A stretch of DNA of 64,000 nucleotides, taken from contig NC_091935.1 of the NCBI RefSeq assembly GCF_041260155.1, positions 8,583,501 through 8,647,500 on the forward strand. Direction: 5' to 3'. The notes under the pieces are model-generated. The model saw only the letters and a program-made list of their open reading frames with translations. It was not told where the DNA came from and ran no database searches. Below, piece after piece: positions 1 to 64,000 of the stretch. The position numbers and the translations under genes were made by a program. This stretch comes from Ptychodera flava (lineage: Eukaryota > Hemichordata > Enteropneusta > Ptychoderidae). Every line of letters begins with the position of its first letter. Position 1 is the stretch's first letter.

Positions 1-1672
1 TCGAAATTGACGAAACTTGGTTTGTATATTGAAGATACTATGATTCAACATTACTGAAAGTCATTTAGCATTTTTACGTTAGCCAATTCTTAATTTGCAT
101 ATTAATGAATTTTCCTGATTAGGGTTATATATCTGGATTGACTTTACCAAAGTTGATGAAACTTGCTATGTACATTGAAGATACCATGATACAGCATTAT
201 TGAAAGTTATTTAGCATTTTTAGTTTTTACATTTTTTTTCACATTGAAGATTGTTACGTGAAAGAAAACGAACAAAACGGTGACCTCATCAGTTTCCTTT
301 GAAACGAAATTTATTACAAAAAAATAAAACTAATTGCTAAGTCAAGGGACAGAGTACAAACTGTAAAAGTTGACAGGCTACTTATCTCAGCTTGGACGGC
401 ACTAAGGCTCCAGTCAGACAGTGATACAGACCGATGCAGTCCTTGGCTTGCAGGCTTGAGGTTGTACAAAGTCAACAGAATAAATCTAGCGTTGCTGTGA
501 ATGTCTTGAAAATCTTGAAATTAATACTGCTGGAGTTTCCAAAGTCTTATAGTAGCATGTCAGAGACACGATCCGAAATGTCTAACAGAAAATCATGCCG
601 CCCCAATATTTATACTTAAATTTAAGGTCATGTTAGAGAATAGAAGAAGAATCTAGAACTTCTATTGATATGCTGATTACTGCTCTAAAATATCTCCACT
701 TACACGACTAATTGAATTTTTAGAAGGTTCGAAACCAATTGAATTAAAGGTCGTGTGGGGGAAAATGACCTACATAACAAGATACTACCTCAAAACGATA
801 TTGAGTGCCATTTAGCATTTTTACTTCAGCCAATCCCTAATTTGAATGTTTCATGAACTTTCCTAATTAGGGCAATATATCTTGATTGACGACCAAAGTT
901 GATGAAACTTGCTATGTACATGGAAGATAGTATGATTCAACATCATTGAAAACATTAAGTCATTAAGCATTTTTACTTCAGCTGATCACTTATTTGCTTA
1001 TTGAACGAACTTTCAAAACTAAGAATATCTATCTGGATTGGCATGATCAAAGTTGACGAAACTCACTATGCATATTTGACATACACTGATACACAGGATT
1101 GTGACTGATATAACAATCATGAAAGTTGTTTTAGCAGTTTTAGATAAACTTGTTACTAATTTGCATATTTAACGAACTTTCCTAATTTTAGGGATATATC
1201 TGGATTGACATGCAATTTGCATATTTAACTAAGTTTTCATATTAAAGATATAATACCATAAGGACCCTAAAAAGTTTATGAAACTTGCTATGTATATTGA
1301 TGAGATTATTCTGTTGTATAAATAAAAGATATTTTGCATTTTCATGTCAGCTAATTTATAAATTGTATATCTAATGACCTTTCATAGTTTGGCATATATA
1401 GCTTGAAGGACATGACCAAAGGCAAGTACACTTGCTATATAAAGTTGTAATACAATGACAGCAGTCAAAGATATTTAGTATTAAGTATTTCAGCTAATTA
1501 CATACTTATAGACTTAGTGACCTTGGAATTAATCTGTGGAGAATATTTTTCATGATGTTGATCATAACACTAGCAATGAAGTTGCTAACATGTGGCAAAC
1601 GTTTAAATTGCAGACAACTGCAATTTATACTAAAACACGTGAACATTTTCAGTTCATATCTGGTTTCTTATT
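1..1672 (+). repeat. Satellite-like repeat, copy 1 (145-155 bp units plus unique tail)
   Basis: The block is built from degenerate units of about 145-155 bp. Each unit carries the phrases AAAGTTGATGAAACTTGC, ATTGAAGATACTATGATT, GTCATTTAGCATTTTTAC and CTAATTTGCATATTTAATGA. The first phrase recurs near 1, 150, 893 and 1048. From about 1400 to 1670 it changes into a non-repetitive tail containing GTGGAGAATATT and AACACGTGAACATTTTCAG. The same order of units and tail recurs in the same orientation at 61800-62992, so this is one repeat family and not a chance AT-rich stretch. No coding potential is visible. The interruption around 240-780 has no recognisable gene. The family is unnamed here. Confidence 0.75.
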
Positions 1673-2109
1673 TTGTTTGTTTTTTTGTCTATTCCGATCA
1701 TGTTTTAGTTCAATTTGATTTTGACCAATGCATCATAAGGATTGTTGTTACTACTACATGCTATCGTTAGCTGTTTGTCGAAACTGGCTGGAGAGAACTA
1801 TGCTACGTTCGATAAGATCCCAGTGTAATGTCTTTCTCAAAGTCTGTCGTGCTTATAGACGGGTTGCATCGGACTGTAAATGATTTTGCTTTGTTTTTCT
1901 TTGACACTGTTGTTTTGTTCGGAATATGTTTTTTTGTTCGGCATGTTTAACTTCTCTAACGAGTCATGTGATTTCTGATTTTCTTATCCTTAATCTTGTA
2001 GCTTTTGTTGTGAAATCCTGACCTACGATATATTAGGCAAAATTATTGTAAGTATTTTACGGATCACCTGCTGATTAGTATTCGTATTCAAAGTATCATG
2101 TTTCAACAG

Positions 2110-2346
2110 TTTGGTAGGTCACGTGTCTCGGATTGACACATATACCGTGACATGATGACCTCAATAAACTCCTTAGTTTTCCATGTATAAATCATCTGTC
2201 AAAACCGCATTCTGGTTGACAAGCCTCTGCTTGGTTGTCCTGCTGCTTGACAAGTAACAGAAACCTGGCTGAAATCGGATTAGAACTGTTATTTCTTGGG
2301 AACGCGGTTCCTGTTTTAGAGTGATTCAAACTTGACCGTGGTTGCC
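2110..2346 (+). promoter_or_regulatory. Conserved upstream region of CUB-LDLa gene 1
   Basis: This stretch just before the start codon aligns by eye with 8390-8657 upstream of copy 2. Shared blocks include GTCACGTGTCTCGGAT / GTCACATGTCCCGGAT, CACATATACC / AACATATACC, a CTTTAGTTTTCC-like block, and CTGTTTTAG close to the start. The CTGTTTTAG ending could be a splice acceptor, so part of this may be a 5'UTR intron. A TATA-like TATAAAT lies near 2186. That it is a promoter is inferred from position and duplication only. Confidence 0.4.
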
Positions 2347-4186
2347 ATGGTTATCGTTACTTCTTGTCCAAACCAGTGGGTGTCTACTGCGTTCACGTTA
2401 CTCACCCTGTTGTTGCTGTTCTTATCCACCGTCGAATCCGATGATTCCATTTGTAAGTACAAAATGTTTAACCCAACCATGTTACAATGTTGTGCCCTTG
2501 TGTACACAGTGCTCCTTTCCTAAGATCACTTCAAGATTATACAATTGATTTGGTGTCTTACTGTATTTCCTATTTGACCTGTCTGACCCCGACTCAAACG
2601 CTTAATGGCCCTCGGTAGGACTTTACCCCTAATATTGAAACATTACAATTTACAAATTAAGATTATCAACGACAAGTGAAACAGGGCGAAGTAAGATGGA
2701 TCTAAGGGGTATAAAATCATCGATGTGCTGTCTGCAGGGACAAAAATCGCCATATTTTGAAAAATCTTAACTAGTTCTGCTCTATATGAAAAGGGGTTTA
2801 TTTGTGTTCGTCCACGTTTTTTGTAAAATCCAAAATTCGCGACGGTCGCCATATTTATTTACACGATATGACGTGATGACGTAGGCGAGCTCACAGTAAG
2901 TAAGGCTGGATTCACAAAGTCCTCTGGAGGGGGATTTCAGACGGGGGCTTAAACAATTGAGGGTATATGGGGCATGAAATTAATGTGGTACTAAAACGAA
3001 GGGGCTTGAAAACTGTCGCTTATTCGAACTATCATAATGAACCAATGTCGAACAAAAGTCACGTACAAGTTAAGGATTAACAAAAAAGGTTGCAGTTGTC
3101 CTTTGAAAACTGTTTACTCACACCCGTAAAAGTTGCTGTTATTTGTACAAAGAGAACGTTGGTTTTTAAAAGGGAGCGCGAACATAGTGATCTAGGGTAC
3201 CGTACAGAATGTTCAGAATATTTTGAAAATTGTTGCTTATCATCTGCACTCAGTAATTCGCAGAGTTCTCTCTTTGCACAGTTGCGAGACTGATCAGTAA
3301 GTTTTAGTTATAGTAGCCCATTGATGTTAGACTCTAAGAATTATTATTGCCAGATAACAAATTTTTAGAGAAACCTGGACAAGGTATTTAGCCTACATGC
3401 GTTTAACATGTTAAGTCCTATTTTCAGTAGGTGACGGGATGTCTGTGAGTTTCAATTTTTCTTAATGATTAGTTTGCTTTTGGGTGACATTCTTCCCAGT
3501 GGAAACGCTGAAGATCAAAATTTTTATGAGTTGGAAGCTAGGGATAGGGGTACTTGGAATGTTTTTGACGTTGTTATAATGGTACTTGTACAAAACAGAA
3601 AATATATCTCTATTCTCCCGTCCCTTGCTGAGGTATTTGTAAACGCAACCTAAATAAAACAATCGCTTGACGTCACGAATTTATTTGTAATGTTGACGAC
3701 GTCATCGCTATTTTCAGCGTTTACTCTAACTTTGGCAGCACGGTTCAACTTATGATATATCGAAAAAACTTTCTCTAGTAGTAGCCGACAACTCACAGTA
3801 ATGGAAGTAACTAAAACTACACTGATTTTAAACAAATTTTACAGAGTACATCATCAGATCAAGATACGACGACAAACGAGCAATCTTTTGATGTGTCACT
3901 CAGATATACTTTGCGCTAACAATGAGTTATACATTGCCAAAACAAATAAACTAACTCCTAAATTTATTTTTCGAATGATAAATGAAGAGTGGCGGTTAGC
4001 GTTCAGTTGACGTCATCCATATCGGAATGTCTATTTTCGTCTGTGTGCTTGCACAAATGGAATGTTTGCGTGTACTTTGGTATACAATTCGTCGACTCTT
4101 AGTTCTGTAAAAAACAGGTGTAAAGCTCTTTTTTGAATATGGCGAAAAGAGCCCGAAATGTCAGGCATAGAGATCGGCAAGAAAGG

Positions 4187-4272
<86 letters not shown>

Positions 4273-6618
4273 TCATAGAGACCATAATATAAAAAACACA
4301 CTTCCTCCACATAATTGTGTAAAAACATAAATCGTCCTACAGTGCAGCCGCCTTTTCCTTAACCGTTTAATCACTAGCAGGGCTTGTACATCCCATTGGT
4401 TTACAACGTAATGAGTGAAAATACATACACAGTAAACATAGTTTGAAGGGTTAAGTTACAAATGATTTTTGTAATCCGTCTGCCTGTAGACTATATGACT
4501 GAACTTTGCGACCAGACACTGACACCAACTCATGGTGATAGAATACTCTCCCATGAAGGCGAAATGTATAAACGCCTCGTGGACTGTGTGCTCGTTTTGA
4601 AAACGGAAAACAAAAATCAGAGTATAGCTATTGATGTGAGTAACTACTGTTTTATATAATATTATTGCAAACCTATTTCAATGTTTGTGGCGAAGTTGAA
4701 CCATTACTTTATAAAGCCATAGCCACCGTTTTCCTGTGTGCATATTGGAATGGTTCTCGGTAATTTTTGTTCGTTTCTGGTCGTTTCTGAAACACTGATG
4801 AAAGGCACTGTAAATAATCAACTAGATACTGCATTTTTGAACCACTCTGTCTTCAAATATGGGCGTCAAACACACAGTGTAATAATTATGTTTTCTTGTA
4901 ATTTAATGTTTCATCTACCAGACACAATTATTAGCTGAAATAATTACCCATGATTTCTACCAATGACAATGCAGTTTCTTCGTGATCATGATTCGCAAAA
5001 TGTCATTACAGCTAAATGATCTGCGCAAATAACGTTATCTAAAACAGTTATTCAAACTTGAACTTCTCATCCTTCTCCTCAGTATGATTGGTACGATATG
5101 AAAAAAGTTGACAAGGTCTGCACTGATTATCTAGCGATATATGACGGCGACAGTTTGGAACCTGCAGACCTGTTGGACTGGATATGTGGATGGGACGACA
5201 ACCCAATGACACCGACCGTATTTTCAACCGGAAGCACACTGACACTAAGATTTTTTTCGATAAGCTGGGTTTCTGGAAAAGAATTTTCTCTAAAAGTCTC
5301 AGTTGTAGAGTATAGTAGGTATTACATTGGTGTAATTTGGTGAAAATTTGTATTCAGTCGGTTTCAATTTTGAAGCTGAGAGATAATGACAAAATAATGT
5401 CACCAGTATGCTGTTTATACTCAGGATGTTTCTCATACTGAAGGTGCTTTTCAATTTGTTTATCCGGGTTCAAATGTGAAACCCTTCTCTGATAAGCTAA
5501 CTTTGTTTTCAATATAGCGTTTTGTATCAAAATATAAATATTATCGTTTGAAAGCGTGTTAAATTGAGCCCTTACCTCAAATTGGTTTTGAGCCGTTTTT
5601 GTCGATTCCGACCCTGGGAAGTTACTCACATCGTTCATCTGTGTAGAGTACTTTGAGAAAATCGTCATGTTCGACATATAAAATTTCATACTGTCGTTAA
5701 GACAGGGGTAGTCACTGCAGTGCTCAAGGTACTAGGCTTTCTGATGAACTTATACTATTGACGGTTAATCGTTTATTGCTTTGTCTTGTTTTGTTTTGTT
5801 TTTTGTTGTTGTTTTTTTTTACATTTAGACAAAGATTGCGGCGAAGGAATGTATCACTGTAATAACCATAGATGCATTGACCAGTCCTTGGTCTGTGATG
5901 ACAGAAACAACTGTGGAGATAACTCGGATGAATCATACTGTCAAAAATCAGACAAAAGCGGTATGTACAGCAATGAAATAAAACAGACATCTACTTGTCA
6001 AAATTTTACCCACAAGTCCCTCGCTCTGACTTCAGCTAACGTTTCTTTATTATGCTAGAATAAAGTTTAAACGCAAAAAGTATAACTTCTTAATGTCTGA
6101 TAAAATTACATTTAATAATAGGAGTAAAAGTGGGAAACTAACGACTAACTGGCATCAAAATTACATGTAAACTTTGCTGGTACTACATATACGGGACAGC
6201 AACCTTTAGGCGGAGATTAAGTCTATCTGCGATAGTCATTCTGTGTTAATTCAAAATGTGAGATGACAAAGCGTAGTCTTCAAGTCTGAGACTTCCTCGA
6301 CACGTTTGCAAAAGCTTTACTTTCTGCAAGAATTACTGGCATTACAAATAAGAACTGCGAGAGAGAATTATCAAACAAATTTAGCATTGTGCGTTAACAT
6401 TCTGTGTCTAAATCACCATCACTTTTACTTGTTTGCTTGTTACCTTCCCAGGAACTATCATGTTAATCATGGTTTTCACCGTTGGGGGCGTTGTCATCCT
6501 TACGGTCCTTCTCCTCGGAGTCGTACATCTGGTTAATCGAGCTCGTCGCTATGACCGCTGCTCTCCGGGAAGAAAATACCTTATGTCTCGATTACGTAAG
6601 GATAACGCTGCGTTTTAG
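2347..6618 (+). CDS. CUB-LDLa single-pass membrane protein, copy 1 (5 exons, 260 aa)
   Basis: Exons are 2347-2452, 4490-4635, 5083-5314, 5829-5960 and 6452-6618, all GT-AG, with phases 1-0-1-1 and an open joined frame. The start ATG follows GTTGCC, conserved in copy 2. Residues 1-31 form a signal peptide with a Leu-rich core. Residues 42-160 are a CUB domain with four cysteines (TELC, VDC, KVC, WIC) and the [10 protein letters not shown] calcium-type strand. Residues 165-199 are an LDLa module with six cysteines and the DNSDE calcium box. Residues 208-233 are a transmembrane helix containing VGGVV. A basic 27-residue tail ends RLRKDNAAF. The architecture predicts a type I surface protein binding ligand through CUB and LDLa. 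It resembles NETO-type proteins but has only one CUB. The ligand is unknown. AATAAA lies at about 6714. Confidence 0.85.
2453..4489 (+). other. Intron 1 of gene 1
   Basis: Donor GTAAGT at 2453 and acceptor CTGCCTGTAG ending at 4489. The intron shares blocks with intron 1 of copy 2, for example ACGTCACGAATTTATTTG at about 3670 against ACGTCAAGAATTTATTTT at about 9641, and the TTTTCAGCGT block. It also contains the (GA)n tract listed separately. No internal exon is seen. Confidence 0.7.
4190..4270 (+). repeat. (GA)n microsatellite
   Basis: About 40 GA units with one GG interruption, in intron 1 of gene 1. Six-frame translation gives Arg-Glu or Ser-Leu repeats that are artefacts of the tract. 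Copy 2 has no such tract at the equivalent place (about 10160-10200), so it expanded or was lost after the duplication. Confidence 0.95.
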
Positions 6619-8389
6619 CCATGAGCGCAAAGTACTGTAACGTCACAAAAGATTCGATCAGTATTATGATACGTAAAACCAACTCCTAAATGCAAGAAGT
6701 TTTACTGAATGAGAATAAAAGGTGTGGTAAGCGATCGATTGCAAAATTTCTATTAAACACTCACTTTCAAGTGCACAGTACCCTGATTAAATATATGAAA
6801 GCAGTAATTAACTGAATGATAGCAGAGCAAGTGTCTATCCAACGTATCCTTTGTATTCCTCTTTTGAATGTTTGCCTTCAGGAAGGAGATTTCGCTGCTT
6901 GAAGTGTTACAAATTAAGGTACAGCAAGATCTTTGTTCCAATAGCCATCAAGAGACTCAATCTCTGAAGTGTTATTTTTGTGTGTTTGCTGACATAGTCT
7001 GTGTTTTTATGTCTGTCTGTTTGTTATTTCTATCCTCTGAGCTGTAAGGTGATTATCCTTTTTAGGACAATAAAGTATAATAATAATAATAATGATAATA
7101 GGTCACGATGAGATAAGGGTACAACAGGATCCCTAGCAACATTTCGCCAAGGTTGGCACTGACTTCGAAAAAGTTATGGGTAAATCTTAATCTATTCTTT
7201 ACTGCACAAGCTGCTATAAGTCAATGACTTTAGGTACTAGGTTCAAGAGGCTCTAGATACATGCATTTATGTATTACTTAAGTTTTTTATATTTAATAGC
7301 CATCAGGATGGCTAGATGTCCATACCAATTTTCCAGTACACTTCTCTTTTTTTTCAATAGTGACTGTGGTAGACTATAGCAATTTCAATTGATGTTCACA
7401 TGCAGTATTCAAAACTTTGCACAAGATGTTTTATAATCACCATGTTTATGAAAGACTTTGATTGTAGAATTCCGGGCCATCCAGGTCCATTATCTCACGT
7501 AGAAGATGATTGTTAAAGATTAGACATTTTACTCAGGTTTAGTTTTTAAGTCGTTATTTTGGTTCTGACATCAGACAAGATATTTTACATTACTCGAGCT
7601 TTTACGTGCAAAAGTGATGTGAAAACATTTTGGGTCATTTGTCGAATAAATTTTATAGCGCAAGTAAGTTTTCTGTCTTTATTTAAGTGTAATTTGCAAC
7701 AAACATACCAACTTGAAGAAAAATAGTACCGTTAACTAAAGGTAAAATGCGCCTCAGGAATAGATAAATGAATTCTCATTTTTTTATTCTCTGCTGATCT
7801 ACCACTTGTGGGGGCTCATTTCAAAAACTCTTGGTGTAAGAAAATATTCACTGTCTTAGTTTTCCGAAAATCGACACTATAAATAGCATGCAACAAAACA
7901 GCTAATCCACTTTTCAATAATTTATAATCTATCGCCACGATACCACAATTTTTTGTCGTTACTTGTGGGTGAACAGCTGCACTCCGCAGTGCATAGTCAT
8001 CTATTGCCATGATACTGTAACAATTATTGAGCTGTGTAATATTTTTATTCGTTCAATATTTATTCACTATCCAGACATCTTTTCAAGAGAAAAAAAAACC
8101 GGTTTTCTTGTTTAAGTATTCAGCGTTACGGCAATAATACTTCAAACAATATTGGCATATAGTCGAAATTGTCACATGATCTCTGTTGCCCAGCGATTAC
8201 AAAACTTTATCGGTGAATGGTATTTTCTTTGAATTGACACCAGCTTTTAGGTATCTTGCAAGTTAATATGTCGACGAGCCTATGATACATTTGGCAAAAA
8301 TTAGTAAGACTTTTCATTGGAATCACCTTCCGATTAAAAAATTACCACTTCAAAGAGTCTTCAAAGGGTCATGTGGAACATTTTGGTCA
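6619..8389. other. 3' flank of gene 1 and intergenic DNA
   Basis: No gene is seen. The stretch includes AATAAA near 6714 and a (AAT)n run at 7080-7100 preceded by GGACAATAAAG, which looks like the 3' tail of a non-LTR retroposon. DNA at 7110-7700 shares blocks with 14050-14710 downstream of copy 2, for example GTCGAATAAATTTT in both. A short inverted fragment of dispersed family B (see 18277-18600) lies at about 7790-7835. Confidence 0.55.
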
Positions 8390-8657
8390 GTCACATGTCC
8401 CGGATGGGAACATATACCATGACAACCGTGACGTCAATATACCCATCCCAGAAACCCTTTAGTTTTCCCATTATTTATTTGTCATTTATCCCATCAAAAC
8501 CACACATGAACAGGTACTGATTCTTGGTGTCGAGACCGTGCATGGCTGGTCCTGGTACCTTACCAGCAACAGATATCCGGCCAGCTGAAGTCGGTTTAGA
8601 AATAATTCTCTTGGAATACGGTTTCTGTTTTAGGATTCCCACTTGACTGTCGTTGCC
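8390..8657 (+). promoter_or_regulatory. Conserved upstream region of CUB-LDLa gene 2
   Basis: Paralogous to 2110-2346. It ends in GGTTTCTGTTTTAG and then a short leader before GTTGCCATGG. Shared sequence on both sides of the possible acceptor suggests that the regulatory region was duplicated with the gene. No promoter element is demonstrated. Confidence 0.4.
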
Positions 8658-11600
8658 ATGGTTATCAGTACAGCTTGTCCAGACCAGCGGGTGTCTGCCG
8701 CGTTCACGTTGCCCATCCTTTTGTTGTTGTCTGTCGTGGAACACGTTGATTCTATCTGTAAGTACAGAGCAGTTTAACATAGGCAGTTGTAGTTTTTTGC
8801 CAGTGCGTTCACGTTGTTCCTGCTGTCATATCACCTGCAGACCTTATAAATGTTTTGGTGTCTGATTATACTGCCAATTTGAACTGTGTGACCTCGGCTC
8901 AAGCGCTTCAATGACCCTGGGTAGCAAAAATTCCCGCATCTTAAATCTAGGTACACATAGAAAAATTGAATTACTGGAAATGTTTATCCAGCCATGCGTA
9001 ATTTTGCCAGGAAGGTAGTGACAAAACTCACGTGCACATGATTCTGTCAGTCAAATATTATCCTGTGATTATTATTCGTCCTGGTGTTGGACTCGGTGAC
9101 TTATACTTCTGAAAAACTAGAAGTAAAGTTTTCAGTTCCCGATCAGCGATTTATTTCTTAAAATTGCAACTGTTCTGTCTTGGACAGTGCTGGTTTGATC
9201 GGATCATCGCACGACCAGGCCATCTTCAAGACCTGGTCCATTGTCCGTTACACAACATTTTACTGAAAATATCTTCCAGGTTCGCTTCATCCCTCTGTGG
9301 ATTAATTTTCACCTCATTAATATGTACAAAAGTATCCATATTTTTAAGCCATTCCAAACGTAACAGTTTCAACGAGAATCTTATTTCCCATAAGAAGGAC
9401 TATACTGTAAATGGTACACAAAAAGACCACGACAAAAGGACGTTCAGCTTCGCTCGATTTTAATCTACAGGGAGAAAGGCGACATATTTTGATAAATACA
9501 TGTAGTACTTTTTGTGTGTATGTATAGAAAAAGGATTTATGGTCGTCCGTAGTTCTGAAAAATAAATTCGCAAACCCGCGTCGGTCGCCATCGTTAATGT
9601 CACCCTACAAGTAGGATCACAGTAAGTAAATACAACAACGACGTCAAGAATTTATTTTTAGTGCTGGTGACGTCATAGCTATTTTCAGCGTCTATTGCCG
9701 CCGATACACTTGAAAAAAGTACCCTGACCTTGGCAGCGTGATTCAAGTTATGACATGTTGAAAACATAGCTTTGCGAAAACTCACAACAATTTGAGTGAA
9801 CTGAAGCTGAACTATACATGAGCAGATTTGACACTACAAATAAGTATATCAAGACACGACAATTTGTGAGTAACCTCTTCATCTGTCACTCATATATAAT
9901 GACGCGAATTCCATTGAATGCTGGCAATAAAGTCATATCTTACAAAAACAAATATACTAGCCCCTAAATTTATTTATTTTTAAAATCATAAATAAAGAAT
10001 GACCGTTAGCTTTAAGTTATCCATACGTTATCCACATTGGAATGTCTATTTTCACCTCTACGCCGTGTACATATGGAATGTTTGTTTGTACTTTGGTGTA
10101 CAATTCGTTGACTGCCAGTTCTGTAAACAACAGGTGTAAGGCTCTTCTTGAATATGGAAGAAAAGACAACGTATTTATCAATCTCGTATAAAAACAGGCA
10201 CACAGAGAGGTGAACAACAAAGGTTTGGACAGCTAAAGAGATTATATTTTGTTAAAACACCAATAAGTCTAATTTTTCGCGTATTTTCCATTGTTTTCGT
10301 CCTTGTTTTGTGATATGGTGTCTTGACTTACTCATTTATGATGACGTGTCTTCCATTGAGTGCCAGCAATAAAGTTATATATTGCAAAAAAAACAATAAA
10401 CCTTAAAATTTATTTTCAAAATGATAAATAAAGAACGACGGTTATAGTTCAGTTGACCTTATCCGTATCGGAATGTTTGGTACTTCAAAAAATTCATTTC
10501 GAAATACTTACAACTTTCCAGCACAACCCTATGTAACAATGTCCAATGTCATAGACTAGAATTCTTATTTTCATCGTAAATAATTATAATGCATCGTGTT
10601 TGCAGGGCTGATTCTTGTATTCCGACATAACGAGCCTTATATTAGGAATAAGACTAGAAAATGAAAAGATGTTTACTTTTTTCAGAAATTGCAGTAATTT
10701 TCTATTAAATATTACACAGTAGCTCGCAGAGGATTGCAAAGGTAGTAGATCGATGGATATGTACAATATGTGTAAAATTCAACTCGAGGAAAGACGTAAA
10801 ATTAAACCTCAAATCAAAAATATAAATGAAAACCAACAGAATCCATCAAGACAGCGATCGGTAAAGATACCATGCCGAATTCAAAGTCGGAGGATAGTGT
10901 TTTCCAGATTCGAGTATGACATGTGTCCTTTGAAGCACTTGACTTCTCATTGCTTCAATTGGGCGATGTGTATCTCGCTCTGTAATTGAACTTTCGCCTT
11001 TCAACATGCTGGGTGGTTTGAACATGATGGTTGGACCCTGTAAACACGAAATAGGGTTGAAAGTGTTAGGTTATTAATAATTTTGTATTCCGTCTACCTG
11101 TAGACTATATGACTGAACTCTGCAATCAGACACTGACACCGACCCACGATAGAATACTCTCGCAAAGAGGCGAAGTGTATGAAAGAAACTTAGACTGTGT
11201 GCTTGTTCTCAAAGCGAGGAAGAAAACTATGAGTGTCGCTATCGATGTAAGCAACTACTGTACTCTTTTTTAACAATATCGCTAAAAGTTTTGAAACCAA
11301 GTTCAAAATTTTTGGCGAAACTGAACAATTGTTTTAATGCATTTCTCTTCTGTACGGCCACATATCGTTGAAAATGTTTTCAAGTAAATGTAAGCGTGAA
11401 TATATATTTTTAACAGAGCGAAAGCTAGCAAATAATCATGAAATAATTCATTCGAATTGTACCGAAACAGGTTAAATCATTGATCAACTTGTGTGGTGCT
11501 TAGTCGTCATGTCTTGTAATTTGCTATTAAATTTCACTACGTTATGGCATATAAGAATTATAGACTATAGAAATTCAAATAATGCAGTCTTATGATCGTT

Positions 11601-13826
11601 GAACTTGCAGTTTTTTCAATGTCAAACGACTAAAATAGCAATTATTATATGCTATGGCTATCGGATGATATTAGAATCTGTAAACACCTATCGCTGACAA
11701 AGCAATTATCATGTGGTTACAGATTTGCACAATATCTTATCATTGTGAGTATATCATCAGCACGGATAAAGTCATTAAAAACAGTCGTTAAAGTAATTTT
11801 GTCCCGTGACAGAATGAACTTATAACATATCCATCTCCTTCCCCTCAGTACGATTGGTACGATATGCAAAAAGTCGGCAACGTCTGCATTGATTACTTCG
11901 CGATACATGATGGCGACAGTCTGGACCCTGCAGACCTGTTGGACTGGATATGTGGACGGGACGACAACCCGATGACACCGACCGTGTTTTCAACCGGAAA
12001 CACGCTGACACTGAGACTATTTACGACAACTTGGGTTTCCGGAAGAGGATTTTCATTGATATTCGCGTCTGTTGAGTATCGTAGGTATCTGTGCGATATC
12101 TTTTGTGAAATTTTCGATTTCAATTGTGAGGCGAGAAGATATGTCATTACTTTGCTGTTTGTATGAAAGGTGGTTCTCATATTTGTAACACACCTTTGAA
12201 TTTATTTATAAGCAGAAATCTGGAGCCTACTTTTCTCGGAAAGCTATTTTTGTCCCTTTTTGAGGTTTTGAATGTCACTCTGTGTCAAAATATAAAAAAT
12301 GAAAAGGTATAGATAATTAGTCAAAGTTAATCACAAGTGGCGTATATATTTTACATCATGCGCTGGAAGGTGCGTTTATGTGAGCCATCGGCTCAAACTC
12401 GTGATTTGAACCAGTTTGGACCAAGTAAGTAACCGTGACTTGCCGGGTATATTGTTTATCCCATTTTATGTACTGTGAGAAAGTGGTTATATTTTTTTAA
12501 AACAAAGCGCAAGAAGTTAACAAATTTTTGACAAGTACTTCATCCTATCGTCGACTAAAATGGGTAGTCGCTGCAGTGTTCAAGCTAAAACTTCGTGGTT
12601 GACTTCAAGATGAACTGATGAAGTTTTTCATTTTTTTAATTTTTACATTTAGACAACATCTGCGACGATGGGAAGTATCATTGTCATAACGATCGATGTA
12701 TTGACCAGTCTGCGGCCTGTGATGGCGAAAACAACTGTGGCGACAACTCCGATGAATTATACTGCCAAATTAAAACAAAATCGATCAAAACCGGTATGTA
12801 TTGCTAAATAGCTATTTCAATGAAACAGTCATCTACTTGTCAAAATTTTACCCACAAGTCCATCTGATTTCCAATAACGTTTCTGTTGTTAATTTTAGCA
12901 ACATGTTGAAACAAAAAATATCTTAAAGAGTAAAGAGGTAACTGAACGAAAACAGATCCATCTTACGAAAAAGTCATTTTTTTCCAATTTTCACCGAAAA
13001 ATGGAAAAGTAGCAGCATTCCATTGCTTGTTTTGGATAATTTATCTCAAAAACTGTAAAATCCTGAACGTGTTGTAATTGTAAATATTTTAATATTTCTT
13101 TGCATTTGACGATATTGCCATATTTAAACAGAAAGTTTAATTTTCCATTGTATGAGAGAAAAATTTATGTACTTCTTTTTAATGGCATGAAAATGAAGGA
13201 AAAAATCTGGCCCATCAATTAGCACATCTTTGATACAACAGATCTCACTTATTTCCCCAAAATAAAAACTTGTAATGATGAAACGCGCCCCTACTTACGT
13301 TTTTTGCAGAGAAAATTTTAAAGCATCAAATTGTTGGAGATAGTTTGCAGATATTTTAAAGAAAAATCTTCCAATTCTTTTGACTACAATTATTCTATCT
13401 CATTTTTAGACATATTTTGTCAGAGATGGATGTTAAATGAAGACACTCCTCGATTTTCTACATTTTAAAATTATTTTTTGCCAACTATCTGGTAGGCCAA
13501 CAAAAATTGAGCTTTGGAAAGTCCACTGTACCCTATCTCAAATGTTGTTCACTTTGAAGTTCAAGTTCAACAAAAGTTGTCATGCAACTAAATTGTTATC
13601 ATGCTTTATGTTAAAACATAGACAGGAGAAGGTATCACTCAAATCACTATCGGTAATTTATTTTTTCCCAGATCCTATTATGCTGTTTATGGTGTTCACC
13701 GTTGGGGGCATTGTATTGCTTGCAGTCGCTCTCTACGGACTCATTCACCTGGTTGACCGATTTCGTCACTATGGCCGTTGCTCTTCAAGTTCCCGGACAA
13801 GCACACCTGATGTCTCGATTACGTAA
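8658..13826 (+). CDS. CUB-LDLa single-pass membrane protein, copy 2 (5 exons, 256 aa)
   Basis: Exons are 8658-8757, 11104-11246, 11849-12080, 12653-12793 and 13672-13826, with the same phases (1-0-1-1) and an identical 232-nt third exon length as copy 1. The product has a signal peptide (1-30), a CUB domain (about 40-157) and an LDLa domain (162-199) with CGDNSDE. A transmembrane helix at 208-233 contains the same VFTVGG motif. A 23-residue Ser/Thr-rich tail ends in PDVSIT. Its exon 3 matches copy 1 at 58 of 77 residues by hand count. The tail differs markedly: the basic end of copy 1 is replaced by a serine run. The larger open frame starting at 13437 reads through intron sequence, and only its last 51 codons belong to the gene. 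Function is inferred from domains only. Confidence 0.85.
9925..10480 (+). repeat. Internal duplication within intron 1 of gene 2
   Basis: A block of about 130-150 bp occurs twice in direct orientation about 415 bp apart: CATTGAATGCTGGCAATAAA near 9912-9931 and CATTGAGTGCCAGCAATAAA near 10350. Both are followed by matching AAATTTATT, ATAAATAAAGAA and CGTTAGCT/GGTTATAG-type sequence and then a GGAATGT block. Copy 1 holds this block once (about 3920-4030), so one extra copy arose after the gene duplication and helps explain the longer intron. Confidence 0.6.
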
Positions 13827-16381
13827 GCAATGGTGGGTAACGCAACGTCAGAACCATGGGCGCAAAGAATCGTGACGTCACATGAAGAGTCAACCGGCGG
13901 CGTGCTTTGAGGAAACAACTACTCAATACCAGTAGTTTTGCTACCTGTCGGATATCATTATAAATTGACAGAGATCAGAGAAAATCTAATTTTTTGAAAC
14001 TCTCGCTTAGAAATTATCCAGATAATAAATGCATATAGTGGATTGATTTATTCCACGGCAAATGTCCATCGAAAAATTGAGGAGCCTTGTCAGGTATCGG
14101 AGTGTTCGGACTGACTGCAAAAAGTGCAGGGTAAATTTATAAATGTATTCTTTACTGTGCAAGCCGATTCACATTAACTTTACAGAGTGTCTGGCAGGTT
14201 CCAGCAGCTCTCGTTCTCTTTCGATACGTGACACTCATGTATGCAACTTAACTTGTGATATTTAATGGACATACCTGTCCATATTTATTTTGTTAGGCGC
14301 GTTTCTGATATTGTAACGTTTATACTGTTGTACACATATTAGTTTCATTTGACGTACGCATGCTGCATTCAAAACTTCGAATAAGATTTTGTGTTAGCTT
14401 TTAATCACCGAAGTATCATGTTTAATTCACGTATTGGATAGTTTGTCACACTATCTGAGTTATCATGTAGAAGCAGTTTTCCATGACAGATCCTTATCTC
14501 ATATTGCAAAGATTGTTAAGATTAAATCTTTTAACAGTTTTGCTCTTTTCACGGCTTGATTGTGTCCGGTGTAAGACGAGAGTGTTTACAGCCCAGGAGG
14601 CTGAATTCATTACCTTTTTTGTGCAAAAGAAGTCTGAAAGGTTTTGAACAATCTGTCGAATAAATTTTGAACACAAGTTTCCTGTCTTTATTTTAGTGTG
14701 ATTTTCAAGAAACCTATCAGGAGATATAATACTTGTAACTTGGAAAAAACAGGGCACGTGTTTGTTGGGTTTGGCATCACATCCATGTTGTCAGGCTATA
14801 CAATGCTTCATAAATTATTTGTAAAGCCGTTCATTTTTGTTATCAGACTAGAGTCTATATTATATTAAATTATGTAAATTATTAATCACGTCCATTTAAA
14901 AGATGAGCTTTAATGTTCCGTTTCTTGGACAAAACAATATCAACATTCTGTATCATTTACACACCGTTTAAACACATGCGAACAAGACGAAAAATCTTGG
15001 CAAGTTAGGTACAGCTATACCGAGCAAGGCGGAAGAAAACGTCACGAAGCCCTCAGCAAGAAACATGACAAATAGTAAATTAGTGTCACATTTCATGCTC
15101 TAGTGGTCAGAGTTCGTTAAGATGAATTTTAAGAGTTTCCCCGGGCATTATTGATAATACTTGTGCTGATTTTCACATACGTTTTTCGAAAAAAACATCA
15201 CAATCATCTGCATTGCGACCATTCTCAGCGGTTCATCAGCGATCGTATACTCTTTCTTTACATGGTGAATATCATTTATGAACGATGCTTTGCTTATTTC
15301 TTTTGGTCAAATAGTTTGTGCTTGCATTTTCTAATCATTTAGTTTCGTGAATGTGATTTGTACAACTGAGTGCTTCTTTAAAACGAATTGAAATTACTAG
15401 AAGTTCCTTAGTCCTGCCAAGAAAAAACACCTCTTTTCTCCCTACTTGAAAATTTTGTGCATGTGTTATTTGGTGACCGCGTATGTGTTCGGAAGGTATG
15501 TGAAATATGTTTGCCTATTGGGAGACGTCTACACTAATAATGCTGTAGGCTCCTCTGCCATCCTATTTCACAGACCGCATCATTACCTTTATGCAGCGCC
15601 CTCCGCGTCCCAGAGTCGAACACTGTATTTATTGACAGCATGTCACAATAGTTATTACTACTGCAAAAAAAAATCAATTCTCCCGTACTACCATCGATTA
15701 TTTTTAAATAAACGATCAATTACCGTATATCTTTTACTATTCATGTAGGCCTATCAGATTAATTGTCTTTGGGGGCGAGTTTTATCTTTGAGCCGTAACA
15801 ATGATACAGATAAGCATATCTCCCGAAGTTGCTCTTATGAAAAGATATGATATCTGCCAATGACCTGCTCCTGGTGCAGTCAAGGCCACAGCAGTGGTTT
15901 AAACAAGTTCACGTCAACAGGGAACTGAGTAAACTGAGATAATTTGATACACATGCGTCCAGAAGTTTGTAAACGTGATACGTTTCACTTTTGTTCGCTG
16001 GTTTGTTTTACCATCGGTAGCACCTGTAGAGCGCAACAATAACCAGTGATCTCATGGCTAGACTATAAACAGTGCACGGGTCATTGGTGTCAACCCGGCG
16101 ATAAGACTAGGTCAGTGTACACAGACTCGGACGTCAAAACGACAAATCTCAGTCTTTTTAAGTCTTATCGATTGCAGGCCACGCACATACGGACTATAAA
16201 GTGCTCTAGAGAACAGTCAACGGTCGAGTTCGGCTTTCCTCTTGTCGCTAAACGCCATCAAAGCGAGCTTTATCCTTTTGGTGACAGGCAAGTGCACGTG
16301 GTCTACTGTGAAGCGAAATCCGTGTCCCTGATTTTCTGAAGACTGGGTGCAGCATTAACTCTATATGGTAGCGACGTTGCT
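13827..16381. other. Intergenic DNA between copies 2 and 3
   Basis: The first about 900 bp match the 3' flank of copy 1 in scattered blocks such as ATTCTTTACTG-GCAAGC and GTCGAATAAATTTTGAA. From about 14800 to 16300 no gene is supported. The open frames at 15446-15748 and 16046-16339 lack splice or domain support. Confidence 0.5.
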
Positions 16382-19300
16382 ATGGTTATCGATGTGACTT
16401 CTCCGAGAAAACGATCACAAAGGGCCGCAGTTGTCCCTCTTGTACTGTTGTTATTGGTCATAAAATCTTGCAATTGCCTTTGTAAGTATAAGTTTTTCTT
16501 TCCTGGTGGAAGTAAAGTTCTCAATACCTCCTAATGCTCAGTTCCTCTTTCGGATATCCCAGCGATGGGTCACATTCATAACTTGTTTGTTGTGAAAGTT
16601 TAATTCTCCGCTATCCTGTTAACGTGCATGGCCAAAGTTTTTTGCTTACATAGTTTCATCGACAAATTTGTGTCTGGTGTTTTCTCTGCCCGTTGGCTTT
16701 GCTTGCTTGACTAAGCCCTCGACCAAAGTCCAGCAAGGCGTTCGGGTTTTTCCACTTTGATGTCAAAACACCCTTCTCCCTTCATTTGACAGGAAAACGC
16801 CAACCATATTAATTTTTAACTCGTTTTGGATAATGTGAGAAAGATCGCGAATTTTGTACTGTTTCTATGACCGGTAATGTGGTATATCTAAAGATGGCGT
16901 CATGTCGGACAAACAACATCGTCTTTCAGATGGTCGAAATTTTCGGTCACGCGTTTTTCTTGCGGCTATTCGATACTAACGAAAATAACGAATGTCACGG
17001 GTGATATCCGCCAGGTATGCTTTTCAAAAGATATAAACGTCGTTTACTCAGTGGAGGTCATTCATGTGTAACACTACCCTCCGCTGACATTTCCCCGTCA
17101 CTCTCAAGTGACCGTCGACTGAGTGACGTGACTGGCAGTGTGGCAATGCTGCACGACAATGGTTAGCGGATGCATTTCTGCATGTAAAGACCAACAGCGA
17201 CAGTACATAATTGTTTAAAAAAAATTGTGTGGGACAACAAAATTGCGGCAAAAGCGACGAACAGACTACATCTACGTCATACGAGTACTTTCAGACACAC
17301 ATATATCACGAAATCATTCAGGCGGCAATATTGACATCAACACTACACCGTGCACGAAAAAATGCTGACGACACGTCACAAAGTGACCGACGCATACAAA
17401 TCATAAATTCAGACTGTTCATATATGCGGGCCAATAATTGTACGCATGTCCAAAGTAAACTTCTAAAGAAGGGCGTATTCCTATCAACTACTACTGAAGT
17501 TGTTTGCCTTATTAACAGCGAGAGAATTCGATAAATTTTGATTTATGAGGCAAAGGGATTATTGAGTTGACTTGTCTTTTTATGGGAGTTATTAAATAAC
17601 TATTCCAAAATCAGAGACTCAGATACACACACTGCGCGCGCCTGCAGGTTATTTTCGATTGACAGATGAATATGGTGCCGGTCTTTTAGTGTTCTTGTGT
17701 ATTAATCGTCATAAGCTCCTTGTATGTCATAAGCGCCATAGCTCTGACTTTTCCGGGTTTTTGTTCCGTTTGAAGAGTACAGTTTCCTGTTCCACTCAAA
17801 ATTCAAAGACCATGTCGAAATGCCAGTGGTCATCTTGATAAAACAATCCGTATGTCTGTAATATCCAGTGTTATTGTTGACAGCTGAATTTTAGTCCGGA
17901 GTGGAACTTATACGTCAACAACAATTTCATTGGAGAAATAAACCATAAATACACCACGCTTGTGTCGGAAAGACTTTTACTTTGCATTTGAACGTACTGT
18001 AGCTATTTTTTGGAGGAAAAAAAATAACTAAAATATCATCGCCAGTTCAACTATTGTCATTTTTACTGAAAAAATCACAGACATTTGAAATGCTTTTAAC
18101 GATATTAATTCCCTCTCCTTACTAGATTATATGACAGAATACTGCAACGAGACAATTGTGTCGTCTGGTGATACGATTCGATCTCAACGAAGTCAAACGT
18201 ACGGCAGTAACATCGATTGCGTACTTCGCCTGAAATCCACCAACACATCCCAAATCATAGCCATTGATGTAAGTATTCTTTTAAAGGTAGTTCGTGCCTC
18301 AAAAGTGAAAGGCTTAAACTTTTGCTCAAACGTTCCTGAAGGAATCTTTTAACAATTCTCTTTCAAAATCAATAAAAAATAGGGGGGTCACGGTGCAAAC
18401 TTTTCGTACCAGAGACACAAGTTACCCAAGACACGGGTCGGACCGTGCCCAAGATTACCGATATTTGAAATTCAAAATTTCCCTGTGTTAACTCTACGGA
18501 GAAAAATTTTCGAAAAAGTAAGGCTGTAAAAATTTTTCTTTCTTCAAGAGCTTTAAAATGAAGCCCACAAGTTGTAGATCATAAAAGAACTAGAAAAGTT
18601 TGCGTGTCCAAATATGTGTTTTTATTTACAATACGCCTATAACTCAAGTGGGGTTGTCGCTCACACAAACCCCACTTTTGAACAATTTATTACGAATAGA
18701 TGTGTCAATCGTACATGCCGTCATTGATGTCGTCTACCAGTTTTATTTATTTTTTTATTCCCCTGATATATGTATTTATATGATTAACAATTTTGCTTTT
18801 AGACGCGAAGACAGCCGCGTATGTGGCAAAATTGAGATTGACTGAACCAAGCAGAAAATGCGAGCACTCTACACGTCGGTAGCTTTGCGAATTGAGCAAT
18901 CGATTCCATATATCAAGATATACTAATTTTCACCTATTTTTCAACAAACAAACAATCTCCCTAAAGTACAAATGGTATGAACTGGAAAAGGTTGACACAA
19001 CCTGTATCGATTATTTGGAAATACACGACGGTGACAGTGTAGCGCCCGCGGGCTTGTTGGACCAGATATGTGGACGCGATGACGATCCTTCGAACCCAAC
19101 TGTGTTTTCCACAGCGGACACGTTGACGCTGAGATTCTTCACAAACACGTGGCATAGTGGTAGAGGATTCTCATTAATATTCACATCCATAGAGCAAAGT
19201 AGGTATTTTCCTTTGCTTCGACTTTCAAAAAGAGCTTTTCGTTTCGACTTTTCATAGAAACACACGTAGAAATGATCATGATTCTGAAGACCTCAATTGG

Positions 19301-19677
19301 TACAAGCTTCACATCAACACGTTTTAAGCTTACTGTTTTATCGAGTTACAGCATCTATTGCCCGTGACTAATGTTTCAATTTGCTTTCTCAAGTTCAAAG
19401 CCTGATGATATGCGGTAATAACCAATGTATTTTTTTTAAATTGATATGGCCCATCATCAGGTTTTCTAAATAATTTCATCCCCAGATGAAGATTGCACGA
19501 GTGATGACAGATTTCTTTGCCTTAGCAACAGATGCATTGATTCATTATTGGTTTGTGACGGGGCCGACAACTGCGGCGATAACTCAGATGAATTAAATTG
19601 TGAAAGTCACACAGGTAAGTCAAAGCGAGTCTAGGAGATACAGTGCAGGGTTCATTTTCTTTATACGTATGTCTGTC

Positions 19678-19709
<32 letters not shown>

Positions 19710-20447
19710 TGTATGTATGTATGTATGTATGTATGTATGTATGTATGTATGTATGTATCCATGTATGTATGTATGTATGTATGTATGTATGTATGTATGT
19801 ATGTATGTATGTATGTATGTATCCATGTATCCATGCATGCATCTAAGTACTTACATGTATGTATCTCATTCACTCTCTTTCTTTATTCATCAATTGTCTT
19901 GATCTATTTCATTTATTCTCTGTCCCTCCCTCCCTCCCTCCCTCCATCCATTTATAAATCTATCTATACTTACATACATATCTATATCATTAATACTGCT
20001 TATCCATCCACCCATCGATCTATCAATCCATTCATCCATCCATCTATCCATCCATCCATCCATCCATCTATCCATCCATCCATCTATCCACCATCAATCT
20101 ATCCCTCCATCTATCCATCCATCTGCCTATCCACCAATCTATCTGACTCTGTCTCTTCGTCTGTCTGTCTCTACGTTTGTCTATTTACCCAGCTAGCTTG
20201 CCAATTAGGCACCTATCCACGATATCAATCAACACACCAAGTCGCTTCAATACTACCGACGTGTTCTACTCTGAATACATAGGTTTGAAAAACTCCATAA
20301 ACATTCAAGTAACGCGTTACCATTAGGTTTTTTTTTACTTTCCCAGAGCTTGTCGTGGTGATTGCCCTTCTCGCTCTGTTTGCGCTCATTGTCCTGGTGC
20401 ATGCCGTTCTTGCCATTACTGATCGACTGTGTAAAGGTAAAAAATGA
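16382..20447 (+). CDS. CUB-LDLa single-pass membrane protein, copy 3 (5 exons, 234 aa)
   Basis: Exons are 16382-16481, 18126-18268, 18967-19198, 19486-19614 and 20347-20447. Phases and exon 3 length (232 nt) equal those of copies 1 and 2. The product has a signal peptide (1-31; [10 protein letters not shown] core), a CUB domain (about 40-157, with [10 protein letters not shown] and RGFSLIF), an LDLa module (162-195, CGDNSDE) and a transmembrane helix (203-226). The tail is only about 8 residues, ending DRLCKGKK. The acceptor before exon 3 (CTCCCTAAAG) is weaker than in the others. Intron 4 is filled by tetranucleotide arrays. AATAAA occurs at about 20640. It is the most diverged copy, and the near absence of a tail suggests it cannot signal directly and may act as a decoy or with a partner (inference). 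Confidence 0.82.
16482..18125 (+). other. Intron 1 of gene 3
   Basis: Donor GTAAGT and acceptor CTTACTAG. It shows no obvious similarity to intron 1 of copies 1 and 2. The 107-codon open frame at 17211-17534 starts at TTG, has no recognisable domain, and is treated as chance. Confidence 0.6.
18277..18600 (+). repeat. Dispersed repeat family B, copy in intron 2 of gene 3
   Basis: Begins near AAAGGTAGTTCGTGCC. It carries AAACTTTTGCTCAAAC, ATTCTCTTTCAAAATCA, GGGTCAC-GTGCAAA, and near its end TTCAAGAGCTTTAAAATG followed by GCCCACAAG. The same blocks in the same order occur at 28222-28570 and 42845-43140, with a 3' part at about 20690-20960 and an inverted fragment at about 7790-7835. No coding capacity is seen. 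The ends are approximate. Confidence 0.65.
19681..19850 (+). repeat. (ATGT)n microsatellite
   Basis: Roughly 40 ATGT units with a few CCAT interruptions, in intron 4 of gene 3. It produces long Met-Tyr-Val-Cys and Thr-Tyr-Ile-His open frames in several frames, which are artefacts. Confidence 0.95.
19921..20150 (+). repeat. Degenerate (CCAT)n/(CTAT)n and (CCCT)n tract
   Basis: Continues from the ATGT array after about 70 bp: a short TCCC run, then imperfect CCAT/CTAT units. Together with the ATGT array it makes up most of the 732-bp intron 4 of gene 3. Confidence 0.85.
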
Positions 20448-22190
20448 AAGTCGGATGATATGCGTCAACTGTTAGCGGAAGACGAATTGGGCTTTGCGCA
20501 GACTCAGTGGAGACCTACTAAGACATCGATCAATTTGAGAGATAAGGTTTCTATGAGCTGAAGATGACTAACACCGAGTGGGTTGAATTTTCTTTTGTAA
20601 ATTTTTATGTGAAATAAGATAAGTTATGTATTAAACGGAATAAAGAAGATTGATAACTCTAGATATTTGAATTTACTGGGTTTATTCCTCGTTGACTGGA
20701 TTTACGTACACTTCATAGATTTAAAAATTGGTCCTAAAAGCATCGATCCTGAAAAAAGTATTGTAAAAAACGGTTGTCAGAAAAAATGTAGTCGAGGCGA
20801 ATTCTAACTCAGGAATAATTCAGCGAATGTGGTTTCGATTTTCAAAAAAATAAGCCGGTGACAACTTTACTTATTCCATGAGCTTCGAAATGCGCCCCCA
20901 CGAGTGGAAGACCAAAATGGTACTGTAAACGTTTGAGAGTCCAAATATCTGTCCCCGAGGCGCACCCTACCTGAACAAAATTTTCGTCAAGGCCAAAGTT
21001 AATCTTGGTATCACCAGTCTGAGAATATCTGGTGTTGAGGTAATAAATGTAACGTGACAGAAAAGATGGTGATGATATAATTTGAACTAAAGTACTTTAA
21101 AAATGGACCATGGGTTTTTAAGAAATCATAACAAGACCACATAAAACACGGTAGATCTTAAGTTTAGTATATCACACCCTTTATTGTGAAGCCTGGTCTG
21201 GTATACAGAGAGCATCAGAACTTACTTAAGTTATCAAAATAAATATAGCTGTATACAGTATCCCAACAATACGCCAGCTACTTGGCCTCAAATAATCATT
21301 TTCATGGCAAAGATTTATATATGTACATGGTTCAAAGACTAAATTCTGTCATTTTGAAATAGAAAATTCAAGTCGAATACTTTTTGTGTACAGAAATAGA
21401 TACACACAATATAACCCATATGAAAATGTTTATATGGGAGTCATAAACAACTTTGTGAATTACATTAAAAAAACTCTGCATATATGAGCATCTTAATAGA
21501 AAGCCATGGTTATGATCATGCGGTTAAACCAACTGGTAATTTACATTTAGTAGAACACATGTTATGAATGAAAGTAAAATTAAAATCTCCCTGGATACTG
21601 TTCAATAAAAGATGGAGGTCATGAATGTCAGCAGTATAAACTTGAAGACGTCAAAGCGTATGAAAAATGCATAAAGTTTACTTATATACACGTTTTTTCT
21701 GCTTTCATACAAAGTTGTGATAAACATATCTGATAATGCATGCCATATGAGAAAATGTTCGTGATGTAAGATATGGACAGAACATAACTGAAAACGTAAC
21801 GAGTACTATAAAAATCACAAATACTCAAATTAGAATGAAGAAACATGAAAGAATTGAGTCTGATGGGATAATCAATGCTCAGTCTATTTTTTCTATTATT
21901 TCTCAAAGTCTATCTCGGTTTCTCAACTGTACTTAGTGTTTCTCTCTGCCTTTACGTGTCGCTGTATCTCTTCATCAAAACTTGACAGTTCCTCTTTTAA
22001 TCGTCATTATCTCTCTCGTTGTGTCTGTCAGTCCTCTGGCTGATGAATTGAAACCTTTCAGGCGACTCAGATTTCTTGATATTTGCCTTCTTATCTCTAT
22101 GGTTTCTTCATGACAGTCCCCCTACTCACATGTACACACACGCACACAGACACACACACAGACACACAATATATAACATACACAATAGTT
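20448..22190. other. Intergenic DNA with a family B fragment
   Basis: Contains the 3' end of gene 3 (AATAAA near 20640). A partial family B copy lies at about 20690-20960 (AGCTTCGAAATGCGCCCCCA and GTTTGAGAGTCCAAATAT). The rest is AT-rich and shows no gene. Confidence 0.5.
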
Positions 22191-22307
22191 ACACATACAT
22201 ACATACATACATACATACATACATACATACATACATACATACATACATACATACATACATACATACATACATACATACATACATACATACATACATACAT
22301 ACATACA

Positions 22308-22339
<32 letters not shown>

Positions 22340-22360
22340 CATGCATACATGCATGCATAC
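22191..22360 (+). repeat. (ACAT)n microsatellite
   Basis: About 38 ACAT units ending in ATGCATAC variants, preceded by a CACACAGACACA stretch. It lies just beyond the inferred last exon of the minus-strand gene. The open frames across it are artefacts. Confidence 0.95.
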
Positions 22361-22429
22361 AAAGATTCTATCAATTTGACTGTCCTGAAACTCCACAATT
22401 ATTATGATTTCATTCGTGGCAAGGTCGTT

Positions 22430-24885
22430 TCACACTCCGCCAAACGATGATCCCGCACGACTTTGGCGTCTTTGACTGATTCCTGTGGAGAGAGAAAATT
22501 TCGTTCCGTTACTAAAAGCCGACCTCGTTTCATATTTTTAATTGTGTACAGTAGAATCTGACAACAGACTGAAAGTGTCTTCCTATAGACAGTCCGACAC
22601 CTCGACATTGTTACCCTATGGTACCTGTCTTCCTACATTTTAATTTTCCATCAGAGACGGTTAGGGGTCCTTCAATAAAGTACTCTTACTTCCTATCCCG
22701 GATTGAGACTACATAACAGCGTGGAAGACAATTTTTACTACAGCATACACGTCTATAAAGTCAATTAATAAATAAGTATACATTTCTGAGTATAACACAA
22801 TGAAAGGACATTATTTTTGTCAAGTTTGATTTATATCAGATTTTAGATATTGCTAACTTTTATCATCTTGACACACATACTAGAGGAGTGGTTGGGAAAA
22901 AGAGACCTTCAGACCCGATTTCTGACAGGACAGGTTGCAATAAATAAAACAATGATGCATTGCCCAGTGTCCATTATTAATACATATGAATGAGCTGATG
23001 TCTGCCCAGCAAACCGCAAAACTTTGACAGTTTGTAATTGATATCCATCCATCATTTTATGCATTGACATTATTGAGGTTCATGGCTGCCATCATCATGG
23101 TTTGCCCAGTAGTTATTGATGTGACCGTGGACCTGAGGGAAACAGGGTGTGAAAAGGTTAACGTAGTTCAAATTTTTTTCTTAAACTCCACCCCCACCCC
23201 CGCAAACAACTACTTTGTCCCGTTGAAGTAGCTTGAAAATCACATTTTTTTTCGAATGAGACACTTACTGATAGCAAACAGGATAGTAAATCATGGTACT
23301 ATTAATACTAGTTTAAGTGGGAGCAGACGCACTCAAAGTTCATATTTCAACCTCATTCTACTGTATAACGAGTGGCAGGAGGGTGGCGACTTTTACTTTA
23401 TCCCTGTGATTTCACTGGCTTTGATTTATATATGCATGATTTTTCGGTGCGTGCTGAATGCTTCCCCGATCCCGGCTGTGTCTCAGAGTGACGATCGTGA
23501 TAATCATCATGGTTGGACAGAGGTAACCATTTTATATGCATTTATGTGAATATTCTGCAAATATTCCGTTCATTTTGTTACGTTGTCAAAACATCCTAAT
23601 CGAGAAATCGAAAACAAGAACGCTTACATCATTACTGAAAACTTATCCCTGTAACGGCGCCTAAAAATTTGAAGAGGGAGAGTTGTAACAATTATGAAAC
23701 GAAAGGGACGTGGAGATAACATTGTTAACAAAGAGGGCGCCTGGGATTTCAGTAGTTCGTCCCTCACATGTCCTTACGGCAGTATAGACACTTCAGTGGA
23801 ACATCTCGGGATAACACATCGTCATTTTTGAGTTTCAAGAGCACTGAGATGAGTTTGGCCCGCGACAATCTTGTGACACAAAATCGTTTCTCAATCTCTT
23901 GATTGGATGCGACCAGTAGTAAGTATATGATTTGCGTTGTCACAAAAAATCATATTTTTGAATCAGTTTATACGTACTTTCAAAAGTAGAGTTCAAACTT
24001 TAATGGTATTATACCGACGACCATCATTTTAACATGCGTGCACTACACGCTGAATAAAGGATTGACTCGATTAATTGAACTGGTTTGTTCACTTTCCGGC
24101 GAGTGATCTTTTCGATGACATATCATCCATTTTTTCTAATTCTCTTGTCACTTTTCCAAAAAATGTTTCACACGTTTACCGGCATATGTACACAAATGCA
24201 CTGTTGCATATGAATATGCACTAATAGAAGCCAATAGTAGTCTTGTATATTTAGTACCCTAATGGGTAATTATCTTACCGGATTTAGCTTCTTCAAAACT
24301 GCTAATTTTCGATTTCATATTCTGAAAACCAGTGGCGTGCCGTTGTTGAAATATAGTCGATCGTCTGCGTTTGAGGCTAGCGTATTGCTGCTGCTTCCCC
24401 CATCCATCAGGGGGACCGCCGACCTCTCCCTCCGCCCCCTCCGGGATGGTAGGTTGCTTTGCAGCCAGCTCCGCTTCCCTGGCTTCCTTGGCCGCTTGTC
24501 GCTGTTTCGCTCTCATCTCGTCGAATTCCGCCAGCGAGATGCTCTTCGTTATCACGGGCATGCTTTTCCGTCGACCCTCCTTCAACTTCTCGGCCTGCTC
24601 TCGAGAGAGCCCGCGTGGCACGATGATGTTGTTGGCGGGATCCTTCAGTTTAAATTCAGGATTCAAATCAAGGAGCTGGAGTCGGAGGGCGTCCGTTTCC
24701 CTGTCCAGGTTGTGGGTGTGATTTCTGAATTCCCTGCTCATTCTCGCAATCGTGCCCCCTAGGCGGCGCTGTTCGCTGTCATTTAAAGTTTTAGCTTTTG
24801 AAAGCGACCTTGTAGCTCGTATCTTTTTCCCACCTTTGGGTCCTTTGACTTCGTCGTCATCGCCCAAAGATTCAAATTCGTTCAT
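22430..24885 (-). CDS. Unrecognised charged helix-rich protein (two coding exons inferred, about 219 aa)
   Basis: The main exon runs from ATG at 24885 down to 24279, 202 codons plus one base, ending at donor G|GTAAGA. A strong acceptor (TTTTCTCTCTCCACAG) precedes 22482, and the phase-1 join gives a short tail reading SQRRQSRAGSSFGGV and a stop at 22430. If unspliced, the exon would read ten bases further to a stop at 24259. The 5' side has TTTCATTTCAG seven bases before the ATG, so an upstream 5'UTR exon is likely. The protein is soluble, very rich in Lys, Arg and Glu, with an acidic start (ESLGDDDEVKG), a helical stretch at about 112-145 (EFDEMRAKQRQAAKEAREAE) and basic motifs KEGRRKSMP and KRRRST. 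I do not recognise the family. The exon is clearly GC-richer than its surroundings. The second exon is an inference. Confidence 0.6.
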
Positions 24886-24899
24886 TTTTACTCTGAAAT

Positions 24900-27800
24900 G
24901 AAATGAAATGAATATGAATTAACATGTAAACAGCGAACTCTAAGAACAAAAGTATATAAATTGGTCAAATTTACCACTTGTATGTATAAAAATCTATCTC
25001 CTTGTCTGTGAAAATTTAAAGCGCGTCCCTTTAAAACATGCATGACATTCGCTCGGTGTTGGTCGTCTAAGGATTATAACATTGTACTCGATGATATCGA
25101 CATTTCATTATGTAAAAGCTCATTAGCATTGTTCAGAATCCGGCATATAAATTCATAATGTACGAAAAGTGTGCAGCTACTAGAGTGGGTTGTATACTGT
25201 GCAAAGACTTCCTATCGGAAATTTGAGTTAGGCGCCTGCTACATAGCGCCTCGGGCATCATTTGTATTCGCACAAGATTGGTGGCGATTTCGCAACCTAC
25301 ATATCCCAACGACCCTTGCTTTGTGCATTTGCACTAATCAATAGACATCACACCAAATCATATCATCACATCGCTCGCCTTCTACTAGTTTGTATAATAT
25401 TAACACTCAATGTTTAAGCGTCAGCAGATCTTGAGGTATAGGCGTGCATCTGTAGAACGCCCCTACACGCACGAAAAACCTTCATACCGTTCGAACTTTC
25501 TGTTCCTAGAGATACATCTAACTTGATTTAGACTTCAGCCACTATTTTCGCTCATATTTTTTACAAACTGCTTCTCTAATATGCCAACGTGTGCACTTAC
25601 TCTGCTGACTTTCAAAGGCATTTACTGCTGTGCATTTTTTCCACTTTGGAAAATTTTTGGTATATCGTTCTGGATACATGTATCGCGAATTTTAATCGCT
25701 GTCTCTGGTATCCATAGGTATCGCTCGAGTCTTCCTGTAAGTCGGTGGATTAACGAGGTCAGCTGTACAACATGTATATGGCATGCATTAAGCATTACAG
25801 GCGGCCAGTGTCTTTATTACTCTAAATAGTGTATCTCGTACGGATGAGGAAATATCATAGTAAAAAGGTTTGAATTTCTCCAAAAGATTAAAAAGCGTTG
25901 CTTCTAAAGGTATTTGTGCATAGATCATGGGACGAAAGTGTACCGCCCGGGAAGACATCTCCCCCCCCCCGGCAGTCTGAGGTCAGTAGGACGCCTCGAG
26001 ACTCACTAGAAGTACTCGTTGGGTATCCGACAGCGACTTTAAGCTCGTGCAGGTGTATGCAAATCTCTCTGTGCGTTGTCCATATACTTAAATGTGAGAT
26101 ACTGGAGAGAGGCTCTGTTTTCCAAAATGCTAAACTGTCTCAGGAGGCATATCGATCACAAGTTTTTTAGATAAACAAGCCACTTATCGGACAAGGCATC
26201 ACAGTTGCCGCTTCTGAACACTTACCTTTAGTTAAGGGATTCTTCTTTGCCTACTGCTGTTTTCAAATCACCTAGTTCGGCGTCGTCAAGTGTTTCCCTG
26301 GTTATAGTAATATCAACACTGCTCTTTCTTCCCTTCGTTCTTCCACAAGTTGTCTCTTGTTTGCCGGAGGGTTAAATGTGACTATTCCGGTACACCAAAA
26401 CAAAAGGTTTCGGTCGATGCTATCGATATTGAAGACATCTTTATTAATTATTCATCGCCGTTGATGTGTTCTCATCTATTTATGTGCTATCGATTTCCTG
26501 GCGGGTGTCGCCAGCACTTGGTCACCGGACATGTGGGATAAAAGAGCTGTTGATATGCTGGCGACTAGAAAGTCCGATATTTGCAGATAACGGTAGAGAT
26601 CTATGACAGAATCAATCTGATTTCTTTTCTTAACTGGTAAATTTACATGCAAATCGCTACTGTCCGCGGCTGCAGGTGCACTACTAAATTCTAGCCGCAT
26701 GCGCGCGACATCGGACTCTGCAGCCAGAAATTCGGACAAATTTTGGCGGGTGTTGCATGTGAATAGCTGTTGAGGGAGTTTGTAATATTTGCAGCTGATT
26801 GGTCTTTTCTAGCATCGTAACATTTATGGTCGTTTATGAAGTTATCATATGTCGTTCTGGCATGCGTAGTTTCAAAAAATGTGATTTGCAGACAAATATT
26901 TATATATGAGAGAAGGATGGCGTCATTTGCGAACATGTCACCCTGATGTTCGTTCGCATGACATTCGCAATGTAGGAGAAACCTCTCCACACGTCCAATC
27001 CATAAAAAAGTACATGCACACAAACAATAAGTACAATATAAATGTGCAACGCATAAACATGTAAATATCACCCGAGTTTGTCACAGGTTTTTAAGTGCCA
27101 ACCAATATTTTGCTGATGAACCGCTCTTTTCTGAGTATTCTGTTGTGCTTATAAACTCTTGGAGTAAATGATGATATTTCTTTTTTTCGCAGTTTGGATT
27201 TGTACCACTGATGAGCTTAGTCTTTAAACATGCCCTTCTAACCAAGATCATGTGATCTCACCCCTCCCAAGAAAAAAGGGCGAGTTCATACGCGCATTTC
27301 TCCCATAAAAAACAAAACAAAATTACAAAAATAAGCTATATGTTTAAGTTTTATCAAGTTGATTGGAGAAATATCATTTGTTTTTCACTTACTCAGTGTC
27401 GCTTAAATATCAACCGATGTATCCGGGCGTGTATTTTCACTAGCGTTTTTCGCGTATGTTGAATTTCTCGCCAGTGATTGCGCCCTCTATATAGTAAGCG
27501 AATTACGTATTTCGTTATTTCGTTTTTTTCGCAAGCTTCTTTCGCTCATGTCAAATATCTGTAAACTTCTTCGAGTCTTAGACCAAGATTTTTTGAACAA
27601 GTAAACGTAGTTGCCATGGCGTTTCTTTGATTTTTACAAAAAAAACTCTCGTGACTAATCTGAAAAGTTTGTCCATGAGCCGCAGTATTAGGGTAATTTC
27701 CGATAACCTAACCCCAGCTCCAAATCATATTTCTGTTTGACCTAGTACTGTCTAGTAATTTCTCGTGTTTGTATCACTGTAAAGACAAATATTCTTTTAT

Positions 27801-28221
27801 TGGCCTGCTTATTTAACTGTGGACCCACGATATTTCTATCAAAAGGTACTATCATGTGCCCGGAATTCGGTGCACACAAATACAGTGTCACTTCTTTTGG
27901 TAAAACGCATCTGGGTAGAACCTTATTTTGCGGTGTCAGGGAGGTTTGTCAAATACATTGCACCCGCTCCCCTCGATGTACAACCTTGAATCACACATCC
28001 GAGTTCAAAAGTGCTGTGCCGCAAAATTTTCGCAAAGCACTTTTTCGTCAGTGCAGAGTTTTTGTGGAGGGACTGTGGCATGTGAAAAGTAGACAGTAGT
28101 AGCTTATTCTTTGGTAATATTTCATTACCTTATTCCATAAAACAGACGTATTTTCTTTTTCTCCCTACGGTGTCAACTCAAGTTCAATTTCCAAAATAAT
28201 TATATTCATTTTTGCAATGAG
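24900..28221. other. Intergenic DNA, no gene supported
   Basis: AT-rich with a C10 run near 25960. A 74-codon minus-strand frame from ATG at 26700 to 26476 is clean but has no recognisable motif, and it could be an upstream exon of the 24.9 kb gene or chance. The 99-codon frame at 27800-28099 starts at a non-ATG codon and has no motif. Confidence 0.4.
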
Positions 28222-28570
28222 TATTAAGGTAATACGCGCTCCAAAACTGAAAGACAAACTTTTGCTCAAACTTTCCTTGAGAAAACTTTGTGCCATTCTC
28301 TTTAAAATCAGTAATTATGTAGTTATTGAAACCGGGAAGTCACCGTACCAAATTTGGTACAAAGAATCAAACTGGCTAACATTTTACGACTCTTGCATTG
28401 AAATTCAACTTGGTCGCTTGGAAAAAGAATGAAATTTTCGATGCTCAAGTCAAAAGTGTAGGACGGTAACTTATTTACTTCAAGAGATTCGAAATAAGCC
28501 CACACAGGCAAAGGCAGTAGACAAGAAGAGTACCTGTTAAATGTATGCATTGGTGATTTTTGGAGTATGA
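28222..28570 (+). repeat. Dispersed repeat family B, copy 2
   Basis: Shares with the 18277 copy the series AAACTTTTGCTCAAAC, TTCCTTGAG, CATTCTCTTTAAAATCA, GTCACCGTACCAAATTT and TTCAAGAGATTCGAAATA followed by AGCCCACACAGG. Same strand. No coding potential. Confidence 0.65.
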
Positions 28571-29560
28571 CAAAAATAACTTTGTTACCAAAAGTGATAG
28601 AAAATGATTCAAAAGTCACGGCAACTGCAATTTTAAAGTTGAAATAAAGGTGAGAAGGGGTTGGTCTGAGCTGTCTGTCCGTGCCGCTGACAGCTGAAAT
28701 ATCAGTTTAGACTGAATAGTTCAAGCAAATTACGCGTGTTTAAATCTTCCCTTGTTGTTTGCGTCGCAGAAAGTGGAGCAGTGGGCCCTTTCACATCATA
28801 TCATTATTGGCCTCTTATCCATTGTGTTATCGATTGCTGATTTTGTGATAAGAAAAGCAGTTTGATTATCTATGCACAAGTTCTGGCAGACACACGGCAA
28901 ACCTATTTGACAAACCCTGTCACGGTGACCTACTCTAGACTGTCAAGACTATCACAGAACACGAAAATTGCATAAAGTGGTCATATGATATTTTGAGATC
29001 GTACAAAATAAATTCTGACGATTTCTTCTGACATATGACAATGCACCAACCCTTGCTGTCAGGGAGGAGTTGGGGCTCTTCACAGTTCTACCTATATAGA
29101 CACGTTATTTGCGGCGTACTCGTGTACATACGGACGCCAATAAAATCGTTCAGTAGACACTTATTATTCATGTCAATATTAAGAAACCGGAAAGTGTAAA
29201 CCGCGTTGGGCCTATGCTGTTATCAATTGGGTTGAGCGAAGCATGGTTTAATCAAGGGGTTTGTGGTGGTTGTGTTGATATTATGTTATTGATTTATTCA
29301 AACATAAATGTAAGAATGTCGGTTTTCAGAACTAGAATTCTAGTCACCATTTGTTTCCTAGTATATAGGATTTCTGTATAAATTTGAACCTTATTTCGAA
29401 CGAGAATTGTCTCTAAGCTGCATTGAATTTAGAAGCCGTAACTTTATGTAGCTTTAACAGAATTCCACATTGATTCAAACCGTTGTAAAACTTTGTGTAA
29501 CCTGTAAATATAATAATATTGACGACAATTTCTGTTCGATATGTCTTCCTAATCATCAAG

Positions 29561-29715
29561 GCCTAACTATTCAAAACAGCCTAACTATACACACGCGCTG
29601 TGTATAGTTATGCTGTATTGAATTTGTATAGTTAGGCTGTATTGTTAGGCTGTATTGAATTTTGCGGCGCATGTGTAAAGTTAGGCTGTATTGAATTTTG
29701 CAGCGCATGTGTGTG
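29561..29715 (+). repeat. 36-bp tandem repeat with inverted partner
   Basis: Two adjacent 36-bp units (29644-29679, 29680-29715) share GTTAGGCTGTATTGAATTTT followed by GC-GCGCATGTGT, and a partial unit precedes them. At 29561-29590 the same phrase lies inverted (GCCTAACTATTCAAAACAGC), and TAACTATACAC / GTGTATAGTTA (29582-29592, 29600-29610) forms an 11-bp perfect hairpin. Confidence 0.75.
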
Positions 29716-29718
29716 TAT

Positions 29719-30246
29719 TGCTTGCATTGTAGGGTGGCATTAACGAACGCTGCACTTGTTACATTTTGGTTAGGGACCATCTTAGATTGTCGCATAAGTT
29801 CAAGAAACGAAATTTCTTCGTTTACATCAAAACTCCCTCGCCCTCCCCCTAAACGAAACTTCGAAAGTGCGATATGTTGATGTCTGCCTGAGAGTACAAT
29901 GTAGGATTTTGCTATAGCTTCTGAAGAATATGTATCCACTGACTACAATGCATCGTCAAGTAATCGATCAACTTTCAGTACTAAGGGACTTAACAGTAGC
30001 ATGACGTCACGAACGATTTGGAATCAGTTACAGCAAAATTTGTTGGTACAAGTGTGCAGTTGACACACTATGTAAAGAGAACTTGTAATCACAAAATAAA
30101 AGTGCGAAAGAAAAGTTTACAAATTGAATGCAGGTCAAACCCCCTCCCCCGGTAAACGAACGAATTTCGCTTTTTGAACTTATGCGACAATCTGAGACGG
30201 TCCCCAAATTCTGTCTGGTTTTGCTTGCAGTGCAGGGCGGCATTCG
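29719..30246. repeat. Inverted pair of a dispersed repeat (arms of about 55 bp)
   Basis: 29774-29828 contains AGATTGTCGCATAAGTTCAA, and 30155-30210 holds its reverse complement with similar flanks (GGGACC side and GTTTAC side). Outside them GCTTGCA-TGYAGGGYGGCATT occurs in direct orientation at both ends (about 29720 and 30224). This could be a decayed foldback element or two insertions of one family. No gene is seen in the region. Confidence 0.55.
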
Positions 30247-30902
30247 TTTCATGTTTTTACATGCTTGCGATTGAGAGAAATTTTGACAGTAATTTTGATA
30301 CGCTTACCAAGAGAAATTCATGTCTTGCACCAGTAGAGTAGAGGATGTCCGTAATCCCCAAAATAATCTACGCATAATACGCATTTTAAAATGTCCAAAA
30401 TTATTAAATGTCTGCAAATGTCCCAAAATTGCTGGAGGTTTTTGAAACTTTCCAGAAATATTGTGAGTCTTTAAAGTTCTGAATGCTTTTAAGGTCGAGC
30501 TTCATGTTGCCAACACAGTTTTTTTCAAAGCAATATTTCTCATCAAAGATGACAAGGAAACCCCTTCATTCTATACATTTTGAGGATAAACAATAAAGTT
30601 TCGAAAGGTATGTTAATAAGATTTCGTACTGCTCGTCATTTATGAAACGGCTTTAGGCAAAATTCACTACTCTGTCCGAAAACTGTCACGCTGAATGTAC
30701 TGGAGTTGTAAAATTGTGATATACAAAATATATTATTACTCAACTTGATGCCGATTATTCCGTAAACTTTGCATTTTTCACAAAGGTATTTTCTAACCCT
30801 TGCTCTAGTTGCTGACTGGTCATGTACAGTGAAAATGACGAGTCGGAAGAAGTCACTTATCAAGACATGCAGATAAAGGGCAAACCAGGGGTGGTCGTCG
30901 GC

Positions 30903-31030
30903 ACCACAGTCACCTGTGGTCTATTCCGCTCTGCGTCTATATATGCGCCCCATAGACGTGTGTACATATGCCTGAGTCTATGGGGCGCATATATAGACGC
31001 AGAGCGGAATAGATCACAGGTGACTGCGGT
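30903..31030. repeat. Near-perfect inverted repeat (55-bp arms, 18-bp loop)
   Basis: The left arm 30903-30957 and right arm 30976-31030 are reverse complements with about two or three mismatches. Both contain CTATTCCGCTCTGCGTCTAT or its complement. Total span is 128 bp. It looks like a miniature inverted-repeat (foldback) transposon or a recent hairpin-forming element. No clear target-site duplication was seen beyond the arms. Confidence 0.85.
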
Positions 31031-31407
31031 CGGAACTGCGCGTGTGCGACTTTCTTGTTTACAAACAATGTATTTCATGCATCACTTCAACATGGCTGCA
31101 ACATTATAAATTTTACGATATTCATTGTTAACAAGCATGTTTCAACTCTCATCAATCGCAAATGTATTTACATCGGTCGTAGGGGTCCCTGACAACCTTT
31201 GAGCAGAGTTCCGACGACCACCTCCCTCTAAGACACAAGTGCAGAGGGCAATCGACGAAACGTGTGATACAACTGTTGCAGAACTGAAGCGAAAGTTTCA
31301 GAATTGGTTGGGTATAGTATTTGCGCAAGGAGCAGCTAAAACAGTGGCATGTTTATCAAGTACTTTTCAATCATGACGCATGGCCTGACACAGTGGAAAG
31401 TCCGGGC

Positions 31408-31776
31408 ATAATATATGAAAATATATAATGGAAAATATGAAAATTATTAAAGAAATATGAAAAATATGAAAATTTTTACTGTTGTTGTTGTTATTTTCAT
31501 CATTATCATCATCATCATTATTATGAAGCACCATTGGCAATGTTGAATTCCTATACCTAAGTTCGCCAGCCTAGCGAAAAGTACTCTATCTACATAATAC
31601 ACTCATGTAGATAGAATACTTTTCGCTTGGCTGGCGAACTTTGGTAGGAATTCAACATTGCCAATGGTGCTTCATAATGATGATGCTGATGAAAATAAAA
31701 ACAACAACAATAACAACAATTTTCATATTTCTTTAATAATTTTCATATTTTCCGTAATATTTTTTCATATTTCTTT
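31408..31776. repeat. Long inverted repeat (arms of about 150-185 bp, 13-bp loop)
   Basis: The core left arm 31430-31593 matches the reverse complement of 31607-31753. Both contain CACCATTGGCAATGTTGAAT or its complement, GCGAAAAGTA-TCTATCTAC, simple (GTT)n/(CAT)n stretches that differ in length, and GGAAAATATGAAAATTATTA. Weaker pairing extends to about 31408 and 31776. The structure is a candidate foldback MITE. The open frame at 31658-31840 is just an arm. Confidence 0.85.
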
Positions 31777-32534
31777 ATTATCATTAATGACTACTGGATA
31801 CCCTATGGTCCGGGTGAATGGTCAACATGGACCAGTGTAAGCGACCTTTTAAGTATCTAAACCGGGAATGCGATGTTTTTCAATCGGGCTCGAACGGTAC
31901 CCAATCACCTAGCAGCAGAGACCACAAACGAAACCGCTCGGCTAAATCCCCAATCTCAAAAAAGATTGGTTCAATAACCGAGCTAAGGATGTTGCAATTC
32001 TGACTGCGCCCTCGCCACTCGATCGCCGTAGAGTTACACGCACTTTCATACATCTCACACAAACTTTATCGAAGCGAAGCAATGAATACATCGCTTTTAC
32101 TGGGCGGAAGACAGCCTCGGGGACGATCGTGGATTCAATAAATATACATCGAAAGGTCGTTCCCAGTAGCAGTCTCGGGAGCAGTCTTGCCTGATTCTAT
32201 ATGTTTAATTTATTGTACTTCCTCTACCACACTTCCCGAAGCGTTTTTATGCAATAAAGTTCTTAATAGTAGTCTTATTCACGATTTTCATCACAGGGAA
32301 AAAAGAAAACTTCGAAAACAGATCCGTTACTTTTATAGGGTTGAAAAAATGATGATATTTTATCTAAATCCAAATTTCTGTTTTAGATCCGAAATTCCAT
32401 TCTGTTACGCTCCAAAATCCAGTGGGCAAAAAAACGTGAACTCCAATGAAGAGAAACTAATTTTTTTATTTGGCGTGGATAGGCCTTTTCCGTTCCGTTC
32501 AAATGGACAATTAAATGTTTAGCTGTAAAATCAT

Positions 32535-32780
32535 CTTCTGTTAAAAGTGACCCTCCCCAAAGATAGGTTTATAAAAAATGACCCTCCCCTTGGACAATTC
32601 TAAAGAGTGACCCTCCCCCAATTCCCCTGGCCCACCCCCTGTAATTACTGAAAGCTCCCTTATGAGATGTAAATATCTTTTTGTACAAGTATTTTCAATG
32701 TGCGTCCGCATCGCTGGGTTGCCTAAGGCCTGTGGCCTACAGGATCTTGATAAATTATTGCTCTTATTATATTATTATTA
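32535..32780 (+). repeat. TGACCCTCCCC triplet and (TTA)n tail, retroposon-like
   Basis: TGACCCTCCCC occurs three times about 30-45 bp apart (near 32548, 32580, 32608). Sequence downstream ends in a (TTATTA)n stretch at about 32762-32785. This resembles the 3' part of a short retroposon, but no A/B box or target duplication was identified. Confidence 0.35.
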
Positions 32781-32785
32781 TCATA

Positions 32786-33149
32786 AAATGATACTGGGTT
32801 AATGCCGATCTGATTGAAAATCAGACGTAGAGATGGCGACGTTTCCAGCTTTGCTTTATTCTCAGCTAGTCCCCCATTTATAATTACGTACCAATATCTG
32901 TAACCCGCATTCTAAACTCCTCCATGAGAAATACAGAACAACTTAGGAGGTCTCAGTTGAAGAATAAAAAGACCAAGCTAAAGGTACTCGGAAACAATGC
33001 TCATGCGCAGTGCAACAGTATAGGAAATTATAATCAGTAGCCGGTGATTCTCAAAGTTTTCATGGTGTGGACTCATTCATTCCTTTACTGTCGGCACTTC
33101 GTAGATACAGTATATTCCATGATCACCAGGTAACGACAGTGATATCGCC
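32786..33149 (+). promoter_or_regulatory. Region upstream of the MPV17L2-like gene
   Basis: The 360 bases before the start codon contain no gene. It is expected to hold the promoter and 5'UTR of the following gene, but no TATA or other element is clear. Confidence 0.25.
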
Positions 33150-36100
33150 ATGTTGTCTGTACTACGAACTACAACTGAAAAACTTTTTTCAAAGTATTTA
33201 TTTTTCACGAACACCGTTACCTGCGGGGGTTTACTGGCAATGGGCGACATGATCCAACAGAGTAGGGAGAGGAGTTTAGTGAGACGGCACGTGAAGGCAG
33301 AAGCGACGGCAAGTTCATCGCTACCCGCGGGACGAATTCACGGTGTACCGGACGGAGGGCAGACAACAGTGGCGTTACATCAAGACTGGAGTCGAACGGG
33401 TAAGCTTTTAAGATGTTACTGACCAACTGCTTTCCTCACTGCTCTGTCTCCCCTTAAACCGATAGACCGCCTGTCGTGAATGACTCGTATGCTACCGTGG
33501 TGGCCACTATTGCGTCAGGCTTTTTACAGCCTGTAGTAGTTCTGATGGTAGTTCCGGGACCGGGGATCCGTGTTAGAGCTTCCTGTCGAAATTTCTCCGC
33601 GTTGCATCGACGTAGTCGAAGTGAACTGACTTGTTGCCGAATCTGCTGTCAAGGAAAAGCAAGAGGGCATAATCATAACTTTAAGTTGCCATCTATCACT
33701 TTGCGATACGATGGTAAATATGGACATCAGCACTGCATAGCGTGAACACAGGTAGCAACCTCGGTTGATACAAGTATTATCTATAATAATTTACGCATTA
33801 TATATGACATTCGAAGAAATGTTATAATTTTTTATCAATCACAATGCTGGTTAGTCAAATTCAATCAAATTCAATCAATTGTTGTAATATAAGTACACCA
33901 TGACAATCTAAATGAAGCTTTACTCAATAATCATTATGCAGATTAACTAGTTATGACCTTTGTCCTCACTCCTCCTGATGTAAATGTAGTCTCCAAAATA
34001 TGATTTCTACGATTGTTTTTCACCATTCAGTGCAATGTATGATTTTGTAATTGTTGTTGTAGAATGTACACTGACACTAGTGCCCTAACTAGTGTCCTCT
34101 ACAGGAATGTCCACTTCTGATGCAATTCATGCACTGTTATCTTATAAATGAGTCCAGCATTGGATTATGTAATGTAAATTCAATAATAAGTTACAGTTTA
34201 TCTACATCACTATGGAAATGTCACAGCCCTTACTATCTGACTTTCTGTCTCACCATCTTTTAAATAAAATGCTGGGGTAGAGTCATGCTAGATAGTATCC
34301 AGTGAAAACTATATAATTCTGAGTGAAAGGAATGATTTTTTCCTTTCCATAAAATCTCCTCCTGCACCAGTGGGCCTAAACTTATTGATCGACAACAAAA
34401 AACAAGTGGGCCAGTCTGTGCTTTAGTTGAGATCAGGAGGCTGGATTAAACATTAAAACATATATATCCAACACTCCCATCTGCTGACAGAATCATTTAC
34501 TATCAGCAGTTCTGATTACATAACACTACAATTTCTTTTACTATTATTATGAGTGTAATAATGAGTATGATAATAATGATGATTGTTGTTAATTATTACC
34601 TTAACTCAACTGAAGTTACTTTCCTGTTTTCTGTACTGTACTCACCTGAATAAGGTTTTCAGAATTCTCATCTGCTGAGCTGACTTGTATAATCCAGTGA
34701 ATCTAAAATCTTTTAAATATCATAATATGCAGGAATAATCTGGACTCTGCACCAAGAGTATAGAAGGTTTAAGTAGACAATTATTACGTAAGGCAGCATA
34801 TGCTGATATGTAGACATGTATATGAGTGAGTATTACCTCATGTAGGTAGCAGTAATTAAAATAATGTTCAAATCAATTGTCATCGTGGATTAAAATGGAT
34901 AACAATTTGTCTGGAGTTGAGTATGATTTCTGCATATCATGGATAGCGCTTTTTCGACATTTCATGTTTTTAACTCAGTTATTCTGATCTAAAGGCCAAG
35001 AATGTAAAAGTAATTTGTAGAGTTCTGATCATGAACCAATTTATTTCAAGGACTGTCAATGGAACAATCTGTGTGAAATGCAAATGGTAGAATGAAATAG
35101 TTACTTTTATCAATTTTATCAGATGAAGAGTCCCTTGTAACAATTAGTACTGAGTTCTACTGCATAGCTTGCAAATTTGAGAGCTGTAATAGAAAGGAAT
35201 TTTCAATGGCCATGTTGTAGTATTTAGATGTCAGGTTTGTAGGCATACGGTTCATGGGAACACTTTGTACAGGTGATATCAATGGATTTTACTGCATGCA
35301 AAACATGCTCCTTTGCAGCTCTTGAATGACAATGCTCTCTTGCAGCAAAGTGACAGTTTTGTCCATGCTGAAAGTTGACATAGTGTTTAGTGTCACATAA
35401 GAAACACACAAGACATACAATGGAAGTCAAACAAAATGGCACTGCTTTTCTTCCTTTAGTTCAGATAATAAAATGTGACCATATAATTATTCTGACTACA
35501 AAACCTTGAACAGTTCTAATTCAAATGTAACATGTAGTGTTAACCCTATGTTGCCAAGTTCATATATCACCACTTAATTTGGCGAAAACTAGTGAGGCAT
35601 TGTCCCATATATGTTGCATTTTGCAAAGACTTTGGCATTTGAAGGCCTCTGAAATCATATAGACACTGTAAACATTGTTATTACTGACAAAGCCTATATA
35701 GCATGCTATACCAAGTAGGTGAAGACACCACGTGATGGAATTTCGACATTTTCAGTTCTTGTAAGATTTTCGAACTGATTTCAACCCTGCTACAAATTTG
35801 CTATTAAATCAACATCAGTATGTGCACTGTGTTGTGAACAACACTTTAATTTCTGAAAAATCAGTGTACGCTGCAGTTGTTCATTGAGATTGGAAGTATC
35901 AATTATACTTATAAATATGTAAATAAAATAAAAAGATAAGGTATAATTATTATGATTATTTCAATTGGTTGAAATACAAAACAAGCAAATGTAGGTTTCA
36001 CTTGTTCAAAAATTATTTTTTTTCGAATAAAATTCTTTTATCCCCCAACAGAGTTCGCGTTTACGCAAAAATCGTGCGTATTTACGCATTGAAATTGACT

Positions 36101-39100
36101 CTCTACGCATTTTTTCATCGTTATGCGTTTTCTATACGCAAAGGATAACACCGAAAGCACTCCCACGACTGAGCTTAGGCGACAACCAGACGAAATTTGT
36201 TGCAACACATTTCTGTCAATCACTCATTTTGTGTGGAAAGTTTCGAATTCTCTGGGCGTTGTCTGAAAAATCGGCATCGTAGTCCACACGTTATCACGTT
36301 AGGCACGTTATCATGTCAGCTGTGCCTATGAATTACGTTGCTAATTTTCAGGCGAGCGATAGTTTCTGAAAGTGAGTGATTGACAGAAATGTTGCGACAA
36401 ATTATATAAATGCCAACTGTGCACGATCATCGCGTCTCGCTGTTCCCAAATTTTGATCAAGCACACATGCAGCATGGCGTCGAAGCAGACAAATCTGTTT
36501 TAATTTCTTTCAACTTTGCTCTACGAGTCCGTGAAAAAAATGATTCATTGGTAGAGCTCGTCGGAATCCCGATAAATTTTGAACACTGCAGAAGTGTCTG
36601 GATGGTAACTGGTCGTTCAGGCACCAAGTCGTTTCGGCCCAAGTCGTTTCGGCCTCTCAATTTCCGGTCCCAAGTCACTTCGGCACCGCAACCCAAGACG
36701 TTTCGGCATCTGTGTTTCGATTTTTTTTCAAACTATTTAGTAATTGACTGATCCGTCATATTCGTAAGCGTGACCTTTGCGTTCTGACCAGTACTTTATG
36801 TGCATTTTGTGTGAATTTTGCCGTGCTGTTTCCTCACCGCTTTCAAACTTTTTCCGTGTCGGCGGCTACTGATATCGATAAACTTGTGTCACAGATTTGA
36901 AAATGATATGAAGTTTTTTCTTACGGTCTCTTCCCATTTTCTCACAAAGATTAAGCATGTACGTGAATGTTAGTTGACACTATACTTTTTAGTACTTTGA
37001 TTTGTAACATTACGCTCCAGCACCAGTTCCCACAGGTAGCCTTCAGCGGTGTCGAAACGTCTTGGGTTGCGGTGCCGAAACGACTCGGACTTGGGGCCTG
37101 AAATTGGAAGGCCGAAACGTCTTGGGCCGAAACGACTTGGTGCCGAAACGTCCAGAAACCGTCTGGATAAGCTGCCATAACTCTAACTTTTGGGTTGCCC
37201 GAAGTGTTGTGACGGTTGCATGTATACCCTTCGCTGTTACGTTTCAACATTGTTCAAGTTGTTCGTTAAACTGTTTTCATTAAAATAATGTTACATCGTA
37301 CAATCCGAATATGTAGTGTAGGTTTATTCAACGGCATATTGTATTTTGCAGTCAGTTTTTTTTTTTCATCAATCAAGTGCGGAAGTGAAATTACGCACTC
37401 AAATCCAGCCATTACGCAATTTTAGCAGACTAATGCGTATGCCGTACGCGAGGAGAAAAAAGTCACCGCGAACACTGCCCCAATGAATATGAAATTTACA
37501 TATTATGCAGTATGTAGTCCGTGCATTCTGTCAGATTTCAAGTGGGGAAAGATTTGCTTTCAAGATTCAACAACTACTTTGAACCAATGTTTCTGAAGTA
37601 CTTCCAAGTCCTGACTTTGCCGTTGATTACCCCATAAACCAAGGCATTTTACTGCCTGATATTCTCAGAGGATCTGATTACAAAAAGTACCCCGTTGGCT
37701 ACTCAGAATTAAATGAAGTGGTGAGTTTGAGCTGATGTTCACTTAAAATGTTTCTTAATAAAGGACAGAATTGTATTTGTTGATAAGACATGAATTTCAA
37801 CCTTTATATTTTATGTAGTTTCGTGAGTCGAACTGGAAGGGAGGACATGCTTTCATATTGCTACAGTATTTGACCCAGGCAAATTGCCAATTTTTGTAAA
37901 ATGGCTGAGCATTTCCTTGTACGTAAGACAAAAAAGCCGAATCAGTGATTCCATGAAATCATTTTAAATTAGTCTTTGGGGACTCTGTAGTAACTTAATT
38001 CTTGTTAAACTGTTTTGTTTTCAGGACAAATTTCCCAATTACTCACTAGTAGAAATATTGCTGTATCTTCAGTTCCCACAGTGGCAAGGGAAATGACATG
38101 TTCTTAATCAGGCGTGTTAAAATATAAAGCTATTACGTGAATCATTTGACATGATACATGATGATATTACAGTTATGTTTAGTCTATCAAGAAAAATTGA
38201 TACCCATTTTGACGATGCTGTTCTCACTCTGCTGTATGTATTTTCATTCATGTATCACATTGTTCCTAAAGTGAATGCTGACTATTATGATACCACTGGT
38301 GGTGTTTGTGAACCTCCACATTGGAAAATCATTCTGTACTATGAAAAATTAGATTACATGGAAATATGCAAAATTTTCAATTTTCAATGTGACATGACGA
38401 AAAATCCAGCTGCCAATGGCAGTTTATCGAAATTATAATAACTGGCATAGGAGTGTTTTAAAATAATTATGAATTACTCAAATTATACATAATTAGATTA
38501 CTCAAAATTTACAAATTGTCACAGCCTACTTTTACATCGCTTTCTGCATTGATTCTTTTTTAATAATATTGAGATTATTTTCTGCCTTTACCTGACAAAA
38601 TAAAAACTGTCTTCCAAATATCAGCATATATTATAATGTACCTCAGATCACTAAATTTGCCAGGGTATATTTTTTTAACTTCAGCATGCATGGATTTGTT
38701 TTCCTCAATTTTTAGAATATTATACTTTATTCTTTTCCCTGAAATAGATGCAATTTTTTTTCACTTTTCAGGTCGAATGTTTTTAATTGGTCTTATGATT
38801 GGTCCATTTAATCATGTATGGTACAAGTTTTTAGATCACTTTTTACCTGCCAGGACGACCGGGGTCATAGTTCGCAAGATTCTCCTGGACCAGATCGTTG
38901 CATCACCTTTTTTCGCTACCACGTTTTTTATGGGTAAGATTCCTCAGAATTTGTGTGTGTGGGTGTGTGTGGCAATTCCCAGTAAAACTTTGGATAAGAG
39001 TGACTCATTTCAAAAAATATAAATAATGCACGGTCCAGAGACAAAATGCATCTTGAATATACAGGTATATCACTGGTTTGAAAATTGATATTTCTTTCGG

Positions 39101-42100
39101 AGTGTGGGCATTTTATTAGAACGGAGAGAGCTGCTTTTTTGCCATTATTGTGGCAATTCACTCTTAGAACATAAACTTGCAGAGTACAAGTTGTTTGTTG
39201 AGTACATCGTTGTCTATACGTGCACAAATTAAAGTCACTACAAAGTATAGGGCCACCGAATCATTTGTGTGCATCACAGTAGAGAGTTTTCGTTTTCACA
39301 TTTGAGCATTAGTTTATGTAATTATTTATTTTGACTAATGTTAACAAAGAGAAGAAAAACACTGATATATACATGAGATATCGTGAATATCTTGCATTAA
39401 AAATTTTGCCGTTGATTAAAACTTAAAAGTATAGACTTGTAGCACTATTCCATTTTCTCTGACCTGTTTAAATTCTTGCTGCATTCTGGTACTCATGAAT
39501 CTCTGTATTTTTACAGTCAGCCATGATTGCTTGTGAATTTTGTCTCATCAATACTGCACTGTACCCATCAAACATCCTTGCAGATCAGTAGTCATATCAA
39601 AATCTATTCAGAATGGACCATTGAGATAACAACAGCTATACAGCACTGATAGAAATTTTTTACTATCTCCAAGATAGTAATATTACTGTAGCACTATCTA
39701 TTTTTTTTTCGTTGCTCAGTACTGGGTATTTTTTATCAAACCTGTCCAGACAGAAATAATTAGAACTCTTGTGTTGAAAAGTTAGCTTTTAATGTGAGCA
39801 TCAAATAGGACTATCTTGCCCGTAAGTCAAGCATTAAGTCTTTACTGTGTGCAATTAGGAATATTGCTTTCTTGGGCGTCAGTCTTTTATTTAAAACTCA
39901 GCTCGATCCGATTCAGGAAGAGATTTGAGTGCCTTCAGCAAGTGTGAAGACTGCTGTGTGTATACGCCCTGAGGGTGGCAAATGGGAAGACTGCGATGTT
40001 TGCCCGTGGGCGAGTGACAGCGCGGCGCGTCCTCTAGCAGGATGCTCACTCCATCGTCAGTTTCCAGTGACATCCTGTGATTTGTGAATGAAAATGTGCC
40101 ACCGAGCTGTCTTCCCCGATTCGTTAAGCTTGTTGAAAAGGGTCATGCTCATTGCCGACGGACAGCGTTACGGAATACATGTACTGCAGCTTTTGCTGAT
40201 GGTGTTAAGTGATCAACAGTCTGCACACAGAATGCCCCTCTGCAGTGCTGAGCATTTCCTGGAGTGATTTAGCAGGGTCAATTATTATTTCATAGTTTTA
40301 ATCATGACTAAGATGTGTTCAATGCACTCAATTTTGAAGGGATAAGATATTTCGTTGGGCATTTCTTTCTCAATATGAAGCACTCCCGGCATTGGTTTTT
40401 TCGCAGCGGACGAATTTTCTTTTGGATGAGTGTCTTAGGTTTTGGTATCTACAAACTGATATATAACATTTAAAGCAAGTAAAATTATCTCAACTTTGCT
40501 AACAACACAAAATCTCATATGTGTCTGGCCAAGATCAAAATTTGATATATATTTCTCTATGCCCAAAGCAGTTCAAAAAATATTACAAAAAATTCAAGTT
40601 CAGAACAAGAGAATTATGTTATTTACAATTCAATATATGAAACTTTGCATTGATATTTTAGGTTCATTTAGGTACATGTATTGCATTGCTGATATTACCC
40701 TTTGAGCGCTAAAATCAATTTTTGTCACCTTTACAAAATATACTCCAGTCAATTTTTTTTCAGATATTTGCCAAAATTTTGACTAAAAACTGTAGCCAAT
40801 GAAATGTAATGTCCATTTTGTTCAAAATTATCAAAGAGATTACAGGAAAATTCATAAAAATGGTAAAATGTTGCACTAAAATTTTGGTGGGAAAAAATAC
40901 TGCACTCAAAGGGTTAAATGACATTGAAACTTTGGGAAATCGCTTGAACTTGAAGTTTGGAAATTTCTACTGTCATTCAATGAAATTCAATCCATGAAGC
41001 CTTTGCTGTCACTCACTTGTAGGAACGGGATTAGTGTAATGTCTTGTTTTAAGTGTTCAATTCCGCGTAATGTTTTCGGTTTCTTGAAGTAATCTGTGAT
41101 GTCTAGAAGCAGTTGTTGCCATGGTGATACAAGTTGTCATGGTGACATCAAGTAAAATACTGGGAATGTCTGATTGGAAGAAGCACTTGCTCTGTTAAGT
41201 ACTCAGGGTACAGATGAACTTTAATCTTGCGAGACAAAGCTGATAATATTTTGTTATTCTCTGCGTACAGGATGTTTATGTGTACACGGTACATATGTGA
41301 TAATATTTTCACCACCACTGCAGCAGAATTGTTTTTCAGTCTCATTCTGTACAAAGCAAACAAACCACTATGAAAGTGAAAATAGCAGAGTGAAAATAGT
41401 TGAGCCATTTCCTGGTTATATAGAAAATTGAATTCACATGCTAGAACGGAGATCATGTGTTTAAACGAGAACTTTGGAAATGATAAAAATAGGTGGATTT
41501 TCAGTCATGCATATTTGTAACAAATTCCTGGAAACTTCTGAAACTACTTTCTGTAGGGTTAATTGATTTAATCTATCATATGTACATGTATTTTGAAAGA
41601 ATCTCTGTTCAAAAAATGAGTGTATTTTCAATCTCATTTTGAAGATTCTTACAGATTTAAAAATTTGTTTATACTGAGTAAATAAGTCTATCAACCATGT
41701 GTACATGTAAGTAAAGATATTGGGGGGGGGGGAGGGGGAGGAATTGAGATTGTAATTCAATTGGGGTTCTCTAATTCAAAATTGTTGTGGTGACCTCCAC
41801 CCACAATCCTGACTATCAAAGATTTGCAGATTTCAAAATTTTTCAAAGATTAGATATTGTTTTTCACAATATTTGACAAGAAAATTTTTTGTAATTTCAT
41901 TTTATAGGTTCAATTCTGCATTCAGACAATATGTTGTCAACAGAAGGAAAATATTGCTACAAATTTATGAATTATGTTTATTATAAATCAAGCATTCATT
42001 ATTGTCATATTTTCCACAATTTTCTTGTGGGACAGGTACATGTAGTTTTAGGCAAGTACAATGTAATGCTATTTTCCTGTACCTATGGTATTTAATTGTG

Positions 42101-43326
42101 TAACTGAAACTGATATTAAAAGGGTCTTTATGTCAAGACAATACCCACCTAAAAACAGCATTAAGTTTGATATTCCTCAATCCAATAACCTGAGTTCACC
42201 TAAGAAAATGACAAGGTGGGGCACATGCCAGATTACCTGTAACTCTCTACCATGTTAAGTGAAATCAGTTTCCAAAAGAATAAAATAAAACCAGTCGTAG
42301 CCTTCCTTGGCATTATGCTACACTGTCCATCAAACAGCTCATTACAGGAAAGTTCCATTAACTTAGGAATACCCTACTTCCCTAGAGGATCAATTTCACA
42401 GACCTGCCTTTCCTAGAATGGCACTACAATGGCACCAGCTGGATTAGATAAACATAACAATGGAACATTCACACCTTGGGGATTAAGTCTTCGTTTGTCA
42501 CCCGAGTTGGTCAGGCAAGAACTCGGGTTTCAGGTACCATGCAAGTTAATGCAGCCTTCCCCTAATGTACTTTCCTGTAACTGCTCAAGGCAAAAAAAGT
42601 TTCAGCATTGAATAAATTAAAAGGTAGTCTCCATTGACAAATATTTCATGTTTTTGCGTAGGATCTTATCAAACTGGAGGTATTTTTACATTTAGTGGCA
42701 GATTAGCTGATTTTCTACCACAGAGAGCTGTAGTAATACTTGGTAAATTTTCAGTTTTAGCTCACATGTTCACATACATGAGCTATTATTATGTGGCAGC
42801 TATGTCTGTGTGTCTTTCTGTCTGTCTGTCTGTAGTATGCACCTTTAGATTTAAAGACTTAAAACTTTTACTCAAACATTCTGTCAGGAAACTTGAAACC
42901 AGTCTCTTCAAAATCAAGAATTAAAATTAGGGTCAAGGTGCAAGATTTTGTACAGAAACAAATTACACAATATTTACCAACATTTGACATTTAAAATGGC
43001 AGCAATCCGTGTGTTAATTCTATGGGTAAAAATAAATTTTTTATTTGACAAAATTGAGACATTGGGAAACTATATTTACTCTGTAAGCATCAAAATGAGT
43101 TCCCACAATTGGCAGACCAAACATATTGTAAGAGTTTGAGAGTCTATGTCTGTGCATACATGTATTCTATCTTAACTTGTATAGAAAATTAAGAGTGTCA
43201 AAGAATTGGGACTAGACTCACTATTTTGTGACGTTTTCCTCACTTGCAGGAATGGGTCTTCTTGAAGGGGAAACCGTAGCAAAAAGTTTTGATATCCTCA
43301 AGGAAAAGTTCATATCAGTGTACACA
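33150..43326 (+). CDS. MPV17L2: MPV17-like protein 2 (partial; three coding exons, C-terminus not found)
   Basis: Exons are 33150-33399 (donor G|GTAAGC), 38772-38933 (acceptor TCACTTTTCAG, donor GTAAGA) and 43250-43326 (acceptor CACTTGCAG, donor GTAAGT), with phases 1, 1 and 0. The joined protein is 163 residues. Family landmarks in order are FFTNTVTCGGLLAMGD (first helix), HQDWSRTGRMFLIG across the first junction, MIGPFNHVWYKFLDHFLP, LLDQIVASPFFATTFF and GMGLLEGETVAKSFDILKEK. Family members are four-helix mitochondrial inner-membrane proteins; human MPV17L2 is linked to mitochondrial ribosome assembly. An insert rich in Arg and Ala (about 41-74) between helix 1 and the DW motif looks longer than usual. 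The expected last exon (ADW-WP-QF-NF motif) was not found up to 64000 and probably lies beyond the window. Confidence 0.85.
33400..36048 (+). other. Intron 1 of MPV17L2-like gene, 5' part
   Basis: AT-rich, no gene supported. Frames at 33476-33745 and 33524-33733 start at or near the exon end but have no domain and no splice support. Confidence 0.5.
36049..37477. mobile_element. Non-autonomous DNA transposon, hAT-like, host of a nested insertion
   Basis: The left end CAGAGTTCGCG (36049-36059) and right end CGCGAACACTG (37467-37477) are inverted with one mismatch. Both are directly flanked by CCCCAA (36043-36048 and 37478-37483), a 6-bp direct repeat that may be a decayed 8-bp duplication. Subterminal TACGCA-type words recur near both ends (several at 36058-36145 and at 37390-37455). 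CAG-starting ends with subterminal repeats are typical of the hAT superfamily. An internal inverted pair of about 35 bp lies at 36193-36230 and 36371-36403. Without the nested element the length is about 860 bp, and no transposase is seen. Confidence 0.65.
36604..37160. mobile_element. Nested MITE with about 100-bp terminal inverted repeats and 8-bp duplication
   Basis: Flanked by GTCTGGAT at 36596-36603 and 37161-37168, a perfect 8-bp target-site duplication. The ends GGTAACTGGTCG and CGTCCAGAAACC are inverted with a few mismatches. The inverted similarity continues through CACCAAGTCGTTTCGGCCCA and GCACCGCAACCCAAGACGTT to about 36710 on the left and from about 37049 on the right. Repeated TCGTTTCGG words occur inside the arms. 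Length is 557 bp with no transposase. It sits inside the 36049-37477 element, so it inserted later. Confidence 0.75.
37583..38096 (+). other. Exon-like pair within MPV17L2 intron 1 (uncertain)
   Basis: An open run at 37583-37720 (46 codons, including DYPINQGILLPDILRGSDYK and YPVGYSELNEV) ends exactly at a donor GTGAGT. An acceptor TGTTTTGTTTTCAG precedes 38025, and the phase-0 continuation reads DKFPNYSLVEILLYLQFPQW before a stop at 38094. It could be a small nested gene, an exonised or pseudogene fragment, or chance. I do not recognise the sequence, and a different frame is open upstream of 37583. A further 95-codon ATG frame follows at 38151-38438. Confidence 0.25.
38934..43249 (+). other. 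Intron 2 of MPV17L2-like gene
   Basis: AT-rich and without a supported exon. It includes a (GTGT) run at 38952-38970, a G-rich run at 41723-41741, and the CTGT and family B repeats at 42790-43140. Confidence 0.6.
42760..43140 (+). repeat. (CTGT)n leader plus dispersed family B, copy 3
   Basis: 42768-42835 reads GCTCACATGTTCACATACAT and then CTGT units. This phrase closely resembles 61448-61520 (GCTCACGTGTTTACACACGT then CTGT units), so it may be one boundary of a compound repeat. From about 42845 it follows family B (TTAAAACTTTTACTCAAAC, TCTCTTCAAAATCAAGAATT, AGTTTGAGAGTC near 43131). Confidence 0.6.
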
Positions 43327-50040
<6,714 letters not shown>

Positions 50041-50070
50041 TTGGATGGCCATCTCTAGGCCGTTTATTGA

Positions 50071-50333
50071 TTACTCATAGTCTGCTGCAGAATTGTATTC
50101 CTGTCCATCTGTAGTCTGTACAATGTCTTCTTTCCTTCCCAGAAGAAGAATTTTCTTCCCTTCATTATTTGTATTGTTGATGAGTACCCCAGGGAAAGTT
50201 GCAAGCCCATTGCTGTCTTCTTGTTCCTCATGAGTTGCATCCTGATGATGATAAAGGTACAACCACTGATGCAATTGTCGCTGCCAGTACTTTGGATACA
50301 GATTATCTTGAATAGTCTGTCCAGTAACTTGAA
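50071..50333 (-). other. Possible terminal exon on the minus strand (uncertain)
   Basis: A minus-strand open frame of 85-plus codons ends with a stop at 50071, and AATAAA follows within a few bases (near 50061-50066). The translation has varied composition (e.g. NLYPKYWQRQLHQWLYLYHH and ending EYNSAADYE) instead of low complexity. A textbook acceptor (TATTTTTTCAG) lies at about 50353, but the frame that would follow it directly is a different one and stops after 16 codons, so the splice assignment does not fit simply. No family recognised. Chance or a pseudogene remains possible. Confidence 0.25.
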
Positions 50334-50353
50334 TAGTCACGGTCAGTATTTAC

Positions 50354-53300
50354 CTGAAAAAATATAACATTTGCATTTTGAAACTTATACAGTATGTTGC
50401 ATTGGTAGACTAACCCTTCCATGTTAATGTCAACGTATGACTCATTTCAAATTTGACAAAATCAAATATTTTTGCTGCAAATTTTTGTTTTCTATAAATC
50501 AAGAATCATGAAAAAATTCTCTTCAATTTAAAAGAATGCATTCCCATGAAATAATGAATTCTCAAGACATAATCAGCTCCTCAATTCTTACAGTACATGA
50601 TAAAACATCCCGTGTGAATATATGGAAAAATGATTACAATGTGACAAATTCTTCTATTTCTCAATGTGAACAATATTCATCGACCATTTCACTTACATTT
50701 TTTGTCCACAATAAAGGAATTTCAGAGAATTAAATCACAAAGAATATGACTTTCTTTGTTTTTTCCTTCATTATAAACATAGTTGCAGTGAATTATTTAG
50801 ATATACACCTAGACTGAAGCATTTGCATAAAAGATTAACTGTTTAAAAGCTCCAGAACCTCCTGAAAACTTTTTACAAACAGTCAGACTACGTCTAGATG
50901 TTGATGGTCGTACTTTGAAAGGTTATCTGTCAAGGTACTGTGCATGGAAACTATGCTGTCGCTGTTCAGAATAATGCGACTGAAATACGTCAACGTCCAG
51001 ATGTATCTTTGAATGACGGCTTCCCACAGCTATGCTGTTTCTACTAAGAAGAACACATAATGCATTCAATACAGAGAAATATTGTCACTTAACAGGGTCA
51101 TATCACTTGGCAGACAGTCAAAAAAGAAAAAGAATACACAAACATCAAGAAAACTGTGGTTTACCACAGTGCGCTTCTAAAATTACCACAACTACGCACT
51201 TAATTTGCAATTATTCCTGTCAAATATTTCCTCAAAACTAATTTACCGTCGCCAAGATGTGATTTTAGAGCCTAGATTTCAGGGTCACACAGCTAGAATA
51301 TCTGCAAAATTCAATTTACCCAAGGAATGCCATGCACCATTTCCTTGTCAAATATTGTTAGAAATGCAAAATTACTAAAGTGCAACTGTCAAGCTAGAGA
51401 AAGCGTTTTAGCAATTGTGTGCGTTGTCGCATAATTACTTTTGTGGTTGTCAAGGCTTCTCGAAGTCACCAAGAGTTAACATTCACTTTCACCTGAGAAG
51501 ACATTTCTCGATTTAATTATGGATGTTCCGCTTCAAAGGGGATTCTCAGCATCTGTATATATTTCAGTTGAAAATTTTATCTGCCAGTTCAATCGTGAAT
51601 CTTTTCGTGTGCAAGCTTTTTCAATGCTTGACGGTACCTGTATATGAATATCTTATCTGTTTTATTTTGCAAATGGGATAAATTGTCCCATATCATAAAT
51701 GCTGATGAAATGTCATCAAATCTTTGAGATAATTAAAAACATATTTGAATATATCTAAGCAGTGTTTGGGACTTGTTATCAGTGTATTTTTCATTGATTT
51801 TCTGCCAGAACAAACCATTGCACCAAGTATTTTTTTTTTCAATTTCCGCAATTACATACCAGTGATGAACAGGAAAATTTTAAATGAAGTCCTCATTTCT
51901 TTGCAAAACGTGAGAAACACTCATAGCATACTGGTACAGGGGATGTAGGTGTTTTTGCACACTTGCCAATGCTATGAAGATTATATACAGAATGTGCACA
52001 AAGTATATACATTTGCTGGTTCAGATTGCATCTAATTCTATGTACGAATTGCTGTTGGTTTTATCAACCCCATCATACCCAAACACCGGTAATTCTACCC
52101 ATATGAATGCGTCCAGGTATATCTGGCATTTTAGCTTGATGCTCTTTCAAGTTCAATTTCAGCTTTCAAAGGTAACTGGACCTATATGATTTACAGCCAT
52201 AGGAAGATATCCACAATCGTAATCAATTTTTATGGGTGCGTGTGGGCTTTCCTTTGCAAATGTAGATTGTAATCTGATATGAGAGAGTAATGGTTTCCCT
52301 TATCACTTATCACTGGAATTCTATTAATAGGGCTTACAGTTGTCCAGTTGTCCCTTTTTACTGCCAAATGTAACCTACTAGATGGACTGGATGAGTTGTG
52401 TCGGGCCACTTAGAAAATGATAAACTGGCATTCCAGCTGTGTCTTTATCAAATGATGTTAAAAAATTCATCTCAGAGTTTGAAACACTTGATAAATATTT
52501 AAATAATAAGATACAGTATTTTATAAAAGGTACTTTTTGAGCTGCATCTAGAGATGTGATGTTCAAATTAAAAAAAGAAAATGTTTTGTGCCTGCATGTT
52601 CATAAAATTTCTTTTGTAAAGTTCCAAATTTGAAGCTACCAGATCAAGTTTGGAAACTCATGGATTCTTTCTACTGTGATTATTCTTACAACTGTTCATT
52701 TGATAGGATTTTCACGAGATATTTGATGTTTCACGTTGGCCTTAGGTACTGAATAAGTTACACTGTTTATGCTGCATGGAAACTTTAACAGCACTAGCTT
52801 GTATACACATCTACAGATCTGTCAAAGCCAGTGATAAAAATCATACATGTAATCAAGCTTTACTCAAACAGATAACTGTACGTCAGCCTCCAGGTTTATC
52901 AGAACCTGCAGTAGTCTATTCATTCAAATACAATTGATGTTTCTCAAACAGAAATTAATCTCCCAGTAGTATACGATCAAAAGTGATCATTCAAGCAGGT
53001 GTTGATGATAATTTAAGTATTTTTATTTGGTATATTGACTTTAGTGTGTTTCTTATTCCCAATTATTTCTTATAACACTCTCTTATCAGGCAGTGTCAAT
53101 AGAGCCAGTATGGTGTTGTAATATCACGTGGTTACTTGAATGTAAATGTATCGGTATTTGTTCAGAATTAAATAGCCAGAAATGTATACTGTAATGTAAT
53201 TAATAATGTAATTAATAATGTAACTGTATACTAGTAATAAGGTAGGTATTCAGTGAGAACATCGTTTGGCAAAACATATTTGAAGATCAGTTTTAGTACC

Positions 53301-55504
53301 AGTGAAGTAACAGTATTGTTCTGCATAAATTGGACATTTAATTACCATAAATGGTTTTCTGAAACTTTCATGTACTACTACCGGTAGTAGTACAAGTCGT
53401 CATTTTTGCATTGAATTATAAAGTCTTGAAACCGTTACAAATATTGCTACACTTTTGGGTTATACGGTACCAGTCTGTTACATGACTTTCTCATACAAGA
53501 TATTCTGTAAAATCTCTTGACAGGATGTATTTACTGTATATGTATATCTTGTAAGCGAATTTGAGCCTACGTTAGAGTCACTATTTACATATAACCTGCA
53601 TATCACATGTACTACCGGGTATATCGGTAGACCAAGCGTATTGTCCGCCCACTTTTCCTCAAACAGCTTTGATATTCCGTTGTGGGAGTCTTTGTACTTG
53701 GTTTAATCAAATCAGCTTCTCATGCTTCCATGATAGAGCCACTCTAAGCTCCGGGCTTATTTGATTTCCGCAATCATGTTTGAAGTTTAAACTTCTCATC
53801 AGGTTAAATGGAGCACATGGGTTTAGAAATGACGTTTGAAGTTTAATCTCTCATCAGGTTAAACAGAGCAAACGGTTTGCAATGTACAGAAATGTACAGA
53901 AGAGTAGGGAATAATGATATTACAAAGCACAAATATTGTATCAGAGTTCCTTTCATGTGAGAGACATGGTATTAGTTTCAGAACGGCAATTTAATAATAT
54001 AAGACTTTTGATATATAAATTATTAAGTTGAAAGTTCGTCAGCAAAAAAAGGAAACGTTTTCAAGTTTTTATGTGCCCAGGATGCAATGGGAAATACAAA
54101 ACTTTAAATACAGTGGCCAAAATGCAGGCAACAGGACAGTGATGAACACTTGTTTGAATAATAGTAAAATAATGGAAAAAATGTTCCTTTTTTTATGATT
54201 TATATTTAAACACCGTCTTAGCTTTACAAAATGACAATTGATTTCAGACAGCCAAGGGAATTTCAATTACTGTTAACTTGTTCACTATGAAAGGATATGC
54301 ACCCTTATTCACTTGAAAAAAAGAGAAATTTTTGAAAAGAAGTAAAATTCATAAAAAGAGCCTATGAAGCAAATTATCAAGACATTTAATGTCTATATTT
54401 TCAGATTTCTATTAATAATTATTCTCGTGACATTGAACGCCTGTATGCAATGCAAGGTTTATGCAGGAACATGAAAAAGTACACGGTCTGCATTGAACGT
54501 CTTAATAGGAATATAGAAATCATGTATACAATATTCAAAGAATACACAGGTACATAGATCAGCCCATGTGTAAAAATCCACCATTAAGAGTGTACATCTA
54601 TGCGCACAAAGAGCCATTTTGATAGTTGCAATCATTATGATATTCCCATAATGCATTATTCAAAGCATTGGAACACATTCATGCATGCAAGATGTATGAT
54701 ATGAATTAAAAGCATTTTACATGTTTGTTAACTACACTACAGTTTACAGCTGTAAAAATGTCATACACATCTGTGAGAAATCGTTTCCATATTCTCATAT
54801 CTGTAGTTTCTAGTTTATTTATGTAAAATGTAGTTAAACCTGTCTTTACATGAAAATATATTGACCATTTAACATATGTTAGTTACTAATTAAACAAAGC
54901 ACTTTAACTCAAACATTCAGTCATTGTAGAAACATGTTGATTGAAAACTGATATTGTGTCCTGGAAAATCTATATTCTGTTCAAAAATATTTTGAATTTC
55001 AATTGTCTTGGCTTCCAAAATTAAGCATGATAAACCCCATGGTACAATATTGGTATATTGTCTGACAAGAATGTGATGCGCTTTCTCATCATTTGATTTC
55101 CAGGAAAAAATTTTTTCAATAAATGTTTTCAATAAATGTATTTATACTCAAATGAAACAGAAATAATATGCCTAATATACATTGTCATTGTACAGTTCAT
55201 CTTCCTCTACAACAATATAAGCTGAAAAAGACTGTGTTTTTGTGATATATCGGTACGGCTAGCAGACTCCTTGATGGCGTAACATAGCAGCATTCTGTGG
55301 TACTTTCTCAATCTCAATAGGTGCAACGTTTTCAAGTGTGTTTTCTTACACATGAGAATCACCCAGAAATGCCAAAAGTCAACATGTGACTACACCGTGC
55401 CATCATAAATCTGAGAATTCAATGCAGGGTTTATTCACTCAAACATGGTTTGGTCAAAACTCAATTTTATCAATATTAGTGATTGTTGGACGGTATACAG
55501 AGAA
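50354..55504. other. AT-rich DNA without a supported gene
   Basis: No exon with splice and domain support. Contains a TAATGTAATTAA tandem at 53190-53222 and the 24-bp palindrome at 53371. Confidence 0.5.
53371..53394. repeat. 24-bp perfect palindrome
   Basis: TGTACTACTACC is followed immediately by its reverse complement GGTAGTAGTACA, with no spacer and no mismatch. A shorter related inverted phrase, CTACCGGGTATATCGGTAG, lies near 53611. Confidence 0.9.
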
Positions 55505-55508
55505 TTAA

Positions 55509-55600
55509 GCGTTTTCCTGCCAAGTCGGTGAAAATCCGCTTGAAATTCGGTGTAGCTAGAATCTGAGCAGCCACGGCCGTTATCCTGCCAAGGCGGTGGA
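55509..55600 (+). repeat. piggyBac left terminal and internal inverted repeats
   Basis: Terminal 13-mer at 55509-55521, followed by CCAAGTCGGT at 55520-55529 and the internal repeat with CCAAGGCGGT at 55588-55597. The spacing between terminal and internal repeat is longer than at the right end. Confidence 0.8.
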
Positions 55601-57120
55601 AATCGGGCTACTTTTTGGTACCCCTTTCTCGACGGAACTACGTGTGTAGCAAACCCTTGCTCGCGCTAGGGGTCGTTCGAGGACAGGTTTTGGGCGAGGA
55701 ACGGCGTTTGCTCTCGAAATGGGTTCACAGAGAGTCCAACGACAGGGAAAGGTGCGGAAGCTACCCAGCCAGTCCCCCACCCCGTTGGGGGACTGGTTTT
55801 TTTTGGGGGGACGAGTAGCGTACTTGGCAGGTTAGCACGGTGACGTATCCTAGCGGAGTTTGGGCTAACTTGGCTCTGAGGCACTACATAGATTGCGGCC
55901 GAAATTGACCGTCTCGGCAACGCTAATCTGTAAGGCAAACCGCCTAAGACCGCCTCAGCTGGCGGTGCAATTTTTGCCAATGGTGCGAGTCGAAAATCAC
56001 GGACTTAGTCCTGATTGACGGGAAGTGCGGACGGATTTGACGGACTCGGCTTGATTAGTCCCTGACATGGAACTGATCCGAACGGACTTGAGCGACATTT
56101 GTGAAGGGTAACCACCGCTTTTAACCGACTTGTTACCTTCTCGAAAAGACTACCCACTCAGATGTCGGACGTTGTCGGCTGCACTTGGCTCTAGACGTTC
56201 AAGCCGTGCAACGAAACACACCGCCTCAGCCTTGCCACTCACGAACTGGCCTCAAAATTTGATACCATTGTTCACCGACTTGGCGGCTGCGGTTAGGTGC
56301 GTGAACCGTTGTTCACCGACTTGTTACGCCTATGTTGTCCCTGTGAAGTTCGGCTAACGGCCGAGTCTAACGGGAGTTGGCAGACCTGGTAGACGTACCT
56401 GTCGGTATATTCCGAGTTTTACGCACTCGGGCGTCAATGACGGGTCGTCATCACCGCTGATGACGTAGACGTGCTGGCCATGTTATTTGAAGGAGCCATG
56501 TTTGCCCAACGGACGAGGCCGAGACAGCCGTTGACAATTTTGCATCCTTCATCTTTGACCGCCTTAGTTGGGTAAGCCGCTCGGCAGGCGACGGTTATGA
56601 CCTAAACAAGCCGCTGAAGCACTGTTCGTTGCCGTACAAGAACGAGACGGCCAGTCCATTACTGCTTAATGGGCGATCTGTCGGGTTGGCTTGTCACCGA
56701 CTTGGATGACAATATGCCCTGCGCAGGCGTACTTAGAAGGGACATGAGGTTAAAGATACGGGTTTCCCACCCGTACTAAACATGGGCTTGGGCCAACGTC
56801 CTTGGGTGGCAGGTGCGCATGCCACGTACCCAGCTGGACGGAATGTCAAGTTGAGATGCTAATGACATTGACTATGTTATGCTAAGTGCTCGAGGGATTT
56901 GCATTGCAAATGAGTATTATTAGCATATCAAATGGTGCGGACAGGCAATTTACATGACGGGTAGGAATGTCAGCGCCGGTTGGTGGACTGATTGCCGTAG
57001 GTCCATTATAATAACAGGTGGCTGCATATAAACACCCCTGCGTCCAATCATGTCCAGGGCTTTGTTTCCCTGTGGCTTTAAAAGGGTGGGACCTGCTAGT
57101 CTGTCGACACTGTTCCAGAC
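55600..57120 (+). other. piggyBac 5' noncoding region with repeated ACCGACTTG words
   Basis: The word ACCGACTTGG/T occurs at 56124-56133, 56274-56283, 56315-56324 and 56696-56705, and ACTTGGCAGG at about 55822. These are the reverse complement of the CCAAGTCGGT of the termini. They are likely extra transposase contact sites or remnants of terminal duplication (inference). A TTTAAAAGG box about 45 bp before the transposase ATG may act as its core promoter. Confidence 0.6.
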
Positions 57121-59525
57121 ATGAGCTTGACGGACCGCAAAAGTTTTCTGAAGGCGAGCAGACGACTGAAGCTCAAAGATGCAGAGTCTCCGGGCGGTAG
57201 TGGTAGCGATCGTTGTGATGTCCCTAGTAAACGTTCTAAGAAGTCGGGCAAGAAACGCTCCCGTAAGGCGAAGCTATCTCCGGCTGAAAAACCCAGTGGT
57301 AAGCGTAAACGTAAGACTGATCGTTCTGCCGATGAGGATGATGATGGGTCACCGGTTGCCAGTGGTTCTCACCCGGCTACTCCGGGAGAGACTACTTCAC
57401 CTGCAGAGACTACATCTGCTCTTGTGGGAGATACTTCACCTGCACAGACTACGTCTGCTGCTGCTAGTGAGACAGTGAGTAACGAGACGGCTGATGCCAT
57501 TGGTTCTCCCCCGGCTGCTCCAGGAGAGACACCACCTGTTGCTGTGCACCATGAGCCCTCATCCTGCGTCAGGAGAGGTTCCTGTGCCCAGTGCGAAAGA
57601 GCTTGAGTCCTCGTCATCAGCAGAGGCTGCCCAGCCCGCTCCTGCCATAGTTTCGTGTGCTGCGATGTCCCCGCCGAAAAAGATAGTGCGGAGGGTTCGT
57701 TTCAGGATAGCCCACCTGATTTTGAGCAGATATGATCCTTGATGCCGCTACGGGCGAGTTCAGGCCCAGACGCCCAGACGACGGTGATATCACCACTGAG
57801 TCCGACTCGGAGGTTGACGAGGATGCGGCAGAGGACGATGACTTTTATGACAGGCAGTATGTAGGTGAGGCAAGCTCTGACGACGATGATGACGTTGCTG
57901 CTGTGTTGGCGGAGGACGACACCCCTCCTGTCTGGCGTATGTCGGAAACTACCGATGCTAATATATTTGAGGAGACCGATTTTGACCATGAGAGAGGACC
58001 GACTTTCACCTTGCCCAGCCACTCCCGTGAGATCGATTACTTTTTTAAGTTTATTCCAGCTACACTGATCAGATTGGCAAAGGACGAGACTAATAAATAC
58101 GCCAAATTCCACCAGCGATATATCGCTAGGAAGATCGATAAATACTGGCGTAACTGCTGACTACCGAGAGGTGCAGGCGTTCATTGGCGTCTTAGTCTGT
58201 ATGGGTATCGACCGTAAATCATCAGTGGAGGATTATTGGTCTAGCGATCCCTTTCTGAGAAACCAGGGTATTTCTACTGTGATTACCCGCAGTCGCTTTC
58301 AGCAGCTTATGCGATACTTTCATCTGGCAGACCCAGAGAACGATCCACGTCGTGATCCTGATGAGGCACGCCGCCGACGTCGGTGTCAGGAGGATCCCCT
58401 TTATAAAATCAATCCATGGATGGAGCCCATAGTTGACAGGTGCGTAAATAATTATAAGATGGGTAGAGAGATCTCCATCGACGAGGGCATGGTGTGATTT
58501 AAGGGCCGTTCTAAATTTAAGTAGAGATTACCGCATAAGCCTGATCGAGACGGTTTTAAGATATGGCAGCTGTGCGACTCCACCACTGCATACATCGCTA
58601 ACTTTGCACCGTACCTCGGTGTGAAATTTCGGGATCGGACTGATGGGAGACGGCAGGAGCGAGGGTGTGGGGAAAAAAATTACGGGGGGGCTGGTCCAGC
58701 CATTTTGTGGATATAATCACAGCCTATTTTGTGATAGCCTGTTTAGCACGGTCGTTACTGCTAGAGAGCTGATGGAGACCGGGATCTACATGGTCGGGAG
58801 TTTTAACCGCCGTAATCGTCGCACCATGCCCCCTCAATTAATTCCGCCAGGTAAGAGGAAGCGCCTTCCTCTGTCTGTTGGGGATATGAAAGCCACGACC
58901 AGAACGGACTCTCGTCTTAACATCACTGCTTATCAGGATAGTAACGCTCAGGTGCTGATCTTGAATACGGTCTATCCACCCTTGGAGTGCGTGCCAGTGG
59001 GGGAGGGAGACGAGCAGCGACAAGTGCCTCTGTCGCTGTATAATTATCGCCGGTACATGGGAGGTGTCGACCGAGCCAACCAGAACGCAAGTACTTTCAC
59101 ACTGGGCGCAAGAATCACAGATGGTGGACATATCTGGATGTTACCTGATTGATGTTGCCCTGGTAAATGCATATATATGCTTCAAGCATGTACACCCTGA
59201 TAGTAAGCTGACCCATAAGATGTTTCATCTGCGTGTCGGGAAACAACTCATTGGCGGTTATTGTGGGCGATCGCAGCCCAGTGTGAGAGAGGTCGAGGCC
59301 ACCGTTTCTCTTGCCTCGTACATAAATCCACAAAATCAGCTGATGCACGTTGTCAGCCGTTTGGAGGGGCGGCAGAAATGCTGTAAAGTGTGCAGCAGAG
59401 AGGGTAAGACCACTGCGAGCGGACGACTGTCTGAGACGTCCAAAGGATGTAGTCTCTGCGGGGTTCATCTTCACGAGGGCGAGTGTTTTGCGGCTTTTCA
59501 TCATCGCATGATTGCTACGAGGTAA
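57121..59525 (+). pseudogene. piggyBac transposase (DDE_Tnp_1_7 type), degenerate
   Basis: Starts at ATG 57121. Segments in order: a basic, Lys/Arg-rich and Ser/Thr-repeat N-terminus (57121-57606), an acidic stretch (57732-58160), the catalytic core (58141-59130) and a C-terminal cysteine-rich domain to 59525. Core landmarks are FIGVLVCMGIDRKSSVEDYW, the first Asp in SIDEGM (GAC 58480), the second in CDSLFST (GAT 58733) and the third in MGGVDRANQ (GAC 59069), so the DDD triad is readable. The zinc-binding end has CCKVC, GCSLCG, HEGEC and FHH. The frame changes at least five times (about 57600, 57725, 58130, 58600-58680, 59130), with in-frame stops at 58495 and 58522. It cannot make full-length transposase. 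VDRANQ replaces the usual VDRADQ. Confidence 0.88.
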
Positions 59526-59739
59526 GAGGAGTGTTGGCGTGCAGACCTCTACTCACACAGCCCCGACGACACCAATCAGCAAGAGAACCCGACGTAAATA
59601 ACGGACAGGGGACAGCTTCGCCTAACAGTGGCTTGACTGTATTCTTAACACGGACCATGATCACATTTTGAGCACGGTTGTGCCGTTTGTTTGTGCTTTA
59701 CGATCCCGCTGATTGTAAATTGAAACATGGATATTTTGT

Positions 59740-60076
59740 ACAATCCCCCCGATTGTAATCTTTGTAACACGGACCATGCACTCGGACGTCGAGACAGACT
59801 CTGAGATTTATTATTGGGCATAATGTAAATTATTCCCGAATAAAATACTATCTATGGATCGCATATTTTCGTTTGTTTTGTTTAGACGGATTATTTTGTA
59901 CAGTTCCCCCTATTATAATTTTTGTAACACGGATCTGCCACCCCGATTGTAATTTTGAAACACGGACCATGCACTCGGACGTCGAGACAGACTCCGAGAT
60001 TTATTGTTCGGCATAATGTAAATTATTCCCGAATAAAATACTATCTATGATCGCATATTTTCGTTTGTTTTGTTTT
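59740..60076 (+). repeat. 193-bp offset direct duplication with polyadenylation signals
   Basis: CACGGACCATGCACTCGGAC begins at 59768 and again at 59961. The match runs about 115 bp through GAATAAAATACTATCTATG and GCATATTTTCGTTTGTTTTG. Shorter related phrases (GATTGTAA-TTTGTAACACGG) occur in between and just upstream. Both copies carry AATAAA, so the transposase 3' end has two equivalent polyadenylation sites. Confidence 0.85.
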
Positions 60077-60835
60077 TACCCCCACTTTCATTTTGGCAGA
60101 TCCGTAAGGACGCTATAGTAATGGATGAACGTGCGTTGTATCACGTGGGAGGGGCACAGCCCAACGGAGGCTGTGCTCGTGCGACGTAGACGTTGTACCA
60201 ACCATCTGTCGTTTGGGTTAGTGCATAGAGCAGTTGCACTGTCCAGAGCTAAGGTGGTACAAAACTGCACCTTAGTAACAACTGCACAACTAACCTGTTA
60301 GGAAACGGTAACACTAACGAGCTAAGTGTGCACTGAACTGGCCAAACTACGTACACGCCTTCCTTCAATGGCGAAGCTATGTCATTGACACTACGTCAAA
60401 GCAGACTGCACTGTGCGACTCTTCCAAGTCGTTCAAAGTACGTGGCCAAGTGACACAACCCAGGGGGAACAGGACAGGTTTGAGGGTGCTGCCGCACCCA
60501 TAGCACTAACCCCTGGGTCTTCTACTAACCCACGAGCGAGGTGATGTTTCCCGGTGTGGACATGCGTGCCGGCGAATGAGCTTTACTTCCGCAAAAGTAA
60601 GCTAGAAAAGGGCATAAAAGTGCACGTCCCCCGGGGCAAACAACGCCCGAGACCTCGTCATTTTCTCGACACAACCTCATCAGCGGTTGCCCCTCTATAC
60701 GGGCATGCAAAAATTTTTGAAGTCTAACATGTATATGGTCGGTAATCGTACCCGAAAATGCGTTTTTTTCCCGCCAAATGCCTGGCAGGAAAGCGTGCAG
60801 GAGAGCCTATCTTCTGTAGACACGGAAAAGGGGGC
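60077..60835 (+). other. piggyBac 3' noncoding region
   Basis: No gene. Contains a short hairpin (CACAGCCC / GGCTGTG, about 60155-60176) and GC-rich sequence unlike the surrounding host DNA. Confidence 0.5.
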
Positions 60836-60889
60836 CGGTTTTGACCGACTTGGCAGGATAACGGACAGGGGCGCTCGGCAGGAAAAGGG
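60836..60889 (+). repeat. piggyBac right internal and terminal inverted repeats
   Basis: Contains ACCGACTTGGCAGGATAACG (60844-60863) and the terminal GGCAGGAAAAGGG (60877-60889), followed directly by TTAA. Confidence 0.85.
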
Positions 60890-60893
60890 TTAA

Positions 60894-61447
60894 GCGTGAA
60901 GAGGTCATGGCAAAATATGCATAATACAGGTATACATGTACATGTACCGATCAGTTCAGTTGTACATGTGAACCATGGTCTTTCATCAAAATCAAACTTC
61001 TCTTTTAAAGTTTGATACTGTCAAATTGTTCTTGGTTATTTTAAAGGCATCACTGCTGAAAAATCACATTTGATGCCATACAAGTTCAGGAAACTTCGCC
61101 TGGTACACATTTAGGAATTACTTTGATTAAGTGCCATTTATGAAATTCATGGCAATTTAGAGAACAGCCTGTCAATTTGATACAAGACTGGCAATTGTCC
61201 AGCGTACATTTCATCAGCGTTTCTCATCCATGCAGAACTCTGTCACCCCTCATGTTTTAATACTTTTTTCCTTGTTCGATTCAATTTATTTTATTTTAGT
61301 TTGTTTCATTCTTCTACTAAGGTTTTTGCTGTTTTGCATGAGCTTTGTATCAAAACCTCTCAGTGTTGAAATGTGATGAGTTTTTGGAATTTCAACACTC
61401 AGTGTAAACTTCTTGGTCAAAACAATCTTCATTTGGTTACATTTTTT
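60894..61447. other. Host DNA right of the piggyBac element
   Basis: AT-rich with several TACATGTACATG words near 60945. No gene seen. Confidence 0.4.
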
Positions 61448-62992
61448 GCTCACGTGTTTACACACGTGGGCATATGTCGCAGCGATGTCTGTGTGTCTGT
61501 GTGTCTGTCTGTCTGTCTGTGTACTCAATATCTCAAAAACACCTCATCAGATCAAAATCAAATCTGGTACATAGATTCAGTTTGCAAATGGCAAGAACTG
61601 ATTAGTTTTTGGTGGATGTGGCTTACTTACTTTTTGCTCATTTGCATAATTAATGATTTTAGAAAAAACAGGTATATATTGACAACGACAGCACACAATT
61701 TGATGAGATTCGCTACAAATGTTGATCACACCAAGATATATCAGTTTTGAAAGATATTAAGGGGTGACGTGAAAGATAATTACTAATTTGCATGTTTAAT
61801 GAAATTTCTAATTAGGAGTATATATCTGAATTTACTCGATCAAAATTGACGAAACTTGGTATGCATATTGAAGATACTATGATTTAACCTTATTGAAAGT
61901 CATTAAGCATTTTTACTTCATGCAAATCCTAATTTGCATATTTAATGAATTTTTGAAATTAAGGATATCTATTTGAAGTTACATGACCAAAATTGATGAA
62001 ACTTGCCATGTACATTAAAGATACTATGATAGAACATTATTAAATGTCATTCAGCATTTTTACATCAGCCAATTCCTAATTTGCATATTTTATGAACTTT
62101 CCTAATTAGGGGTATTTATTTGAATTAACGAGACCAAAGTTGATGAAACTGGCTATGTACATTAAAGATACTATGATAGAACATTATTGAAAATCATTAA
62201 GCATTTGAACTTTAGCCAATTCCCTATTTGCATATTTAATGAACTTTCATAATCAGGGATATTTATCTGTATTGACTGAACAAAAGTTGACAAAACTTGC
62301 TATGTACATTACAGATGCTACGATACGACATTATTGAAAGTCATTAAGCATTTTTACTTCATCCAGCTCCTAATTTGCATATTTAATGAATTTTTGAAAT
62401 TAGGGATATATATTTGAATTTACATGACCAAAATTGATGAAACTTGCTATGTACATTAAAGATACTATTATGTAAGCTGACATTATTGAAAGGCATTAAG
62501 CATTTTTGCTTCAGCCAATTCCTAATGTGTGTATTTAATTAACGTTCCTAATTAGGGATATATTCTTGGATTTATTTGATCAAAGTTGGCATAACATGCT
62601 ATGACATTGATGATTATACCAGGTTATACCAATTTGGAAGTCATTTCGCACTTAAGTTTTCATGTCAGCTAATTAATAGTTTGCATATCAAATGAGCTTT
62701 CAAAGTTTGGAATATATAGTTTGAAGGACTTGACCAAAGGCAATTACACTTGCTATATAAGTGGTGATACAATTATAGCAGTCAAAGAAATTAATTATTT
62801 TTATTTCAGTTAATTACATATTTTAATACTTAATGACCTATAGAGTTAATCTGTGGTGAATATTGTTTATTATGTTGATCATAATACTTTCAATGAAGTT
62901 GCAAAGTTGCAAACATGTGGCAAATGTTCATATTTATACATAACTGCAATATTTAATGAAACACGTGAGCATTTACAGTTCATATCTGGTCA
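61448..62992 (+). repeat. Compound repeat: CTGT leader, satellite-like units and unique tail (copy 2)
   Basis: Starts with GCTCACGTGTTTACACACGT and CTGT units (61490-61520), resembling 42768-42835. From about 61790 it has five or more 145-149 bp units, with the (A/G)TTGA(C/T)GAAACTTG phrase near 61846, 61990, 62135, 62284 and 62433. From about 62700 it continues in the same unique tail as 1400-1670 (ACTTGCTATATAA, GTGGTGAATATTG, AACACGTGAGCATTTACAG). Same strand as copy 1. Confidence 0.75.
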
Positions 62993-62993
62993 C

Positions 62994-63055
62994 TGGTACC
63001 ATACATGTACATGCATGGTAGATGTACCATACATGTACATGTATGGTAGATGAAC
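62994..63055. repeat. 30-bp tandem of palindromic ACATGTACATG units
   Basis: Two adjacent units of about 30 bp. The second contains a perfect 24-bp palindrome at 63025-63048 (TACCATACATGT and its complement). The first differs by one base (ATGCATGG for ATGTATGG). Confidence 0.9.
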
Positions 63056-64000
63056 CATGTTTCAACGTGTAATGATGAGCAGAACATGCAATAATTCACT
63101 GAATCCAATGGCATTGATGTAGAAAATTTGCTTCATGATAATATCTGCCCCCCAGGGTAAGCTATGATGCCAAGACACCCATGGTATATATCGAACCAAG
63201 CGGACATGAGATGAACAATGTCAAATGGAATATTATATCTGTTTGATCAATTTTCCCCAAGTCACGATTTCTTGGTGTGATAACGCCACGTGAGTGTAAC
63301 AAAGCCAATTACCTCATTCAGCATTTTTCTGATAACGCTATTTTAGGACATACACTGTAGCTGTTGATGCAAAATTCCTGCTCTCTAGCCATTCCCAAAA
63401 CTTTAGAATATGGCTTTCAGATTTTTAGGTCTCTCTTACTGAAGTTGCATTGAAAAATAACTTGGTGTCAGAGTTCATTCTACAACTATAATGCTGAAGA
63501 TACAGATTATCGTGCAAAACTATGTGCAGTTTACACATATGTGACAAAGATTACAGGAGAAATTTGTGCATTCAGGTTACACATTATTTAAATCATATGA
63601 TATTAATCAGTATCTGTACCACGTAAGATTCAATTCCTGAAATGTAAAGGTATGTTCTGACATGCACAGCGTTTACTTTGATTTTGAGTAAGTTGTGGCA
63701 TGAAAATTTCACATTGCCTTTTATTGCCTAAAATCTGATACTGTGTGAGTACAGCATGGTTAGTCAAGTGAATTCATGACAGGGTTATATTAGCTATGCA
63801 CAAATAAATGCATGATGTGCAACAAATTTTTGCAAAAAGATGTTCTAAAGCTCAAATAAAATTTAGAGTTGCATTCATAATACGGAAATACATGTAGCCC
63901 GTAGCGCTTGTTGAATTTGAAAGCTTGTCTGATTCACTGATTGCTAATTATTGGAATAGTGTCCTATACATGTAGATCATGCAGAGTATGGTGACACTGT
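63056..64000. other. AT-rich DNA to the end of the window
   Basis: No gene, repeat unit or splice-supported exon recognised. TACATGTAG words near 63890 and 63967. Confidence 0.4.

Follow-up and report, generated by a model that had tools for sequence, protein, structure and literature searches.

Three complete-looking paralogous genes, here called A, B and C, lie in tandem on the forward strand of the analysed window (the whole stretch of 64,000 nucleotides), and each of them is predicted to encode a small type I membrane protein that combines a single CUB domain, a single LDLa repeat and a short tail. By analogy with known proteins of this layout, and considering that the CUB domain is conserved and the tail is free to vary, we think it probable that the trio is a small tandem family of MIG-13/Loaf-like co-receptors or trafficking partners that would act through their ectodomain. 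In the trio, an animal genome carries the single-CUB, single-LDLa layout as a tandem array, for which exon borders are given here. If the copies differ in their partners, they would offer a natural experiment on the roles of the CUB domain and the tail in MIG-13/Loaf-type proteins; otherwise the trio amounts to routine gene-family annotation.

Gene models and domain layout

The coordinates of the genes, their exons and the duplicated units are collected in Table 1. The preliminary description had claimed an identical five-exon layout with phases 1-0-1-1, and we confirmed it in all three genes, with GT-AG borders at 12 of 12 introns. Each spliced model contains one stop, which is terminal, and apart from it the coding frame is open in all 15 exons, a second stop-free frame being also present in 6 of the 15 as a control. 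Exon 3 measures 232 bases in the three genes alike. Each gene has a start exon and a TM/stop exon of its own, and AATAAA is located less than 200 bases downstream of the stop in every case.

Table 1. Positions of genes A, B and C, their exons and the duplicated units in the window.
Feature	Positions	Strand	Length	Description
Duplicated unit holding A	2084..7710	+		blastn pieces matching 8357-14719
Gene A	2347..6618	+	260 aa	spliced open frame
A exon 1	2347..2452	+	106	start Met, hydrophobic signal-peptide-like segment, ends phase 1
A exon 2	4490..4635	+	146	CUB first part, ends phase 0
A exon 3	5083..5314	+	232	CUB second part, ends phase 1
A exon 4	5829..5960	+	132	LDLa, phase 1-1 exon
A exon 5	6452..6618	+	167	predicted TM helix and short tail, then stop; AATAAA at 6714
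Duplicated unit holding B	8357..14719	+		blastn pieces matching 2084-7710
Gene B	8658..13826	+	256 aa	spliced open frame
B exon 1	8658..8757	+	100	start Met, signal-peptide-like segment
B exon 2	11104..11246	+	143	CUB first part
B exon 3	11849..12080	+	232	CUB second part
B exon 4	12653..12793	+	141	LDLa
B exon 5	13672..13826	+	155	predicted TM helix, tail, stop; AATAAA at 14024
Gene C	16382..20447	+	234 aa	spliced open frame
C exon 1	16382..16481	+	100	start Met, signal-peptide-like; little DNA similarity to A/B exon 1
C exon 2	18126..18268	+	143	CUB first part
C exon 3	18967..19198	+	232	CUB second part
C exon 4	19486..19614	+	129	LDLa
C exon 5	20347..20447	+	101	predicted TM helix and very short tail, then stop; little DNA similarity to A/B exon 5; AATAAA at 20639

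By comparison between the copies, the exons of A and B are 73-83% identical in DNA and several of their flanks are similarly high (77% before exon 1 and 80% after exon 4), as is expected for a recent duplicate. Against C, a clear excess over flank similarity was seen in exons 2, 3 and 4 only. Conservation of exons relative to flanks was also tried as proof of the exon borders, and it is only partly useful. Exon 1 of C shares 45-51% of its DNA with that of A and B, and exon 5, which also has little DNA similarity to its counterparts, 41-43%, both against 28-53% in the flanks. Considering that these two exons are conserved little or no better than their flanks, they are supported by the open frame, the splice sites, the phase and the hydrophobicity, and they are the weakest parts of the gene models. 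A doubled donor, GTAGGTAT, closes exon 3 in all three genes (5315, 12081 and 19199); its second GT sits four bases further on and its use would shift the frame. Long arrays of the 4-base repeats GTAT, ATCC and ACAT occupy positions 19667-19830, 20002-20123 and 22193-22361; two of them are inside the last intron of gene C and one is past that gene.

In each product the order is an N-terminal hydrophobic segment, CUB, LDLa, a predicted TM helix and a short tail. Pfam detected one CUB per protein (E 4.8e-9 in A, 3e-9 in B and 6.6e-12 in C) and one LDLa per protein (E 2.7e-8, 2e-8 and 2.6e-8, resp.), all exceeding the curated cut-offs, and the few remaining matches in the three proteins were all under cut-off. 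Four cysteines are present in the CUB domain, which is encoded across two exons, and six in the LDLa repeat, which lies in a single phase 1-1 exon. The signal peptide and the TM helix are predictions by hydropathy only, with best 19-residue means of 1.90-2.26 for the N-terminal signal-like segment and of 2.76-3.16 for the C-terminal segment in the three proteins. The tandem trio of compact CUB-LDLa-TM genes that had been proposed at the outset was in this way found again, by Pfam for the two domains in 3 of 3 proteins and by hydropathy for the signal and TM segments.

A fourth copy was searched for with exon profiles, built from genes A, B and C themselves, against the 2880 six-frame peptides of the window, and each profile returned only the three known copies; no further CUB exon was found among these peptides. 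The next-best scores were weak and were taken as chance (E 0.99 for exon 2, 0.17 for exon 3, 0.062 for LDLa and 0.53 for TM). Hidden exons were looked for among plus-strand intron and flank peptides of at least 20 aa with E up to 0.01, a range that very short exons could escape, and no added exon appeared at matching places in all of A, B and C. Of the six peptide matches between A and C, four fall on C's minus strand and were rejected as shared exons; so were the two plus-strand matches, which pair places that do not correspond, namely the 5' flank of A with the first intron of C, and the first intron of A with the second of C. The single match between B and C was on the minus strand and was rejected as a shared exon, and the 15 matches between A and B are those expected from duplicated intron DNA. 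Relatives were also looked for in viral contigs; of 15 matches to the pattern, none was confirmed.

The rest of the window contains, at 55505-60893, a PiggyBac-type element with pieces of a DDE_Tnp_1_7 transposase (Pfam E 2.8e-24 and 2.2e-9) spread over ORFs that differ in frame, as in a broken or a spliced gene. Together with the spliced genes and the simple repeats, this transposase suggests that the DNA is of animal origin. The element includes a GC-rich stretch, and its ends are 20-nt inverted repeats, 85% complementary, that begin and end in TTAA. When nine neighbouring ORFs were examined with Pfam, the transposase was the only family recognised, the remaining matches being weak and under cut-off. 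Close to the window's right end (61778-62588) there is a tandem repeat of 147 bp in 5.5 copies, and diverged copies of it are present near the left end (1-225 and 771-1441). On the minus strand, an open frame of 219 aa at 24259-24918, with an internal Met and a charged composition, had no Pfam match and may be a gene or an exon. The plus-strand peptides at 33123-33422 and 38573-39022 may resemble exons of MPV17L2; Pfam detected no family in either of them. Rfam gave no match at gathering scores and no tRNA was found.

Duplication history and selection

Comparison of the A and B units by blastn (E up to 1e-3) gave 10 aligned pieces in the same orientation, introns and flanks included; nine of them are collinear and the remaining one matches a portion of intron 1 a second time. 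Under the same threshold C aligned with A and B in exons 3 and 4 only. On these alignments, A and B are a head-to-tail duplicated unit and C is the more distant copy; at the protein level the identity is 67% for A-B, 47% for A-C and 49% for B-C.

We calculated the substitution rates between the copies. For A-B the NG86 estimates were dN 0.215, dS 0.617 and omega 0.349, and the bootstrap of this omega ranged over 0.23-0.50, with 0 of 500 replicates at or above 1. With YN00 the A-B omega was 0.485 overall, 0.412 in the CUB domain and 0.588 in the LDLa repeat, and NG86 gave 0.284 for CUB, 0.207 for LDLa and 0.611 for the TM segment plus tail. The ranking of constraint between LDLa and tail is method-dependent, as the LDLa values of 0.207 by NG86 and 0.588 by YN00 indicate. 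Synonymous change in A-C and B-C was mostly saturated or not computable. These values show that the A-B pair is under overall purifying selection, as measured by a pairwise test that could miss selection at single sites.

In every pair, both identity and dN show the lowest conservation in the TM segment plus tail. Its NG86 dN was 0.456, 0.701 and 0.901, the highest of any part in every pair, and that of CUB was far below it in the same three pairs (0.156, 0.338 and 0.271). Identity in CUB and in TM plus tail was, respectively, 73% and 50% for A-B, 54% and 27% for A-C, and 61% and 18% for B-C. In exon 5 an identical 17-base stretch is read in different frames in A and B as a result of a 7-base gap ahead of it, so that the two C termini differ. 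Past the TM segment the translations contain one proline in A, one in B and none in C. The low conservation and the frame difference suggest that the tail would not be a conserved signalling module.

The calcium ligands of calcium-binding CUB domains are Glu, Asp and Asp. At the corresponding positions C has Glu, Asp and Asn and B has Gln, Asp and Thr, by alignment to neuropilin-2, and A has Lys, Asp and Ile, by alignment to its paralogues. None of the three proteins carries the full set: C keeps two of the three, with Asn at the third position, and A and B keep one of the three each. As read from these alignments, the Glu/Asp/Asp calcium site appears to be incomplete in A, B and C, other ligands being possible. 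In the LDLa repeat, the residue two positions before the fourth cysteine is Leu in A, Ala in B and Leu in C, and in the first four LRP2 repeats listed the matching position holds Trp, Trp, Tyr and Gln. Before the fifth cysteine, these four LRP2 repeats have Asp and A, B and C have Asn. If the residue roles taken here hold, the lysine-binding pocket that is usual in LDL receptors is not kept and the LDLa repeat would be structural. The differences at the calcium site suggest that A and B on one side and C on the other may differ in their partners, and that the copies may have split.

Proposed role and alternative explanations

The reading that we favour is that of MIG-13/Loaf-like partners. The layout would place A, B and C with MIG-13 and Loaf, and the ectodomain would do the work, the CUB domain binding a partner membrane protein or a ligand and the LDLa repeat forming a structural module beside the membrane. 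The proteins would modulate the trafficking, the clustering or the ligand response of the partner, and the tails would be free to diverge. The tails being short and unconserved, it can be argued that signalling starts elsewhere than in the cytoplasmic part of these proteins. Against kinship with MIG-13 and Loaf it counts that a CUB-LDLa-TM layout can arise repeatedly by shuffling of 1-1 modules, and also that the proline-rich tail of MIG-13 is lacking in A, B and C. A more specific version, which we hold as doubtful, is a lineage-specific MIG-13/Loaf-type array derived from an autonomous guidance receptor, in which the CUB calcium site would be gone from two copies and the three proteins would have become modulators with different partners and without a signalling tail.

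It is unlikely, in our opinion, that the trio are shortened NETO/SOL-2 relatives, which would descend from a NETO-type gene that was duplicated after the loss of the first CUB domain and of the long tail, with an auxiliary-subunit role at ion channels being kept. Among the best 60 of 68 matches NETO2 was the sole chain whose best stretch ran through CUB and LDLa into the TM segment (query 57-244 to chain 199-381, E 3.6e-15), and B alone matched NETO2 with E 5.3e-11; considering that MIG-13, Loaf and LDLRAD2 were missing from those match lists, the rank of NETO2 says little. When the CUB domains were searched alone, the best matches were cubilin and neuropilin-2, and NETO2 was missing from the list of C (7 matches, E up to 0.01) and from that of B (10 matches, E up to 0.1) and only weakly matched by A (E 0.02, chain 64-159). 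NETO has two CUB domains and A, B and C have one each, and a NETO-type origin seems less likely than the MIG-13/Loaf-like reading. We consider as improbable, to a similar degree, that the proteins are recognition receptors for immunity or fertilisation which diversified after duplication. The tandem array, an amino acid difference of 33% in A-B and of about half in A-C and B-C, the variation among copies at the CUB calcium site and the only mild LDLa constraint by YN00 (0.588) agree with such a role; however, the overall omega of A-B is well below 1, the better conserved CUB and the least conserved TM plus tail are the opposite of what a diversifying ligand-binding face would give, and no immune or gamete link was seen. 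The purifying selection in A-B lends no support to strongly diversifying recognition, and the role in immunity or fertilisation suggested in the preliminary description loses ground.

Two further explanations concern the gene products themselves. That they are decoy or soluble binding proteins, arising for example by shedding or by alternative splicing, would find a possible route in the frame-shifting second GT that follows exon 3 in all three genes, but all three proteins retain a C-terminal segment of strong hydrophobicity and there is no sign that the second donor is used, which makes it very unlikely. Scarcely credible is that the exons belong to longer multi-domain genes or that the copies have decayed: the tail frames of A and B do differ and the first and last exons of C are poorly conserved, but start and stop exons of their own, 15 open exons of 15, 12 canonical introns of 12, a nearby AATAAA in each gene and the purifying selection between A and B all speak against it.

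Comparison with known systems

Vertebrate LDLRAD2 would be a further example of the layout, as a single-pass protein with a CUB-like domain and an LDLa repeat. Zebrafish ldlrad2 is described as expressed in spinal cells that contact the cerebrospinal fluid (PMC13105053). NETO1/NETO2, SOL-2 and Drosophila Neto are described as type I membrane proteins with two CUB domains, one LDLa and a TM segment (PMC9083331), and LRP3/LRP10/LRP12 as having two CUB domains, three to five LDLa repeats and a TM segment (PMC5331069). CUB, LDLa and TM are common to the LRP3/10/12 group and to A, B and C, which have, however, one CUB and one LDLa, and differ in the same way from NETO/SOL-2 in the number of CUB domains. 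In searches of the open-licence PMC literature no description of such a tandem CUB-LDLa array was found, and none was found joining LDLRAD2 with mig-13.

MIG-13 of C. elegans, which acts in anterior neuroblast migration, crosses the membrane once and carries a single CUB and a single LDL-receptor repeat on its extracellular side (PMC5560785, PMC4528313), and it has a proline-rich cytoplasmic tail (PMC4528313). Mouse Lrp12 partially rescues a mig-13 mutant (PMC5560785). A, B and C have the same layout of one CUB, one LDLa and one TM, a likeness drawn from published description and not from sequence; they differ from MIG-13 in their short, unconserved tails, which are not proline-rich, and in being three tandem copies. 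Drosophila Loaf (Lost and found, CG6024) is described, in the portion of the paper available, as having an extracellular CUB followed by an LDLa and a predicted TM segment, and as being found mainly in intracellular vesicles including endosomes, and its authors proposed that it regulates the trafficking or the function of other surface proteins (PMC8205486). The order CUB-LDLa-TM is the same as here, again by published description and not by sequence, and a single gene is named in that text against three tandem copies here. The comparison made earlier with NETO and neuropilins stands in that NETO has two CUB domains, but the minimal layout had already been published, in MIG-13 and in Loaf, and the single-CUB, single-LDLa membrane layout itself is not new. 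As predicted, with the signal and TM segments taken from hydropathy, A, B and C are single-CUB, single-LDLa type I membrane proteins of the MIG-13/Loaf kind.
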